DNA of 64,000 nucleotides, from NCBI GenBank assembly GCA_005223185.1, contig NJBN01000005.1, forward strand, positions 1 through 64,000. The letters are read 5' to 3'. The notes beneath the pieces were generated by a model. The model was not told the DNA's origin. It searched no databases and saw only the letters and a program-made list of their open reading frames with translations. A program made the translations under genes and the position numbers. Shown piece by piece: positions 1 to 64,000 of this stretch; within the stretch, counting starts at the first letter, position 1, and every line of letters starts with the position of its first letter. This stretch comes from a candidate division LCP-89 bacterium B3_LCP. GTDB taxonomy: Bacteria; Electryoneota; B3-LCP.

Positions 1-567
1 GAATTTGCAGTGCCAAAAGACATATTAAAGAATCAAGATTCGTATGAAAAAATTTCTAAGCTTTCGAAACAAACAAATGCAAATCTTGTGTTAGGCTCTT
101 TGGTAAATACGAAAGAGATTCACCCAGATGGTAGAGTTTCTATCTGGGATTCTGCATTCGTTTTTTCGCGAAACGGAACGCTTCATGGCCGTTATGATTC
201 TATCATGCCATTCCCTTTTGAAAATGATTTTATCTCCGGCGATAATCTCCCTATCTTTGAGATTGATGCAGGAAGATTCGGTATTACTATATGTTATGAA
301 GGACTTTATAATACTATTTATAAGCAATATTCAAAGTCAGATGTTCATTTTTTTATTTCAATAGCAAATAACGAACCAGTACACGATCCACATGCAATGC
401 ACACTAGTAGCCTTTTTACAAGATTAAGAGCAGCTGAAAACAGGAAATATCTAATAAGAGCAACCAATACAGGCATAACTCAAGTTGTTAATCCATACGG
501 GAAGGTAATAGCAAAATTGAAGCCAAATAAAGAAGGCATTTTATTAACAGAGATTTATTTGAGATGA
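1..567 (+). CDS. Carbon-nitrogen hydrolase / Lnt-like C-terminal part, 5'-truncated by window edge
   Basis: The reading frame is already open at base 1, so the annotated GTG at base 10 is probably internal and the gene starts outside the window. The 188 visible residues match the second half of the nitrilase superfamily, closest in pattern to apolipoprotein N-acyltransferase (Lnt). The first visible codons read EFAVP, which fits the region holding the catalytic Glu of Lnt, and GITICYE holds the nucleophile Cys. The segment that normally carries the catalytic Lys before the conserved Pro-Phe reads GRYDSIMPF and has no Lys, so the E-K-C triad looks incomplete. The tail has the usual NTGIT...NPYGK pattern. 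No membrane segments follow, unlike full Lnt. It could be a different amidase-type member; the substrate is unknown. Confidence 0.7.
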   Translation, partial: EFAVPKDILKNQDSYEKISKLSKQTNANLVLGSLVNTKEIHPDGRVSIWDSAFVFSRNGTLHGRYDSIMPFPFENDFISGDNLPIFEIDAGRFGITICYEGLYNTIYKQYSKSDVHFFISIANNEPVHDPHAMHTSSLFTRLRAAENRKYLIRATNTGITQVVNPYGKVIAKLKPNKEGILLTEIYLR

Positions 568-658
568 TCAACAAGGAGCGCATATCTTACCTACGGGCTG
601 CCCGATATTTCTGAGGCGCATATAGACATGTTGCAAATTTCTGACATATTTAATTTTT

Positions 659-2566
659 TTAAACATAAGGTATATCCTCATGAAACTTGATTCCATAAAC
701 ATAAATATAATTCCAGAATAAACCCTTTTTCCTTGATACATAAACACTAAAACCACACTCCCTGAATATCTTAGCTATCTTTTTATCATCACTCAGCCAT
801 GCAACATTAGGAATAAATTTAAAAAAATCAACATAATCAACAAAAACAATTTTGCCGCCGTAAGGCAGTAAATCCCTCATTTCCTTTAAAACCTTTTTAA
901 CATCCTGCAGATAACCCATCATGCCCATGCTTACAATTGCATCTACATTCGGCACATCAGGATGAACGCGGTTGATTTGATGCTTGTCATGGATAACTGT
1001 AACATGCATATGCCCCTTTCTAATTAATCTTTTTTTGGTTATCACCAAATCGTTTTCAGATAAATCAGTTGCATAAACTTTGCCTTTTGGCTTAACTATC
1101 TCTGCTAAGTCTATTGTCAAGGTGCCTACAGAGCATCCAAACTCTAAGACTGTTTTATTTTTTATATCGCCTAGTAACTTAAGAATTTCGTTTCTTACCC
1201 TTTTTGGCAATATCAGTTTTTCTGTTAATAATGTTAAATACGCTAAAGCATTATTTACCTTTACTATAGCATCAGGGTCATAATAAAAAACCAGCAAAAG
1301 ATAGATTGGCACACCAAGAAATATAAAAGATACACCTAAACTTAAAATATGCAGGGCGTCTGGTTCTGAAAAAATCCATGCTGCTAGTAAAGCAATCATA
1401 AGAAGAATTGTGATTATAGAACCAAATTTGCCAAAAGGGGCTTTGAATACCCTCTTAATATATGGTTTTTTGAATCTTAAAACTGTAACAGCAAAAATTG
1501 TAAATATATACATTATTATTCCTAATGGCAATAATAAGCCCAACAAAGTTTTGTATTTTCCAAAAGCCATTCCAAAAACAATTAATGAAACTATTGCCTG
1601 GAATATTATTGCTTTATGAGGTGTATGGAACTTTGGATGTACATCGCTTAACTGCGCTATAAACAACTTATCTCTTGCTAAAGCGAGAATAAGCCTCGGC
1701 ATAGCAATTATGCCGCCGGCTGCAGAGCCTATTAAAGCAAAAAAAACACCAAAATTAATCATTTTCATGCCTGCTGTGCCAAACATCTTCCCAAAAACAG
1801 CAGACAAAGGAGCATTCAACCCTATTAAAACCTTCCAAGGTATTATCCCCAGTGATACTGTAACTATTGAAATACCCAAAACAGCCGTTACAATCGTTCC
1901 TAAAACCAAAGCCATTGGTATAGTCTTTTCAGGATTTTTAGTTTCCTCAGCAAGGTAAGTAGCCGATTCCCATCCAAAAAAACTCTCTGCAATAAAAAAT
2001 ATTGTAACAAAAACAGGCAAATACCCATAACTAAAAAAGGGTGTTAGGTTACTGATATGCATATGGAAGATTCCGGGAAAAATAATAGACAGTAAGACAC
2101 TTATTGACAAGGCTGCAAATAATACTACAATAAATCCGCTGGCCTCTATGCCAAAATATGCAATTAAGTTTAATATTAAAATAAATGTTATGCTTATTCC
2201 TACTTTTAATAATACCCTTGAAGGATCTGGAATCAAATAATCAACAGCCGCTACTACCAATAAAGCAACTGTTAAATTTCCAACAATCCACGCAGTCCAT
2301 CCCATCATAAAAGAGGTAAATCTTGTATAGGCTTGTTTGCCATATTCATAGACGCCGCCTGCACTTGGAAACATTGAAACTAATTCGCCAAAAAACATAC
2401 TGATATAAATCGCAATAACAGCCAGTATGACCCATGACAATATTGATGCATTGCCAGAATAAGAAGCCCCTATAGAAGCACCGAAAAATATGCCTGTGCC
2501 CATTATATTGGCAATTGCCAAAGCCAGTATAGTCCAAAATCCCAGACCCCTCTTTAACTCAACCAT
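659..2566 (-). CDS. APC-family amino acid permease fused to a SAM-dependent methyltransferase
   Basis: The first ~440 residues form a multi-span permease of the amino acid-polyamine-organocation family, beginning with the typical first helix (NIMGTGIFFG) and ending after about twelve hydrophobic segments. After a short linker (~445-480) comes a class I methyltransferase domain: motif I is VLEFGCSVGT, followed by an acidic strand end (ATDLS) and a later GGKIVFVDY strand. Family knowledge gives amino acid transport for the first part; the methyl acceptor is unknown. The ATG at 2566 is preferred over one 11 codons upstream (2599) because it gives the normal APC N-terminus and because the upstream codons overlap a palindrome/TATA region. 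The gene is divergent from the Dph2-like gene. The fusion is read from one uninterrupted frame. Confidence 0.85.
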   Translation of the reverse strand: MVELKRGLGFWTILALAIANIMGTGIFFGASIGASYSGNASILSWVILAVIAIYISMFFGELVSMFPSAGGVYEYGKQAYTRFTSFMMGWTAWIVGNLTVALLVVAAVDYLIPDPSRVLLKVGISITFILILNLIAYFGIEASGFIVVLFAALSISVLLSIIFPGIFHMHISNLTPFFSYGYLPVFVTIFFIAESFFGWESATYLAEETKNPEKTIPMALVLGTIVTAVLGISIVTVSLGIIPWKVLIGLNAPLSAVFGKMFGTAGMKMINFGVFFALIGSAAGGIIAMPRLILALARDKLFIAQLSDVHPKFHTPHKAIIFQAIVSLIVFGMAFGKYKTLLGLLLPLGIIMYIFTIFAVTVLRFKKPYIKRVFKAPFGKFGSIITILLMIALLAAWIFSEPDALHILSLGVSFIFLGVPIYLLLVFYYDPDAIVKVNNALAYLTLLTEKLILPKRVRNEILKLLGDIKNKTVLEFGCSVGTLTIDLAEIVKPKGKVYATDLSENDLVITKKRLIRKGHMHVTVIHDKHQINRVHPDVPNVDAIVSMGMMGYLQDVKKVLKEMRDLLPYGGKIVFVDYVDFFKFIPNVAWLSDDKKIAKIFRECGFSVYVSRKKGLFWNYIYVYGIKFHEDIPYV

Positions 2567-2584
2567 AAACAAAAAATTTACAAT

Positions 2585-2612
2585 ATAGTATAAAAACAAT
2601 TGTTTATACTAT
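2585..2612. promoter_or_regulatory. Palindrome over the promoter of the permease-methyltransferase gene
   Basis: Outer arms ATAGTATA (2585-2592) and TATACTAT (2605-2612) flank the inner palindrome AACAATTGTT (2595-2604), with only two extra bases (aa) breaking full symmetry. On the minus strand the AT-rich core lies about 25-35 bases before the ATG at 2566, where an archaeal TATA box for a leaderless transcript would sit. It could be an operator for a repressor that competes with TBP. This is inference from position and symmetry. Confidence 0.45.
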
Positions 2613-2670
2613 GCTGTGGTAAATATAAAATCAATAACATTTAAAAATAAAACAGAATAACTACCTTGGT

Positions 2671-3336
2671 ATGAAAACACTCTTCATAGAATCAAAATTT
2701 AAAGGTAAAATTGAATTAAACAAAATCAAGGTAAATGAATTGCAAAAAAATATTGGTTTAATAACTGTTGTCCAATTTGTAAATCATTTAGAAAAAATAA
2801 AAAATTATCTGCTCAAAAACAATAAAAAAATACAGATAGCAAAAGGAAATCAAAAATATAAGGCTCAAATTTTAGGCTGCGACATATCTGCCGGATACAA
2901 GATAAAAAATAAGGTAGACGCTTTCCTCTATATAGGTGACGGAAAATTTCATCCTTGGGGATTGGCAATCAAAACAAAAAAAGAAGTTTTCTCTTTTAAT
3001 CCTCTAAATAATGATTTTTCAAGAATAAAAAAAGAAGAAATTGAGAAATATAAAAGAACCCAAAAAATAAAAAAAATCAGGTTTTTAAGCGCAGAAAATA
3101 TAGGCATTTTGGTTTCAACAAAACCCGGGCAGAGCAATCTGAAAAAAGCATTAGAAATAAAAAATAAACTGGAAAAAAAGGGTAAGAAATGCTTTATCTT
3201 TGTGTTTGACACTTTGAACTTAAATGACTTAGAAAATTTTCCATTTATTGACATGTGGCTTAACACAGCGTGTCCAAGAATAGAAGAAGATAGCAGGGAT
3301 ATTATTAATTTTGAAGATATTCCTAAAAGAAATTAA
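2671..3336 (+). CDS. dph2: Dph2-type diphthamide synthase, short form lacking domain 1
   Basis: The 221-residue protein matches domains 2 and 3 of archaeal Dph2, the [4Fe-4S] radical-SAM-like enzyme that moves a 3-amino-3-carboxypropyl group from SAM onto a histidine of elongation factor 2. The second cluster cysteine is in ILGCD (Cys70) and the third in NTACPRI (~residue 200); the GDGKFHPWGLAI block between them is also family-typical. Archaeal Dph2 proteins are usually about 320-340 residues and carry a first cysteine in an N-terminal domain; that domain is absent here, as is the usual C-terminal extension. The start ATG follows an AT-rich promoter region, and no coding continuation is visible upstream. 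It converges with the MscS gene, with stops four bases apart. Confidence 0.75.
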   Translation: MKTLFIESKFKGKIELNKIKVNELQKNIGLITVVQFVNHLEKIKNYLLKNNKKIQIAKGNQKYKAQILGCDISAGYKIKNKVDAFLYIGDGKFHPWGLAIKTKKEVFSFNPLNNDFSRIKKEEIEKYKRTQKIKKIRFLSAENIGILVSTKPGQSNLKKALEIKNKLEKKGKKCFIFVFDTLNLNDLENFPFIDMWLNTACPRIEEDSRDIINFEDIPKRN

Positions 3337-3340
3337 AACT

Positions 3341-4402
3341 TCACTTTTTCAGATAAACAGTTCTTGTAGGGAACGGAATTCCTATCTTTGCTTTGTTCAA
3401 AGCATTGTAAAACATGCAGGTTGCTTTCTCCTTTGTCTTAAACCTTTCTTTGTAATCAGCTACCCAGAATCTTGCTGAAAAATTCAGGGAAAAATCAGCC
3501 ATCTGCATAAACATGACTATTGGCCCAGGCTCCTTTAAAACATTATCTAATTTTTTAAGCTCTCCTAGAATTACCGTCTTAACCTTATCAACATCAGAGC
3601 CATACTCAACACCAAAATCAACAACAATCCTGGCAGAAGGATCTGGCAAAACAAGGTTCTCTATCCTGCTATCAACTAATTTACCATTTGGGATTACAAT
3701 TACTTCGTTATTAAACGTCTTGATTTTTGTGCTTCTTAAGCCAACATCCAGTACAGTGCCCATTGTCTGAGCATCAAGTTTTATAACATCCCCTACTTTC
3801 ACGCTTCTGTCCAGTATAAGTGAAATTCCGCCAAATATATTTCCCAAAGTGTTTTGAAGAGCAAACGCTATAGCAATACCTGCAATACCTAAACTTGCCA
3901 GTAAAGGACCAACTTTCAAGCCCCATAAATCCATAATAAACAATAATGTAAGTATTGCCAGAATAATTCTGGAAAACCTATGGAATAACGATAATAAATG
4001 CTCATCTAGCTTGGATTTGGTTTTTTGGGCAAAGCCCCTGCCCCATTCATCAATAATTATATCAAAAATCACGATTATAATATAAACAATTATTATTGCA
4101 ACAAGTGTGCCTATAACTTTTGAAACAATAAAATCAATATTAAAACCAAAAAAAGTGCCAATCTGAATAGGGACTAACGCCAATCTCAAACCAATTAAAA
4201 ATAAAACCAGGGAAATAGGCTTGTTTATTTTTTTGACAATCAAATCATCAACTCTTGTTTTTGTTTTTGCTGTTAATTTTAATATCCATCTTTCGGATAT
4301 AAAAACAATTATCTTCGCGATTATAAAAAAAGATACAAGAATAATCAATGCATGCAGATATTTATTCTCCCACAAAATATCAATCAGTTGGAAAATATCC
4401 AT
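3341..4402 (-). CDS. MscS-family small-conductance mechanosensitive channel
   Basis: The 353-residue membrane protein has about four hydrophobic N-terminal helices, then the conserved pore helix and beta domain of MscS: a Gly/Ala-rich stretch (SLGIAGIAIAFALQNTLGN), GGISLILDRSVKVGD, and VIVIPNGKL. It would open under membrane tension to release solutes during hypo-osmotic shock. The C-terminal alpha/beta vestibule domain is present, so the protein looks complete. It lies between the convergent Dph2-like gene and rpl10e on the same strand, 55 bases downstream of the latter. Confidence 0.9.
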   Translation of the reverse strand: MDIFQLIDILWENKYLHALIILVSFFIIAKIIVFISERWILKLTAKTKTRVDDLIVKKINKPISLVLFLIGLRLALVPIQIGTFFGFNIDFIVSKVIGTLVAIIIVYIIIVIFDIIIDEWGRGFAQKTKSKLDEHLLSLFHRFSRIILAILTLLFIMDLWGLKVGPLLASLGIAGIAIAFALQNTLGNIFGGISLILDRSVKVGDVIKLDAQTMGTVLDVGLRSTKIKTFNNEVIVIPNGKLVDSRIENLVLPDPSARIVVDFGVEYGSDVDKVKTVILGELKKLDNVLKEPGPIVMFMQMADFSLNFSARFWVADYKERFKTKEKATCMFYNALNKAKIGIPFPTRTVYLKK

Positions 4403-4457
4403 AAAAATGAGTAGATTAAATAATAGTATTTATAGTTTTCTAACAATTAAAGGATAG

Positions 4458-4982
4458 TTACTTATTTTCTTTTACGTCTATTATGCAGGAACAAGGTAGT
4501 TTTTTGAGAGCCCTCTTCAAAGCCTGCCTCGCAGTATCTAAACCGTTTTTTTCAACGCCCACCTCGAATATAATCTGCCCTTTCTTAACTCTTGCAGCAG
4601 AGCCTATAGGCTTCCCAAATGACTTTTGCATTCCCGTGCTAAACCTGTCAGCTCCTGCGCCTGCTGCTATTGGGTTTTCCCTTAAAACATGAAACGGGTA
4701 AATCCTCAGCTTCATTTTAAAGCCAGTTAACCCCAATGTTCTTTCTAATAGCCTATTGGTTGTCATTCTTGCGCTCTCTATTGCATTGTCCCTTATCTGC
4801 AGGTCGTTTTTAGAAACAAGATTTGCTGTGAATGGAAATTTTTTCTTTAAATTGCCTGTCTCAAACTTTGCTATTAGGACATTAGGGGTTATTCTAATGA
4901 AAGACTTATCCTTAAACTTAGAAGTCCTTGTATAAGGTCTTTCTAATTTCCTGTAAGATGTGAATTTTCTTAATCTTGCCAT
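4458..4982 (-). CDS. rpl10e: 50S ribosomal protein L10e (uL16), archaeal type
   Basis: The 174-residue protein begins MARLRKFTSYRKLERPYTRT, the archaeal/eukaryotic L10e form of uL16, and carries the family blocks FHVLRENPI, GADRFSTGMQ and KGQIIFEVG. uL16 sits between the A site and the central protuberance of the large subunit. This is the clearest archaeal marker in the first 8.5 kb. It has its own AT-rich upstream region (TATA-like TTTAAAAATATA about 40 bases before the ATG) and is divergent from the pilin-like gene at 5161. Confidence 0.95.
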   Translation of the reverse strand: MARLRKFTSYRKLERPYTRTSKFKDKSFIRITPNVLIAKFETGNLKKKFPFTANLVSKNDLQIRDNAIESARMTTNRLLERTLGLTGFKMKLRIYPFHVLRENPIAAGAGADRFSTGMQKSFGKPIGSAARVKKGQIIFEVGVEKNGLDTARQALKRALKKLPCSCIIDVKENK

Positions 4983-5044
4983 TTTAGTCTTATTAAGAAA
5001 TTATAGTATATTTTTAAATGTTTGGTATAATCCAGTAGGTAATT

Positions 5045-5103
5045 CCGAAAGTTACAAAAACTAAGTTTTTGAACTTCGAAAATACTCCGTATTTTCGAAA
5101 GTT
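5045..5103. repeat. Two adjacent hairpins between divergent archaeal genes
   Basis: The first hairpin has arms GTTACAAAAACT (5051-5062) and AGTTTTTGAAC (5064-5074), one bulge. The second has perfect 11-base arms TTCGAAAATAC (5075-5085) and GTATTTTCGAA (5089-5099) around TCC. The motif CGAAAGTT occurs on both flanks (5046-5053 and 5096-5103). The block lies between rpl10e (-) and the pilin-like gene (+), upstream of the TATA-like TTTAAATAAG. It could be a regulatory element or the footprint of a small repeat element. Confidence 0.6.
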
Positions 5104-5160
5104 ATTTAAATAAGTTTAATAAAAATAAGTATATCATATTCAAAAAGAGGTGAATAGATA

Positions 5161-5712
5161 ATGCTGTTTAAAAACAAAAAGTCTTCTCTTGAGTTATCTA
5201 TACGGACAATTGTTGTTGTTGTTCTGGCTATGACACTATTAGGTTTGGGTTTAGGTTTTATCAGGGGGATGTTCAAAGATATCACTGGAATTTCAACAGA
5301 CGTTTCAGAGCAGGTAAGGCAAAAAATTTTAGACGATTTAATAACAGGCGATAAAAAAATATCATTCCCGAAAACAGAGATTAAGATTGACAAAGGCCAA
5401 GCAGAAACACTGACAGTAGGGGTTAGAAACAAAAAAGATACAATATTACACTATAAAATAAGATTCACGCCTATTTCAGACCCGCAGGGCAATCCTTTTA
5501 ATGTAGACAGCCCGGCATGGTTCCAATTCGCAAAAGATACTGTTTATGAATTATCGGCAGCAGACTCTGCTGTGAGAAACATCAGGTTAAGTATGCCGAC
5601 AAGCGTAAATGCAGGCTCTTACTTTCTGACATTTGATGTTGTTGATGATGATTTAGCTTCACCGAACAATATTTATGATTCAAAAGACTTTTTCATAGTT
5701 GTGAGGGGCTAA
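5161..5712 (+). CDS. Membrane-anchored pilin-like secreted protein
   Basis: The 183-residue protein has a short basic N-terminus followed by LELS and a single hydrophobic helix (~residues 15-35), the layout of archaeal class III signal peptides seen in type IV pilin-like proteins. The rest is predicted extracellular and beta-rich, ending in a YFLTFDVVDDD-type strand. A good Shine-Dalgarno (GAGGTG) lies nine bases before the ATG. It is the first gene of a four-gene rightward cluster of similar exported proteins. The precise function is not recognisable; a pseudopilin or surface-display role is inference. Confidence 0.6.
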   Translation: MLFKNKKSSLELSIRTIVVVVLAMTLLGLGLGFIRGMFKDITGISTDVSEQVRQKILDDLITGDKKISFPKTEIKIDKGQAETLTVGVRNKKDTILHYKIRFTPISDPQGNPFNVDSPAWFQFAKDTVYELSAADSAVRNIRLSMPTSVNAGSYFLTFDVVDDDLASPNNIYDSKDFFIVVRG

Positions 5713-5713
5713 A

Positions 5714-5938
5714 ATGGCAGGAAAAATGAAAAAAAGGCTATCAGAGCAGCAGGAATTTGAGGTAATGAAGCTTGTCCTGGACAAATTCTTATGGTTAGGA
5801 TTTATCATAATGGCTTTTGGCATGTATAAGATGTTTACAGACACAATTTATACAGGGTTAACGTGGATTGTTGTGGGAGCAGTTCTTTTGGTGATATTCA
5901 TGCTGATTATAGTGAAAGAATACGAGATTGTCAGGTAA
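5714..5938 (+). CDS. Small two-helix membrane protein
   Basis: The 74-residue protein starts one base after the stop of the preceding pilin-like gene, so the two are almost certainly co-translated. It has two hydrophobic helices (about residues 26-42 and 49-67) and charged ends. I do not recognise a family. Its position between two pilin-like exported proteins suggests an accessory membrane part of the same surface structure, which is inference. Confidence 0.6.
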   Translation: MAGKMKKRLSEQQEFEVMKLVLDKFLWLGFIIMAFGMYKMFTDTIYTGLTWIVVGAVLLVIFMLIIVKEYEIVR

Positions 5939-6071
5939 TTTTTCTTTTTTTATTATTCTCAGTAACTCCATTTAAAATCATTAAATATAAATATAAGTTA
6001 TCCAATAAACTCAATCAGTAAAGAGGCAGCGGAAATAAACTTCCTGGCCTTTTTCTGTTAAATAAAAAAAG

Positions 6072-6869
6072 GTGTCTAAAATAAAATATAAATATTTCAT
6101 TATAATATTGTCAATATGTATACTTCTTATCAGCGGCTGTAAAGGAGAATGCAAACTCAAGTCTGACTGCATTCCTAAAGAATGCACAATAGTAAATTGT
6201 ATTAATAAAAACTGCCAATATACCAATATAAAAAACTGCTGCGGCAACAGGCTAAAGGAAGAGATAGAAGACGGCAAACCAGGAAATAAATGTACGTGCC
6301 CGGCAGATTACGGCAGGTGTGAAGGCAAGGGTAAAATTCAGGTTGGCTCAAGAACATACGATGCACAGTATCTGAAATATATCTGCGAAAATAACAAATG
6401 TGTTTTGGGTGTTGACAAAGACGACTTAAAAGAGCTTACATTACTTGACGAGAGAGATTTCAGTTATTTCAAATTAGAAACACTAACAACATTTAACAAA
6501 CCATTTGACACAAGAAAGGATTCTTTCCACTTCAGGATAAGATTAAAAGATATCAACGATGAATTGGTACTGCCGGTTAAAATAAACAAGATTATCCTAA
6601 GGGACGGGGAAGTTTTGTTTGGAGAAAAAAATGTTGAGCAGGTTTTAAACGGCATAGGGGATAAAATAATTGTAAAAGTGCCTGTAACATACGATCTGGA
6701 GCAATTAGAGGAGCAAAGGGGCTTAAGCTATAAAATGGATTATGAATACACAAAAAAGGTAAAAGACCAGAGGTTGGAAAATGGTTCTTATACATTTAAG
6801 GAAGAACTTGTCAGAGACGATTACGAAAATAAATTCCAGACAAAGATTTTCTTTGTGAAATCAGGTTAA
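6072..6869 (+). CDS. Cysteine-rich lipoprotein-like exported protein
   Basis: The 265-residue protein starts at a GTG (an in-frame TAA lies just upstream and no ATG is available). It opens with a hydrophobic signal (~residues 8-21) ending LLISGCKG, which resembles a lipobox with Cys as first mature residue. Residues ~22-115 contain over a dozen cysteines in pairs (for example NCC, CTCP), suggesting a disulfide-knotted extracellular module. The C-terminal half resembles the beta-rich parts of the flanking pilin-like proteins. The upstream gap 5939-6071 contains a T-run like an archaeal terminator and a TATA-like AAATATAAATA. No precise function is recognised. Confidence 0.6.
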   Translation: MSKIKYKYFIIILSICILLISGCKGECKLKSDCIPKECTIVNCINKNCQYTNIKNCCGNRLKEEIEDGKPGNKCTCPADYGRCEGKGKIQVGSRTYDAQYLKYICENNKCVLGVDKDDLKELTLLDERDFSYFKLETLTTFNKPFDTRKDSFHFRIRLKDINDELVLPVKINKIILRDGEVLFGEKNVEQVLNGIGDKIIVKVPVTYDLEQLEEQRGLSYKMDYEYTKKVKDQRLENGSYTFKEELVRDDYENKFQTKIFFVKSG

Positions 6870-6881
6870 TATGGGTTAAGA

Positions 6882-7397
6882 ATGGATAAAAAAGGAATTG
6901 AACTATCAATAAATTTTCTCGTTATCATCATAATATCCCTGATTGTATTTGGTTTTGGAGCCCGCTTTATCTATCAGCTGGGTTCTGAGGCTGTAAAATT
7001 GCAAAGCATGACTGTAGAAGAGTTGGATAGAAAAATAGGCATTCTGGCTTGTGAAGGCTCAGAAAGAGTCTGTTTTGGTTTTGATAGAAAAATTATAAAA
7101 AGAGGCAAATTGGGGGTTTTTGGCCTGAGAATAATAAATATTTTGGATAATCAAGACTTTGATGTACTTGTTAGCAGGCCAACTCCTTCTGGCTATACAA
7201 AAAAAGGCGAAGATATAGTAAGTGATAATTTAATAGTCAAGCCAGAGTCAAGAAGTGTTTATATTCAAAAAAATGAAGAAAAAGATCTTGCTATAGGTGT
7301 TGAAGTCCCAAAAGATGCCAGGGCAGGCATCTACATATTTGATGTCAGAGTCATGCCTTATGAAGCCCTGCATAAGATTTATGTTGAAGTGCCTTAG
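6882..7397 (+). CDS. Membrane-anchored pilin-like secreted protein, second copy
   Basis: The 171-residue protein begins MDKKGIELSINFLVIIII, again a basic stretch plus LS followed by one hydrophobic helix, matching the class III signal style of the 5161 gene. Its C-terminal strands (AGIYIFDVRV) parallel AGSYFLTFDV in that protein, so the two are probably paralogues. Two cysteines at ~54 and ~63 may pair outside the cell. It follows the cysteine-rich lipoprotein by 12 bases and ends in a four-base tail-to-tail overlap with tpiA. Confidence 0.6.
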   Translation: MDKKGIELSINFLVIIIISLIVFGFGARFIYQLGSEAVKLQSMTVEELDRKIGILACEGSERVCFGFDRKIIKRGKLGVFGLRIINILDNQDFDVLVSRPTPSGYTKKGEDIVSDNLIVKPESRSVYIQKNEEKDLAIGVEVPKDARAGIYIFDVRVMPYEALHKIYVEVP

Positions 7398-8140
7398 AAA
7401 TCAACTATTTCAGAAAAACTCTCTGCATCCAAGCTTGCTCCTCCTACCAGAACACCATCAATACTCTCTTTTTCCATTAAGTCTTTTATATTATCTGGCT
7501 TTACACTCCCACCATAAAGAATTCTTATATCATCAGCAATTCCCTTTCCATAAATTTTTTCTATTTCCTTTCTGATAAAAACATGGACATCTTCTGCCTG
7601 CTCAGGAGTTGCATTCTTTCCTGTGCCTATTGCCCAAACAGGCTCATAAGCAATTATTATTCTCTTCATACTATTTTTATTTACGCCTTTTAATGATTTT
7701 TCTAATTGCTCACCTACGATATCAAATGTCTCATTTTTTTCTCTTTGTTCTAAACTCTCTCCTACACACAATATCGGCCTCAAACCATGCTCTAATGCTT
7801 TTTTTACCTTTTTATTTACCTTCTCGTCACTTTCATCAAAGTACTGCCTTCTTTCAGAATGGCCTAAAATTACATACTCGCAGAAATCCTTTAACATTAA
7901 AGGTGAGACTTCACCAGTATATGCTCCTTTATCTTCAAAATACATATTCTGGGCTCCTAATTTAATATTAGAGCCTTTTACTTCATCATAAACAGAGCCT
8001 AGAGCAGTAAAACTTGGACAAATAAGAATATCCCTGTTTTTTACATTTTTTAACCTATTTTTCAATGATTTTGCCAGAGAAACAGATTCTTGTAAATTTT
8101 TGCTCATCTTCCAGTTCCCTGCAATAAATGGCCTTCTCAT
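7394..8140 (-). CDS. tpiA: Triosephosphate isomerase, bacterial-length type
   Basis: The enzyme interconverts dihydroxyacetone phosphate and glyceraldehyde 3-phosphate in glycolysis/gluconeogenesis. All active-site blocks are visible: GNWKM near the N-terminus (Lys), VILGHSERR (His), YEPVWAIGTG (Glu with the flexible loop) and LYGGSV (phosphate binding). At 248 residues it has the bacterial/eukaryotic length, whereas typical archaeal enzymes are nearer 220-230 residues. The surrounding base composition is the same as the archaeal neighbours, so it is resident in that genome and may be an old transfer from bacteria. Confidence 0.95.
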   Translation of the reverse strand: MRRPFIAGNWKMSKNLQESVSLAKSLKNRLKNVKNRDILICPSFTALGSVYDEVKGSNIKLGAQNMYFEDKGAYTGEVSPLMLKDFCEYVILGHSERRQYFDESDEKVNKKVKKALEHGLRPILCVGESLEQREKNETFDIVGEQLEKSLKGVNKNSMKRIIIAYEPVWAIGTGKNATPEQAEDVHVFIRKEIEKIYGKGIADDIRILYGGSVKPDNIKDLMEKESIDGVLVGGASLDAESFSEIVDF

Positions 8141-8149
8141 GTTTTTTCT

Positions 8150-8500
8150 TTATTTAGCCTTCTTTAAATATTTTTTTATTTTATCGGAATAAAAAATAAC
8201 AAATAAGCCGCTTAAAAACAAAAAGAATGAAAAAACTAAAGTAGTTACAACAATATTAATAACCATATCATAAAAAAGCTGCTGCGGGTAAAGAACCACA
8301 ATGTTCTCAAAAGAAGGCTCAAAAACATAAGTTCCTGCTCTGAAAAAAATTCTGTGCATCAGCTCAAAAGTAAAGTCGAAATTCAACATCACTATTAACC
8401 AGAAGATAAAAGCGTCCAGTAAAGTTAAAGCTCCTGAAAATAAAAAAACAACTCCTGTATTTTTTATAATGTTTTTAATATTTTTATTCACTAGGCTCAA
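8150..8500 (-). CDS. Small multi-helix membrane protein, unknown
   Basis: The 116-residue protein has hydrophobic stretches at about 15-40 and 78-105 and lysine-rich ends. The start is taken as a TTG at 8500; a GTG three codons later is an alternative. It lies nine bases upstream of tpiA on the same strand and could share its transcript. No family is recognised. It is the last AT-rich gene before the composition break. Confidence 0.5.
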   Translation of the reverse strand: MSLVNKNIKNIIKNTGVVFLFSGALTLLDAFIFWLIVMLNFDFTFELMHRIFFRAGTYVFEPSFENIVVLYPQQLFYDMVINIVVTTLVFSFFLFLSGLFVIFYSDKIKKYLKKAK

Positions 8501-8713
8501 TAAAATAAATAAGCTAAAAAATAAAATAATGCATTTTTTTCATATTAACCTTAAAAGTGCATATCTGTCGGCTGACTGACAAAATCCCCAAGGCAATACT
8601 TGACGTAACAGACTATGCTCATGATCTCAAAGAATCTTAAACCCAAAAGCCAAAAACCTCTTGACATAACACCTTAATTAAAGTAAATTTTAAACTTTGA
8701 AATATCTTTACTC
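8501..8713. other. Composition and lineage break; likely assembly junction
   Basis: To the left every gene is AT-rich and archaeal-looking; to the right every gene is bacterial with much higher G+C. No gene crosses this gap. Bases 8501-8540 still look like the left part (long A/T runs), and by 8661 a bacterial promoter is present, so the break is probably between about 8540 and 8640. No insertion sequence, tRNA or attachment-like repeat is visible here. Confidence 0.6.
8661..8689 (+). promoter_or_regulatory. Sigma70-type promoter for smpB-tyrS
   Basis: A consensus -35 TTGACA (8661-8666) is followed after exactly 17 bases by TAAATT (8684-8689), 24 bases before the smpB start. It is the only promoter-like sequence in front of this rightward operon. 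Confidence 0.6.
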
Positions 8714-9181
8714 ATGACTGAAAAACGCCAGATTGCAGGAAACCGCAAAGCTCGCAGGGATTATCATATCCTCGATAAGTACGAAGCAGGAATATGCCTT
8801 TTGGGTACAGAGGTGAAAAGCCTACGAATGGGCAGTGCCAATTTGAAGGACAGTTATGCTGCGGTACGGAACGGCGAAGTATTCTTGCACAACGTGCATA
8901 TCGGACCGTACGACAAAGGCAACATCGCCAACCACGAACCGATGCGAGTGCGTAAGTTGCTGCTGCAAAAACGTCAGATCAATAAACTGCAATCAGCGAC
9001 GCAAGATAAGGGACTCACGCTAATCCCCTTGTCATTATACTGGAAAGGTAACATTGCCAAGGTCGAGTTAGCCACAGCTCGAGGGAAACGGCAGTACGAC
9101 AAGCGAGATGCAATAACCAAGCGCGAACAAGCGCGAGAATTAGATCGAGTGATGAAGGATCATCTGAAATACAACAGATAA
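8714..9181 (+). CDS. smpB: SsrA-binding protein SmpB
   Basis: SmpB binds tmRNA and delivers it to stalled ribosomes for trans-translation. The 155-residue protein has the full family pattern: [10 protein letters not shown] and GTEVKSLR near the N-terminus, [15 protein letters not shown], and the basic C-terminal tail beginning [10 protein letters not shown] that mimics an mRNA/anticodon in the A site. Bacteria have this protein and archaea do not, so it marks the bacterial part of the window. Its TAA stop shares one base with the tyrS ATG (TAATG), which implies translational coupling. No ssrA gene is seen in this window. Confidence 0.97.
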
Positions 9182-10419
9182 TGAAGAAAACACAAGAGCA
9201 ATTTCCACCGGTCAAGGAACAGATGGATCTCCTTCGCCGGGGCGCAGGAGAGATAATTTCGGAAGAGGATCTGGAGCAGAAATTAAATCGTTCCCGAAAA
9301 GAGGGGAGACCTCTAATCATCAAGCAGGGCTTCGACCCGTCGGCGCCAGATCTCCATATCGGACATGCAGTAACTATCCGTAAACTCAGACAGTTCCAGC
9401 AGTTAGGGCATAAGGTTATATTTCTAATCGGTGATTTTACCGGCATGGTCGGTGACCCGTCAGGAAAGTCAAAAACCAGACCACGTCTTACTAAAGAAGA
9501 TGTAACGGAAAACGCTGAGACCTATAAAAAGCAGGTATTTAAAATTCTCGATCAGGCGGATACTGAGATTCGATTTAATTCAGAATGGCACGGCAACAGA
9601 AATATCTATGAATTCTTAGATCTCTGCAGCAAATATACCGTCGCCAGAATGCTGGAACGCGATGACTTCCTCAACAGGTATCAGGCTGGCGCGCCGATTT
9701 CGTTACTGGAGTTTCTTTATCCGCTGCTGCAGGCTTATGATTCTGTCGCTCTGAAAGCCGACGTTGAGATGGGTGGATCTGATCAGAAATTTAACCTGCT
9801 TTTAGGGCGTAAAATACAGAGTGAATTCGGTTTGGAACCGCAAGTGGTCTTCCTGATGCCTATTTTGGTCGGTACCGACGGCAAAGAGAAGATGTCCAAA
9901 TCCTTGAACAATTATGTGGGAATCTACGACGACCATGCGGAAATGTACGGCAGGTTGATGTCAATACCGGATGAATGTATTATAGATTACTTCACATTGG
10001 CAACTGACATACCCACTTCTGAGATTGAGCGCATGCGGAGTGAGATGAAGAGTGGACAAACTAACCCGATGGAATTCAAGCAGCAGTTAGGCAGGGAAAT
10101 AGTTACGTTATACCACGATGGTGATGCAGCACAAAAGGCTGAAGAGGATTTCATCACCAGATTCAGGCGCCATGAAATTCCTGATGACATTCCTGAAGTT
10201 AGCCTCAAATGGGAGGAATCTGTAATTCCCATAGTTGATCTTCTGGTAGCTACAGGCAGTGTAACCAGCCGTAGTGAAGGGCGACGTTTGGTTGAAGGAA
10301 AAGCAGTATCGATTGACGGCGTGAAAATTGATGATTTCAGGTATGAAGTGCCTCTTAAAAGTCAACAGATATTAAAAGCGGGAAAGCGTAAGATATTCCG
10401 TGTAGTTCATGAATCATAA
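9181..10419 (+). CDS. tyrS: Tyrosyl-tRNA synthetase
   Basis: This class I synthetase charges tRNA-Tyr. The HIGH motif is in [10 protein letters not shown], the KMSKS loop is [10 protein letters not shown], and the tyrosine-pocket block (GSDQKFN) is present. The C-terminal ~60 residues form an S4 RNA-binding domain ([14 protein letters not shown]...VSIDG). The 412-residue length and the motif spacing fit the TyrZ-like bacterial subgroup better than the E. coli-type TyrS, though I cannot verify this by alignment. It overlaps smpB at the start and the prenyl synthase at the end. Confidence 0.95.
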
Positions 10420-11398
10420 AATGGATAGCAGACTCGAACATTTCAGGGGAATCACAGCAGAGGACCTGGCTCAGGTTGAAAAAACCATGCACTGTGTTCT
10501 CGCCAGCGACATTCGCATGGTTGACAAAGTTGTGCGGTATATCGTTAAGCATAAGGGGAAATCCCTCCGCCCCATACTCACACTTATGTGTGCCCGCCTA
10601 TTCGGGAAACCCGGTGAAGAAGCAGTTAAAGTAGCGGTTATAGTGGAGCTGTTGCACACTGCCACTTTAGTACACGATGACGTTGTCGATGATTCAAAAA
10701 TACGGCGAGGTTTCCCCTCAATCAACGCTATCTGGAAGAACAAGGTGTCGGTTCTTGTCGGTGATTATCTGCTGGCAAAAGCGTTAACCGAGATGCTGGA
10801 AATACGCGATTTTGAAGTCCTGGATATCCTATCTCGAAGTGCCAGACGGATGAGTCGGGGGGAATTGCTGCAGATCGCAAAGGCTCGCAAACTGGATATC
10901 ACCGAAAGCATTTATTTTGACATGATAGGCGATAAAACAGCCGCCCTGTTTTCTGCATGCTGTGAATTAGCGGCAATCACGTCAAAACGGGATGGCGTGG
11001 AGAGAGACAACTTGCGCAATTTCGGTGAAAAGATAGGGCTGGCGTTTCAGATTCGCGATGACGTCTTAGATTACGAAGGGCGGCGTTCGATTATCGGGAA
11101 ACCGACATTGGAGGACATTAAGGATAGAAAGATCACTCTGCCATTGATTCAAGCTATAAGAGTCAGCCAAAAGACAGAAGGACGCAGAATTATAAAGATG
11201 ATTAATCGCGGTATTAAATCAAACGACCGCAAGGAAGTTATGGATTTTATCGATACTCACCAGGGATTGAATTATGCCAAAGATGTGGCTATGCAGTTGA
11301 AAGAAGACGCTTTATCGTACCTTTCCGTTTTTCCGGCGACTGTAGAGCGGCAGACACTGATGGACTTTGCAGATTTTTCGGTTGAACGCATGAAATGA
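10409..11398 (+). CDS. Polyprenyl diphosphate synthase (trans-isoprenyl)
   Basis: The protein adds isopentenyl units to an allylic diphosphate to make a long-chain polyprenyl diphosphate, usually the side chain of a respiratory quinone. The first Asp-rich motif is HDDVVDD, following LLHTATLV; the second is QIRDDVLDY; the basic block GKSLRP is at the N-terminus. The small residues before the first motif (TATLV) fit a long-chain rather than C15/C20 product. At 329 residues it is full length. An ATG at 10421, just after the tyrS stop, is an alternative start. It is convergent with the PhoU-like gene. Confidence 0.93.
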
Positions 11399-11403
11399 TT
11401 AAA

Positions 11404-12087
11404 TCAATCAATTTCACCATTATTTTTCTCTCTGAACCCGATGCGGTCGAAGGGATTTACCATACCTGATGCAATATTAGTGATATGTGAACTAATGCGC
11501 TTTAAGTAGCGTGAATATAGTGCGATGGTGACTGCATCGGTGGTGACATATTCCGGATGTTCATCCCTTATCAGGGTAATAAGTATTCCGTCGCAGGTCT
11601 GGGTGATCACACGGTGGAGCTGCATCACGGTTCTGGCGATATCGTCATCGCTCTTCTCGAACGCTTCTACCAACCTCTCAAAACGCTCCGATATGTTATT
11701 TTCCACCTGAACGATTGTGCTTTCCAGAGGACCAGCATGAAGCTTCTTAGGGTGTTCTTGTGCCAGCTCGATTATGTTCTTGGTATAGTCCCCGATTCTC
11801 TCGATGTCTATAACCACACTAACCAGTACCAAACTGAAGACCGGATCCTTAGAAGCTGTTACTGCTAAGTAAGCCAACACCTTGCCACGAACTGTCCGCT
11901 GATACTGGTTTATCTCCTCGTCCATGGCGAAGACGTCCATTTTCATTTCGCCATTATCGCTTTTTCGCAAGGAAATAAGCGCAGCATCGAACATCTGCTT
12001 ACAGGTTTTCAACATCTTATGTGAATCATGGAACGCCTGTTGCAGCAGATCCTCTTTACGGAACATCTCTATCAATGCTTTAAACAT
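11404..12087 (-). CDS. PhoU-like phosphate regulator
   Basis: The 227-residue all-helical protein contains two PhoU-type three-helix repeats. The metal-binding E/DxxxD signature appears as IERIGDYTKN in the first half and as the divergent LKRISSHITNIA in the second. PhoU proteins restrain phosphate uptake and signalling. It lies six bases downstream of a Na/Pi cotransporter gene, so the pair probably forms a sodium-driven phosphate (or phosphate-like solute) module in which this protein gates the transporter. Confidence 0.85.
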   Translation of the reverse strand: MFKALIEMFRKEDLLQQAFHDSHKMLKTCKQMFDAALISLRKSDNGEMKMDVFAMDEEINQYQRTVRGKVLAYLAVTASKDPVFSLVLVSVVIDIERIGDYTKNIIELAQEHPKKLHAGPLESTIVQVENNISERFERLVEAFEKSDDDIARTVMQLHRVITQTCDGILITLIRDEHPEYVTTDAVTIALYSRYLKRISSHITNIASGMVNPFDRIGFREKNNGEID

Positions 12088-12093
12088 TGTAGA

Positions 12094-13194
12094 TCACCTC
12101 ATTATTTGAATTAGCAGCAGCGGGATGATTAGAAATACCAATAATATGAATAAAATTGGGTAAGCCCTGTTCTTCACCGCAAGCGCTGCGAATTTTTTTG
12201 CTACCGTTATAGGTATTATTTTTAATGGCAGGAAGATAATTATTCCGAAGATATTAAACAACAGATGCGCAAAGGCAACCGCCACTGCTGCTGGATTTTG
12301 AGTTACCAGCGATGCCATCAACGCCGTAATAGTCGTACCGATATTGGCGCCTAAAGTAAAAGGAAAAACCTGCTCAAGAGTGACAAGCCCGGCACCGGCA
12401 AGCGGCACTATAAGAGACGTGGTTACGGAACTGCTTTGAACGACTGCCGTAAAGAGCATTCCGAAGAAAATTCCCACCAGCGGCGAACGGAAGATGACCT
12501 TGTTGAAGAACACCGTGATGCGAGTCATCACTAATGATTTCATCACCTTAACGATGTACCGAAGTGAAAGAAAAAGGATAACAAGTGAAAGAGCAATTAC
12601 AAACCAGGCATTTCCCGCCAGAACACCTTCAAGCAGTTCTACAGCAGGCTTAACGATCAATTTAAGCGGGCTGACAAACTGCAATCCTCCGCTCTTTTCA
12701 AATATCTGCGCCATGAAATTTGCGGATTTACCCAGAATGTCAAACTTAAATTGCAATGGAAGAATCAAAATGACTGTGAATACATTAAAAATATCATGAA
12801 CAACAGCCGCCCCAAAAGCCCTTTCGAGTTCGGGTTTTACGCGTAAATGCCCCATGGAGACAAGTATATTTGTAACGCTGGTCCCAATATTCGCTCCCAT
12901 AATGATAGGGATAGCCTGATCCAGAGACATCATACCGCTTCCCACCAGTCCTACGACTATTGAAGTCGTCGTCGATGAACTCTGCACAATGCTGGTAACT
13001 AAAATTCCAATAAAGAGACCTACAAAGGCGCTCGACGTTGAGGCGATGACTCGCTGAGTGAAATCCAGACCTAACGCCTTCAGCCCTGCACCCATGAGAG
13101 AGATACTGACGAGGAATAGATAGACCAGTCCTAAAAGCAGGAAAATCCTGGCTATTGTTGCGTATCGGTCTTTAGTGGAATCGGTAGTATCCAA
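12094..13194 (-). CDS. Na+/Pi cotransporter family protein
   Basis: The 366-residue membrane protein has the inverted duplication of the NptA/SLC34 family. Each half contains a QSSS motif followed by a GANIGT block: SIVQSSSTTTS...MGANIGTSVTN and AVVQSSSVTTS...LGANIGTTITA. These loops form the sodium and phosphate site. The start is a TTG at 13194; no ATG lies upstream in frame. Unlike some bacterial homologues there is no fused PhoU tail; that function is supplied by the adjacent separate gene. Confidence 0.9.
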   Translation of the reverse strand: MDTTDSTKDRYATIARIFLLLGLVYLFLVSISLMGAGLKALGLDFTQRVIASTSSAFVGLFIGILVTSIVQSSSTTTSIVVGLVGSGMMSLDQAIPIIMGANIGTSVTNILVSMGHLRVKPELERAFGAAVVHDIFNVFTVILILPLQFKFDILGKSANFMAQIFEKSGGLQFVSPLKLIVKPAVELLEGVLAGNAWFVIALSLVILFLSLRYIVKVMKSLVMTRITVFFNKVIFRSPLVGIFFGMLFTAVVQSSSVTTSLIVPLAGAGLVTLEQVFPFTLGANIGTTITALMASLVTQNPAAVAVAFAHLLFNIFGIIIFLPLKIIPITVAKKFAALAVKNRAYPILFILLVFLIIPLLLIQIMR

Positions 13195-13477
13195 CTGTCC
13201 AGGGCGTTTGCCGTTTAATGGAAGGTGTGTTTGTGTGCAAGTAAACAGAATCTAATTGGAGAACCGTCAAATAGGCATGAACTGGCTTTGATTCTATCGA
13301 TGTTTTGCTTCAGTTGCAAAACCGCCCAAAGAATACAAAAGATTCTCGAATAAATCAAGTAAAATCTGGAGTGAGTTATTATGGTGAGGCAACGCGGTCG
13401 GGTGGTCTGGCTCTTCAGAGTCAGGTTTCTACTATCGTTTATGATTTCCTAAATGAAACCCTATAACCACGAACGGA

Positions 13478-16255
13478 TTAGCGCTTATATTCCCTGGCAT
13501 GTTCCTCGCACAGCCACAGGAAGTGACCCTCAGGGGTTTCCGTTTTCCTCAAACCACCCCAGAGTTGACGATCATCCTCTTTATCCAACAACTGCCGCAA
13601 TTCTCGCAAATCAGCCCCTTCAAAACGTGCGGGATGATCAGAGACGTCATACCCTCTAATATCTCCATTCTCAAAGAATTTCTTACTTTCCGGGAGTTTA
13701 TTAGCCAATTCTTTCATCAATTCTATGTCGTGGTGAAACAGCTTCTCGTATTCAGGCCAGGCAACCGCCATCCAGGGACCTGCTATGGGAGCGGCAAATT
13801 TCAGGACTGAAACCAGCTTGCCAATGTATGGTGCCATCTTGCTTAGCCAACCAGCAGGCTCTTTAATAATATAACGCCCTCCCTCCTTCGTGGGGTGCCA
13901 GCAGCCGGGCGCCTGACAGTATAGCTGCAGCTCCACCTTTTGCTGAAAAGATTTTTTCAGCCATCCATCAGATTCAACCGGCCGTAGAACAAAGACGTTA
14001 GGGCAATGAGTTTCGCCGTACCGCTGGATATCGTAATAATCTTTGATGAATTCACGCTGAGCCCATGATAAAATCTGCAGTAACTCGTAGGTCTTTTCTT
14101 GATTTTGTGAGATCTCCTCCAGTTCCTTCAATATCCTCATTAATAAATTCGAATCATCTGTTGGAACTCGCAATTGAGTACCTAAGATTAGATCGTGCAC
14201 AGGTATTTCTTTAAAGGTATTATAGCACTGTAAGGTTTTCTCTCCTGCCTTAACTGCTCTTTCCACATGTGTTAGATCAAACTCGTGGACACACTTACCA
14301 CCATTTTCACAGGGACACGGCACTGTCCGTTTTATATCTAATCCAGGAAACCGATTTAGCGTCAGTTCTAAACCATCCCTTAGCAGCGCGAAGAAGTTAT
14401 ACGGCAGAGCACCGCGCACGTTCAACTGAAGGTAACGCTCAAAAGAATGAGACCTGATCGATCCGTAATGCTTCTGTTCCTCGCCTTCAGCAAATAGCGC
14501 TCCATAGCGCCAGTGAGTATTCGTAGTGAAACGGTGCGTCCGGGCGATGAACCAGGTGGGAATGCCGGCAGGAATCGTATTTAAGTAGAATTTCATGGAT
14601 ATCTCCCGGCAAAATTCACCGGCAGCAGCCGCATCCCAGTCCTTCTGGAATATTTTCGGCTCGTCCTTGGAAAGCCTCTCGACAACGATACTGATCTGCC
14701 TGTTCTCCAGCGTTCTGTAGGACAGATCGAATTTTTCCATCAGTTTGAGGAAGTGCTCCTGCATTGTAGGATCTAAATCTGACCAGAGGTCCTCCATATG
14801 CGTACGGTGCAAAATGCCATCACCCTCTTTGACATCCTTGCTGATCAAAACCCTGTTGATATGATCGGTCACCCACTGAGGTTTCAAAATGACCAGACCT
14901 TTCAGTTCCTCATCATCCTTGAAGAAGAGGATGTCTCCTAATTCGTGCAACCACTGAGCCAGCACTTTGGCTTCCTTCTCTTCTATTTCATTATCTTTCA
15001 GGATATCCCAAAATTCTTTCGATGAGATCCACTGCCGGTCATTACCGCGGATTGCCTCGGCAGTGTTCAGCCACTTGGAGGGCCAGTTTTCACCCATCAG
15101 CGGCAGATCAGCCGCCTGTTCGGTGATTGCCTGTTTAAGTTCTTCGATGCCGGTTCCATCGCGGTTGCTGACCGCCCAATGACCTTTGACCTGGGGATAT
15201 TTCCGCTTCAAATCCTCCAGCGCCAGGTCGGCGTGGTGCTGATCGATGTGCGTAGCCACGATCATCACCGGCGATTCGGGCGCTTTTGCCTTGATGGTAT
15301 CCAGCCAGTAATGGAGTTTGCCCTGTTCCCAGCCGTGGCGGGCGTTCCAGACCAATAAAAACAGCGAACGGTTGGTCAGAAAAAACTGGTGAGTTGCATG
15401 CGATATGGACTGCCCGGCAAAATCCCAGCAATTGAGGCGCATGGTGACGCCTTTCTCCTTAGGATGATCCAAATCTAACTTTCTTATTACCACACCAGGG
15501 GTGGTCTCTTCATGATCATCGAACTTCTCACCCTTTAAACAATGCAGGAGCGAAGTCTTACCCACTCCGCCCTCCCCAACCAACAGCAGCTTGGAAAGCC
15601 ATTGCTGTTGTTGGGAAACCAACTTCTCCCGCAGGTAGGTGAGAATGGCAGCAATTCCCTGGGATACGATATCCGGTGGAGGATCGGTAAGTGAAATTTC
15701 ATAGATGCTTAGTACAGTTAGATTAGTTAGTTTGCCGATCTCAGGGGGAAGGCTGGTTAGATAATTACCATCAAGGGCAAGACGAAATAAATTTGTCAGA
15801 TTGCCGATCTCAGGAGGAAGGCTAGTTAGTTGATTATTAGCAAGGTCAAGAGCACCTAAATCTGTCAGATTGCCTAACTCAGAGGGAAGGGTGGTTAGTT
15901 GATTGCGATTGAGGTAAAGAAATTCAAAACTGGTCAGATTGCCGATTTCGGGAGGAAGGCTATTTAGTTGATTATCAGAGAGGGAAAGATTAATTATATT
16001 GGTCAGATTACCAAACTCTGATGGAAGACTGGTTAGTTGATTATAATCAAGGTACAGATTAGTTAAATTGGTCAGATTGCCGATTTCGGGGGGAAGACTG
16101 GTTAGTTGATTATTAGCGAGATAAAGATAAGTTAAATTGGTCAGATTGCCGATTTCGGGGGGGAGTTCGGTTATCTTTTTACTTGAAAGATCGAGCGTTG
16201 TAACCTCATCCCTGGCGGCTTTTTCTATGATTTTGAGTAGTTGTTTTTTGGTCAT
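13478..16255 (-). CDS. Leucine-rich-repeat Roco protein (LRR-Roc-COR)
   Basis: The ATG at 16255 is preceded by GGAG nine bases upstream and gives 925 residues; the longer open frame to 16522 runs through palindromic intergenic DNA and is rejected. Residues ~18-200 hold eight leucine-rich repeats of 23 residues with the LPPEIGNLTNL consensus. A Ras-like Roc GTPase follows: P-loop GEGGVGKTS (227-235), DFAGQ (278-282), THID (335-338). The COR dimerisation domain spans ~385-610. The C-terminal ~300 residues include a CPCENGGKC cysteine cluster, a hydrophobic segment (LKFAAPIAGPWMAVAW) and a terminal LWLCEEHA motif. Roco proteins are GTP-regulated dimers; bacterial roles are mostly unknown. It stands alone between palindrome-rich gaps, which suggests an accessory gene. 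Confidence 0.93.
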   Translation of the reverse strand: MTKKQLLKIIEKAARDEVTTLDLSSKKITELPPEIGNLTNLTYLYLANNQLTSLPPEIGNLTNLTNLYLDYNQLTSLPSEFGNLTNIINLSLSDNQLNSLPPEIGNLTSFEFLYLNRNQLTTLPSELGNLTDLGALDLANNQLTSLPPEIGNLTNLFRLALDGNYLTSLPPEIGKLTNLTVLSIYEISLTDPPPDIVSQGIAAILTYLREKLVSQQQQWLSKLLLVGEGGVGKTSLLHCLKGEKFDDHEETTPGVVIRKLDLDHPKEKGVTMRLNCWDFAGQSISHATHQFFLTNRSLFLLVWNARHGWEQGKLHYWLDTIKAKAPESPVMIVATHIDQHHADLALEDLKRKYPQVKGHWAVSNRDGTGIEELKQAITEQAADLPLMGENWPSKWLNTAEAIRGNDRQWISSKEFWDILKDNEIEEKEAKVLAQWLHELGDILFFKDDEELKGLVILKPQWVTDHINRVLISKDVKEGDGILHRTHMEDLWSDLDPTMQEHFLKLMEKFDLSYRTLENRQISIVVERLSKDEPKIFQKDWDAAAAGEFCREISMKFYLNTIPAGIPTWFIARTHRFTTNTHWRYGALFAEGEEQKHYGSIRSHSFERYLQLNVRGALPYNFFALLRDGLELTLNRFPGLDIKRTVPCPCENGGKCVHEFDLTHVERAVKAGEKTLQCYNTFKEIPVHDLILGTQLRVPTDDSNLLMRILKELEEISQNQEKTYELLQILSWAQREFIKDYYDIQRYGETHCPNVFVLRPVESDGWLKKSFQQKVELQLYCQAPGCWHPTKEGGRYIIKEPAGWLSKMAPYIGKLVSVLKFAAPIAGPWMAVAWPEYEKLFHHDIELMKELANKLPESKKFFENGDIRGYDVSDHPARFEGADLRELRQLLDKEDDRQLWGGLRKTETPEGHFLWLCEEHAREYKR
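15656..16204 (-). repeat. 69-base tandem repeats encoding the LRR block
   Basis: Eight 69-base units encode the 23-residue leucine-rich repeats. Neighbouring units share long identical stretches at DNA level (around the codons for LPPEIGNLTN), so unit number could change by slippage or recombination. The outermost unit before the GTPase has diverged (DPPPDIVSQ) and acts as a cap. Confidence 0.8.
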
Positions 16256-16281
16256 GGCGTGTTTCTCCGGGGGGAGGTTGT

Positions 16282-16365
16282 CTGAACCCACTGATACACG
16301 CGGATGTCGCGGATTGCACGGATCTATCCGCGTTATCAGTGTCATCCGTGCCCATCCGTGGTTCC
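16282..16365. repeat. Palindromic dispersed element, CTGAAC family copy 1
   Basis: Terminal arms CTGAACCCACTGAT (16282-16295) and ATCCGTGGTTC (ending 16364) pair imperfectly, and an inner stem pairs CTGATACACGCGGAT (16291-16305) with ATCCGCGTTATCAG (16326-16339). Related sequences occur at 21366, 22239 and 22408. Confidence 0.55.
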
Positions 16366-16455
16366 GACTATTCTTGCTCGTTGCGATGGGTGGCATGCTT
16401 CTGGATCGCCGCAGGCGAGACGAAGCATGTTCTAGATTGTAATCTCCTTGCAGGG

Positions 16456-16509
16456 GTGGCCGGGACAGCTTCCCCAAAGGGGCTGACGAAGTCAGGATGT
16501 CCCGGCTAC
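16456..16509. repeat. Cloverleaf-like nested palindrome
   Basis: An outer stem pairs GTGGCCGGGACA (16456-16467) with TGTCCCGGCTAC (16498-16509), 11 of 12 matching. Inside are two side-by-side hairpins: CCCC-aaa-GGGG (16472-16482) and CTGAC-gaa-GTCAG (16483-16495). Folded as single strand it makes a three-way junction. No coding sequence is seen. Confidence 0.7.
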
Positions 16510-16527
16510 AACCTAATATCACCTGTG

Positions 16528-16643
16528 CCGCAGAGTCCCCGTACTCTGCGGGTGCTCCACAGCTCTGCTGTGGATTTCGTTATAATCTCCACCCGAATAA
16601 ATTTCGGGTGCTCACATTTTAGATCCAAGTCACTGAAGTGACT
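16528..16643. repeat. Run of four different perfect hairpins
   Basis: CCGCAGAGT (16528-16536) pairs with ACTCTGCGG (16543-16551); TCCACAGC (16556-16563) with GCTGTGGA (16567-16574); CACCCGAA (16590-16597) with TTCGGGTG (16603-16610); AGTCACT (16628-16634) with AGTGACT (16637-16643). None is followed by a T-run, so they are not ordinary terminators. Confidence 0.7.
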
Positions 16644-16659
16644 GAGGTTTTTCCTGTTA

Positions 16660-16692
16660 CGTCAGGTCCTGAAGCATTGCGGAGACCTGACG
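16660..16692. repeat. GTCAGGTC hairpin, copy 1
   Basis: CGTCAGGTC (16660-16668) pairs with GACCTGACG (16684-16692). The same element, reversed and with a different loop, occurs at 21611-21642, which shows this is a dispersed family rather than a local accident. Confidence 0.7.
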
Positions 16693-16786
16693 CTTCCTGG
16701 TCAAGGGAAATTTAAGGCATGGTTTTAGAATTTGCAAGTGGGGAATGGGTTTTTTGGTTTTAGGAGGTGTGGGTTGTATTACTGAT

Positions 16787-16824
16787 CCCCCCTTGTCAAG
16801 GGGGGTGTCCCGCCTAGGCGGGAC
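16787..16824. repeat. Two abutting palindromes
   Basis: CCCCCCTTG (16787-16795) pairs with CAAGGGGGG (16797-16805). Directly next to it GTCCCGCCT/AGGCGGGAC (16807-16824) is a perfect 18-base palindrome. They close the palindrome-rich block behind the Roco gene. The remaining 16825-17143 holds no gene I can support; a weak inverted pair GGACAAA/TTTGTCC is at 17040-17067. Confidence 0.65.
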
Positions 16825-17143
16825 GGGTGGATTAAAATTCTCCCAAATTTCCCTTGCTTTTCCCCACTATCTGTTGTATATTATATATAAGACGTCTAAT
16901 ATCCTAAACATTCTTCCCCAAAAAACACATCCCGACAATGCACCTCGTCCATATTCTACCATCTTCCAACTTCGTCAATAATGTCGCCACCCAAAAATCA
17001 CCCACCCAATTCCAGCACGAATTGCATGACAATTCTGTCGGACAAAACTGACCGCCACAATTTGTCCGCCAAATCTGTCACTTTCCATACCGCCTCAGAC
17101 CCCACTCGGTAATTGCCTCCTTTTTCTCAAGAAGGGAGTTTCT

Positions 17144-18016
17144 TCAAGCACGGATAGTGGCTGGAAAGATGAAATCACCATCAAGTTGGAATTCATCGGT
17201 GACAAACAGTATGCTATCAGTCACTTCTATTTTCTGGGGATTTGAAACATCATGGCGGTCTGTGCAGAACATAAATTCAATTTCTTCCTTCTGAAAATGA
17301 CTCAGGAAGAAATCGATATCTTCAAGTCGAGGCGTTCTTTCAGCGATTATATCATACACTCGCAGCCGTTCGCCAGCATCTTCTGCAACCACGACGATAT
17401 CCATATCTTCGAGATAATACAACTGTTCCTGGTGAGGATAAAGCAGCATAAACAACAGTAAATTAGGGTTCTCGAAACCCAGCCTATCAGACACCGGTTC
17501 CCTTGAATGTGCTAAGCGGTTCAGGATGGCAAAGTCAGCGTCGCTCGCGACATTGAGCTTTCTGAAACGACTCATGTCACTGTGCGAAGATGATGAATAT
17601 TTGACTCTATCGAATCGTTCTGCTGGTCGCTTGAATCCTAGTTTGTCATAGAATCCGGCGGCAGAATCATCGGTGAAGAGGAAAGTTAGTTGGCAATGCT
17701 GTTTTATCCAGTCGTGCGCTCTCTCCCAGAGTTCTCTCTGAATGCCCTGCAAACGATACTCAGGCAGCGTACCTACCGTTAATAACTGCGCCCATTTCTC
17801 CCTTCTTCCGTTGATAGTGATCTCTGAGGGAAAAACACATATCGAGGCAATGCATTCGCCATCGACGAATGCGGAGAAGGGGATATATTGGTCATCCCAC
17901 AGACCTCTATCTTTCCAGCGTCCAAAGTCCAAACCGAAGATGCTATATGCATATCGTTCGAAGGAACCTTTGGCTTTAGCATCTGAGAAATAGTGGGTGC
18001 GGTATTTGATGGTCAT
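17144..18016 (-). CDS. GNAT-family N-acetyltransferase
   Basis: The 290-residue protein has a GNAT fold in its first ~150 residues: beta strands around ASICVFPSEI and WAQLLTVGTLPEYRLQGIQRELW, where RLQGIQ fits the acetyl-CoA pyrophosphate loop (R/QxxGxG/A). SAAGFYDKLGF matches the usual C-terminal GNAT motif. The extra ~140 residues after this are not assigned. The acyl acceptor is unknown. AGGG seven bases before the ATG supports the start. It sits alone downstream of a small zinc-ribbon gene. Confidence 0.8.
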   Translation of the reverse strand: MTIKYRTHYFSDAKAKGSFERYAYSIFGLDFGRWKDRGLWDDQYIPFSAFVDGECIASICVFPSEITINGRREKWAQLLTVGTLPEYRLQGIQRELWERAHDWIKQHCQLTFLFTDDSAAGFYDKLGFKRPAERFDRVKYSSSSHSDMSRFRKLNVASDADFAILNRLAHSREPVSDRLGFENPNLLLFMLLYPHQEQLYYLEDMDIVVVAEDAGERLRVYDIIAERTPRLEDIDFFLSHFQKEEIEFMFCTDRHDVSNPQKIEVTDSILFVTDEFQLDGDFIFPATIRA

Positions 18017-18094
18017 TTTTTACCCTACTATCAGAATCACATTCCGCTGGTGTATAACAAGGTCAGGTAATACGAGGACAAACAGCACTATAGC

Positions 18095-18541
18095 CTACAT
18101 TAACATGCTCTTCAAGACCTTTATCTCACCTTCGGTGCGTTCTTCCATTTGTTCATAATCTATAATTTTTGCTAGTTTGTGGAATTGCGAATAGCAAAAT
18201 CCAAGAGCTTTAATACGATCCTCTTCTTTCTGGTGATCGATTTGCGCTAAGAGTTCGACAGCAGTGTCTATTATAGACTGAACCTCTGTTTTAAATTCGT
18301 CCAAAGTAGGTATAACATCATCACCTTCTTTCCTTGCAGACTCGAGAGATCTAAATGACGACATAAATTTAAAATTGGATTTTTCCATTTCTGATCTATC
18401 CACATAATAACATTTCTTGCATTTATCCATCGCATCAAACCCACCATTTAATATTCGAAGGCCTTGACCTATCTTATCAAGAAATCCCTCTCCCCAGGGC
18501 TCGAATGTCTCCCCACACCTTTCACAGTTTTTTTCGGGCAT
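18095..18541 (-). CDS. Zinc-ribbon hypothetical protein
   Basis: The ATG at 18541 is preferred over a GTG three codons upstream because AAGG then lies at normal distance. The 148-residue product has one CxxC near the N-terminus (CERCGETF) and a second ~30 residues later (CKKCYYV), a four-cysteine zinc ribbon. The rest is acidic, helical and soluble. No enzyme motif or known family is visible. A nucleic-acid or protein-binding role is only a guess. Confidence 0.6.
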   Translation of the reverse strand: MPEKNCERCGETFEPWGEGFLDKIGQGLRILNGGFDAMDKCKKCYYVDRSEMEKSNFKFMSSFRSLESARKEGDDVIPTLDEFKTEVQSIIDTAVELLAQIDHQKEEDRIKALGFCYSQFHKLAKIIDYEQMEERTEGEIKVLKSMLM

Positions 18542-18567
18542 TGTTGACACCTTTTTTTAATCAAAGC

Positions 18568-18710
18568 TTATTTTGACAACGGATCATAATCTTCACTATA
18601 CCTTGATTTATAGGCTAAAATTAACGTTTCATATTCTTGTTCTAACTTATCTAGCGCACTTCTTTCTTCTTCATCCCATTCGGAGTAGGACTTGGCAGAA
18701 CGAGAATAAA
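18568..18710 (-). pseudogene. Start-less short frame between the zinc-ribbon and preTA genes
   Basis: This minus-strand frame reads as normal protein for about 47 residues (SAKSYSEWDEEERSALDKL onward) and ends at a TAA at 18568-18570, but has no ATG/GTG/TTG in frame before it meets the preTA stop. It has the amphipathic, charged character of a real helix. It may be the tail of a gene whose start was lost, or chance. Confidence 0.3.
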
Positions 18711-21302
18711 CTATTTTCCCCCCACAAACCTGATCGCATCCCCATGCATACCGCCAACGTTAATTCCATCTATCTCCTTCATTGAGATGCAATCCCACAC
18801 CGGGCAGACATGTTTACACAGGAGGCAACCTACGCAGCGCTCCTCATCCACGCTGGCTGTGCGTGTATCAGAGTCGATTCTTATTGCCTGATTAGCGCCA
18901 TCGTGGCAGGCGATGTAACAGAGTCCACAGCCGATACACGTTTCAACATCCACAGATGATATTACGTGCTTGGTCTGATGATGTTCGGATGGATCGACCA
19001 GATACTGCAAACCCCTACCAATCAATTCAGTAACGGATTCGAGCTTTTTCGATTCCAGATAGTCTTCCAGCCCTTCAATCAGTGATTCAACGATGCGGTA
19101 ACCGTAGTGCATAACTCCGGTGGTGACCTGAAGATTGGCAGCTCCCATCAACAGGAACATGGCGGCATCCTGCCAGGTTTCTATACCACCGATTCCTGAA
19201 ACCGGCAGGGATAATTCATCACTCTGCGCCAATTCAGCCACGAAGCGCAGGGCAATCGGCTTGACCGCAGGACCGGAATAACCGCTGATGGAACCGCGTC
19301 CCTGAATCGTAGGCATGGGAGCGAAAGTGTCCAGGTTCACTTCGGTTATGGCACGCAAGGTGTTTATAGCTGAGATCGCGTCCGCGCCGCCCTGCTTCGC
19401 CGCTATGGATGGTGGCAGCATATCGGTGATATTGGGCGTCATCTTGGCGATGACGGGAATAGAAACGTTATCCTTAACGACCTTGGTAAAATGTTCCAGC
19501 GCTGGATAGTCCTGTCCGATGGTGTGTCCCGCACCTTCAATAGCCATCTGGGGACAAGAGAAGTTCAGTTCCAGCATATCCGCTCCGGCATCTTCCGATC
19601 CTTTAGCCAGTTCGATCCAGCCCTCGTCGGAATAGCCCATTATACTGCTGATTATGATCCTGTCGGGATAGCGCTTTTTCAACCAGTCGATATCTTTAAG
19701 GTTCTGGGCTAAAGGGCGTTCGCTAACCATCTCTATGTTCTGCAGACCGATGAAACGGCGGTCACCGTGGTGCAGCGCATTGAGGCGGGGCGTAGGATCA
19801 ACGATCTTGTATTCCCGTTCGATATTTAGCGTCTTATAGACCACACCTCCCCAACCCGCATCAAAAGCCCGGGAGACCATTTCGGCGGTATTCGCCACCG
19901 GTGATGCGGATAGGCAGAACGGATTTATGAACTTGGAACCACAGAACTCGATCTCCAAACTGGGGCGTTTGGGCAAAGGCACTGTAACCGTAGTACTCAA
20001 TGGGAAGGCTTCGGCTATGGCTTCAGCAGCCTTCTTCCCATCCATTACCGCTGTAACCACAGTCTTGCCGCTGGCGACCATGTCCCCTCCGGCGAAGATG
20101 CGGGGATCGGAAGTCTGCATATTTTGAACACTTGTAACCAGTCGTCCATCTTTACTGTTCAGACTGGTTAGCGTAGCTTGCAATTCAGGTGAAAAACCAG
20201 CGCCGATGGCTTTTATTAACATATCAGTTGGCAGGGAAAATTCTGTGCCGGAAACGTCTTGGGCATTCTCTGGTACGAACCACCCGGGCTTTTTCCAGCG
20301 AATTTCACAACCTTTGACCCCCTTGATCCTGCCATTTTCTCCTTGGATTCCCATCAACCGGCAACTTGATTTAAAGCGGACTCCTTCCCTAAATGCCAAC
20401 TCCTTCTCATCCATATCCGCAGGCAGTTCATCCATTGCTTCAAGTGATACCGCATAAACCCTGTCTGCAGCGAGCATTTTAGCAGTCACTGCGCAGTCCA
20501 TCGCAACGGAACCACCGCCAACAACGACAATGCGCTTGCCCTGCACCTTCTCTCTTAAATCATCCCTGGTTTCCTCTCCCTTGCTGAGACGCAGGAACTC
20601 TTCCCAGTTCATAATACCACTCAAATCTTCACCGAGAAGTCCCAGATCGTACGGCTGATCGTAACCGGTCGCCAGGAAGATGGCGTCAAAATCCCTGTTA
20701 AAGAACTCGTTCAACTCCGTTTTACTGGAGACTGGTTTAGCGCATTCGAATTTCACACCTAAGTTGCGGATGAGATCTATTTCGTGATTCAGTATATCAG
20801 GGTCAAGGCGATGATCAGGAATTCCGTAGCGCAGTAATCCACCAGGCTCGCTGCGCTTTTCGAGGACGGTGACGGCATAACCTTTCATAGCCAGATTGGT
20901 GGCGGCAGAGAGACCAGCCGGTCCGGAACCGATCACGGCGATTTTGCGGTTTCCGGGCTTCGGTGCGTGCAGAACGTGCATTCCCTCTCTGCGCTCATAG
21001 TCAGCCAAAAAGGCTTGAATTGCAGAGATTCTAATCGGTTCATCTATACCGGAACGAGAACACCCCTCTTCGCAGAGACGGCAGGTGGGGCAAACCTGCG
21101 CACAGGTAGCAGCTAAGACGTTGTTGCGCCTCATGGTTCGCACAGCGCCTTTGATGTTTCCCATCCTCAGTTTGAAGATGAAAGTAGCAGGATCTGTATC
21201 TGCACCGCAGCCACTGTTGCAGGGAGCATCGTGGCAGAGCAGGCAGCGTCCTGCTTCCTGTATGGCGCCTTGAAGGGTTAGGATTATTTTGTTGTTGGGC
21301 AT
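18711..21302 (-). CDS. Single-chain NAD(P)H dihydropyrimidine dehydrogenase (PreT-PreA fusion)
   Basis: The 863-residue flavoprotein joins what E. coli makes as two subunits. The N-terminal ~440 residues are PreT/GltD-like: an Fe-S helical domain (CLLCHDAPC, CAQVCPTCRLCEEGC), an FAD site (VIGSGPAGLSAA) and an NAD(P)H site (VVVGGGSVAMDCA). The C-terminal part is PreA-like: a dihydroorotate-dehydrogenase barrel with FMN site (LNFSCPQ, AKMTPN, GIGGIETW), ending in two ferredoxin clusters (CIGCGLCYIAC, CVGCLLCKHVCPV). The enzyme reduces uracil and thymine. The position of the mammalian active-site Cys (before GQD) is Ile here. No pyrimidine-pathway partners are nearby. Confidence 0.9.
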   Translation of the reverse strand: MPNNKIILTLQGAIQEAGRCLLCHDAPCNSGCGADTDPATFIFKLRMGNIKGAVRTMRRNNVLAATCAQVCPTCRLCEEGCSRSGIDEPIRISAIQAFLADYERREGMHVLHAPKPGNRKIAVIGSGPAGLSAATNLAMKGYAVTVLEKRSEPGGLLRYGIPDHRLDPDILNHEIDLIRNLGVKFECAKPVSSKTELNEFFNRDFDAIFLATGYDQPYDLGLLGEDLSGIMNWEEFLRLSKGEETRDDLREKVQGKRIVVVGGGSVAMDCAVTAKMLAADRVYAVSLEAMDELPADMDEKELAFREGVRFKSSCRLMGIQGENGRIKGVKGCEIRWKKPGWFVPENAQDVSGTEFSLPTDMLIKAIGAGFSPELQATLTSLNSKDGRLVTSVQNMQTSDPRIFAGGDMVASGKTVVTAVMDGKKAAEAIAEAFPLSTTVTVPLPKRPSLEIEFCGSKFINPFCLSASPVANTAEMVSRAFDAGWGGVVYKTLNIEREYKIVDPTPRLNALHHGDRRFIGLQNIEMVSERPLAQNLKDIDWLKKRYPDRIIISSIMGYSDEGWIELAKGSEDAGADMLELNFSCPQMAIEGAGHTIGQDYPALEHFTKVVKDNVSIPVIAKMTPNITDMLPPSIAAKQGGADAISAINTLRAITEVNLDTFAPMPTIQGRGSISGYSGPAVKPIALRFVAELAQSDELSLPVSGIGGIETWQDAAMFLLMGAANLQVTTGVMHYGYRIVESLIEGLEDYLESKKLESVTELIGRGLQYLVDPSEHHQTKHVISSVDVETCIGCGLCYIACHDGANQAIRIDSDTRTASVDEERCVGCLLCKHVCPVWDCISMKEIDGINVGGMHGDAIRFVGGK

Positions 21303-21402
21303 GGTTGGTCCTCAGAAAGTATGAATTACGAAGGATGAATTGGATGTTGAGTTAGAATGCTTTTTCTGAACCACTGATTGCCACTGATTTCGCTGATTAT
21401 TT

Positions 21403-21440
21403 GGTGGACTGCGCCCCGCTTAAGCGGGACTTAGTCCACC
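21403..21440. repeat. GGTGGACT nested palindrome, copy 1
   Basis: Outer arms GGTGGACT (21403-21410) and AGTCCACC (21433-21440) enclose the perfect palindrome CCCGCTTAAGCGGG (21415-21428). The same outer arms, with the same CTACA flank on the right and a different interior, recur at 22663-22722. Confidence 0.7.
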
Positions 21441-21457
21441 CTACACTTGATTTTTTA

Positions 21458-21582
21458 ATCCCCGTAGGGGATAAACTATAGTAGCCGCAGGTGAAACCTG
21501 CGGAACTAAGCATTTATAATAGTCGTTGCGATCCTGAAAGGATCGAATACCTTGCCGCACTTTGTTCGACCCTTTCAGGGTC
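21458..21582. repeat. Four short hairpins in a row
   Basis: ATCCCC (21458-21463) pairs with GGGGAT (21467-21472); CCGCAGGT (21485-21492) with ACCTGCGG (21496-21503), loop gaa; CGATCCT (21529-21535) with AGGATCG (21539-21545), loop gaa; GACCCT (21568-21573) with AGGGTC (21577-21582), loop ttc. Three-base gaa/ttc loops recur in these elements. Confidence 0.65.
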
Positions 21583-21610
21583 AATTGTGTGCTTGATATA
21601 TGTTTCTTAC

Positions 21611-21642
21611 CGTCAGGTCTCCACTTCGTTAAGGACCTGACG
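21611..21642. repeat. GTCAGGTC hairpin, copy 2 (inverted)
   Basis: CGTCAGGTC (21611-21619) pairs with GACCTGACG (21634-21642). Read on the other strand it matches the 16660 element on both arms including the GGTCCT/GGAGACC flanks of the loop. It lies 11 bases past the stop of the SnoaL-like gene. Confidence 0.7.
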
Positions 21643-21653
21643 CAACGGTAAAA

Positions 21654-22184
21654 TTATTCGTTATCTTCCCCAGGTGGCGGGAAAAAACCGAGTTGGGTCA
21701 AAAAGGCTACATTATCCCAACTTACCCAGGTTTCAGCTATCTTACCATCTTCCAATCTGTGAATAATGATGTTCACTAGGGTGAATTCCTTCCCACTGGC
21801 AGGAAAAGGTCCCATCTGTCCCACTTGTGTGCCGGTGGTTGTGGCAATGTATGCTACTTTATCTCCCTCTGCAATCATGAGGTCAATAGAATCATGAGCA
21901 TCAGGAACAGCTTTCATAAAGTCCTTGACAAATGCTTTAAACTGTTCAGTGCCGTGCAGCTCTTGAAGCTCAGGGGGCATGGCCTGACAGTGTCGGATAT
22001 AGTTAGATGCAAGTACCTCATCAAATACGGCCGCATTTCCTTTTGCTACTTCTTCATGCACATGGCGTACAATAGCCTTATTCCGTTCTTCTATTGCTTT
22101 TTCCTTATCTTCACATCCAGATATTAACATGAAAATGATCGCGATGAGTGAAAAGCTGAAAAACATTCTTTCAATTTTTCCCAT
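21654..22184 (-). CDS. SnoaL-like (ester cyclase fold) lipoprotein
   Basis: The 176-residue protein starts with a lipoprotein signal (hydrophobic ~10-21, LISGCED with lipobox Cys). The mature part has the SnoaL/NTF2-like layout: an N-terminal helix with a YIRHCQ segment, FKAFVKDFMKAVPDAHDSID, GDKVAYIATTTGTQ, and a C-terminal GKIAETWVSWDN strand. These folds often act on small hydrophobic substrates, but many members have no known reaction. A strong AGGAGG lies nine bases before the ATG. The gene stands alone between palindrome-rich gaps. Confidence 0.8.
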   Translation of the reverse strand: MGKIERMFFSFSLIAIIFMLISGCEDKEKAIEERNKAIVRHVHEEVAKGNAAVFDEVLASNYIRHCQAMPPELQELHGTEQFKAFVKDFMKAVPDAHDSIDLMIAEGDKVAYIATTTGTQVGQMGPFPASGKEFTLVNIIIHRLEDGKIAETWVSWDNVAFLTQLGFFPPPGEDNE

Positions 22185-22238
22185 GAAATGCCTCCTCTTC
22201 TTTTATAATGGTTAGCACAACCAATGACTGATGCTTTA

Positions 22239-22340
22239 CCACTGTTTCACACTGATCCGTCAGCAGACGGACAAGTTCATGGATGACACAGATTATTTTA
22301 TCTGCGAAATCCGCGAAATCTGCATGAATCTGTGGTTCAG
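22239..22340. repeat. CTGAAC family element, copy 3 (degenerate left end)
   Basis: The right end is AATCTGTGGTTCAG (22327-22340), and the centre contains GGATGACACAGAT and CGAAATCC, both shared with the copy at 22408-22490. The left end is only loosely complementary. Confidence 0.5.
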
Positions 22341-22352
22341 GTTTTTTACTGG

Positions 22353-22384
22353 ATTCCGGGTAGGGCTGAAAGCCCTCCCGGAAT
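22353..22384. repeat. Near-perfect hairpin ATTCCGGG/CCCGGAAT
   Basis: Arms ATTCCGGG-t-AGGGCT (22353-22367) and AGCCCTCCCGGAAT (22371-22384) pair with a single bulged T around a gaa loop. Confidence 0.65.
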
Positions 22385-22407
22385 GACAATTAGTCACCCT
22401 TCTTTGT

Positions 22408-22490
22408 CTGAATCGCTGATTGCCACTGATTATTGGATGACACAGATAGTATCAACGAAATCCCATAATCTGTGAGAATCTGTGATTCAG
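22408..22490. repeat. CTGAAC family element, best copy
   Basis: Left terminus CTGAATCGCTGATT (22408-22421) and right terminus AATCTGTGATTCAG (22477-22490) are inverted with 12 of 14 matches, enclosing 55 bases. The sequence is non-coding. Confidence 0.55.
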
Positions 22491-22519
22491 ATGATTTTTT
22501 TAGATAGCAGACCTGCTTG

Positions 22520-22559
22520 GCGGGGGCACCTTGGGCATGGCTTCACCACAAGCCCCCGC
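22520..22559. repeat. Long-loop hairpin GCGGGGGC/GCCCCCGC
   Basis: Perfect eight-base arms at 22520-22527 and 22552-22559 around a 24-base loop. Confidence 0.55.
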
Positions 22560-22662
22560 ACTAACTACTGTTGGACGTTTGCTGTCAAGACAGGCAGGAA
22601 TGCCTATCCTCTCCCGGTTACTACCCCTCCTTACAACCCGGATTGTCGAAACTGCGGATGGT

Positions 22663-22722
22663 GGTGGACTGCTCCATAGGAGTGGCTACGCCACGTCCGT
22701 CGGTTGATGGACTTAGTCCACC
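22663..22722. repeat. GGTGGACT nested palindrome, copy 2
   Basis: Outer arms GGTGGACT (22663-22670) and AGTCCACC (22715-22722) are identical to those at 21403-21440. The inner hairpin here is GTGGC-tac-GCCAC (22682-22694), so the insert differs while the frame is kept. Confidence 0.7.
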
Positions 22723-22763
22723 CTACAATTGATTATCAAGATAATTAGTCAAAGTTCACAAAT

Positions 22764-25040
22764 TCAGCGCCTGGCAACAAGTAGAATAAGTGGTGGAATA
22801 TTTAGAAACATTAACCCGATTGCTGAAGCCGTCAAACCAATCAAAGGCAACGCCAACACGCTGATAATCAGTCCGCCTAAGGATGCCCCAATAAGATCAA
22901 CTGAATACAGGAGACCTGCGTGGCGTTCAGGTCTTGCTGAACCCAGGAAAGCTACAGCCAAAGGGAAATGTATCCCCCCCATCGTTCCTACCAGCAGCAT
23001 ATATGAAAAGAAGATCGCCATTCCAATAACTGGAGGTAAACTGTAAAATAGACCGGAGAGAACTGCCATTAGCGCCAACCCCAACGGGAGTACCACCCAT
23101 CCTGCTTGAATCCACCTGAAGGCTCTCTCCACTATGTGATTGAGTTTTCCGGAAATCACCGCCCCTAAGGCTAATCCAGCCATGTAAATCCCCACCAACA
23201 GCGCCACAGCTTTATAGCCGCTGCCGTAGTGGATCTGATAAACTATCAACGCCAGAAATTCAAGCGAGATCCCGGATAAGCCGACGACGAGCACAGCCCA
23301 ATGGACTGTCAAATTACGGCTTCTTCTCCTGAAGATAAGAGCAATAATCAATAAGAGAACGCATAAAGCTAAAGTCAACTTCACCAGAGCGGGGAACATT
23401 TGCCTCAGTTTTTTCAGTACGCCCGACAATCCACCACTGACTTGCTGAGACCATAGTGTCTGCTGGTAGAAGAAAGAGAGGGGCGCTGAATCCCGGTTGA
23501 TTTTCACGTCAGGGTTCCGGTTCCGTTCAAGGAACGATTGTATCTGGTTTACATGGGCGGTGGACAACCGTTCTTCCAGCCGATAATAATCCCAGTAAAG
23601 CGGTTCGATAGACCTTTCCCTCAACCTTGTGGTTATCTCACTTGCGGTAGCAAGGGGACTTGATTCTTCTCCACCAGCGACGAAAAATGCTTTTTGACCG
23701 GGAATTACCAGGGTGCGGTCGAAAACGCTTTGCGTTGTCTTGTACAACGATGATATCAACCTGCCTAAATCTTCACCGATGAAATCCGAAGCTGCATCTA
23801 TGCTGAAAACCAGCACACCACTATCGTTCAAACAGCGGCGATAAGTTTTAAAAGCTTCCAAAGTATAGAACTTTGACAGGCGCGCAGTTCGCGGTCCAGG
23901 TAGATTCAGAATTATTATATCGTAGTAATCAGACGCTATATTATTTAGATAGCGCCGTCCGTCTTCACTGTATATCTTCACCTTAGAATCGTTCCAGGGT
24001 GGTTCTTTAGAGTTCTCATACAAAGCACCGTGCAAATCGAAGAGGGCGGGATTTAATTCCACCAGATCCATTCTCTGTAGGGAAGGATGACGCAGCGCTT
24101 CTTCTATTCCCTCACCCAATGCGCCCCCAATCCAGAGGACATTCGCTGGACGAGGATGTTGAGTAAGGCTCAGATGTGCACTTTCTTCAGCTGATGGCAG
24201 ATCATCCGATACAGCTAAAAGGAGCCCGTTTTCGTAAATAGTTCTCTGCCCCTGCCAGTCTCTCACTTCCAGAAGACCGTAGGGTGTCTCCAACAATTCT
24301 TCCAAACTGCTTACTGGACGTAGCGCAGAAATGTGTTTAAAATCAAATTGATTGAACATTGGAACCAAAACTATTTCGGCGCATAGTCCCAGTGCAGTTA
24401 TAAGCCACCAGGGGATTTGAGTAAACAACAGTATGGCGGCAACGCAGAAACCGGCTATCCCGATAACGACAGACTGAGTCAGCCCGCTCACATGAGGGAA
24501 GAAGACCAAAGCCAACAATATACCTATCAAGAGAGACCCCACCGCTTCCAGCAGGTAAACCTTTCTGACAGGATCAGGTCTCAACTTCGCCATTATACGG
24601 CAGCCCAGTGGAAACAGCATTCCACCAACCAAACCCAACGGCAACAGAGATACCGCCAAAGCTATAATTATACTACCGATGGGAATAACGCCGGGGATCC
24701 AATCATTCGAACGGGTGATCCATTGCAAAGTGATTAAAGTTGAAGGACATAAGATCGATAAGATTGCCAGAAAGACGGCAAATGCGGTGATTGGAGTCCG
24801 CAGTTTTTTCACAAACAACGCACCTATGCCACTGCCCAGAGCAACGCAGATCAACCAGATGGCTATGGTCAGAGCAAAAACGATCTCATCACCACCGGCA
24901 AATGCCATAGCGCGGCGTATGATTAGAATCTGCGTGCCCGTCAACAGTACACCTGCGGCGATAATTGCCAACTGCAGGCGAACAGGTTTTTTACTGGTTA
25001 TTGCAGAATTCACGCTAACTGTATTGGTTCTATTTCTCAT
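22764..25040 (-). CDS. Integral membrane spermidine-synthase-like protein
   Basis: The 758-residue protein has a membrane-enzyme-membrane layout: ~7 hydrophobic helices in the first ~220 residues, a soluble spermidine-synthase-fold domain (~240-480), and ~7 more helices. The soluble part shows the Rossmann aminopropyltransferase pattern: VLWIGGALGEGIEEAL (nucleotide loop), MDLVELNPAL (acidic strand end), VKIYSEDGRRYL and YDIIILNLP. In true spermidine synthases the last motif is D-x-x-D with catalytic Asp; here it reads LNLPGP, so ordinary spermidine synthesis is doubtful. Such fusions are known from many bacteria without an assigned reaction. It has its own start (ATG, 25040) and no close partner gene. 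Confidence 0.8.
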   Translation of the reverse strand: MRNRTNTVSVNSAITSKKPVRLQLAIIAAGVLLTGTQILIIRRAMAFAGGDEIVFALTIAIWLICVALGSGIGALFVKKLRTPITAFAVFLAILSILCPSTLITLQWITRSNDWIPGVIPIGSIIIALAVSLLPLGLVGGMLFPLGCRIMAKLRPDPVRKVYLLEAVGSLLIGILLALVFFPHVSGLTQSVVIGIAGFCVAAILLFTQIPWWLITALGLCAEIVLVPMFNQFDFKHISALRPVSSLEELLETPYGLLEVRDWQGQRTIYENGLLLAVSDDLPSAEESAHLSLTQHPRPANVLWIGGALGEGIEEALRHPSLQRMDLVELNPALFDLHGALYENSKEPPWNDSKVKIYSEDGRRYLNNIASDYYDIIILNLPGPRTARLSKFYTLEAFKTYRRCLNDSGVLVFSIDAASDFIGEDLGRLISSLYKTTQSVFDRTLVIPGQKAFFVAGGEESSPLATASEITTRLRERSIEPLYWDYYRLEERLSTAHVNQIQSFLERNRNPDVKINRDSAPLSFFYQQTLWSQQVSGGLSGVLKKLRQMFPALVKLTLALCVLLLIIALIFRRRSRNLTVHWAVLVVGLSGISLEFLALIVYQIHYGSGYKAVALLVGIYMAGLALGAVISGKLNHIVERAFRWIQAGWVVLPLGLALMAVLSGLFYSLPPVIGMAIFFSYMLLVGTMGGIHFPLAVAFLGSARPERHAGLLYSVDLIGASLGGLIISVLALPLIGLTASAIGLMFLNIPPLILLVARR

Positions 25041-25150
25041 GTTTTACAAAGATACTAATCCACCCTAAAAAAGCAAGTAAAACAATGGGGGAGTTGTATT
25101 GGAGGGTATGTTTGGAAGGATAAAGATGAGCTGTCTCAAAATCATGAAAT

Positions 25151-25185
25151 GTTGGGTTATCCCGCCTTCGACGTCTCAACCCAAC
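25151..25185. repeat. Hairpin GTTGGGTT/AACCCAAC
   Basis: Perfect eight-base arms at 25151-25158 and 25178-25185 around a 19-base loop, lying just past the stop of the HD-GYP gene. There is no clear T-run after it on the minus strand, so terminator function is uncertain. Confidence 0.5.
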
Positions 25186-25194
25186 TTACAATTC

Positions 25195-26427
25195 TTAATT
25201 CTGCTCTATGGCGTCGGCAGTCGGGTGTGCTAAGAATCCACTAAAACCGGGCATGTTGTCTTCCATAAATTGCAGTTCGCCGCTGAATTCATCGAGCAGT
25301 TCAGGATTATCGTAAAAATCACCGATTTCACTTATAATCATTTCGAAAGCTTTGACGCATTTGGGGCAGAACTGTGCGCCTGCTAACCTGTTTAACTCAT
25401 CTAAAGCTTGGTTCATGGTCATCGCTTTTCGGTAAGGGCGATCGCTGCGCATGGCATCAAAAGCGTCCGCTACCGCTATTATTCTGCCCTGTATATCAAT
25501 GTCCTCAGCCTGCAATCCATCCGGATAGCCGCCTCCGTTATAGTGTTCATGGTGATGCCTGATAATCTTTCTGGTTTGACTCAAGAATTGTATGGGGTCT
25601 AAAATTGCGGCTCCTACTTCCGGATGATCTTTAATCATAGTGTATTCTTCACTGGTCAGTTTGCCGGATTTCTGGAGGATGGAATCTGGGATGCCTATTT
25701 TTCCCAGATCGTGCAGGAGGGCAGCATATTTGAGATTCTGGAGTTCCTCAGGTTTAAGTTTTAAAAGCTTTCCCACAAGTAGTGAATAATGAAAGACTCG
25801 TTCGGAATGACCACGGGTATATTGGTCACGTGCTTCTAAGGCAAAATAGAGCGCACTGATGGTACCTAAATAGCTGTGCTGAAGCTGGGAATACAGTTCT
25901 CTTATTTCGTTCTTTTGATCTGATAGCGTTCTATTTTTATCTTCAAGTTGAACCGTCAGATCCTGAAGTTCGGCAGTTCTCTCTTGCACCCGTTTTTCAA
26001 GCAGGAGGTTATGCTGCCTGATCTGGGCTTCGAGTTTTTTCTTCTGCCGCAGCATTTCATAATATTCAATAGAACGCTGGATGGTGATTAAAATCTCTTC
26101 CAGCTTGAAGGGCTTGGTGATAAATTTGTAAACCCAGCCTCGATTGATAGCTTCAATGGCGATGCTTAAGTCAGCATATCCCGTCATTAAGATGCGCACT
26201 GCATCAGTAGTGCGCAGACGGATCTCTTCGAAAAGTTCAATGCCGGACATGTCCGGCATACGATTGTCGCTCAAGATTACAACGGGATTCTCGTGCTCTA
26301 AAATCTGCAGCGCTTTTGATCCGCAGGGCGCCGTTATAACCCGATAACCGGTTTCTTCCAGGGTCTCTTTTAAGAGGTCTAAAATATCCTCTTCGTCATC
26401 CACAACTAAGATTGTGTTTTCGGACAT
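25195..26427 (-). CDS. Response regulator with HD-GYP phosphodiesterase domain
   Basis: The protein has a receiver domain (~1-120; LVVDDEED acidic pocket, phosphoacceptor Asp in ILSDNRMPDMSG, KPF near the end), a coiled-coil linker (~135-190), and an HD-GYP domain (~195-370; HDLGKIGIPD and HHEHYNGGGYP). HD-GYP domains hydrolyse cyclic di-GMP, so a phosphorelay would control c-di-GMP level and, in a flagellated cell, motility or surface attachment. The ATG at 26427 puts the first strand at the normal place; an earlier ATG at 26487 would add 20 residues overlapping the upstream gene. No histidine kinase is encoded nearby. Confidence 0.93.
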   Translation of the reverse strand: MSENTILVVDDEEDILDLLKETLEETGYRVITAPCGSKALQILEHENPVVILSDNRMPDMSGIELFEEIRLRTTDAVRILMTGYADLSIAIEAINRGWVYKFITKPFKLEEILITIQRSIEYYEMLRQKKKLEAQIRQHNLLLEKRVQERTAELQDLTVQLEDKNRTLSDQKNEIRELYSQLQHSYLGTISALYFALEARDQYTRGHSERVFHYSLLVGKLLKLKPEELQNLKYAALLHDLGKIGIPDSILQKSGKLTSEEYTMIKDHPEVGAAILDPIQFLSQTRKIIRHHHEHYNGGGYPDGLQAEDIDIQGRIIAVADAFDAMRSDRPYRKAMTMNQALDELNRLAGAQFCPKCVKAFEMIISEIGDFYDNPELLDEFSGELQFMEDNMPGFSGFLAHPTADAIEQN

Positions 26428-26467
26428 TAGGCTCTCAAATTCACCGTAGCTTCTATCTAAACCGATA

Positions 26468-27688
26468 TCAAGTCCGCAATAGCACACTCTCCTTTTGGAA
26501 AATTCTCACAGCGATGAAAATGGCAATGGCTGCGTAAAACACGCTGGTTAAGAACGTTATTAGAACCAGGTTGAAATCTATAGTTCCGACCATGGTATTG
26601 CGAAGTGCCAAACTGACATTGACCACAGGCACAAAAGCCATGCGGACGTCTTCCTGCACGCCAGGCATCATGGAAGCCATAGCTGGGAATATCACCAGCA
26701 TAACTATGGGATAAACATAACTCTGTGCCTCTTTATAACTACGCGCGTTTACAGCTATGGCAATTATCAATGCTGCAAACAAGGTAGCCACCGGCACCAG
26801 CAGAATTACAACAATTCCAAAGGCAACCGGGTCTATCCTGAACTGCAGTTCCCCTGAAACTTCTGCTCCCAGAGTAGTTCCTAACATGGAGAAAGTAACA
26901 GCCAGTGAAACCACAGAAAGCAACGACGAAATCACGCCCACCAACGAAGCCGTCAAGAACTTGCCCAGGACTAATTCGGTCCTTGTCGCCGGGCTGATTA
27001 ACAGGGTCTCCATAGTATGGCGTTCCTTCTCACCGGCAGTCATGTCGATGGCTGGATAGGTGATGCCTGTCAACGACATGAGTATTACCATGTAAGGCAG
27101 CAGCATTCCTAAAACTGCCCCTGCCATCTGGGTATCACTCGCCCGGTTGTGAGATTGAATGTCAAAGGGCCTGACTACGCTATAAGGCAATCCCAGTGTT
27201 TGCAGTTCATCTCTAACCAGCATGTCCCGGTACTCAACTAAGCCCTTCCTGACTTTGCGCTCAACAATCGAAGATTCATCCCGGGAACGATCGTACCAGA
27301 TCTGCACGTCGTAGCCGTTTTCCGCAACCGGATCAGTCCCGCTTACCGCTGGGTCAACAGCAGGGATGTAGAGAATCGCCTGAACCGTCCTATCCTGAAG
27401 CATTTCCAGGGAAACTGCCGTATCACCAACCGTAGTTATAACCTGAAGCCCACGTTGGTCTTCGAGCTCGTTTACCAGCCAGGTTTCTTCACTTTCAGAG
27501 ATCAGTATGACAGGATAACTCTTCTCCTCCAATTTCTGGTACTGCTTGCCGGCAAAGCTGCCAAGGCCAAAGATCATCAGTGGAATGATTCCCAATGGCA
27601 ACAGAATCATGGAGATCAGAGTACGCCTGTCGCGTATTACGTCTAAAAACTCTTTGCGAAAAACGGTAAAAACGTTGGCAAGTTTCAT
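26468..27688 (-). CDS. ABC-2 type permease, NatB-like
   Basis: The 406-residue protein has one N-terminal helix (~25-45), a ~140-residue extracytoplasmic domain, and a C-terminal block of about five helices with the ABC-2 pattern TAGEKERHTMETLLISPATRTELVLGK. This fits the NatB family, which exports Na+ or other substrates with NatA-type ATPases. The matching ATPase gene lies upstream but separated by 342 bases that contain a dispersed repeat. It ends about 40 bases beyond the HD-GYP start, close enough for co-transcription. Confidence 0.88.
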   Translation of the reverse strand: MKLANVFTVFRKEFLDVIRDRRTLISMILLPLGIIPLMIFGLGSFAGKQYQKLEEKSYPVILISESEETWLVNELEDQRGLQVITTVGDTAVSLEMLQDRTVQAILYIPAVDPAVSGTDPVAENGYDVQIWYDRSRDESSIVERKVRKGLVEYRDMLVRDELQTLGLPYSVVRPFDIQSHNRASDTQMAGAVLGMLLPYMVILMSLTGITYPAIDMTAGEKERHTMETLLISPATRTELVLGKFLTASLVGVISSLLSVVSLAVTFSMLGTTLGAEVSGELQFRIDPVAFGIVVILLVPVATLFAALIIAIAVNARSYKEAQSYVYPIVMLVIFPAMASMMPGVQEDVRMAFVPVVNVSLALRNTMVGTIDFNLVLITFLTSVFYAAIAIFIAVRIFQKESVLLRT

Positions 27689-28030
27689 ATACTACCTGCG
27701 AGAAGAATTTGCTTTGTTAGAGATTATACAGTTTAACTTGATCCATAATTGAATGATTGCGGTTTAAAAATGCAACCATATCAGATGGACGGAGCCCGCC
27801 CATTCCGCAGGAATAGTTGATTTCTTTTTTAATGAGATTGAGAGTAGCAATCTTTTATATATAGCTAAATAACAAGAGATTGCTTCGTCATCCCGCCGCG
27901 GCGGGATTCCTCGTCCCGTAAGGACTCCTATGGAGCAATGACGGTAAATCAGCTTATTGCGATAACCGCATTAATATAGAATAATTTCATAAATATAGCC
28001 AAAATCGTGCCTGGAAAGCTGATGGTTATC
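27689..28030. other. 342-base gap splitting the ABC exporter pair
   Basis: There is no gene. It holds AT-rich DNA, the repeat at 27876-27948 described separately, and no clear promoter. Its presence between two genes that are usually adjacent suggests insertion. Confidence 0.5.
27876..27948. repeat. GAGATTGCTTCG...GATGACGGTAAA-type element, copy 1
   Basis: The element begins GAGATTGCTTCG, contains the perfect palindrome ATCCCGCCG/CGGCGGGAT (27890-27907) and CTCGTCCCG, and ends CAATGACGGTAAA. The second copy (47297-47357) shares both ends and the CTCGTCCCG core but has a different, shorter central hairpin. Confidence 0.65.
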
Positions 28031-28765
28031 TCACACAAGATCAACTGCTTTTAAAAAGACTTCTTCAAGATTTTGCGTGTTATACTGATTGCGCAGATTT
28101 TCTAGCGATCCCTGCACCTGCAACTGACCATTATGAATAATTCCTATCCGGTCACAGAGGCGTTCAGCTTCTTGCATCATATGCGTGGAAAAGAGGATGG
28201 TCTTGCCGGAAGTTCTGGCACGAGAAATGAATTCGATAATGGCACGGGAAGCGATGATATCCAATCCTGCAGTGGGTTCATCTAAAATCAGCACGGGAGG
28301 ATCATGCAGGATCGTTCTGGCGATGGATATGCGCTGTTTTTGTCCCGTGGAAAGCTTGTCGGTTTTGGTGTCTAAGAAGTCAGAAAGCTCCAGGATACTT
28401 TCAATGTCTTTTATCCTCAGGTTGAAATCATCTTTACTTAAACCATATAGTGAGGCGAAATAGCGCATGATCTCGCGGCCGGTCAAGCGCCTGTACAGAC
28501 CGGTATCTCCCGACAGGAATCCGATCACTGCTCGAACCTTGTTGGGACGTTCAACAACATCGTAATCGCAGATGGAAGCTGTTCCGGAATCGGGTTTTAG
28601 CACAGTAGAGAGAAGGCGCAGTGTTGTGGTTTTACCTGCGCCATTGGGTCCTAACAATCCGTAAACTTCACCGGGATGGCAGTCGAAGGAAATCCCATCT
28701 ACCGCCTTTATTATCCCACGCTTTTTGTCAGTGAAATTCTTGGAAAGATTTTTTACCTGTATCAA
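28031..28765 (-). CDS. ABC transporter ATP-binding protein, NatA-like
   Basis: The 244-residue ATPase has Walker A GLLGPNGAGKTTT, signature LSTGQKQRISIA, Walker B VLILDEPTAGLD and the switch His in FSTHMM. The sequence fits the CcmA/NatA group that pairs with ABC-2 permeases such as the downstream gene. The start is a TTG at 28765 with AGGG eight bases upstream; no ATG is available in frame. Confidence 0.92.
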   Translation of the reverse strand: MIQVKNLSKNFTDKKRGIIKAVDGISFDCHPGEVYGLLGPNGAGKTTTLRLLSTVLKPDSGTASICDYDVVERPNKVRAVIGFLSGDTGLYRRLTGREIMRYFASLYGLSKDDFNLRIKDIESILELSDFLDTKTDKLSTGQKQRISIARTILHDPPVLILDEPTAGLDIIASRAIIEFISRARTSGKTILFSTHMMQEAERLCDRIGIIHNGQLQVQGSLENLRNQYNTQNLEEVFLKAVDLV

Positions 28766-28790
28766 TCAAGTTTCCCTGTATGGTAGAAAA

Positions 28791-30182
28791 TTACCTAATT
28801 TTTGCCTCTTCTTCGAACCAATAAGGGCGATAGAGTTCACCCTTTTTAGTAGAATGCACCAGACGATAGTCACCAAAGTTGTTGCGGTCAACAAACACGA
28901 ATACAGCGCCCCCCTCTATCCTGTCATAATACCATATTTCATAGGCTCTAGTGTTCAAATCGTGCGTATGGAATTCGATATGATCCGGTTTGCCATAAAT
29001 TAGGTAAACACGCCCCTGATCGCTCTTCCAACCCGGGCGACCGAACATGCTGTACTTCAGGTTAACATGTTCTTTGCGCTTGTTGAATAGCATGCGATAT
29101 TCATTTACCCTGGTATTCGGATTGGTATCTCTGGCTTTCCAAAATTCTATCAGGAATTCGCGTTTGCCCTCTGAATTGAGCTTTTTGGCGATACGTATTT
29201 CAGATTCACTCATAAGATACTTTAGTTCGGCAACAGCTTCGTCTAACTCAGCATCGGTATATGATGCAAATTCTATTTCGTCCGCTGAAGGTCCTTCGGA
29301 TTGATCACCAATCTCTTCTGAGACAAAATCTTCAGGACGATATACGAAGAATTTTGCCTGGGCACTGGCACTGGCATCAACTTCACGGTCATCCACGACG
29401 AGTTTCAAGAAATAAGCACCACTCTTCAGCGATGCCACGGAAAAGCCGTCGACCTCAACTAAGCTATTACCCAATTTCTTTCTGTTCTTTTGCGGAAGTG
29501 TGCGGACTTCATTATGTGCTTGATCCAAAATATAGCGCGTGACAGTATAGTTTTCGTCCGACTCCTTCAGATTATATATTTCCGCAAAATAATAAAGCAT
29601 GGGAAGAGAGGTACCATAGATCTTCTCAGTGTTGGGAATTACTAAAAAACCATTCTTATAAAACTTAGATCCTTCTGCACCTTTTTGCAACTTTGTCGCC
29701 AATTCGATATCTGAAATCGAAAGACCGGAATCGGGATAGGCCTTCAAAGCCAGAGAAACACTCCGGGATTCGGTGACATTCTGATTAATATCTGTCACGA
29801 GCGCCTTAATGTTATACTTTTCGGGTGGAAGGTTGTACGCCACGATATCGGGGAGCTTCTGCCGGGGAGTAATGTCTTCCAACTGTAGTGCGTAATCGCT
29901 CACTTCCCATGACGTCGTGGACAAGAGCGTATCAGTAGAATGAAGTTCCAAGGTTATCTGATATCCGGCTTCAAAACCGTCAGCGGTCTTCACAAATTGC
30001 AGTTGATCCCGTTGAATCATAAAATAGACTTCCAGGTACACCAAACCGCTACTTTGACGGAACCGGGCGGCATCCATTGTGAAGATCTTTTGAGCTTGTG
30101 AAGCGTCGGTCAGGAAGAGGAGGCTCAGCAGCAACAGCGTTATTCGACTCCAGCGCGTGCAATTTATTTTTGGATTTCGCAT
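28791..30182 (-). CDS. GWxTD-domain exported protein
   Basis: The 463-residue protein has an N-terminal signal peptide (hydrophobic ~14-24, cut near ASQAQ) and a C-terminal GWxTD domain, where the signature reads GWKSDQGRVYLIYGKPD. This domain is characteristic of Bacteroidetes, Ignavibacteria, Calditrichaeota and relatives, and is the best lineage marker in the bacterial part. Function is unknown in the family; it is exported and often conserved. It follows smc by 14 bases. Confidence 0.88.
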   Translation of the reverse strand: MRNPKINCTRWSRITLLLLSLLFLTDASQAQKIFTMDAARFRQSSGLVYLEVYFMIQRDQLQFVKTADGFEAGYQITLELHSTDTLLSTTSWEVSDYALQLEDITPRQKLPDIVAYNLPPEKYNIKALVTDINQNVTESRSVSLALKAYPDSGLSISDIELATKLQKGAEGSKFYKNGFLVIPNTEKIYGTSLPMLYYFAEIYNLKESDENYTVTRYILDQAHNEVRTLPQKNRKKLGNSLVEVDGFSVASLKSGAYFLKLVVDDREVDASASAQAKFFVYRPEDFVSEEIGDQSEGPSADEIEFASYTDAELDEAVAELKYLMSESEIRIAKKLNSEGKREFLIEFWKARDTNPNTRVNEYRMLFNKRKEHVNLKYSMFGRPGWKSDQGRVYLIYGKPDHIEFHTHDLNTRAYEIWYYDRIEGGAVFVFVDRNNFGDYRLVHSTKKGELYRPYWFEEEAKIR

Positions 30183-30196
30183 ATTATTTTTTTAGG

Positions 30197-33100
30197 TTAG
30201 TTGATCTGCACAGGTACAACTTTGGAAATACCATTTTCTTCCATGGTTACGCCCAACAAATTATCAGCTACCTCCATAGTCCGTTTATTGTGCGTTACAA
30301 TCAAAAATTGGGTTTTGGGTGTAAGTTTATCCAGCAGGTGATTGAACCTCATGGTATTCTCTTCATCTAACGGTGCATCCACTTCATCCAGGATGCAGAA
30401 GGGACTGGGCTTTTCCAGATAGATTGCGAAGAGAAGCGATATCGCCGTAAGCGCTTTCTCACCGCCGGAAAGGAGTGAAAGTGCCCCTATCTTCTTCTTA
30501 CCGGGAGTAGCCAGCACCTCTATTCTCGATTCTAAGGAATTATCCTCAGTCAAGCGCAAGTCAGCATCTCCGCCTTCGAAAAGGTCGCAGAATATCTTCC
30601 TGAAGTTGTCTTTTACTCGTTGGAATCCTTCATCGAACCGCTCTCGGGCTTCACTGTTTAGCGTTGTTATGGTTTCCTCGAGGCTCTTTTCAGCTTCATT
30701 CAAGTCCTGTAATTGTTCGCTTAAGAAATCCAGCCTCTTCTTCTGTTCAAAATACTCACCTTCGGCGGCAAGATTCAGCGGCTCTGCTGCGATCATTTTT
30801 TTCTCCAAATCGAACAGCAGTTCCTCATCGGCATCTTCATCCTTGATCTCACCCAGGTCAACGCCATCAAGCTTCTGACGTTCTTCACCCAGGGTTGTCT
30901 CTATCTGGACTTTCTCCAACTGGATTTGGTGTACACTTTCAGATATCTCTTCCAACTTCGACCGCAATTCCCGTACCTTTTGACCGGCTTGGTGATGTTC
31001 TTCCTGCAAAGCGCGCCTCTGAGAATCCAAATCGTCAAGTTTCTCTTTATGATCCTTGACGAAAGCGCCCAGTTCGGTTACCTTTTCTTGTTTGTTGGAC
31101 AGTTGATCAACAATTTTCTCTTTTAAGGCAGTATAATTATCTCTATTCTGGCTGAGTTCAGTCAACCTCTCATCAAGCCGCCCTTTGCGGTTCTGCAAGC
31201 TGCTTTGATGATCAGTGGCACGATCAATGCGGGCACGCGCTCTCTCAAAGTCAATTTCAACAGAAGCTAACTTTTTATGAACCTCCTCCCTACCTTCCAG
31301 CGTTTCTGCTTCAGTGGTCATAAAATTCTTAAGTTGTTCTTCTGCTTCAGCTAAACGATTGACGACATTGTCAATCTCTATCTCCTGTGCTTCTTCAGCG
31401 GATGACAGCTTTTCAATACGTGCAGGAATTCCTTCAATCTCACTACCAAGCTGTTCGATAATTGGACTGGAACTGACAATCTGAGCGTCCAGTTTCATCC
31501 TCTTCACAGTTAAGTTATCGAGATCGAGCCTGGCGGTGCTTAGAGATTTCTGCGAAGTTTGCACCTCCGTACGCAACTCTTCTACCTGACGCCGGATTTC
31601 GGAAATGGAAGCCTCTAAATTAGTGCTGTTCTCCTCCAATGAGCGCAATTCTCTTGCCAATTCTGTCATACGGTTGGAAACGCCCACTGCTTTATGAGAT
31701 TTTTCACCTGTGGTGCCGATAATCCAGAATCCTCGGGCGTCGGTGAACTCACCTGAAAGTGCGACGAGAGAAAGATTATTTTTTAGGGCATTTTTTTTAA
31801 CATTCTGGATCTCTTTGATAGTTTCGTAGAGAACCGTACTGCACAGTAAGTAACGTATCCATTGTGAAATCACTGAATCGCCCTGAATTACTTCAGCTAA
31901 GGGGGTACCGTTGGTTTTGCTGGCGAAGTCAAAGATCCCAGACAGATCAAATGAAGGTGGACTCCCGGTGAGGATGGCGGCACGACCGTTCTTCTCGCCA
32001 CTCAGGCAATCGAGTATCATTTTAAAGCTCTGTGATTCCTGCAGAACCCTGCAATAGAACATACCTCGCAGTGCGCTTTCGACAGGTACTACGTATCGAT
32101 CTTCCACCTGCAGTTCATCACCCAATGTAGCGCTGATTTCCCCCGGAAACTTCTCAGCCAATAAGCCGCCAGCGGGATAGACCGGTGATTCTCTTCGCTG
32201 CAATTCTCCTATATGCTCTATTTGTAGTTTGACCTGTTCCTTCTGGTTTTCGGTCTGCTCGTATTCAGACTCTGTTTTCCTGAGTTGCTCTTGCAGACTT
32301 TCGAGTTTCTCATGGTTCTTCTTAACATACTGAGAAGCTTCATCATGGACTTTTGTGCTTTCATCCAGATCAACCTGAGCCGAAGTCAACTCTGTTTCTC
32401 TTTGTCCTACCTGCACCAGCAGCTCATCGCGACGGCGGTTGAGTTCATCATAGCGAAGGCGGAGGGTTCTGATATTCGCTTTGCGTTCTTCCGAAGATCT
32501 GATAGCGTCGGCTTCACTTTCACGGAGTGCTTGCAGATCCTGCTGATTTCTTAAAGACAAATTCCGTGCAGTTTTAAATTTTTCATCTTTATCCTGGAAT
32601 TCTTTGCGGCGCTTCTGCAGTGTATTATCAAGTTCGGGCAATTCACCTTTACTCTTGTTCAGTTCTTCATCAGCTTCTGAAATTTGGCTATCGAGCTGCT
32701 TCAAGGTGGATTTTACCTTGTCAATATCTTCTGAGCAATCCTGCAAACGCCAGGAATTCAGTCTGCCTTCTTCTTCAAGCCGGGACTTTTCGTGAGAAGC
32801 TTCCTGATAGGTTTCCTGCGATTGGTTATACTGCCGGGAGATCGCCTGTCTATCGTTTTCAAGGTTCAGCAGATCGCCTTCCAACCGGATAAGCGTGGCT
32901 TCACTGGATCCCAGTTCTGCGGTTTTATCCTCCGCTAATGTTCTATGTTCCTTCAAAGAATCATCTAAAGGCAACAGCCTGCTTTCATATTGCTGGACGC
33001 GATTATAAACAATAGCAGACCTGATACGCTCTACTCTTTCCTGCAACCGTTTGTAGGACCTGGCTTTGGCAGCCTGCCTCTTCAGACTGTTTGCCTGCTT

Positions 33101-33697
33101 CTCAACTTCTGATAGAATATCCAGCACGCGTTCACGATCCTGGCGCGCATCTATGAGGCGGCGAAGAGCTTCCTTGCGGCGCACCTTGTAGCGGGTGATG
33201 CCGGTGGCTTCATCCAACAGATGACGGATTTCATTGGGGTCTTCGCTGATAATGTCTTCAACCATTTTCAGTTCGATGATGCTGTAGGAATCAGGTCCGA
33301 CGCCGGTATCCATGAACAGTCCCACCAGATCCTTGAGGCGACAGACTGTTTTGTTCAGTAGATATTCAGACTTGCCGGATCGAAACAACCGCCGCGTTAA
33401 AGTAACTTCATCGTAATCGACCGGCAGCATTCCGTCAGTATCCTGCAGGGTGAGACTGATTTCTGCCATCCCTAAAGGACGCTTCTTTTCGGAGCCGCCG
33501 AAAATGACGTTATCCATCCTTTCGGACCTGAGCGCCGATTCTCGTTGTTCACCCAGCACCCAGCGCACTGCATCGACAATATTAGTTTTCCCGCATCCGT
33601 TGGGACCGACAATGGCGGTTACACCGGGAGCGAAGTCAATGCGCGTCCGCCTGGCAAACGATTTAAATCCGAAGATATCTATAGACGATAAGTACAT
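30197..33697 (-). CDS. smc: Chromosome segregation protein SMC
   Basis: The 1166-residue ATPase has the complete SMC architecture: Walker A GPNGCGKTN (31-39), a long coiled coil, a hinge (~500-640), a return coiled coil, and the C-terminal signature LSGGEKALTAISLL with Walker B ILDEVDAPLD. With ScpA/ScpB it loads near the origin and compacts DNA; those partners are not in this window. The ATG at 33697 follows AGGAC. Confidence 0.97.
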   Translation of the reverse strand: MYLSSIDIFGFKSFARRTRIDFAPGVTAIVGPNGCGKTNIVDAVRWVLGEQRESALRSERMDNVIFGGSEKKRPLGMAEISLTLQDTDGMLPVDYDEVTLTRRLFRSGKSEYLLNKTVCRLKDLVGLFMDTGVGPDSYSIIELKMVEDIISEDPNEIRHLLDEATGITRYKVRRKEALRRLIDARQDRERVLDILSEVEKQANSLKRQAAKARSYKRLQERVERIRSAIVYNRVQQYESRLLPLDDSLKEHRTLAEDKTAELGSSEATLIRLEGDLLNLENDRQAISRQYNQSQETYQEASHEKSRLEEEGRLNSWRLQDCSEDIDKVKSTLKQLDSQISEADEELNKSKGELPELDNTLQKRRKEFQDKDEKFKTARNLSLRNQQDLQALRESEADAIRSSEERKANIRTLRLRYDELNRRRDELLVQVGQRETELTSAQVDLDESTKVHDEASQYVKKNHEKLESLQEQLRKTESEYEQTENQKEQVKLQIEHIGELQRRESPVYPAGGLLAEKFPGEISATLGDELQVEDRYVVPVESALRGMFYCRVLQESQSFKMILDCLSGEKNGRAAILTGSPPSFDLSGIFDFASKTNGTPLAEVIQGDSVISQWIRYLLCSTVLYETIKEIQNVKKNALKNNLSLVALSGEFTDARGFWIIGTTGEKSHKAVGVSNRMTELARELRSLEENSTNLEASISEIRRQVEELRTEVQTSQKSLSTARLDLDNLTVKRMKLDAQIVSSSPIIEQLGSEIEGIPARIEKLSSAEEAQEIEIDNVVNRLAEAEEQLKNFMTTEAETLEGREEVHKKLASVEIDFERARARIDRATDHQSSLQNRKGRLDERLTELSQNRDNYTALKEKIVDQLSNKQEKVTELGAFVKDHKEKLDDLDSQRRALQEEHHQAGQKVRELRSKLEEISESVHQIQLEKVQIETTLGEERQKLDGVDLGEIKDEDADEELLFDLEKKMIAAEPLNLAAEGEYFEQKKRLDFLSEQLQDLNEAEKSLEETITTLNSEARERFDEGFQRVKDNFRKIFCDLFEGGDADLRLTEDNSLESRIEVLATPGKKKIGALSLLSGGEKALTAISLLFAIYLEKPSPFCILDEVDAPLDEENTMRFNHLLDKLTPKTQFLIVTHNKRTMEVADNLLGVTMEENGISKVVPVQIN

Positions 33698-33757
33698 CGT
33701 ATCTATGTCCTGTAAAGTAATAAATAGCGGTTGTCATCTGTCGAAATCAAAGTACGG

Positions 33758-33961
33758 TTATCCTTTATAACTATCCGGTTTATTCTTATCATCATCATTC
33801 ATAATGTCGATATCCATTTCGCGTTTGAATTCCCTGGTAGCTTTCTGCATATCGCCTATGATCTTACCGATATTGCGCGCTATCCCGGGGATTTTCTTTC
33901 CACCAAAGAGAATCAGGACAGCGAATAAAATAATGATCAGTTCAGAACCTGAGGGTATCAT
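33758..33961 (-). CDS. tatA: Twin-arginine translocase subunit TatA
   Basis: The 67-residue protein has one N-terminal membrane helix (~6-20), the hinge motif LFGGKKIPGIARNIG, and an amphipathic helix then an acidic tail. This is the TatA/E type that forms the size-variable pore for folded proteins. Its ATG overlaps the tatC stop (ATGA), so the two are coupled. No TatB is seen, consistent with a minimal TatAC system. Confidence 0.95.
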   Translation of the reverse strand: MIPSGSELIIILFAVLILFGGKKIPGIARNIGKIIGDMQKATREFKREMDIDIMNDDDKNKPDSYKG

Positions 33962-34737
33962 GATGAGGCACTTTTTTTATCACCGGGTGCATGGTGTTTA
34001 CGATGAGTAAATGAAGCAATGATTATACTCAGTTCATAGAGAACGGTCAAGGGAACAGCTAAGACAACCATGGTGAATATATCAGGCGGCGATATAACCG
34101 CAGCAAGAACTAAGAAAATAATAATTGCATAGCGTCTTTTCTTTCTCAGGAATTGCGGAGTTACAATACCAAGTCGGACTAAAAAATAAATAACCAGAGG
34201 CAATTCGAATACCAGACCGAACGCCAGCAGAATTCTAATGATAAAATCAACGTAACTGCCGAATGACCAGGCGTTTTGAATCTCCGTACCCGCAAAGGAA
34301 AGAAAGAAACGAGTTGCATAGGGCAGTACAAAAAAAGAAAAGGCAGCTCCCACCAAGAAACTCACGGTCGAGGTTATCACAACCGGAATTACGAAGTGTT
34401 TTTCCTTGGCGTAAAGACCCGGCGCCACGAATCTCCAGAACTGGTAAAAAACACCTGGCGAAGCAATTATCAGCCCACCGATAAATCCCAATTTCAAGCG
34501 AACGATGAATCCTTCTGTAGGCGCAAGGAAGGCTAATGGGGCAACTTCTTCTTCAAAGAACCGCTCGATTAAGAATTCCTGCATACCAGGCACGAAGGCG
34601 TAAACGGCACAAAAACCGGCGATAACAAAGAGAATAGTTTTGATAAGTCTGCTGCGCAGTTCTTCCAAATGATCCCAGAAACTCATGGGATTGGAACCAC
34701 CCTCTTTCTTATCCTGATCTGTCGTTTTCTCTGCCAT
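33958..34737 (-). CDS. tatC: Twin-arginine translocase subunit TatC
   Basis: TatC reads the twin-arginine signal. The 259-residue protein has six membrane helices and the N-terminal family block FWDHLEELRSRLIK. Other conserved points are the GFIVRLKLG segment before helix 2 and FGLVFELPL. Its stop overlaps tatA and its start follows purQ by three bases. Confidence 0.95.
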   Translation of the reverse strand: MAEKTTDQDKKEGGSNPMSFWDHLEELRSRLIKTILFVIAGFCAVYAFVPGMQEFLIERFFEEEVAPLAFLAPTEGFIVRLKLGFIGGLIIASPGVFYQFWRFVAPGLYAKEKHFVIPVVITSTVSFLVGAAFSFFVLPYATRFFLSFAGTEIQNAWSFGSYVDFIIRILLAFGLVFELPLVIYFLVRLGIVTPQFLRKKRRYAIIIFLVLAAVISPPDIFTMVVLAVPLTVLYELSIIIASFTHRKHHAPGDKKSASS

Positions 34738-34740
34738 CTT

Positions 34741-35436
34741 TTATAAAGAAGCCGTAGCTACAGCCTGGAACAGAGCCTGACCGTCGGCGTACCCCAGTTT
34801 TGCGTTTAATCGCCTTTCCGGATGGGGCATCATGCCCATCACGTTGCCTTTATCATTGCATATACCCGCAATTTGATTAACCGATCCGTTGGGATTCCAT
34901 GCGGGGCTCAGTTCGCCTTTTGGATTACTGTAGCGGAATAGTATCCTATTATTTTCCTCCAGGCTATCGATAACGTCAGGTGGAGCATAGTACTTACCCT
35001 GTCCGTGAGCGATGGGAAGTTCTATTACCTGGTCTTTATGATAGGCGGAGGTGAAATCAGCTTGTACCTGTTCCACGCGGAGCGAAACCGGACGATGGAT
35101 AAAACGCAGTGAATCGTTACGAAGAAGGGCGCCGGGGAGCAGTCCAATTTCCGTTAATACCTGAAAACCGTTGCATATTCCTATAACTGGTTTACCGGAT
35201 TGGGCATGTTTGACGACGGCATCCATTATAGGACTAAATCGTGCGATAGCGCCTGCCCGCAGGTAATCACCGTAGGCAAAACCACCCGGCAAGATAACGC
35301 AATCTATGTCATCCAGGTCACGCTGCCGGTGCCAGAGAAATTGAACCTGGTAGGCTAAATCATTTTTTAGTCCGTAATAGCAGTCATAATCGCAGTTTGA
35401 ACCGGGGAAAACAACAATACCAAAGCGCACTTTCAA
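34741..35436 (-). CDS. purQ: Phosphoribosylformylglycinamidine synthase, glutaminase subunit
   Basis: PurQ releases ammonia from glutamine for the fourth step of purine synthesis. The class I amidotransferase triad is visible: Cys in VIGICNGFQ, and His/Glu in PHPERR. FPGSNCDYDC and FAYGDYLRAGA are also PurQ-typical. At 231 residues it is the small form that works with PurS and PurL; purS overlaps its start by four bases. The synthase subunit PurL is not in this window. Confidence 0.96.
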   Translation of the reverse strand: MKVRFGIVVFPGSNCDYDCYYGLKNDLAYQVQFLWHRQRDLDDIDCVILPGGFAYGDYLRAGAIARFSPIMDAVVKHAQSGKPVIGICNGFQVLTEIGLLPGALLRNDSLRFIHRPVSLRVEQVQADFTSAYHKDQVIELPIAHGQGKYYAPPDVIDSLEENNRILFRYSNPKGELSPAWNPNGSVNQIAGICNDKGNVMGMMPHPERRLNAKLGYADGQALFQAVATASL

Positions 35437-35678
35437 TCTTCCATTATTTCTATCTTATAGCTTTCCACGTTGATATTAGCAAGCAAGCGCTTGCACATCT
35501 CCTCTAAGCGCTGGCGCGGGTCCTGATCGTCAACAGAATCGATCTTAAGGATGATATATCTTCCCACGCGAACGTCAGTTACTTCGTTATATCCCAGGTC
35601 GCGAAGGGCGTTACCTACCGCTTTGCCCTGAGGATCTAAGATATCCTGCTTGGGCGTGATGTACACATTAGCTGTCAT
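35433..35678 (-). CDS. purS: Phosphoribosylformylglycinamidine synthase subunit PurS
   Basis: The 81-residue protein bridges PurL and PurQ and helps pass ammonia between them. The family pattern DPQGKAVGNALRDLGY and VGRYIILKID is clear, and the stop overlaps the purQ start (ATGA). Confidence 0.95.
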   Translation of the reverse strand: MTANVYITPKQDILDPQGKAVGNALRDLGYNEVTDVRVGRYIILKIDSVDDQDPRQRLEEMCKRLLANINVESYKIEIMED

Positions 35679-35716
35679 CGATGACAGAACCTCATATTTA
35701 TAGGGAGATATTAAAT

Positions 35717-36460
35717 TCAGATAAACTTTTCATCTTCCAACACTTCCTCGATTTCATCTGCGGGCATACCCAGCCGTAACACAGTGATAATCAATCCTTT
35801 CAGCAGATACATCATAATCAGAGGAAAGAACATCAGGGAGGGATTAATCAGCAGCAGGGCAAATCCTGTAACTATCAGAGCCAGGTTCACCTTGTTCTTT
35901 TTCGTATCTCGCAGTGAAAATCGAGGCATAGCATCGTAGGGAAGATGGCTGACCATCAAAATGGATAATGCCATTGTCATGGGAATGAGTAGGATTTCCA
36001 GGTGGAGATCGCCCCAAATCGAGTAATTGAACACTATAAAAGTTGCTGTAGTGACAGCTTGCATAGGGATAGGAAGCCCCAAGTACCCCCTCTTTTCGCC
36101 AGTGGTGGCGCTCACGTTGAAGCGCGCTAACCTGATAACACCGAAGAGAAGGGGTAATGCAGCCAGTAGAACGCCAGCAAAGCCGAATTTCTGAAATGAG
36201 ATAGTATAAAGGAGCACCGAAGGCGCCACTCCAAAAGACACAATATCGACGAGGCTGTCCAGTTCGATGCCCATTTCAGAAGAACTCCGGGTAAAGCGGG
36301 CGATCTTGCCATCCAAACCATCGCAAATGGCGGCAATCACAATTAGCCAACATGCCATGAAAATACTGCCTTCAATCGCCTGCACAATAGCCCAGAAGCC
36401 CAAGAACAGACTTAAGCCTGTCAGCAGTTGTGCTGCCCACGCCAATTCATTCCTTTTCAT
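35717..36460 (-). CDS. pssA: CDP-diacylglycerol-serine O-phosphatidyltransferase
   Basis: This membrane enzyme makes phosphatidylserine. The CDP-alcohol phosphotransferase signature is visible as DGLDGKIAR, then GIELDSLVD, followed by SFGVAPS typical of PssA. The 247-residue protein has about eight hydrophobic helices. AGGAG sits just before the ATG and the gene overlaps psd by 14 bases, so the two consecutive phosphatidylethanolamine steps are co-expressed. Confidence 0.93.
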   Translation of the reverse strand: MKRNELAWAAQLLTGLSLFLGFWAIVQAIEGSIFMACWLIVIAAICDGLDGKIARFTRSSSEMGIELDSLVDIVSFGVAPSVLLYTISFQKFGFAGVLLAALPLLFGVIRLARFNVSATTGEKRGYLGLPIPMQAVTTATFIVFNYSIWGDLHLEILLIPMTMALSILMVSHLPYDAMPRFSLRDTKKNKVNLALIVTGFALLLINPSLMFFPLIMMYLLKGLIITVLRLGMPADEIEEVLEDEKFI

Positions 36461-37103
36461 GCAAGACTCCTATTACAGTTTCGCCAGCAGTAACTCTTTG
36501 ACCGTGTCCGATCTTTAGATCGAATCCTCCGGGAATGTAAAGATCCAGCCGGGAACCGAAGCGGATCATCCCGAAGCGTTCACCGGTTGACACCTTTTGA
36601 CCTTTAGAAAGGTGGCAGACAATCCGCCTGGCGAACCAACCGGCGATCTGGACGCAGCCAATCTTCCTTCCCCCTGTATCTATCTCTATGTACTGTTGTT
36701 CATTCAGATCACTTGCCTTATCGTGGAAAGCAGTCAGAAATTTCCCTCGATTATAGCGAAGATCTGATATTGCACCCCCAATGGGGATATAATTTACGTG
36801 CACATTGAAGGGCGACATGAAGATGGAAATTTTTAGATGATCCTCATTAAAGTAGTCACCCGACTCATGCTGTGAAATCTCAATGATCTTACCGTCCGCG
36901 GGAGCTACGAGCGCACCCGGCAGATCAGGGGCTACGCGGATTGGATCCCTAAAAAACCAAGCAGCAAACAAAAGGAGAATAAAGCTCAAAGGAACGATCC
37001 ACACAGCAGTTTTGCCGCCCCACAACAAAGCCAGCACTGCACATATTACAGCAAAACCGGCTGCTGCAATGAGTATAGGAATCCCTTCAGGCGCCAGCCG
37101 CAT
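36447..37103 (-). CDS. psd: Phosphatidylserine decarboxylase (short form)
   Basis: Psd makes phosphatidylethanolamine. The 218-residue protein is the short archaeal-type form with two N-terminal helices, APADGKI, FMSPFNVHVNYIP, and the self-cleavage site IRFGSR, where the Ser becomes the pyruvoyl group. The ATG at 37103 shares a base with the purC stop (TGATG); a TTG one codon earlier is less likely. Confidence 0.94.
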   Translation of the reverse strand: MRLAPEGIPILIAAAGFAVICAVLALLWGGKTAVWIVPLSFILLLFAAWFFRDPIRVAPDLPGALVAPADGKIIEISQHESGDYFNEDHLKISIFMSPFNVHVNYIPIGGAISDLRYNRGKFLTAFHDKASDLNEQQYIEIDTGGRKIGCVQIAGWFARRIVCHLSKGQKVSTGERFGMIRFGSRLDLYIPGGFDLKIGHGQRVTAGETVIGVLHEKE

Positions 37104-37825
37104 CAATCACCCATTAGACGATCACGCAGTTCTCGATAGGCTTTATCCACACCACCCATGTCATGGCGGAAACGATCTTTATCCAGCTTTTTATGGGTCT
37201 TCTTATCCCAGATTCTGCAGGTATCCGGACTAATTTCGTCAGCTAAGTATATGTCCTTAATGCGTTTGCCGAATTCCAGCTTGAAATCCACTAAGACGAG
37301 ATTACGGCGGTCAAAGAATGATTTCAAGATAGCATTAACCTTAGAAGCTATGCGATTGATCGCTTTCATCTCATCGGGCGTCGCGTGACCAAAGGCGTAA
37401 GCATGATATTCATTGATCATGGGATCGTGAAGCTCATCGTCTTTCAGATAATATTCTAAGATGGGGTATTCCATCACCTTTCCTTCAGGGATATTGTACC
37501 TGGCGCAAAGGCTTCCCGCGGCAACGTTGCGAAGCACGATCTCTATCGGTATGATTTCAAGCTTCCTGATTAACATTTCATTAGCAGACAGTTTCTCAAA
37601 ATAGTGAGTGGGGATATGATAATTTTCAAGGTATTCAAATAGATACGCGGAGATGGCATTATTGATCTCACCTTTTTTGCTGATAGTGCCTTTCTTAGCG
37701 CCATCGAATGCCGTGGCATCGTCTTTGAATTCCTGGATGAGTTTATCTTCTTCACTGGTCAGATAAACTTTCTTCGCTTTTCCTTCGTAAAGTAATTCTT
37801 TTTTCTGCAATGTTTTACTCCTCAT
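37103..37825 (-). CDS. purC: SAICAR synthetase
   Basis: PurC joins aspartate to CAIR in purine synthesis using ATP. The 240-residue protein has the family blocks LYEGKAKKVY, DDATAFD, VLRNVAAGS and LVDFKLEFG, and DEISPDTCR. It overlaps psd downstream and follows purB by 27 bases, so phospholipid genes are inserted among purine genes here. Confidence 0.97.
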   Translation of the reverse strand: MRSKTLQKKELLYEGKAKKVYLTSEEDKLIQEFKDDATAFDGAKKGTISKKGEINNAISAYLFEYLENYHIPTHYFEKLSANEMLIRKLEIIPIEIVLRNVAAGSLCARYNIPEGKVMEYPILEYYLKDDELHDPMINEYHAYAFGHATPDEMKAINRIASKVNAILKSFFDRRNLVLVDFKLEFGKRIKDIYLADEISPDTCRIWDKKTHKKLDKDRFRHDMGGVDKAYRELRDRLMGD

Positions 37826-37852
37826 GTCACCATTATTCGGCTAATTACTTTG

Positions 37853-39148
37853 TTATGAAAGCCCCAAACGGGCGAAAATTTCATTGATACGCTTTAAAGA
37901 TTTTTCAAGGTCGAAACAGGCGGAAATTTCCTCATCAGACAGGTGTGCGCTAACTTCCTCATCAGCTACCAGGAGATCTCTGAACTCAGAATCGCTTTCC
38001 TGGGATTTCAGGGCGTTTTTCTGAATTATCTGGTAGGCTTCATCACGCGAAACGCCTTTATCAGTCAGCGCCAACAACACCGACTGTGAATGAATCGATC
38101 CCAGAGTTGAGCCCAAATTAGCCGCCATCACTTCCGGTCTAATGTCCAAATTCTGAAGCACTTGATCAGCAGTCTTAAGCATGTAATGCAGCGTGTGGGC
38201 GCTATCTGGAAGCATAACCCTCTCAGCGGAAGAATGAGAGATATCGCGTTCATGCCAGAGGCTGACGTTCTCCAGGGCGCAGACTGCATGTCCCCGCAGT
38301 AACCTCGCCATCCCGCATATCCGTTCACAAAGTATGGGATTACGCTTGTGCGGCATAGCGGATGAACCTTTCTGCTTTTGGGCGAATCCTTCCAGGACTT
38401 CACCTACTTCCGTCCTGTGCAGATGCCTGATCTCAGTAGCCAAAGATTCGAGAGTAGCGCCGATACCTGCCAAAACAGACACCCAATGAGCGTGACGATC
38501 GCGGGAAACTATTTGAGATGCCGCAGGTTCCGGTTTCAGACCTAACATTCTGCAAACGTCTTCCTCTATCCTGGGTTCGATGTGAACAAAAGTGCCGACA
38601 ACGCCCGATATTTTTCCATATAGAACCTGATCATAGGCACTCTTCAGGCGGTTTTCCTGCCTTAGAATTTCACTGTAAACCCGAGCCATTTTCAGTCCGA
38701 AGGTAATCGGTTCAGCATGAACACCGTGCGTGCGACCGATCATAGCCGTAAGTTTATACTGAAGGGCTAATGCAGCCAAGGTTTCCCGCAGATTGTGGAG
38801 GTCTTCCAATAGAAGCGCTCCGGCTTTCTTAAGCTGTAAAGCAAGGGCAGTGTCCAACACGTCCGAAGAGGTCATTCCTCTGTGAATATGCTGGGCTTCT
38901 GGACCAACTGCTTCGGCAACGGACGTTAGAAAAGCGATCATATCGTGGTGTACTTCAGCTTCGATCTCTTCGATGCGGGCAATATCGAAGCTGGCTTTCT
39001 GGATTATCACATCCACTGTTTCACGAGGAATCAGACCGAATTTAGCCATAGATTTGCAGACTGCCAATTCGACCTCAAGCCAGGCTTCATACTTAGCCTG
39101 ATCCGTCCAGATTGCGGACATATCTGGTAAACTATACCTTGCAATCAC
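37853..39148 (-). CDS. purB: Adenylosuccinate lyase
   Basis: PurB removes fumarate from SAICAR and adenylosuccinate. The start is placed at a GTG (39148) with AAGGA just upstream; this gives the normal N-terminus (IARYSLPDMSAIW) and 431 residues, whereas the longer frame adds unrelated residues. Signature GSSAMPHKRNP and the HRGMTSSDVLDT block are present, as is the catalytic GRTHGVHAEP. Confidence 0.96.
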   Translation of the reverse strand: MIARYSLPDMSAIWTDQAKYEAWLEVELAVCKSMAKFGLIPRETVDVIIQKASFDIARIEEIEAEVHHDMIAFLTSVAEAVGPEAQHIHRGMTSSDVLDTALALQLKKAGALLLEDLHNLRETLAALALQYKLTAMIGRTHGVHAEPITFGLKMARVYSEILRQENRLKSAYDQVLYGKISGVVGTFVHIEPRIEEDVCRMLGLKPEPAASQIVSRDRHAHWVSVLAGIGATLESLATEIRHLHRTEVGEVLEGFAQKQKGSSAMPHKRNPILCERICGMARLLRGHAVCALENVSLWHERDISHSSAERVMLPDSAHTLHYMLKTADQVLQNLDIRPEVMAANLGSTLGSIHSQSVLLALTDKGVSRDEAYQIIQKNALKSQESDSEFRDLLVADEEVSAHLSDEEISACFDLEKSLKRINEIFARLGLS

Positions 39149-39200
39149 GTTAATCCTTCCCGCCAAAAGGCGATTTAAGCGTGAATTTTCAAGTAATATA

Positions 39201-40436
39201 TCACCTCGGCATTTCCTCGAGGCGAAGTTCCAAATCCCTGTTCTTTCCATCGCGCTTAATGGTGAAGTTCAACAGGTCGCCGACTTTCAGATCCTCATTT
39301 TCCAGAAACGTACGGACGGCATTGTAATTGGTTACCTTCTGATTATTGATGGCAATGATAATGTCTGCCACCTGAAAACCGGCTTTTTCGCCCGGGCTGT
39401 CAGTTTCCACATCGGTGACGATCACGCCGTCGGTGGAATTCAGTTTCATGGAGAGAGCGATCAGGCGATCCAGGTTCTGAATTGACAAGCCGGTCCAGTA
39501 GTTGCGGTTTACACCGCCTGCCTCTTGTAGCGCTTCAACTATCTCGGTAATTCTATATACAGGTGTAGCAAAGCCTATCCCCAGTGATCCTCCTCCTTCG
39601 GTGAAGATCATGGTTGCCATACCGATTACTTCTCCTTCAGCGTTGACTAAAGGTCCACCGGAATTCCCCCGGTTGATGGAGGCATCCGTTTGAATCATGT
39701 TTTTGTATATTCGCCCTTCGGAGGTGCGGTTAAAATCACGATCGGTGGCAGAGACGACTCCGACAGTGGCAGTCGGTTGATCGTTGTTGGTGAAAAGACC
39801 GAAAGGATTCCCCAGGGCAATCACCCATTCGCCTATGATAATTTCATCGGATTGGCTCAGCTTTGCGTAGGGAAGATTATCAGCATGAATCTGAAGAAGG
39901 GCGATATCGCTGTAGTAATCCGCACCGACAATCTGCGCATGGTACTGTTCACCACCTTCCATAGTCACTAATATTTCGGTGGCATTATGGACGACGTGCT
40001 CGTTGGTTATCACCAGTCCATCAGGACTAATGATGAAGCCTGAACCCAAATTTTCCACTTTCTTCTGGTAATTCCTGCCACGGAAGAACTGACCCCAGAA
40101 GGGATCGTTCCAGAAGGGATTGGGACTGCGGTATTCCCGTACTTGCGTAACATTGATACCGACAACTGCAGGGGCTACCTCTTTTATAGCTCTGGTGATG
40201 GCGTTATTACGGCTTTCCGTTACTGTTTCTGCAAAATATTGGCTTGACGATTGTATCGGAGCTGTCCCCTGTGTTTGCGCGGGATTTTCCTGTGCTGAAA
40301 TACCCTCAACAGAAATGCCAGCCGTCAGTTGAGAACGAAAATATTCTCTGAAGCCTAAAATGACAACTGCGCCAATTAGAAAACCGATTGTGATGTCTCG
40401 CCAGAGTTTCACTTCAAATCTTTGACTTTTTTCCAA
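39201..40436 (-). CDS. HtrA/Deg-family serine protease, membrane-anchored, one PDZ
   Basis: The 411-residue periplasmic protease has an N-terminal membrane anchor (~15-28), a trypsin-like domain with His in ITNEHVV, Asp in SDIALLQ and Ser in GNSGGPLV, and a single C-terminal PDZ domain (~320-405, [16 protein letters not shown]). One PDZ and an anchor resemble DegS/HhoB rather than DegP. It would degrade or sense misfolded envelope proteins. Its start overlaps the talC end by 28 bases. Confidence 0.94.
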
Positions 40437-41059
40437 TCTTTTAAGAAACTATCTATACCCTTATCTGTGAGAGGATGTTTGACCAGTTTCTCAATGACTT
40501 TAAAGGGCATGGTCACCACGTCCGCTCCCATCATGGCTGCTTCTACAACATGCAGGGGATGGCGCACCGAAGCGACCAGAACTTCGCTGGTGTAGCCATA
40601 ATTCTCATATATAGTAACGATTTGATCGATTAGATCCATACCGGAAGTGCTTATGTCGTCCAGACGACCGACGAAGGGGCTGACGAAAGTGGCTCCGGCT
40701 TTGGCAGCTAAAAGCGCCTGCGAAGGACTGAAAACCAGCGTCATGTTGGTCATTATGTCAGCATCTGTCAGTGTGCGGCACGCTTTTAAGCCTTCCAGGG
40801 TCATGGGGAGTTTTATGGTTATGTTCTTGTGGATCTGAGCTAACTTCTTAGCCTCCTTCACCATACCATCGTATTCTAACGAAATCACTTCTGCAGAAAT
40901 GGGACCATCGACAATACCGCATATTTCCTTGATCAGATCTTCAAATTTGCGGTTCTCTCTAGCGACCAAAGTGGGGTTGGTGGTTACGCCATCCAGGACG
41001 CCGATGCTGGCAGCTTGCTTAATTTCATCTACGTTGGCAGTATCAATAAAGAACTTCAT
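40409..41059 (-). CDS. Transaldolase-like / fructose-6-phosphate aldolase
   Basis: The 216-residue protein is the short (TalC/FSA) transaldolase type: [21 protein letters not shown], Schiff-base Lys in ITIKLPMT, and [11 protein letters not shown]. It transfers a dihydroxyacetone unit or cleaves fructose 6-phosphate; sequence alone does not decide between the two. Confidence 0.94.
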
Positions 41060-41082
41060 ATTATCTCCGGTTTGGTTGTTTT

Positions 41083-41925
41083 TTAGGGAAAGGGAAAGTT
41101 CTGTATCACATTACAATCTTTATCAAGATAGGGAAAAGTACCGTACCCTACCTTCATCAAGCATAACCCGTGTGCGGGCGCTGTATAAACGTTTAAAATT
41201 TTTCGCTTCGATGCTAAGGCTTCCGAAATTTGATCTGATGAGTACTTTCCACGAGCCACATCGCAAATAGAACCTACAATCTGCCTGACCATATGGCGCA
41301 GGAATCTATTCGCCACGATGTGAAACTTCCATTCGTCATCAAGACACAGCCACTCAGCGGCATGAACACAACAACGGTGATCATCAATAGCAGGGTCAGC
41401 TTTGGAAAAAGCGGTGAAGTCGTGTTCGCCGATGAACAGATCAGCAGCTTGCTTAAGCAGTTCGTCATCCAGTTGGAAATCCGGCGTCCAGCGGTACTGG
41501 CGTCCGAGGGGGCTGTATTTACGGCTAAGTCTGTATCTGTACCAGCGCCATCTGGCGCTGAATCGAGCGTGAAAATCAGGTGAAACGGGTTCTATTTCAG
41601 TTATCCTGACATCCGGAGGCAGATTAGCATTAACAGCCTTCAGAATCACCTCTTGGGTATATTTATGCGGCGAATCGAAGTGCGCCACCATACCGGATGC
41701 ATGTACTCCAGTATCAGTTCTGCCACTGCCGTAAACCTGTATCCTCCCTCCGTACAGACGCGCTAAAGCATCTTCCAATTGCCCCTGAACTGTCCGCTGT
41801 TCCGGCTGAATCTGCCAGCCAAAGAAATCGCTGCCATCATATTCAAGGGTGATTCTGTATCGCTTACTATTAGAATCGTTTACGCTGGTTTCTTCTTCAG
41901 GACTAAAATTGGATTTATCAGACAT
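41083..41925 (-). CDS. truA: tRNA pseudouridine(38-40) synthase
   Basis: TruA isomerises uridines 38-40 in the anticodon arm. The catalytic Asp is in [13 protein letters not shown], preceded by [12 protein letters not shown]. The start is ATG 41925, which shares a base with the ecfT stop (TGATG); the longer frame would overlap ecfT by 36 codons. The product is 280 residues. The order ecfT-truA is a common bacterial pairing. Confidence 0.95.
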
Positions 41926-42725
41926 CAACCATAAAGAATGAATAATACAGCAGTTATGGTAACAACGGAAATCGCCGTGAAATCGTGGAGCGCAGGATTT
42001 CGGGTCAACATTTGGGTGCGTTTTCCACCGCAACGGTAAGCCCTGGCTTCCAGCGCCAGCGCCAAATCGTCTGCTTTCTTTAGAGCGCCGGCAAACAGCG
42101 GAAAAACCATGGGCAGCATGTTGCGAATGACCGCTATCCTGGACCCTTCCAATTCAACGCCTCTGGCAGCCTGTGCCTTGCTGATTTCTTTAGCTTCCTG
42201 CATTAATATGGGCACAAAACGCAACGCTATAGAAACCACCAGGGCGCCTTCGCTGACGGGTAATCCGAAGAACTTCAAGGGACGGAATATCTTCTCCAGA
42301 CCATCGGTCAATTCCTGCGGAGTAGCTACCGCCATGAGAATGGTAGATACCAATACCAGAACGGCAATGCGCACCGTGAATAGAATCCCGGCAGTTATCC
42401 CTTCAGTAGTAACCGCCAACCCAATCAAGGGAATGCGCAGGATTTCGTGTCCGCTGTGAAAGAACAGGTGGATCAAAAATGTTATCAGATACAGCCATTT
42501 GAAAGCTGTAACATATCTCCAGAACAGGTGCAGCGGGATTTTTGCTGCGGGAAATAATAGGATCGATAGAAAGAGAAACAGGACTATAGCGACAACGTTA
42601 CCGATAAAAAACACTGTCAGCATCAACATCAAAGAGCAGACAATCTTGGTGCGGGAATCCAGTCTGTGAAGTGCCGAATCCCCGGGAAAATACCGACCTA
42701 ATGTCAGATCCTGGAGAAAGCGCAA
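41925..42725 (-). CDS. ecfT: Energy-coupling factor transporter transmembrane protein EcfT
   Basis: EcfT links ECF ATPases to vitamin- or metal-binding S components. The 266-residue protein has about five to six helices, the LHRLDSRTKI block, and both coupling-helix motifs (AQAARG and ALEARAYR). The start is a TTG with AGGT nine bases upstream. No EcfA ATPase genes are adjacent, unlike the usual ecfA1-ecfA2-ecfT order, so the ATPases must be elsewhere if it works. Confidence 0.92.
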   Translation of the reverse strand: MRFLQDLTLGRYFPGDSALHRLDSRTKIVCSLMLMLTVFFIGNVVAIVLFLFLSILLFPAAKIPLHLFWRYVTAFKWLYLITFLIHLFFHSGHEILRIPLIGLAVTTEGITAGILFTVRIAVLVLVSTILMAVATPQELTDGLEKIFRPLKFFGLPVSEGALVVSIALRFVPILMQEAKEISKAQAARGVELEGSRIAVIRNMLPMVFPLFAGALKKADDLALALEARAYRCGGKRTQMLTRNPALHDFTAISVVTITAVLFILYG

Positions 42726-42793
42726 TTTGTATAACCTGTAAATTTAAACAAAAACAGAGTCAAAGTCAATCAGAATTTGAACGGATACCACAG

Positions 42794-43315
42794 TTAGCAC
42801 CGATCTTTTTTGTCGCTTTTTTTGCTGAATGCACGTTGCAGCCAGTTATCGTCATCTTCTGACCATCCCGGTGGTGCGGTTCCCGTTTTTTCAAAATTGA
42901 GAGATGCGCTAATTATACCTTTGGGGCGTTTGTTCAGCCAATTCCAGAACTCTTCGGAAGTGATCCATTCGACACCGCAGGTTTTGGCATAATTCCCTAT
43001 ATCCTTACGATCAGAAGACACCACAACCAAATTTTTGTTATTCTGATTCTTACTGATTTCGCCGCGAATGAAGGCATCTGCGGAAGGTTTTGCGTAATTG
43101 ACCCGGATGCCTGGATAATTTGATCTGCCGTTAATATGGCAGGAGGTATCGAAGATGAGATGGAGTCCAATATTCCTATCCGCAGAGAGGCCGACCAGTT
43201 TCCTGATCAGCCTCTCCCGTTGTTCTTCGAAGTTATCTGAATCATTATCGGTCAGAAAGGGTGCTTTGTACAGTAAATTATAGCCATCAATCAGATATTT
43301 CCGGTTGACAGGCAT
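42794..43315 (-). CDS. NYN-domain (YacP/Rae1-like) putative ribonuclease
   Basis: The 173-residue protein has the PIN-like NYN fold: YLIDGYNLLYK, LIFDTSC, VNYAKPSADAFI and VVVSSDRKDIGNYA, placing the acidic residues expected for metal-dependent RNA cleavage. YacP/Rae1 relatives cut mRNA in the ribosome. Its ATG shares one base with the tlpA stop (TAATG). The last ~40 residues are basic and unassigned. Confidence 0.82.
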   Translation of the reverse strand: MPVNRKYLIDGYNLLYKAPFLTDNDSDNFEEQRERLIRKLVGLSADRNIGLHLIFDTSCHINGRSNYPGIRVNYAKPSADAFIRGEISKNQNNKNLVVVSSDRKDIGNYAKTCGVEWITSEEFWNWLNKRPKGIISASLNFEKTGTAPPGWSEDDDNWLQRAFSKKSDKKDRC

Positions 43316-43869
43316 TATTGCCTAAGTAGCGGTTTTGCTGCATTTTCAAACACGGCTTTATCGCGATAACCGACGAAGCGTTCAGTGATATTTCCTTCTC
43401 TGTCGATTATGAAGGTGAAGGGGATACTCCCCTGCATATTAGCAGGTATGAGACGTTGATAATTCCCGTAAGCCTCACCATCGGTGAGCAAGACGGGATA
43501 GTTGATTCCCTGCTCCTCGATGAAAGGTGACACCACACTCCAGCCTTTTTGATCGACAGAAATTCCCACAACCATCAATCCCTTATCGCCATAGGTATTT
43601 TGCAGTTCGATAAAGTGGGGAATCTCATTCCGGCAGGGTGGGCACCAGGTCGCCCAGAAATCTAAGATGACCACTTTGCCTTTTAAATCCGCTAAACTTA
43701 AGTTTTCACCATTTTCATCTTGAAGCTTAAAATCGGGCGCTTTGGTTAGTTTGGCAGCTTGAGCGGTTGCTGTATTTTGTGTTTCCTGATCCTTTTTGTC
43801 AGAAGCGCAGGCTATCAATGCTGCAGTCAGGGCAAATACCAGGATAAAGCCCGTTATTCTCTTAATCAT
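43315..43869 (-). CDS. TlpA/ResA-type thioredoxin lipoprotein
   Basis: The 184-residue protein has a lipoprotein signal (hydrophobic ~6-20, lipobox Cys in ALIACAS) and a periplasmic thioredoxin domain with WATWCPPCRNE and the conserved Pro before QGSIPFTFII. It would reduce disulfides outside the membrane, as in cytochrome c maturation. It belongs to a redox cluster with thioredoxin and DsbD. Confidence 0.93.
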   Translation of the reverse strand: MIKRITGFILVFALTAALIACASDKKDQETQNTATAQAAKLTKAPDFKLQDENGENLSLADLKGKVVILDFWATWCPPCRNEIPHFIELQNTYGDKGLMVVGISVDQKGWSVVSPFIEEQGINYPVLLTDGEAYGNYQRLIPANMQGSIPFTFIIDREGNITERFVGYRDKAVFENAAKPLLRQ

Positions 43870-43878
43870 TATTTTCTC

Positions 43879-44202
43879 CTATATGTGCGTATCTATTTTT
43901 TCTATCAATTTTGCTTTAGGCAGGACCCCTACAATGCGTTCAACAACCTTTCCTTCCTTGAAGAAAAGTACCTGCGGAACGGAGATCACCGCATGTTTCT
44001 GAGCAGATTGTGGGCTTAAGCCAACGTCAACCTCGACGATCTTGGCTTTGTCAGCCATTTCTTCGGCTAATTCAGCCATTATGGGGTGTAGTTTTTTGCA
44101 GGGACCGCACCATTCAGCCCCGAAATCCACAACTACCAGACGATCGCATTCAATCACTTCATTTTCGAACTGATCGTCATTTATTTTGAGGACTTCCGCC
44201 AT
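43879..44202 (-). CDS. trxA: Thioredoxin
   Basis: The 107-residue protein has the canonical active site EWCGPCKKLHP and the cis-Pro in VISVPQVLFF. It is cytoplasmic (no signal) and could supply electrons to the DsbD encoded nearby. A strong AGGAG precedes the ATG. Confidence 0.95.
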   Translation of the reverse strand: MAEVLKINDDQFENEVIECDRLVVVDFGAEWCGPCKKLHPIMAELAEEMADKAKIVEVDVGLSPQSAQKHAVISVPQVLFFKEGKVVERIVGVLPKAKLIEKIDTHI

Positions 44203-44245
44203 TTAATTCTCCTCTTTTGTGATGTTACTATTTATGATAATTCTC

Positions 44246-44710
44246 TCATTCGACAAATATTCTGTCTTCACCGTCAAAAGGCGGGGACATTATTGAAAGC
44301 GCCACTAAGGGTTGAGCGGTTTTATTTTTCACGCTGTGAACCACGCCTCTCTTCATGAGGATGACGTCTCCGGCGTTGATGGCGCGGGTTTCATGACCCA
44401 CAGTCATGACGCCTTTTCCTCTGATGACGTACACAATTTCATCGTGTTTGGCGTGGTAGTGTGCTTTCACCTCTTCGCGCACCTGGATTAGGGTAGCGCT
44501 GCTGGTCGCACTTTGAAGCAGCTTGAGAACTGATATTTCCTGATCATACGGCAGCGGTTGCTGCTGCAGCATATTGAAGACATTTCCTCGGAAAGCCGAC
44601 CTGTTTTCCGGCTGCGGGGGACCTTCCTGCGCAAATGCATCATTATGAAGACTTAGGACGAAAAGACTAACCAGTACTATCAGGATCGGGTTGCTCGATT
44701 TAGCGAACAT
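44246..44710 (-). CDS. Exported cupin-domain protein
   Basis: The ATG at 44710 is chosen because GGAGG lies seven bases upstream; a frame nine codons longer lacks one. The product has a signal peptide (hydrophobic ~8-23, AFAQ) and one cupin barrel with metal-binding pattern HYHAKHDEIVYVI...GKGVMTVG and a second motif ending VHSVKNKT. It probably binds a metal and a small ligand in the periplasm. The reaction is unknown. Confidence 0.82.
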   Translation of the reverse strand: MFAKSSNPILIVLVSLFVLSLHNDAFAQEGPPQPENRSAFRGNVFNMLQQQPLPYDQEISVLKLLQSATSSATLIQVREEVKAHYHAKHDEIVYVIRGKGVMTVGHETRAINAGDVILMKRGVVHSVKNKTAQPLVALSIMSPPFDGEDRIFVE

Positions 44711-44741
44711 TTTCAACCTCCACTTTGTTTTCTTCAACTAT

Positions 44742-46616
44742 TCAGTTTTCAGAGATTACACGTTCCATTATTGCAGCTACACCGACGCTGTTTTTATAAC
44801 CTACGAATCGTTCCAGCTCATCACCTTGCGGCGAAAAGAAGATGACGGTCGGCATTCCCATCACTCGATAATCCGCCGTCATTTTTCGTGTCCATTCATT
44901 TTGTGTGGTAAAGTCCATCTTCAGGTTGATGAACTGCCGGGATAGCGCTAATACTTCCGGTTGATTGTAGGTTTTATGATCCAATTCCACGCAGGCGACA
45001 CACCAATCGGCGTAGAAATCCATCATCATGGGTTTACCTTGTGCTTCTGCTTTGGTGAAAGCGCCGTCCACATCGTTGATGATCCAGTCCGGTTCCGATT
45101 GGACAGTTTCAACATTACTGGGTGCCGATGGCAGATGCCAGCCAGCTACCTGTGTCAAACCGAAGATGAAGAAGAAGATGCCCACAATCATAGCCAGTAT
45201 GCCGATCCACTTTCTCAACATCCAATTCCATCCGGAAGTTCCATCTGTGGGTCGGAAAGCGCCTAAGTATATGCCAAGCAGGCAGAAGAAAGCACCCAAG
45301 ATGAGGTGAAAATAACTTTGGGGGATAATCACGCTGGCGAAATAGACCGCAGTACCCCACAGCAGCCATCCGAAGAAATGCTTGACGCCATCCATCCAAC
45401 CGCCAGACTGGGGAAGTGAAGAAACAGCCCCAGCAAAAGTGCCGATGACTATGAACAGCATACCCAATCCCATGGAAAAAGTGAAGAGCAACCCAAAGCC
45501 TATGATGACGGAACCGGTCCTGGCTACCCAGGATAGGAGCGCCACCAGGACTGGTCCCACGCAGGGAGCTGCGATCAAACCCGCAGCCATACCCATGAGT
45601 ATTGCGCCTACCACGCCTTTGCGCTTTCCCGATTGGAGCTTGCCCTGCCAACTGGCAGGTAGCTGAATGTCAAAAGCTCCCATCATGGAGGCACCCATCA
45701 CCAGAAAAATGATAATCATGAAACCATACACGGCAGGGTGTTGCGTCAGTCCTCCAAAGACTCCTCCCGATAAAGCAGCGATCACGCCCAAGGACGAGTA
45801 CATTATACCCAGTCCAAGAACGAAAAACAGGGATAAGAAGAAGCCCTGAAGCTTGCTTCCGCCTGCATGAGCTCCGATGAAACTGACCGTTATGGGGATA
45901 ATTGGGTAAATGCACGGGGTAAAACTAGTTAATATTCCGCCTAAAAATACTAAGAACAACGCCAGCAATGACCCTCTCGCAAGAGCGGATTCCACTGAGC
46001 CTGCCAAACCTTCACTCCTCGGTGTTGATTCAGGAGAACTTATCTCCTCAAAAGCAGCTTCATCTGTACTGAAGATATCCTCATTTATTAATTGCGGCGC
46101 AGTTCCTTTCGGGAGGATTTCAGTATCTATTGTCAGTTCTTTTTCAACCGGAAAGAAGCACTGCTGACTTCCAGTTTCCACACAAACCTGATATCCGGCT
46201 GAAGCGTTAATTAAAATCGAGCCCGGATTGACATTATCAGTTGCGGTAACAGAGGTTCTAACAATGACTTCTCCCTGGAATACATCGTCTCCTTGAAAAT
46301 CAACTGCAGGTGGGAACAGAGGCTCACCGAATTCAAGTCCATCGACCGGTTGAAAATCGACGTAGAAAAGTCCCGTTTCCAGCGAAGTTATGTGATAATC
46401 ATTCGGCACCTTAAAAATCACCGCAATTTCAATTGTTTCACCTTGCGTTATGCCCGTGGCTGAAGCCAACATTTCCACAGAAACGTCTTTCTGTGGATCA
46501 AGAGTCTGCGCTTCCGCCTGGACGAGCGTCATCAGTCCAATTGTCAGAATCAAACCAACGATGACAAGCGGTAAAACGAAATATGATGACGGTTTGGTAA
46601 AATTGATTTGTACCAT
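44742..46616 (-). CDS. dsbD: Thiol:disulfide interchange protein DsbD
   Basis: DsbD carries electrons from cytoplasmic thioredoxin to periplasmic partners. The 624-residue protein has a signal helix, an N-terminal periplasmic domain with the cysteine pair in YQVCVETGSQQC, eight membrane helices with TPCIYPIIP and AAPCVGPVL (the CcdA-type cysteines), and a C-terminal thioredoxin domain with WCVACVELD. All six working cysteines are visible. Its neighbours TrxA and TlpA are its expected donor and acceptor. Confidence 0.95.
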   Translation of the reverse strand: MVQINFTKPSSYFVLPLVIVGLILTIGLMTLVQAEAQTLDPQKDVSVEMLASATGITQGETIEIAVIFKVPNDYHITSLETGLFYVDFQPVDGLEFGEPLFPPAVDFQGDDVFQGEVIVRTSVTATDNVNPGSILINASAGYQVCVETGSQQCFFPVEKELTIDTEILPKGTAPQLINEDIFSTDEAAFEEISSPESTPRSEGLAGSVESALARGSLLALFLVFLGGILTSFTPCIYPIIPITVSFIGAHAGGSKLQGFFLSLFFVLGLGIMYSSLGVIAALSGGVFGGLTQHPAVYGFMIIIFLVMGASMMGAFDIQLPASWQGKLQSGKRKGVVGAILMGMAAGLIAAPCVGPVLVALLSWVARTGSVIIGFGLLFTFSMGLGMLFIVIGTFAGAVSSLPQSGGWMDGVKHFFGWLLWGTAVYFASVIIPQSYFHLILGAFFCLLGIYLGAFRPTDGTSGWNWMLRKWIGILAMIVGIFFFIFGLTQVAGWHLPSAPSNVETVQSEPDWIINDVDGAFTKAEAQGKPMMMDFYADWCVACVELDHKTYNQPEVLALSRQFINLKMDFTTQNEWTRKMTADYRVMGMPTVIFFSPQGDELERFVGYKNSVGVAAIMERVISEN

Positions 46617-46621
46617 GATGA

Positions 46622-47389
46622 TTAATCCTTAAATTCGAACGGATCTCCTACTGGTCGTTCAACAGGTGAAGGCGGTGGATCGGAATAGACCATAGACGGA
46701 ACTATCCAAGCCTTAGAACTGATTAAACTCACTGTTTTATTCATCCAATTTACTGCATCGGACCGACTCATAAAATCGCCAATCCTCACTGCGTAGGAAC
46801 CCTTTTGAAAGATGACGTAGACGCGAATATCGGAGTGATCAAAATCCAGTTTCCGCCCTAATTCCAATGCTTGTTCCCTACCTTTAAGAGCGTTCACCTG
46901 AATTCTGAAGCCCTGCACTTTGGGGCTTCTTTGAGTATTATCCAAATTAGATGCAATTTTGTCCGATACGATTCTCGCATCGAAGAAATTCGAGAATGCC
47001 AGGGCAGTATTGCGATATTCGGCTGCTGAAACTGAATCAGAGAAATCACCCACGCGCACCCTCCAGATATTATCCTCGAAGCGGATATGCACTTTTTCAT
47101 CCAATCTCAAATCCAAGGTATCCTTGAAATTCCTGGCATAATCCGCTTTGGAGAAGGCACCAAGCTGTATTCTATATCCATCGACAAGGCGTGGAAAATC
47201 GTCAAGATTGATCTCCACTGCCTCACCATGGTTATACGCATCCTGAGCCCGGATCGTAGATGAAATCATTAGGAGAATAATGGTGATAAATAAGATGAGA
47301 TTGCTTCGGGGCTTCGCCCTCGTCCCGAAGGGATCCCTATGGGGCGATGACGGTAAAAAATAGTTATCCAATATTCTCAAGATAGACAT
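46622..47389 (-). CDS. Exported protein with two SPOR-like repeats
   Basis: The product has a hydrophobic export segment (NLILFITIILLMISS) followed by two tandem SPOR-type domains (YRIQLGAFSKADYARNF... and FRIQVNALKGREQALEL...), which bind denuded peptidoglycan glycan strands at division sites. The ATG at 47389 is the first that clears the mutS stop; an earlier start at 47434 is possible. Either start puts about 30 residues before the membrane segment, and these are encoded by a dispersed palindromic element (47297-47357), so the original start may have been displaced. Confidence 0.75.
   Translation of the reverse strand: MSILRILDNYFLPSSPHRDPFGTRAKPRSNLILFITIILLMISSTIRAQDAYNHGEAVEINLDDFPRLVDGYRIQLGAFSKADYARNFKDTLDLRLDEKVHIRFEDNIWRVRVGDFSDSVSAAEYRNTALAFSNFFDARIVSDKIASNLDNTQRSPKVQGFRIQVNALKGREQALELGRKLDFDHSDIRVYVIFQKGSYAVRIGDFMSRSDAVNWMNKTVSLISSKAWIVPSMVYSDPPPSPVERPVGDPFEFKD
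47297..47357. repeat. GAGATTGCTTCG...GATGACGGTAAA element, copy 2, inside a coding frame
   Basis: It shares both ends and the CTCGTCCCG core with the copy at 27876-27948; its central hairpin is GGGC-ttc-GCCC (47309-47319). It lies wholly within the N-terminal codons of the SPOR gene and keeps the frame open. Confidence 0.65.
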
Positions 47390-47391
47390 CC

Positions 47392-50010
47392 TCACGATGG
47401 TTTTTCCAATTTCTTCTTCTGTTCGATAACCCACTGCAATGCTTCTAAGGGAGTTAATTGATCGGGATCAATCTTCTTTAAAGATTCTTCCACCTGAGAT
47501 ATTTCCCGGATAAACAGGTGGAGCTGGTTCTCTGATTCCGCTTCAGTTGAATCCGATCTTCTCCCGCGAATATTACGGCGCGAGGGCATCAGTTCTTTCT
47601 CTTCCAAGTCCGATAAGATTTCTTTGGCTCGCTCTATCACGTCCAGGGGCAGTCCAGCCAGTCTGGCTACCTGAATTCCATACGATGCGCCTGCCGATCC
47701 GGGAATGATCTTGCGCAGAAAGGAGATCTCATCACCCCATTGCTTAACCGCAACGTTCAAATTCTGAACTCCTTCAAAGAGCTGGGCTAATTCGGTAAGT
47801 TCATGGTAATGCGTGGCAAAAAGGCTACGGGCTTGAAGTTTGGGATCGGTTTCCAGATGTTCCACTATCGCCCAGGCTAAAGATAAACCGTCAAAGGTGG
47901 AGGTGCCTCGACCTATTTCATCCAGGAGGATAAGGCTTTTGGGCGTAGCATTGTTCAAGATATTCGCCGCTTCATGCATTTCCATTAAAAAGGTGGATTC
48001 TCCGCCAGCTAGATTATCCTGCGCACCCACACGTGTGAAGATGCGGTCTACAATGCCAATCTGTGCGGATTTACAGGGGACAAAGCAGCCGGTTTGTGCC
48101 ATCAGCACTATCAATCCGATCTGGCGAAGATATGTGGACTTGCCCGCCATATTGGGACCGGTAACTAAAAGGAAGCGGTTCTCGTTGCGGTCAATTTCAA
48201 GATCGTTGGGGACGAACTTTTCTCCCGGGGGCAGCAGTTTTTCCACAACTGGATGGCGCGAATCTGTAAGTATAATACTCTCGTCCTCGCCTACTTCCGG
48301 ACGACTGAAGTCCTCCTGTGTTGCCACGATGGCGAAATTAACCAGAACGTCCAATACAGCTACAACACCGGCATCGATTTGGATATCACCGCTACGTTTG
48401 GTTACCCTCTGGCGCAAATCCTCAAAGATTTGAACTTCGATATTTTTTATCTTCTCTTCAGCGCCCAATACCCTGGATTCCATCTCCTTCAATTCGGGAG
48501 TAATGTATCTTTCGGCATTAATCAGCGTTTGTTTGCGGATGTATTCCGGGGGTACTTTATCCTGGTGGGTTTTAGTGACTTCGATATAAAAGCCGAAGAC
48601 CTTATTAAAACCGATTTTCAGGGAAGGAATGCCGGTCCTGTTGCGCTCTTTTTCCTGCTGGGAGTGAATCCAACCTTTTCCAGAATGAGCGATTTCGTTC
48701 AGTTCATCCAGTTCAGAATTTACGCCATCCCGTATCAGTCCACCGTCACGGATGGAAATGGGTGGTGAATCCACCAGCGTTTCGGCAATGTCTTTGATAA
48801 CTTCTGGTAGTAAAACCAGGCGGTGACGCAACTCTCCCAACAGACCATGATCATTTTGGGGAAGCAAATCTTGAAGAACTGGTAGTTTTTCCAGGGAATG
48901 CCGCAAAGCTTGAAGATCGCGGCCATTGGCGCGGTTCATGGAGATTCGCGCTACCGAACGTTCCAGGTCAGTAAGCTGGGATAACACCTTGGCTGTTTCT
49001 GTCCGCAAACCCCGATCGTTCACCATTAGTTCTACGGCATCAAGACGGCGGTTTATGTCATAGACGTCCACCAGGGGTCTCTCCAACCAGCGGCGCAGGA
49101 GACGTCTGCCCATGGGAGTAGAGGTCTGATCCAGTACACCCAAAAGTGTCGCATCGCGCCCTCCGGATACCGACATCGGTTCGGCCAGTTCCAGATTGCG
49201 GCGGGTGGGCGCATCTAGAATCATCCCCTCTTCCTGGCGCTCTATGTTAAGGGATTGTATATGAGTGAGGTCGCGCTTTTGGTGTTCCTGGAGGTAAAAT
49301 AACGTGGCGCCGGCTGCGCTAACGGCTGAGACGCTGCCATCCAACCCGAAACCTTTCAGGGAGAGGACGTTAAAGTGCTTTTTTAGGATCTCTTCGGTAT
49401 GATCGCCTGCGAAAATCCAGTCATCAAGGGACGTTATGATGGGATCTAAACCTGTTAGGGAGGATCCAAATGTCTGACCAGTGCTGGTTGGAAATATTAT
49501 TTCAGCAGGACCGATAGCAATTAGACGATCATCAACACTTTCTTTAGGCAGAATGGATACGGTAAGTTCACCTGTGGTGATATCAGCCCAGGCTATAGCT
49601 ACCTGGTCATCATCAGGCACCAGAGCAACCAAGAAACGATTATCCTGCGAGGAAAATGCGCCTTCAGTTAAGGCTGTACCGGCGCTGACGACCTCAACCA
49701 CTTCTCGCTTGACGACGCCTTTGGCAAGCTTAGGGTCTTCGACCTGTTCGCAGATAACAACCTGCTTACCCGCACTCACCATCTTGTCCAGGTATTGATC
49801 CAAAGCATGGTAGGGAAAACCTGCCAATGGTATCTTTTCATTGAGGTGTTCACCGCGAGTGGTCAGTGCGATTCCCAGCACATCATGGGCGATCTTGGCG
49901 TCACCAAAGAACATCTCGTAGAAATCCCCCATGCGGAAGAAGATGACCTTGTCAGGGTATTCCTTCTTCACGGCTAAATATTGGGACATTGCTGGTGTGG
50001 GTTTACGCAT
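47392..50010 (-). CDS. mutS: DNA mismatch repair protein MutS
   Basis: The ATG at 50010 gives a normal N-terminus (MRKPTPAMSQYLAVKKEYPD) and 872 residues; the longer frame adds unrelated residues. The mismatch-reading Phe motif is FFRMGDFYEMF, Walker A is TGPNMAGKSTYLRQ, and Walker B lies in LILLDEIGRGTSTFDG. It is the MutS1 type acting in post-replication repair. Its stop falls three bases before the SPOR ATG. Confidence 0.97.
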   Translation of the reverse strand: MRKPTPAMSQYLAVKKEYPDKVIFFRMGDFYEMFFGDAKIAHDVLGIALTTRGEHLNEKIPLAGFPYHALDQYLDKMVSAGKQVVICEQVEDPKLAKGVVKREVVEVVSAGTALTEGAFSSQDNRFLVALVPDDDQVAIAWADITTGELTVSILPKESVDDRLIAIGPAEIIFPTSTGQTFGSSLTGLDPIITSLDDWIFAGDHTEEILKKHFNVLSLKGFGLDGSVSAVSAAGATLFYLQEHQKRDLTHIQSLNIERQEEGMILDAPTRRNLELAEPMSVSGGRDATLLGVLDQTSTPMGRRLLRRWLERPLVDVYDINRRLDAVELMVNDRGLRTETAKVLSQLTDLERSVARISMNRANGRDLQALRHSLEKLPVLQDLLPQNDHGLLGELRHRLVLLPEVIKDIAETLVDSPPISIRDGGLIRDGVNSELDELNEIAHSGKGWIHSQQEKERNRTGIPSLKIGFNKVFGFYIEVTKTHQDKVPPEYIRKQTLINAERYITPELKEMESRVLGAEEKIKNIEVQIFEDLRQRVTKRSGDIQIDAGVVAVLDVLVNFAIVATQEDFSRPEVGEDESIILTDSRHPVVEKLLPPGEKFVPNDLEIDRNENRFLLVTGPNMAGKSTYLRQIGLIVLMAQTGCFVPCKSAQIGIVDRIFTRVGAQDNLAGGESTFLMEMHEAANILNNATPKSLILLDEIGRGTSTFDGLSLAWAIVEHLETDPKLQARSLFATHYHELTELAQLFEGVQNLNVAVKQWGDEISFLRKIIPGSAGASYGIQVARLAGLPLDVIERAKEILSDLEEKELMPSRRNIRGRRSDSTEAESENQLHLFIREISQVEESLKKIDPDQLTPLEALQWVIEQKKKLEKPS

Positions 50011-50085
50011 GGGGTAAAGTGAATATTTGGGATACGGATAGTGAGTTAATAGAGTATTAAAGAAATATAATAATAAAACCCGAAT

Positions 50086-50141
50086 CGCGCAAGGCAATTT
50101 CGGGTATTGACTCGAAAAAAAACAGCGCCAAAGGCGCTGTT
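50086..50141 (-). terminator. Rho-independent terminator(s) of the flagellar operon
   Basis: AACAGCGCC (50121-50129) pairs with GGCGCTGTT (50133-50141), with T-runs on both sides so it can work in both directions. A second stem ACCCGAA/TTCGGGT follows on the minus strand near 50090-50105. They separate flgM from mutS. Confidence 0.85.
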
Positions 50142-50161
50142 TTTTTTAAATCATCAGCCCA

Positions 50162-50632
50162 TCAAGGCTTATCTTTCAGTATATTCTCGGCGGTCTTTTC
50201 CAAAACTTCAGGTTTATCGTAATATCCTGATGCGACGCGGCGCTTAGCGTTCTGCACCTTCTCCCCATTAGTATCATCCTGATCGGCGCTCTTCAGATTG
50301 GCATTTATCACTTCAGACCGCTCTTGCAGAATTTTCCCGGCAGTCTTTGCCAATACTTCCGGATCGTCATAGAATCCTTCCTGCAAGCGGCGGCGTGCTT
50401 GTTCAACGCGTTCGGATCGTACATCGGGGAGTTCTTCTAAGAGAAGCCGGGCATTTTCCGCCAGGCGGACGTTCTCCTGCCGTTTCTCATCAACGTGGAC
50501 TGTATCTTTGGAAGATGCTTCCGTTGTAGTTTTATCCGGTGAAACCTCTTCCTTGGGTTTAACAGGCGTCTGCTGGCCGCGGCTCACTTTCCCTATAGCG
50601 GAATCCGGGGCTATTTTGGGGATATTCGTCAT
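50162..50632 (-). CDS. flgM: FlgM-like anti-sigma28 factor with duplicated C-terminal segment
   Basis: FlgM binds sigma28 until it is exported through the finished hook. The ATG at 50632 has AGGA upstream. Residues ~44-105 match FlgM: a helix NVRLAENARLLLEELPDV, then the sigma-binding segment RVEQARRRLQEGFYDDPEVL...ILQ (73-105). A second copy of that segment follows at 123-155 (KVQNAKRRVASGYYDKPEVL...IL), 17 of 33 residues identical. The N-terminal ~40 residues are low-complexity, as in other FlgM proteins. It is the last gene of the flagellar cluster. Confidence 0.85.
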   Translation of the reverse strand: MTNIPKIAPDSAIGKVSRGQQTPVKPKEEVSPDKTTTEASSKDTVHVDEKRQENVRLAENARLLLEELPDVRSERVEQARRRLQEGFYDDPEVLAKTAGKILQERSEVINANLKSADQDDTNGEKVQNAKRRVASGYYDKPEVLEKTAENILKDKP

Positions 50633-50665
50633 AGTTGGTCCTACCAAATACTATATCCTAATTTA

Positions 50666-50694
50666 AATATAACCAAATTAATGTCATTATGCAA
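50666..50694 (-). promoter_or_regulatory. Sigma70-like promoter for flgM
   Basis: On the minus strand TTGCAT (50689-50694) is followed after 17 bases by TATATT (50666-50671), about 34 bases before the flgM ATG. It would let flgM be made independently of read-through from the flagellin genes. Confidence 0.5.
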
Positions 50695-50701
50695 GCGATT
50701 T

Positions 50702-51091
50702 TTAATCTACTGGGACGGTTTCTTTTTCGAAGATTTCAACCCAGGTATCGCGCATATCCGTAAGCACGGTTATCACGCTATTTAAAACTTCAGTATCATT
50801 ATTCAAGTTTGCCAGAGTTAACTGATGCCCTAAGAACGCGTACAATTTGTTTAACGCTTCCGCCACATCTTTACCTCTTTCCATATCCAGGGATTTGCGC
50901 AGTTCTGCTATAGCATCATAGGCTTTCTGAATGGCAATTCCCTTGTACTGAACGTTACCAGAAGATATGGCAGTACACGCTTCCCGGCAAAACCTGGTAG
51001 CCGCATCGTACACCATCAGGATAAGTTTCTTCTGGTCTGCGGTCTCGATTTGCACCTGATTGTAGGCTTCGTACGGGTTAAAATAGCTCAT
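50702..51091 (-). CDS. fliS: Flagellin chaperone FliS
   Basis: FliS caps the C-terminus of flagellin and prevents early polymerisation. The product (~129 residues, helical) begins MSYFNPYEAYNQVQIETA, the typical FliS N-terminus, and has QKKLILMVYDAATRF. AAGG at normal distance favours ATG 51091 over a GTG three codons upstream. It lies between fliD and flgM. Confidence 0.93.
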   Translation of the reverse strand: MSYFNPYEAYNQVQIETADQKKLILMVYDAATRFCREACTAISSGNVQYKGIAIQKAYDAIAELRKSLDMERGKDVAEALNKLYAFLGHQLTLANLNNDTEVLNSVITVLTDMRDTWVEIFEKETVPVD

Positions 51092-51117
51092 CTGATTCAC
51101 CTTTTAAGTACGATTAT

Positions 51118-52791
51118 CTATAGTCCGGATATCATTGCTGAAACAAAGTTACCCTGTGTCTGGAGCTGCCCCATAAGGAGCTCCATCTGCAGGAAGTCCG
51201 CTTCCAGTTGTCCTTGTTTAATCAAGAGTCTATCTTCCCAGCGCGCAATCTGCTTGTCCAGATTTTCCATGGCATCCTGGATGCCCTCTGTGGCATTATG
51301 AATTGTTCCATCAACTGGATCTGTCAGGAAGGAGGTTCTATTGGCAATCTGCACCGAAGTACCGGTCCCTATGTTAATGTCCGCAGTTGTCTGCCCTGCG
51401 CCCCCACCGGGGTCAGTGAATTTGATGCGCAAACCCTCTTCCGGCTGACCATCCGCACCGATGATGTAGCTGCCATCAATTGTCGCCTCGTTTCCGTTAA
51501 TCGTTGCGCTGGTGAGTTCTCCGCTGGCATCATAATTAGCCACGACTGTATATGTACCACCTGCAGTTTCTTCTTCACTGAGGAAATATGTCAGATTATT
51601 ACTGGTTGAAGAAGACGTAAATCCAAACAGATTACCCACCGCTTCGAAATCCGCTTCCAGGGCATCGGTCAGTTTGCTATCATCAACTTGCAAAAGACCA
51701 CTGGAGCCGAACTCCACTCCAACTTCAGCCACACTCTGGTAAACATTTGAATCAGCTAATCCAGGAATTACGGAAGCTATAATTGCCTGGAGATCACTTT
51801 TGATCCCGATCACTGAGGCATCTCCGAAGAGCGGACCTGCGGTGCCTTCGGGCTGTGTAATAGTACTTGTGGAAGAAGAGCTGGTGCTTTCTTCGTCTGC
51901 TTCATATTTTGTATAAAGATTTACTAAGGCGATTACCTCATTGTAAGCGGTGACGAAATCGTCTATTTTCTCCTTAGCTGCATCTAAGTCTTCAGTAATG
52001 GTAATATTGATGGTCGATCCTGCGTTAGTACTTTTCAGGTTAAGCGTAACTCCGGATATAACATCGGTAACCTCATTGGAGGAACTCTGGAGCCATTCGC
52101 CCGGAAGAATAGGATAACCATTCACCTTGAATTGGGCGTCAGAAGCATTCTGTGAATTATCGTAGTTATTGGTAAAATTATCCAGGTTCGAGCTGGCTTC
52201 CACAACAATTGTATTATCTTCGCCAGTAGCACCCGTTAAAACGAGATGGTAAGCAGTTGAGGTACTGCTGCCATCATTTAATATGGTGGCGGTTACTTCT
52301 TCGTTGTTAACATCATTGTTAATAGCTTGAGCCAGTTCAGCTAAAGTGCTGCCGGCTGACACTGTTACATCATAGGTATCACCTGCGTAGGTATAGGTAA
52401 ATGTCGCTTCTCCGGGTCCATTATGAACCGCGGTGGTATTTTCGTCATCGAATCCTTCGTGAATAACTATATCACTTTGAGCCAGACTGTTGATCTCTAA
52501 AGAGTAACTGCCAGCGGCAGCGGCGGAATCTGCTGTAGCTGTGGCTATGTCAGTGTCGGTTGAACTGGCTGCTTTAGAGAGAATTTCATCTAACTCATCC
52601 ATGTCTTCCATCGCTGACTTAAGAGCTAAAAGTTTGGTATTAATGGCGTTCCAGGCATCTAATTTTTCCTGGTAAGTATCCTTCTTCTGTTCAAGCTGAA
52701 CCATGGGCAGACTTTCGATTTGCATCATCAGGGCGACAGTTTCCTGCCAGTCTATACCTGATGAAAGTCCTGTAATCTGGGCAGTTGGCAT
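51118..52791 (-). CDS. fliD: Flagellar filament cap protein FliD
   Basis: FliD forms the cap under which flagellin folds. The ATG at 52791 has a strong GAGGAAAG upstream and gives the family N-terminus (ITGLSSGIDWQETVALMM). The central domain is Ser/Thr-rich, the C-terminus is a coiled coil (LDKQIARWEDRLLIKQGQL) ending in MISGL. About 557 residues. Confidence 0.94.
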   Translation of the reverse strand: MPTAQITGLSSGIDWQETVALMMQIESLPMVQLEQKKDTYQEKLDAWNAINTKLLALKSAMEDMDELDEILSKAASSTDTDIATATADSAAAAGSYSLEINSLAQSDIVIHEGFDDENTTAVHNGPGEATFTYTYAGDTYDVTVSAGSTLAELAQAINNDVNNEEVTATILNDGSSTSTAYHLVLTGATGEDNTIVVEASSNLDNFTNNYDNSQNASDAQFKVNGYPILPGEWLQSSSNEVTDVISGVTLNLKSTNAGSTINITITEDLDAAKEKIDDFVTAYNEVIALVNLYTKYEADEESTSSSSTSTITQPEGTAGPLFGDASVIGIKSDLQAIIASVIPGLADSNVYQSVAEVGVEFGSSGLLQVDDSKLTDALEADFEAVGNLFGFTSSSTSNNLTYFLSEEETAGGTYTVVANYDASGELTSATINGNEATIDGSYIIGADGQPEEGLRIKFTDPGGGAGQTTADINIGTGTSVQIANRTSFLTDPVDGTIHNATEGIQDAMENLDKQIARWEDRLLIKQGQLEADFLQMELLMGQLQTQGNFVSAMISGL

Positions 52792-52943
52792 TTTTCTTTC
52801 CTCGTGCAAATGTCAGGGGTTGGGGATCCCCACTCATATAGGGACCCCCTTTCTATTAACTGGTTTCCTTATTGTTTAGGAAACTTAAAATGGACTCTAC
52901 CTAAAGGAGTTGCGTTATTGGTTGATTTTCTTGTTACTGTTCA

Positions 52944-53777
52944 TTACCCAACCAGACTAGCCACCATCTGCGGCACCATATTAGCCTGCGCTAACATGGA
53001 GATACCGGTCTGCATCAGGATTTGCGACTTGACGAAGTTGGACATTTCTGCAGCGATGTCGGCATCCCGGATCATGGACTCGGAAGCTGTCGCGTTTTCG
53101 CGAGCGGTCATGAGTTCCGAAATGGTTCCCTGCAGACGTTCAACATAGGCGCCAAGCCTGGTTCTTTCAGTGTCCTTGGAATCGATGGCAGTATCAATGG
53201 AACTGATGGCGTTCTGGGCACTTGTAGTGCCAGTTATGGCCAACCCACTGATGCCTAATGCTGACGCTGTCATCGCGTTGAAGGTCACGTGATAGTAATC
53301 TTCATTCTGGACATTATGCGTGCCAATATGGAACTTTACACCCGTACTTGAATAGCTGCCATCCAGCAGATAGAGACCGTTATAATTGGTCACATTGGCG
53401 ATACGGGTTACTTCTGAAAGAAGCTGTTGGAATTCCACATCGATCGCCGATCTATCCGAAGAAGTCAGCGTCCCATTTGATGCTTGAATAGCGAGAGCCC
53501 GCATACGTACAAGCGTTTCATCCAGAACTGACAATGCACCTTCAGCAGTTTGGATCATGTTTATGCTTGCATTGGCATTTCTTTCCGCTTCATCCATCGA
53601 GGCGATCTGCGCTCTGAAGCGTTCCGAAATAGCCAATCCCGCGGGATCATCCCATGCGTGATTGATCCTCAAGCCCGTTGATAACCGCTGTACAGCCCGA
53701 TCCATTTGATTCTGGGTGTTCCAAATACTCCGCTGTGCGGTCATCGACAGGATGTTGTGATTGATGCGTGTACTCAT
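52944..53777 (-). CDS. fliC: Flagellin, compact form
   Basis: The 277-residue protein has the D0/D1 helices at both ends: INHNILSMTAQRSI, LSTGLRIN, DDPAGLAISERFRAQI, and at the C-terminus RLGAYVERLQ, MIRDADIAAEMSNFVK, QILMQTGISMLAQAN. Only ~90 residues lie between, so the D2/D3 surface domains are missing. It is the sole flagellin seen here. Upstream is a sigma28-type promoter, and glycosylation genes follow upstream of that. Confidence 0.95.
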   Translation of the reverse strand: MSTRINHNILSMTAQRSIWNTQNQMDRAVQRLSTGLRINHAWDDPAGLAISERFRAQIASMDEAERNANASINMIQTAEGALSVLDETLVRMRALAIQASNGTLTSSDRSAIDVEFQQLLSEVTRIANVTNYNGLYLLDGSYSSTGVKFHIGTHNVQNEDYYHVTFNAMTASALGISGLAITGTTSAQNAISSIDTAIDSKDTERTRLGAYVERLQGTISELMTARENATASESMIRDADIAAEMSNFVKSQILMQTGISMLAQANMVPQMVASLVG

Positions 53778-53829
53778 CCTTTAGTCCTCCTTGTCCTTTT
53801 AGGTTTTAGAGTCCACCCCTGCACCAACT

Positions 53830-53857
53830 ATATCGGCTATGAGGTGGTCAACCTTGA
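53830..53857 (-). promoter_or_regulatory. Sigma28 (FliA) promoter of the flagellin gene
   Basis: On the minus strand TCAAGGTT (53850-53857) is followed after 12 bases by GCCGATAT (53830-53837), close to the sigma28 consensus TAAAGTTT-N11-GCCGATAA (6 of 8 and 7 of 8 matching). It sits ~55 bases before the flagellin ATG. AGGAGG near 53787 is the ribosome site. Confidence 0.7.
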
Positions 53858-53894
53858 GAAAAGGGGCTAAAGGCACCCAAAAACGTAGCTCTTT

Positions 53895-54332
53895 TTACCC
53901 AAACCGGTTGAAAAAACGGGAATCCTGCGAATAGGGACGCCTGTAAAGATGTAAAGCTTTACGTCCTTTTTGCAGACCACCAATATCTTTCTTCAACAGA
54001 GCGACTTTTTGTCTAACCTCTGCAACGAGCTGCTCATTTTCTGACTGGAGGTCCTCTAACACCCAGCGGATCTTTCTTCTTTCATGGTGTTGCCAGGCTT
54101 CGGATTTTTCATTTTTTAAGGTTTTTATGACCTTCGATAATCCGGTCAACAGTTCATCGCGCCGGGCGACCTCTTCAGCGGCTTTTTCCCATTCACCAGC
54201 ATCGATTAACTCTTTTATGCGGTCTGTGACTACAGGAAGCTCTCCTAAGAGTTCAACACTATGTCGCAATTTGGGTGACAGAGGTAATCTACTTTCCAGT
54301 TCTTCCTCTGTTTGTACGTTTACATCAATCAT
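53895..54332 (-). CDS. FliT-like flagellar export chaperone (putative)
   Basis: The 145-residue protein is almost fully helical and acidic, with a block of helix-forming residues and a basic C-terminal tail (RRPYSQDSRFFNRFG). Size, helicity and position next to fliC, fliD and fliS fit FliT or FlgN, which keep FliD or hook-filament junction proteins soluble. No signature motif proves it. Confidence 0.55.
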   Translation of the reverse strand: MIDVNVQTEEELESRLPLSPKLRHSVELLGELPVVTDRIKELIDAGEWEKAAEEVARRDELLTGLSKVIKTLKNEKSEAWQHHERRKIRWVLEDLQSENEQLVAEVRQKVALLKKDIGGLQKGRKALHLYRRPYSQDSRFFNRFG

Positions 54333-54345
54333 GCTAACGTTACCT

Positions 54346-55035
54346 TTAGCTTACAATAGCCTCCGGATTATCCTGCAGGTCCGGCATATTTTCAGCGTCT
54401 TGATCGGACGAAGTCTTCTCTAAGATGCAAAATATCACTTCCCGCCAATCCTGCAGTGCGGGTATTAACTCGTATTCCAACATGTCAGCCAGCAGCACCC
54501 AATCCTGATCGGTCTGTACTTCCAAGATGTTGTCCAGCATCCCAAAAAGGATACGTCGGCTTTCGGCTACAGTCTGTTCATCCTCTCCTTCAGCTTGAGG
54601 AAGGTGCATTAGTTCGAAGCTGATTCCCAGCATTCTACGGCACGATTCCAACGAATGCATGAAGACCTGAATGCCATCTATACACTTCAAGAATGCCTGG
54701 GTAGAACGTTCCATGTTGCCCAGGCGGAATAGTTCTGAAGTACCTTGCAATTCCTGCAGTAGCTGTTGGTGGAAATCCGCTACGCTGTAAAGCGTCGATC
54801 GAGCCAGCGCTTTGGCATCTCCGGTTTGAACTTCCAGAAGTTCGATATCTCCAAGCGGCAACTCTTCCAGGTGCGATTTGTCCTTCCCGGTGATATCTTC
54901 GCCATTCAATTTGACCTCTAACACGCTATCCCCCTGGTCTGCCGCTCGCTCAGAGAGGGTATTCATGAGTTGACCAAAGCTGTCGATCCCTTCCGTGGGA
55001 AAATCTTCGGATTGATTATTGAGGCTTATCTGCAT
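54346..55035 (-). CDS. Unrecognised flagellar-locus protein
   Basis: The 229-residue protein begins MQISLNNQSEDFPTEG, has a small ubiquitin-like-sized N-terminal part (~1-75; VLEVKLNGEDI...GDIELLEVQT), and then a long helical region without membrane segments or cysteine pairs. I do not recognise the family. It lies 13 bases upstream of the FliT-like gene and 35 bases downstream of the glycosylation genes, so it is probably co-transcribed with them. A carrier or regulator of flagellar assembly is a guess. Confidence 0.5.
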   Translation of the reverse strand: MQISLNNQSEDFPTEGIDSFGQLMNTLSERAADQGDSVLEVKLNGEDITGKDKSHLEELPLGDIELLEVQTGDAKALARSTLYSVADFHQQLLQELQGTSELFRLGNMERSTQAFLKCIDGIQVFMHSLESCRRMLGISFELMHLPQAEGEDEQTVAESRRILFGMLDNILEVQTDQDWVLLADMLEYELIPALQDWREVIFCILEKTSSDQDAENMPDLQDNPEAIVS

Positions 55036-55070
55036 AGTTCCCCCTGTTGTTTTATATCAAATATTTTTAT

Positions 55071-56369
55071 TTAACTAAACCAATTTCGAACTATGGAATT
55101 CATCTTAGCGATGCGATGACTATATGTATGTTCCTGCAGGACTCTCTCGCGACCAGCATCAATGACAGCCTGACGTGCAGTGGGGTTCTTTTTATAGAAC
55201 CTCCATTTTTCCTTAAATTCAATGGTGGAATTGAAGGTAACGATTTCCTTTTCGAGTTCGAACTGTCCCTGGATCGATCTCTGTTGGTCGGTAATAACGA
55301 ATCCTCCGGCGGCAGGCACGTCGTAGCAGCGCTGATTTAGGGCTGTGGGCATTTGCATACTGGTTAAATTGAGCACGGCGCCTGCATCCCGATAGACATT
55401 GGGAAGCTTTCGATAGTAATCAACAGGCGGTAATACGCTGGTTTTGCCGTTTAAAATCTTCTTCCATCCTTCATCACCGTAAACCTGAAGAGTATCAATT
55501 TCATCAGACCCGGTTAAATCTCTTAAGAAATTATGACGTTGCTGTCGCGTTGCCATCAGGACGAGCGCTGATTCTAAATTCAGGTCGTTCAATTGATCGC
55601 TTTGCGAATCAGCAGCAGGAGAACATTCCGCAATATCGTATCCCATACCCTGGGCTATCTCAGAATATATTTCCCAGGGTGCATTGTTTCTTTGGAAAGA
55701 TTCAGACAGGGCAGTCTGACAGAACCTGGTTGTAAGTTCGGCTGCTAAAGCACCATCAGGATTGGTTGAATCGGGCATCAGATGCTGGGGCAGTTTGCTG
55801 AAGGCTTTTACAACTGCAAAGTCCATAGAATCACCCACGAAAACGACTGAATCGGGATTCGATGAATGATCAGTTACCGCCGAATAGGTGCCGCCCAAAT
55901 GGCAAAATGTATCAGGGTCTGTGGCTAAGGGCAATGTCTCTATTTTTTTATAGCCCATCTGTCTCAACCAGGATTCGTAAGCTGCTTCCCAGAGAAAGAT
56001 ACCAATATTGTCGGAAACGTTCGCTAAATGGTTCAACAGGATGTAGCGGGGGCTGTCAACATACCATACTATCCCCGGTAAACTCAACGCTTCCAGCAGT
56101 TCGGTCAAACGCCCATTCTGATCGAAACCCAAATGATTGATGGTTAAGAGAAAATCCGGTCTTTCAGCCTCATAAGCATCTATTATTTGGTTTAAGAACA
56201 GAGAATACAGCCTGGGATTGTACCCGCTTTCGCCAACGTCATTCAAAGGAATGGTAACTGCACGGCAGCCTTGAGCTTGTAGAGCGCGTTTGACCTCTTT
56301 AATGAGGAAATAACCTGAGTCGATCAGTAGAATACAGCTATTATTGCGGTTATCGCTCTTAGTTAACAC
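55071..56369 (-). CDS. CgeB-type glycosyltransferase
   Basis: The 432-residue protein has a two-domain GT-B-like layout. The N-terminal half contains PDFLLTINHLGFDQNGRLTELL and a WYVDSPRYILLN segment; the C-terminal half has NLTSMQMPTALNQRCYDVPAAGGFVITDQ, typical of CgeB/DUF3880-like glycosyltransferases. It starts at a GTG with GGAG upstream. Its place next to flagellar genes suggests flagellin glycosylation. Confidence 0.7.
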   Translation of the reverse strand: MLTKSDNRNNSCILLIDSGYFLIKEVKRALQAQGCRAVTIPLNDVGESGYNPRLYSLFLNQIIDAYEAERPDFLLTINHLGFDQNGRLTELLEALSLPGIVWYVDSPRYILLNHLANVSDNIGIFLWEAAYESWLRQMGYKKIETLPLATDPDTFCHLGGTYSAVTDHSSNPDSVVFVGDSMDFAVVKAFSKLPQHLMPDSTNPDGALAAELTTRFCQTALSESFQRNNAPWEIYSEIAQGMGYDIAECSPAADSQSDQLNDLNLESALVLMATRQQRHNFLRDLTGSDEIDTLQVYGDEGWKKILNGKTSVLPPVDYYRKLPNVYRDAGAVLNLTSMQMPTALNQRCYDVPAAGGFVITDQQRSIQGQFELEKEIVTFNSTIEFKEKWRFYKKNPTARQAVIDAGRERVLQEHTYSHRIAKMNSIVRNWFS

Positions 56370-56396
56370 TTATTTTGCTCCATTTGGGATCGGCCT

Positions 56397-58178
56397 TCAG
56401 GCGACATCCATCGTTTCTTCGTTCTCGATTGACTGCCAGCCAATTTGCTCGAAAAGGGCATGCCAATCCTGTAATCCCTGTTTATATAATGAACTGATAG
56501 TAAATAGCCTGTGATACAGTTTCTCCGTTTCTATCACCAAACTGATGAAATCATCACCCTGAAGGTTCTGTTTTAAGAAATTGAAGTCGAGAACTAAGTG
56601 ATTGACCGGTGGCAGTCTGTACCCGGAAACAGTAATTTCAGCATCGATCTTTCCCAGAGTTTCTCCGAACGTTCTGATAAAATCCGGGTCATCATCACCA
56701 GCAGACCACAGTTCCTGTAAATCCTGACACTGACGCTGACCATCATCAGCAAGGCTCTGCAGACGCAGGATGGAATCATACGTCGGTTCGAGTTCCTTCC
56801 GGAATATGTCAATATCAGGTTCTGAATAATCTCCAATTAGTGGAATAAAGTCCGTGACATTCAATGAATACGCCAAATCTGACTCTTCACCGGAAACCAT
56901 GAGCACTTTCTGCCAGATCAGGCGTGAACAGAGATTAATGTATTCCACGGCGGTAAGCGCGCGTTTTACCACGGGCTTAAGCATCCACATTCCTCGGTCA
57001 TCAAAATCCGTCCGCCAGATATTTACATCTGCAAAGGTCGATTGGCTTTCGAGAGGCACGTCGGTTTTGCCATTCAGCATGTTTTCTGCAATCGTGTAAA
57101 CCGCTTGTGGGGTCACGGTTTCCTGACAGCGATAACGCTGACATTCCACATGGAAACTGCAGGGGTAACAGGACAGCGACGTTTCCATGATGTAATGATT
57201 TTTCCCATAAGGTCCGGTTTCATGCGATAAAGCGCTGCCGAAACAGAGCGAGAGTACGGGAGTTCCCACTGCCGCAGCGATATGCTGGGTACCGGTATCA
57301 TTGGTAATTAGCAAGTCCATCTTTTTTATTACTGCGCCCAATACCCCTATACTGGTTTTTCCTGCCAGATTTAGAGTATTATTCCCAAGAGCGCTGGTTA
57401 TCTCGTGTGCCAATCCCACTTCGCTCGAAGAGCCGAAGACAGCTATGGAGGCACCGCAGTTTTCCTGAAGCTGTTTGCCTAAATCCACGAAGCATTCTGC
57501 GGGCCAGCGTTTACATGCCAAGGAAGCTCCCGGTTGCAAACCTATCTTGAAACCATTTTCTTTATCCGTCCATTTCTTAAGCAGTGCTTCAGCGCCATCA
57601 CTGTTGCGCTGTTGCAGTTTCAGGCTGTAATCCTGAATTGCAAAAGGGTTAAAGCCGGATGATGCAGTGTTTACTTCATTGTCATACGCCAATCCCTTGT
57701 TGATGTCAACCAAATTGAAGCGGTTGTGATGACGATTTAGATTTGCAGTAAAAAAGTACCTCGCCCAGGGGTGCCGGATCAGCCTGTAACCTTCGGAACC
57801 TAAAGTCAATCCCACGGTTTTTTCAACTCCCAGCAAGTAACATATCAATGCTGATATTTTTGAATGGGAGAGGTTCAAAACTTCATCGAATTTTTCTGAT
57901 CTAAGAGAATCAATAAACGTTTTCGTCTCCTGCAACCTGCGGGGAAGTGAATAAATTGCTTCCTTTGATACTGCAACTGAAGCGTTAAAATCAAATGGAA
58001 TCAGTTTATCGATATAGGGTATATGGCGGCAGATATCCATGTAACCCTTTACTGCTAAGTAAGATATGTGTATATCGGGATCAGCCAACTTCAGTACATG
58101 CAGAAGTGGGGATGACTGGAGAATGTCTCCCATGCGGGTTAGATTGATGACCAGTATTTTCTTTTGCTTTTCTCGCAT
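56397..58178 (-). CDS. GT9 (heptosyltransferase-type) glycosyltransferase
   Basis: The 593-residue protein begins like ADP-heptose:LPS heptosyltransferases (KILVINLTRMGDILQSSPLL) and has the C-terminal donor-site block LLITNDTGTQHIAAAVGTPVL. Most GT9 enzymes are ~350 residues; the extra ~230 C-terminal residues here are helical and resemble the tail of the neighbouring GT9 gene. In this context it may sugar-decorate flagellin rather than LPS. Confidence 0.82.
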   Translation of the reverse strand: MREKQKKILVINLTRMGDILQSSPLLHVLKLADPDIHISYLAVKGYMDICRHIPYIDKLIPFDFNASVAVSKEAIYSLPRRLQETKTFIDSLRSEKFDEVLNLSHSKISALICYLLGVEKTVGLTLGSEGYRLIRHPWARYFFTANLNRHHNRFNLVDINKGLAYDNEVNTASSGFNPFAIQDYSLKLQQRNSDGAEALLKKWTDKENGFKIGLQPGASLACKRWPAECFVDLGKQLQENCGASIAVFGSSSEVGLAHEITSALGNNTLNLAGKTSIGVLGAVIKKMDLLITNDTGTQHIAAAVGTPVLSLCFGSALSHETGPYGKNHYIMETSLSCYPCSFHVECQRYRCQETVTPQAVYTIAENMLNGKTDVPLESQSTFADVNIWRTDFDDRGMWMLKPVVKRALTAVEYINLCSRLIWQKVLMVSGEESDLAYSLNVTDFIPLIGDYSEPDIDIFRKELEPTYDSILRLQSLADDGQRQCQDLQELWSAGDDDPDFIRTFGETLGKIDAEITVSGYRLPPVNHLVLDFNFLKQNLQGDDFISLVIETEKLYHRLFTISSLYKQGLQDWHALFEQIGWQSIENEETMDVA

Positions 58179-58206
58179 TTAGCGCTTTTTATGTAAGTAT
58201 CATAAT

Positions 58207-59838
58207 TTATGAGACTTCGCTCATCTGAACAGCGCGCTCCACATGCGCATTTAGAGTGTGATTTATCTGTGATATGGATTTCGTCTTCATCAAATTGCCA
58301 AGATGTTGTTCTATCAGGTGGAAACGGTGCAAAAGCGTATCCATGGCTGCCAGAATCCTTTCCGGTTGACTTAAGCCCTTCGCTGTATCTCCGCTCAGGC
58401 AGTCCATCATATACAGATCGAGTATTGGCCTCATTTGCGGATACTTGGATAAGAGCACTGGCATCTGAATAGCTATTGAATCCATCTGCTGATCGCTATT
58501 TGCGTGTTGATCATTTTCCAGATTGTTCATGGTCTGTTTTGACAATTCGATGAGTTCATTCTTCACGGGTTCGATCACGGCGTAGAATTCATCATAGAAT
58601 TTCGCGGAAACACGTGGCGCTGTTAATAAATCCGTTGATTCAGGATTGAAGATCAGTTCGATAAGAGAGCGCCATAATAGTCGCTGGGAATCGTCAGATT
58701 TATACTCACCCTTTAGGTTAAGTTTACCCCTGGCATCGAAATATGCGATCTTCTTGATACAACCATCATGGTGATCTAACCGCGATATATTCAGCGCATT
58801 CATGCAGGTTTCCGCCACTGCAGTGGGAGTGATACTTCTGTGGCATTTGGGATCAGTGCAGAGGATAGATTCGCTGCAGGGGTGGCAGGGAAGATCGGGT
58901 TCAATTGTGATAGCGCCATCGGAATATGGCGCGGTATCCCAAGCTGAAGCCATGGCTAAATAGATTCCCACGCAGGGTTTACCAAGTGATGCTGCCAGAT
59001 GCAGCGATCCGGAATCATTTCCGACAAAAATATCACATTCATCGATCACGCCAGCCAATTGGACGGGATCCGTCTGACCGCATAAGTTCAGACAATTACC
59101 ACCTGAATTACGGGCTATTTCTGATGAAATTTCAGCCTCACTATCAGTACCGAGCAGGACGATACCCGCACCTAACTTCGAAATCAATAACTCTATTGTT
59201 CCCTTCCAGTTACCAGATGACCAGTGCCGTAAAGGATGATTGGCTCCCACTGCTATAGCGATTTTGGCTCTGCCATCGAAGATGTGAAGTTTATTCCTGG
59301 CATATCGAACGGCTTGCTCAGGGACGTTCGGTTTATGAAAATTCCCCCGTTCTCCTGCAGCAATATCACGCTGGACGTCAACCAGATTGAAACCGTTACA
59401 GCTCCTGGATTCTAAAAGAGTGAAGAAATACCGGCTCCAGAAACCGTGCAGGCAGGAACCGGATTCCCGGTCATCCACTCTGCCAAATAGTTGGCGCGTA
59501 TCGACAAAACTACAGAACCTGCTTGAAAAGGATGTGTGGGTTAGATTCACTACCTTGTCGGGTTTTATCTGATCAATTTGCTCGAAAATGTCTTTGAGGC
59601 AACTGAGTCCATCAAGGGACATCCCATTTCTGTCCCGCAGAGTGTCCAGTAAAGCATTACCGTCAAAACCTATCACGCCATCAAGCGCTGGTGACATTTT
59701 TGCTAATTCTTGCAGATCGTTCTGAACGATAGCGTAAACTCCTCCATCTCCTGCTGATCTCTGCAAATCCGAGAATGCCGGGAAGTTCTGCACTATATCA
59801 CCAATGCGAGCCAGCGATATCACCAAGACGCCACTCAT
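58207..59838 (-). CDS. GT9 (heptosyltransferase-type) glycosyltransferase, second copy
   Basis: The ATG at 59838 has GGGGGTG upstream and lies just after the stop of the next gene. The product (~543 residues) begins VLVISLARIGDIVQNFPAF and has IFVGNDSGSLHLAASLGKPCVG, the GT9 donor block. It is a paralogue of the 56397 gene and shares a long helical C-terminal tail, so the two probably arose by duplication. Confidence 0.82.
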   Translation of the reverse strand: MSGVLVISLARIGDIVQNFPAFSDLQRSAGDGGVYAIVQNDLQELAKMSPALDGVIGFDGNALLDTLRDRNGMSLDGLSCLKDIFEQIDQIKPDKVVNLTHTSFSSRFCSFVDTRQLFGRVDDRESGSCLHGFWSRYFFTLLESRSCNGFNLVDVQRDIAAGERGNFHKPNVPEQAVRYARNKLHIFDGRAKIAIAVGANHPLRHWSSGNWKGTIELLISKLGAGIVLLGTDSEAEISSEIARNSGGNCLNLCGQTDPVQLAGVIDECDIFVGNDSGSLHLAASLGKPCVGIYLAMASAWDTAPYSDGAITIEPDLPCHPCSESILCTDPKCHRSITPTAVAETCMNALNISRLDHHDGCIKKIAYFDARGKLNLKGEYKSDDSQRLLWRSLIELIFNPESTDLLTAPRVSAKFYDEFYAVIEPVKNELIELSKQTMNNLENDQHANSDQQMDSIAIQMPVLLSKYPQMRPILDLYMMDCLSGDTAKGLSQPERILAAMDTLLHRFHLIEQHLGNLMKTKSISQINHTLNAHVERAVQMSEVS

Positions 59839-59839
59839 G

Positions 59840-61675
59840 TTAAAGCACCCCCTTTTCCACACCCCAGCGGCGAAACTCGTTCAGCAGTAGTATCATCCCT
59901 TCTGTTCGGGAGAGCTCACCTTCACCTTTTTCTATTTCGCTGGCAATATCCTCCAGGGTTAGCGGACCCCGATCCTTGAAGCGCTCCATTACTCCTGCTA
60001 AGGCACTACCGGGTTTCTCTCCAACTATGATCTCTTCGGCAGTAGGCAGACCACCTCCCTGCGGCGTCCAGTGGGGATTCCTACCTGCGATAACACCCAG
60101 CAGTTCTAACATGCGATGTTCGTAAGTGTGCATTGTCAGGACGCGTTGGCGGGCTCTACCGGCAATTTCGATCCTTTCGTGGGGATTAGCTAAGTAGTGG
60201 ACGATTCTTTCTCTACAGTCCTGAATAGAATCGAAAGTGATGATTTCATCTCCGACCTCGAAAGATTCTGATAGATATTGACGGTTGTCAACCAGTTGGA
60301 AAGCACCACAGGCAGCTATTTCGAATGTGCGCGGATTCAGATAATCTCCGAAGGGATTAATGCCGTCATGATAAGTGGAAGAATGTAGATTGACGTTTAT
60401 TTTGGTAGTATTGAAAATCCTGGTGCTGTCCTCGGTGTTTATTCGTTCACCTTCACGCTGGAGCGCAGTTTTCAGAGTGCCCGGGTTGTCCCAGTCGTTG
60501 CCCCAAATTTTGAAGTCCAGATCCAACAATCCCGCAAAGAAATTGCGCCTGTTGTGATAACCTGCTCCAACATGGGATACATTGCCGCCAAATTCGGATT
60601 CTTCCTCTTGAGTTAGCTGCATGGGATTGTGCACATCAGGATTTGCCGCTAAGGGAAGGTAGTTGGGGAAAGGGCAGCCGTTCTCTTTTAATTTTTCAGC
60701 GTATTCGCCCTTTTGTATGGCGAAGAAATTTTCCACAAAAGGCACAAGAGCCTTCCAGTATTCCAGAATCTGCAGATCTTCTATGAACCAGAAGGCGGTT
60801 TGTATTCCGGCTTTTTTAAGCTCCCGCAATACTTCCGGCGTCAGAGGCGATTGCGCCATTCCTAAAACCAGATCAGCCTTAATTTCCAGTGCGCGTGCGG
60901 TAACTGATTCGGCTAAAAGCGTTGTCAATCCTGAATCTAAGCGCGACTGGTGATTCTTGTTAGAAGTTAAATCGTTTAGATGCTGCATTCCGGGGTAGAA
61001 GACGCTGTTATCGAGCAGTTCACAGCGGTGCCCAAGTTTGTTCAGTGCATCATGAACATGGTAGCTGATGGGCAAAGACCCACCGTACAGAGGTGAGACC
61101 AACAAGATTTTATACCCACCGCGCTTAGTAGTCCACTGTGCCTTAACAATTCCTTTCAGAGTAATATAGAAATCTGGATATAATGAACTGGAAGCAGGAT
61201 GTTCTAAAAAAAAGATTTCATCATTCTGTGAGGCACAATAACGAATGATTCTTTCAAAGGATTGTACTGCGCTTAAGCCGACCAACAGGCGGACTTTATC
61301 CGGCAGAAAGCCTACCGGACGATTCGCCAGAACAGCAGCCGCAAGACCCGGATCCTTTTCAACGATGATCAGGCGTTCTGGAGGAATGATTTTCAATAGT
61401 TCATCAACGTGATAGCCGAATCCTATCCCGCCCAAAACGTAGGTTTTATTATCATTTGCGTGGAGATCACACGACTCCATCCATTTCTGAGCTTCTGCAA
61501 TGGGGTTATAAGTGCTGTGCAGACATTTTTTATTCACCACTGGGATGGCTTCACCTGATTTGGCGGTGCGAATTTCTGGATAACCCGGATCGTACGATTG
61601 GCGCAGGAGGTCAGCTAAGCGTTCATCAGAAGCTGCGATTTTTTTAAGGTTACCTTCTAAGTTGTTAGAGGGCAT
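59840..61675 (-). CDS. Maf N-terminal domain fused to CgeB-type glycosyltransferase
   Basis: The first ~190 residues match the N-terminal half of motility-associated Maf/DUF115 proteins (LHSTYNPIAEAQKW, TYVLGGIGFGYHVDELL, IIVEKDPGLAAAVL). The rest is a CgeB-type glycosyltransferase (WFIEDLQ, HVGAGYHNRRNFF, NPRTFEIAACGAFQLVDN). Maf proteins transfer pseudaminic- or legionaminic-type sugars to flagellin; the fusion suggests a single enzyme with a Maf-like binding part. The acceptor is inferred from location. Confidence 0.72.
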   Translation of the reverse strand: MPSNNLEGNLKKIAASDERLADLLRQSYDPGYPEIRTAKSGEAIPVVNKKCLHSTYNPIAEAQKWMESCDLHANDNKTYVLGGIGFGYHVDELLKIIPPERLIIVEKDPGLAAAVLANRPVGFLPDKVRLLVGLSAVQSFERIIRYCASQNDEIFFLEHPASSSLYPDFYITLKGIVKAQWTTKRGGYKILLVSPLYGGSLPISYHVHDALNKLGHRCELLDNSVFYPGMQHLNDLTSNKNHQSRLDSGLTTLLAESVTARALEIKADLVLGMAQSPLTPEVLRELKKAGIQTAFWFIEDLQILEYWKALVPFVENFFAIQKGEYAEKLKENGCPFPNYLPLAANPDVHNPMQLTQEEESEFGGNVSHVGAGYHNRRNFFAGLLDLDFKIWGNDWDNPGTLKTALQREGERINTEDSTRIFNTTKINVNLHSSTYHDGINPFGDYLNPRTFEIAACGAFQLVDNRQYLSESFEVGDEIITFDSIQDCRERIVHYLANPHERIEIAGRARQRVLTMHTYEHRMLELLGVIAGRNPHWTPQGGGLPTAEEIIVGEKPGSALAGVMERFKDRGPLTLEDIASEIEKGEGELSRTEGMILLLNEFRRWGVEKGVL

Positions 61676-61730
61676 GTGAATTTCCTTGTAGAATCGAACG
61701 GAATTTATATCTGTGTTCAGTGATTTTCAT

Positions 61731-63536
61731 CTATGACTGGTTAAAGAGAACTCTTCTCCTTGTGGTGCTATTTTTCGCAATGGCTTCGGGGCTGAAATCG
61801 AAATTACGACTCTGGTTGTGCACGTCGTCAAGTAACAACTGCTTCTCATCATCAGATATGGGTATCTCTTCAATCGCTTCCCATTTAGCTGGGTCATTTG
61901 ATTTAGTAAGGAATTGCACCAGCATTTCCATGCCTTCTTTACGGCAGTATGAGCTCAATAGCATCTTGGCGAATTTCAATCGTAGTTCGGGATTCCAAGG
62001 CTGCAATTCGACAGCTTTTCCTAAAACGATAATGGCAAAATCAGGAGAATTGCAACGCTGCAGTAGATCTGCACAATGGGTCAATGCCGTCCAGGTTTTG
62101 GGCGAAACTACAATCGCCATCTGCAAAGCATCGAAGGCATTCCAGCGGCAAGGGTGCGACCCAGAACGGTTGATGCCATTTTCCAGAAGCCAGCCGGCTT
62201 CTTCCATGAGATCTGCTAAATAGAGATAATCTGATGCTAAAAATTCTTCAGTTTTAGCTAACTGACCCAAATAGTCAGGATCATAATCGCTGATGCGCAG
62301 ATGATGACAGAGGCTTTGTAGGGCATCGGCGGCAGATTCATAATCCGCCAGCATCTTTTGACACCAGAACATTCCCCAATGTGCTCGCAAGCAAGAGGGA
62401 TCACAATCGAGGGCTTTTTTCAGGGATTCCAGCGCGTCTTGAGGTTTGTCATCCTCCATAGCTTGAGCGGCGAGTTCAAAATGGAGATCAGCCGAATCAT
62501 TTTTAGATGACGTGGCGTCCAGCAGAAGGCGCACACCTTCATCTTTTAATTTCCCCACGGGTTGATCGGGCCAACGGTTTGCCAACTGCAGGAAGGATTT
62601 GCCAAAATGATAGGATCTGTGGGTATCAACGGTATTATTTATGTCAGGCAAGCACTCCTGGACAATTTGCATGAATTGTTCAGCACGTTTGTCAATCGTA
62701 TGCTTTTCCTTTATTATTTTGGCTCCTTCATCGGCAATCTGCTTCCGTTTAGAATCATCATTAAGCAGGGTTTCAACATTTCTTATCAGATTTTCCGGTC
62801 TGAAGGAAACCAGGTGCTTCCCATCTTTAAAGAATTCCCTCCAGCTACCATCGCTTTCTTCCGTTAAAAGGCAGGTTCCACAAGCCATGATCTCCAAAGT
62901 GCGCAGATTAAGTCCGGGGAACATGTTTTCGTTCAAGACTATCTTAGACTGGTTGTAGATCGATCGGACTGCATTAGGTGGCAGTGAACGGTGACCTTCA
63001 CCATCGAATATTTCCACACTGAAATGCCTCTGTAATTCCTGCAGAAGCCAGCTCCTTTTAGGTCGAACTGCCGGATTAAGTGAACCAACGAAAGCGATAT
63101 CATAGAGGGTGTCTTCTTTCTGTGGGTAATACAAATTGTGATCTGCTGCCAGAGGCATCCAGTGGATACGTTCTGATTCCTGCGGATGCAGCTTACAGAT
63201 TTCATCCACGACAGCCTTTTGATCCAAAAAAGCCAGATCAAAGCCAAGAGCGAAATCGAACTGCCAGAATTTGTTCATGGGGCTGTCTATGCCGAAGAAA
63301 ACTTTGGGAATCTGGACTCTTTCCAATCCCAACGGTACGGACCGTAAATTCAAAGAATCGGAAAAGAGCAAAATGTCAGGTTTAAAGGGGCAATGCGACA
63401 GAATCTGTTCAATGGTAATGGTATTCAATTCGTACTGAAAATCCGCTAACGTGTCCGGACTGGCGTAGAACAGCTCACAGCCCAAATCGCGTAGACTTTT
63501 TACGAAGTAGGAGTCGTTTACTAATAAGATGCGCAT
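61731..63536 (-). CDS. CgeB-type glycosyltransferase with TPR-like C-terminus
   Basis: Residues ~1-290 form the glycosyltransferase (NLRTLEIMACGTCLLTEE, FFGIDSPMNKFWQF). The C-terminal ~250 residues consist of helical pairs that fit tetratricopeptide repeats (PQDALESLKKALDCDPSCLRAHWGM and ALQMAIVVSPKTWTALTH). TPR domains often hold protein substrates, as in protein O-glycosyltransferases, which supports a flagellin target. It overlaps the partial gene at 63521 by 16 bases. Confidence 0.72.
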   Translation of the reverse strand: MRILLVNDSYFVKSLRDLGCELFYASPDTLADFQYELNTITIEQILSHCPFKPDILLFSDSLNLRSVPLGLERVQIPKVFFGIDSPMNKFWQFDFALGFDLAFLDQKAVVDEICKLHPQESERIHWMPLAADHNLYYPQKEDTLYDIAFVGSLNPAVRPKRSWLLQELQRHFSVEIFDGEGHRSLPPNAVRSIYNQSKIVLNENMFPGLNLRTLEIMACGTCLLTEESDGSWREFFKDGKHLVSFRPENLIRNVETLLNDDSKRKQIADEGAKIIKEKHTIDKRAEQFMQIVQECLPDINNTVDTHRSYHFGKSFLQLANRWPDQPVGKLKDEGVRLLLDATSSKNDSADLHFELAAQAMEDDKPQDALESLKKALDCDPSCLRAHWGMFWCQKMLADYESAADALQSLCHHLRISDYDPDYLGQLAKTEEFLASDYLYLADLMEEAGWLLENGINRSGSHPCRWNAFDALQMAIVVSPKTWTALTHCADLLQRCNSPDFAIIVLGKAVELQPWNPELRLKFAKMLLSSYCRKEGMEMLVQFLTKSNDPAKWEAIEEIPISDDEKQLLLDDVHNQSRNFDFSPEAIAKNSTTRRRVLFNQS

Positions 63537-64000
63537 TTTGCCGCCTCTTTTGGGGTTATCATTTCTCGTCCGCCTATCAAGTCAACGCAAATCGGTTCCA
63601 GTATCTGGCGGGCTTTTTCTTTGGCTCTGGTCACTTTATCATTGGGGATGGTGCGCGGTAACTGCAGATCAGCAGCAGCCGCTGACCAACTTTTTAGAAT
63701 ATTTTTATGAATATCTGATGGTTCGATATCAGGCAAGCCATACATGCGGTTATCCAGCAAATGTGTCGGTTCACTCAAATTAAAGATTGTTCTGACAATG
63801 GTAGTGAAAGCGTCTATTTCCGGCACGGATTTCCGTATTCCCAGCAATTGATAAGACTGACCTTCTTTTGTGCGTTTTGAGCGGAATAACTGCAAACCAA
63901 CACCAAACCGGTAGTCATCTCTTATTGTATCCGATCTGGCGAGGCTGCTCAGCAGTCCGCTTATGCTACCAGAGGCAGCATAGGTAGTCAGACACTTATA
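63521..64000 (-). CDS. Partial gene of the glycosylation locus, cut by window end
   Basis: The frame stays open to base 64000, so the 5' part is outside the window; the TTG at 63895 is not needed. About 159 residues are visible, soluble and helical, with no motif I can name (SDTIRDDYRFGVGLQLFRS, EPTHLLDNRMYGLPDIEP). Position and overlap with the next gene put it in the same operon. It could be a C-terminal tail like those of the two GT9 genes, but this is uncertain. Confidence 0.55.
   Translation of the reverse strand, partial: YKCLTTYAASGSISGLLSSLARSDTIRDDYRFGVGLQLFRSKRTKEGQSYQLLGIRKSVPEIDAFTTIVRTIFNLSEPTHLLDNRMYGLPDIEPSDIHKNILKSWSAAAADLQLPRTIPNDKVTRAKEKARQILEPICVDLIGGREMITPKEAAKCASY

Follow-up and report, generated by a model that had tools for sequence, protein, structure and literature searches.

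Genomes that carry several classes of REP, GTGG feet, REPtrons specific for a single repeat, and mosaic intergenic repeat regions have all been described previously (PMC3686654, PMC3733652, PMC6006769). TnpAREP has been described as a probable mobiliser of REPs, with the mechanism of their dissemination still unresolved (PMC8266576). The locus considered here is an unusually crowded case of this already described kind, namely REP elements together with RAYT or IS200-type transposases. It lies in a window of 64,000 nucleotides (the whole stretch of DNA that was analysed) from the genome of a candidate division LCP-89 bacterium (3.79 Mb, 18 contigs, 95.8% complete). We label this genome G000 and use C numbers for its contigs, L numbers for extracted loci or genes, and other G numbers for relatives. 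The array occupies a mostly repeat-derived intergenic interval (16256-17143), which is flanked by two minus-strand genes, respectively coding for an LRR-Roc-COR (Roco) protein (13478-16255) and a GNAT-domain protein (17144-18016). We distinguish nine named blocks in it (F1, F2, F3, F4a, F4b, F5, G, F7 and F8) and an extra low-copy segment, F6:

F1, 16279..16369, no strand assigned: ~80-bp palindrome with four 9-10-bp-periodic CACGGAT-type units per arm and ends GTCTGAACC / GGTTCCGAC
F2, 16386..16434, plus strand: REP-like hairpin GTGG-CATGCTTC..GAAGCATG with an inner hairpin
F3, 16454..16508, plus strand: REP, GTGG-CCGGGACA..TGTCCCGG, with two inner hairpins
F4a, 16525..16551, plus strand: hairpin GTGC-CGCAGAGT..ACTCTGCG
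F4b, 16552..16574, plus strand: hairpin GTGC-TCCACAGC..GCTGTGGA, abutting F4a head to tail
F5, 16588..16650, plus strand: double hairpin, CACCCGAA..TTCGGGTG and AGTCACT-gaa-AGTGACT
G, 16655..16697, plus strand: hairpin of the GCGTCAGGTC..GACCTGACGC type, singled out in a sequence-only reading of this DNA as the GTCAGGTC hairpin
F6, 16708..16785, plus strand: low-copy repeat segment
F7, 16785..16830, plus strand: two abutting palindromes, CCCCCCTTG-T-CAAGGGGGG and GTCCCGCCT-AGGCGGGAC
F8, 16836..17092, plus strand: dispersed promoter-like repeat with a TTGCTT-N17-TATATT core followed by a conserved leader of ~190 bp

Like the REPs associated with RAYT/TnpAREP proteins in REPtrons, which bear GT[AG]G tags (PMC2817692, PMC6006769, PMC8266576), several of these blocks are dispersed, short, imperfect palindromes with, in F2 and F3, a GTGG foot; F3 likewise stands inverted on either side of a single RAYT, with one REP class per transposase. 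Unlike classical REPs with their hundreds of copies (PMC2817692, PMC6006769, PMC8266576), the families here have at least about 9-26 copies each, many of them are stacked in one intergenic space, and some show a GTGC foot or no canonical foot. The IS200/IS605-type elements offer a second parallel, as the TnpA L011 is bounded by hairpins and gene-less F5 hairpin dimers are dispersed in the genome; in contrast to such elements, L011 has +/- dimers at each of its two sides, which is the arrangement of REPtrons. Multi-family REP genomes, such as those of Stenotrophomonas and the Pseudomonas fluorescens group (PMC3686654, PMC3733652), also contain several REP classes per genome, each with its own RAYT, whereas here unrelated families abut and are mixed with the non-REP palindromes F1, G and F7. 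The interleaving of different families further recalls the mosaic intergenic regions of Neisseria, in which CGTC-1 / dRS3 repeats are interleaved with others, as cited in PMC3733652; the families are however different, and some of those studied here have linked transposases, while the CGTC REPs are reported to have none.

The interval 16282-16824 contains eight perfect, non-overlapping hairpins (stem of at least 8, loop of at most 24) whereas 200 dinucleotide-shuffled versions had 0.09 +/- 0.29 on average and never more than one; if stems of 7 are also admitted, the count is nine, against 0.6 in shuffles. This makes it the densest 543-bp stretch for hairpins in the window. The F3 hairpin (16460-16505), an 8-bp stem enclosing two inner hairpins, is absent from the count of eight because its loop of 30 exceeds the limit, and its inclusion brings the total to nine. 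Each of the nine units, taken as single-stranded DNA, folds more stably than its shuffled versions (z -2.6 to -5.0), and the stems show no mutual relatedness. The sequence-only reading, which had listed at least nine different palindromes with unrelated stems in 16282-16824, was thus correct on both points. The repeat DNA, however, does not end where this reading placed the limit but runs on past 16824 as F8 to about 17092. What it had taken for a cloverleaf, F1, is better described as the periodic palindrome listed above, the consensus of which (built on an alignment of 41 matches) folds as one long hairpin.

Such a concentration of hairpins could in principle belong to one structured non-coding RNA, as the same reading had suggested as an alternative, or to a long hairpin-rich regulatory leader between the GNAT and Roco genes. 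The interval would indeed be transcribed by read-through, lying as it does between two co-directional genes, its hairpins fold well and F8 has a promoter-like core. However, no Rfam covariance model matched at its gathering score, relaxing the limit to an E of 1 added nothing above chance level, and a search of the stretch for tRNA and tmRNA found none. Moreover, each hairpin recurs separately in unrelated surroundings, the whole order is kept at no other locus found, and in relatives the same families occur at other loci, with this array in none of them. An RNA locus is therefore exceedingly improbable, which cautions against taking every dense run of hairpins in an environmental genome for an RNA gene.

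The possibility that the stems occur nowhere else in the genome does not hold: nearly all of them recur in the 3.79 Mb as discrete families with sharp ends. A search of the genome with the whole stretch gave 56 matches that sort into discrete query blocks, and block-by-block searches, the counts of which are lower bounds where only the best 40 candidates were scored, placed F1 in at least about 13 places, F2 and F3 in at least 26 each, F5 in at least 17, F8 in at least 25, and F4a, F4b, G and F7 in at least about 9-12 each. The block cores are conserved, and in profile alignments of F1, F2, F3 and F5 the stem changes between copies preserve pairing. Copies of F2 and F3 have sharp ends, with flanks that vary from copy to copy. 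The F1 matches (71-89% identity) are in some cases found on both strands because the unit nearly equals its own reverse complement. Further F1-like palindromes are present in the window at 21365-21399 and 22238-22492, and a 10-bp-periodic CACGGAT array like an F1 arm is seen in two IMG/VR viral contigs (L262:3567-3603 and L263:2399-2435). G has a second copy in the window at 21611-21646 on the minus strand, and F4b has several matches in the relative G004. F8 has six long copies, with ~20 more that are partial or limited to the core, and its core is also found in G001 and G003; its copies precede unrelated genes at several loci, and several are directly preceded by a hairpin repeat. The idea that F8 is an insertion-sequence end was rejected: visual inspection of the ORFs listed next to the copies revealed no transposase gene, and the genes that follow it are unrelated.

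Comparison with paralogous loci indicates how the blocks may have come together. In C9 F3 (61026-61086) is joined directly to F8 (60760-61022), and in C18 F3 (280137-280204) is likewise joined directly to F8 (from 280207), with a short linker similar to that of C9. In the window F4a-F4b-F5-G-F6-F7 intervene between F3 and F8, over ~320 bp. The GNAT gene was used to look for an orthologous empty site, but its orthologs in G001 and G003 show no synteny. As the evidence for an empty site is paralogous, part of the mosaic could also have arisen when paralogous F8 blocks recombined with one another. In its strongest form this alternative traces most of the array to homologous recombination among repeat blocks (F2-F3-F8 and F6-F7-F8), or to their segmental duplication, and not to successive insertions. 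It gains from the 96% identity, linker included, of the window's F2-linker-F3 to C18:280077-280208, and from C6:79399-79728, where F6 (86-87% identical), F7 (90% identical) and F8 follow in the same order as in the window; a partial copy of F6 is present at C9:144039. Against it, the central F4a, F4b, F5 and G belong to no recurring block found, and most copies of F2 and F3 elsewhere have unrelated flanks. We accordingly regard recombination as an unlikely main source of the array, although these two shared segments make it likely that insertion and exchange between repeat blocks each contributed. A MITE spanning F6-F7 through a 12-bp inverted repeat, CAAGGGAAATTT (16702-16713) / AAATTTCCCTTG (16845-16856), was also considered and set aside, as the left arm is missing from the copy in C6 and the right one is part of F8.

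A REP-associated (IS200/IS605-like) transposase with matching stems, which the sequence-only reading had pointed to as a check, is encoded in the same genome: F3, F4a and F5 flank Y1/RAYT-type genes. There are ten Y1_Tnp (HUH) transposase genes in the genome, most with hairpins in their flanks. Among the nine tested with NCBIfam models, L013-L016 exceed the cut-off of REP_Tyr_transpos, L017 and L018 match it below the cut-off, and L009, L011 and L012 are IS200-type. The RAYT L015 (G000:C14:106189-106725; 82.5 bits to NF047646, cut-off 80) has inverted F3 copies on its two sides, the downstream one being identical to the F3 of the window over 55 bp. Its ortholog L166 in G001, which belongs to another genus (62% identical protein), also has F3 on both sides; G003 contains F3 copies too, but a RAYT of the F3 type was not found there. 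The RAYT L016 (G000:C4:145799-146281; 99.7 bits to NF047646) is surrounded on both sides by several copies of CGCTGAGT..ACTCAGCG and related hairpins, and the CGCTGAGT variants among them share their loop with F4a; F4a-like copies and a RAYT similar to L016 (L145) are also present in G015, from another family. The IS200-type TnpA L011 (G000:C12:418296-418604; 69.8 bits to NF033573, cut-off 55) has F5 +/- dimers on both sides, and F5 dimers are also found on one side of RAYT L018. With copies placed at random in the 12% of the genome assumed to be non-coding, the probability of such two-sided flanking is 0.001-0.006 per family. Beyond this genome, shared-stem hairpins stand in both flanks of many of the Y1 genes that six relatives encode, and of most RAYTs in a more distant set of 15; in related RAYTs of distant phyla the hairpins are mostly inverted on the two sides and differ in their stems, many with GTGG/GTGC feet. 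One of the RAYTs of the genome has its nearest named relative, at 46% identity, in a MAG of Candidatus Electryonea clarkiae, which hints only faintly at affiliation.

Linked transposases are thus seen for only three of about nine families. Judged by its sequence features F3 is a REP: in most of the copies aligned, GTGG immediately precedes the CCGGGACA stem on its 5' side, the element is dispersed over many contigs with its window copy extragenic within 16256-17143, and the cognate RAYT lies between two inverted copies. F2 combines a hairpin and multiple copies with a GGGTGG foot in nearly all of them, and its architecture resembles that of hairpins, GGGTGC-CATGCAGG..CCTGCATG-TTCTTG, that flank a related RAYT from a Phycisphaerales MAG. 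However, none of the ten Y1 genes here (in a genome about 96% complete), nor those of the six relatives, is flanked by F2 on both sides, and its pattern had no exact match in the genome_contigs database; as no cognate RAYT was found for it we do not class it as a confirmed REP. At C7:241992, C12:27959, C16:173550 and C16:184453 F2 directly follows a GTAGCGCGGGGGCTTGCCCCC-type REP, of the kind flanking RAYT L013, and the two C16 loci have the same F2-REP junction. The canonical GT[AG]G tag is absent from F4a, F4b and F5, the foot of F4a being GTGC. From the hairpins bounding L011, F5 looks like a derivative of IS200-type ends. F1, G, F7, F4b and F8 are dispersed repeats. No Y1 transposase was found beside F1, no transposase association was found for G and no mobiliser for F7, and no transposase was found flanked on both sides by F4b, a truncated RAYT near F4b in G004 having a different upstream hairpin. 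G was also considered as a CGTC REP and rejected, as this would require an unpaired CGTC tag at the hairpin end, whereas the CGTC of G sits within the paired stem.

These associations also bear on the idea that selection maintains the hairpins as intrinsic terminators or as sites for protein binding, and that they are not mobile elements. Such roles have been proposed for REPs elsewhere (PMC3733652) and there are three terminator-like matches in 16200-17200. This count is however near the shuffled expectation of 1.7, and terminators or binding sites would leave the sharp element boundaries and the association with transposases unexplained, which makes this a very unlikely account. Given the hairpin excess, the separate recurrence, the sharp ends, the transposase associations and the paralogous loci lacking the middle block, the region from 16279 to about 17092 is very probably a mosaic of unrelated, non-autonomous palindromic elements accumulated side by side, of which at least F3, F4a and F5, and F2 by its architecture, would be of REP or IS200-end type. 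Against this weigh the low copy numbers, the restriction of linked transposases to three of about nine families, the GT[AG]G tag missing from F4a, F4b and F5, and the F3 copies of G003, for which no RAYT of that type was found. In a landing zone of this sort, Y1 HUH transposases (RAYTs or IS200-type TnpA) would recognise the F3, F4a and F5 hairpins in their folded, single-stranded DNA form, and cognate enzymes encoded elsewhere in the genome may have copied or moved the elements into this site. By extension from studies on TnpAREP and REPs (PMC8266576, PMC2817692), the folded hairpins might be substrates that the cognate HUH enzyme cuts and joins, and might spread in this way, with the elements of the array being passengers. 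The coexistence of transposase-hairpin pairs with paralogous sites that have and lack the inserts provides natural insertion records for testing specificity and target choice.

The region of the window outside the array calls for one comment. Positions 1-8500 have a GC content of 33.5% and encode an archaeal/eukaryal uL16-type ribosomal protein (4458-4982), whereas the remainder has ~46% GC and is bacterial (SmpB at 8714-9181); these differences make it probable that the contig is a chimera, with the change near 8.5-8.7 kb.

The sequence-only reading had favoured a collecting site for many small elements, and the separate dispersed families, the three that flank Y1/RAYT-type genes and the paralogous loci without part of the array all support this, as does the clustering of families elsewhere. 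Outside the array of the window, 30 pairs of different families lie within 300 bp of each other, against a null mean of 13.4 and a maximum of 25 in 1000 placements confined to 12% of the genome, taken as its non-coding space; this null, like that for the flanking of transposases, was computed on copy lists from searches that scored a capped number of candidates. REP beside REP is exemplified by F2, which at four loci comes immediately after a GTAGCGCGGGGGC-type REP. The existing hairpins or the F8 region might make the site receptive. It is conceivable, though doubtful, that hairpins attract hairpins in general, with REP-type elements of different RAYTs preferring sites beside existing REPs or F8, so that intergenic spaces become self-reinforcing, multi-family collecting arrays. 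The families were defined from the array of the window, so its nine families are no independent measure of array size. A count that ignored family revealed a second array from C7:479268 onwards (L062), where a 543-bp stretch holds nine perfect hairpins, the majority with different stems; it includes F2 and TCGGGGTC-type hairpins resembling those beside the RAYTs L014 and L017.
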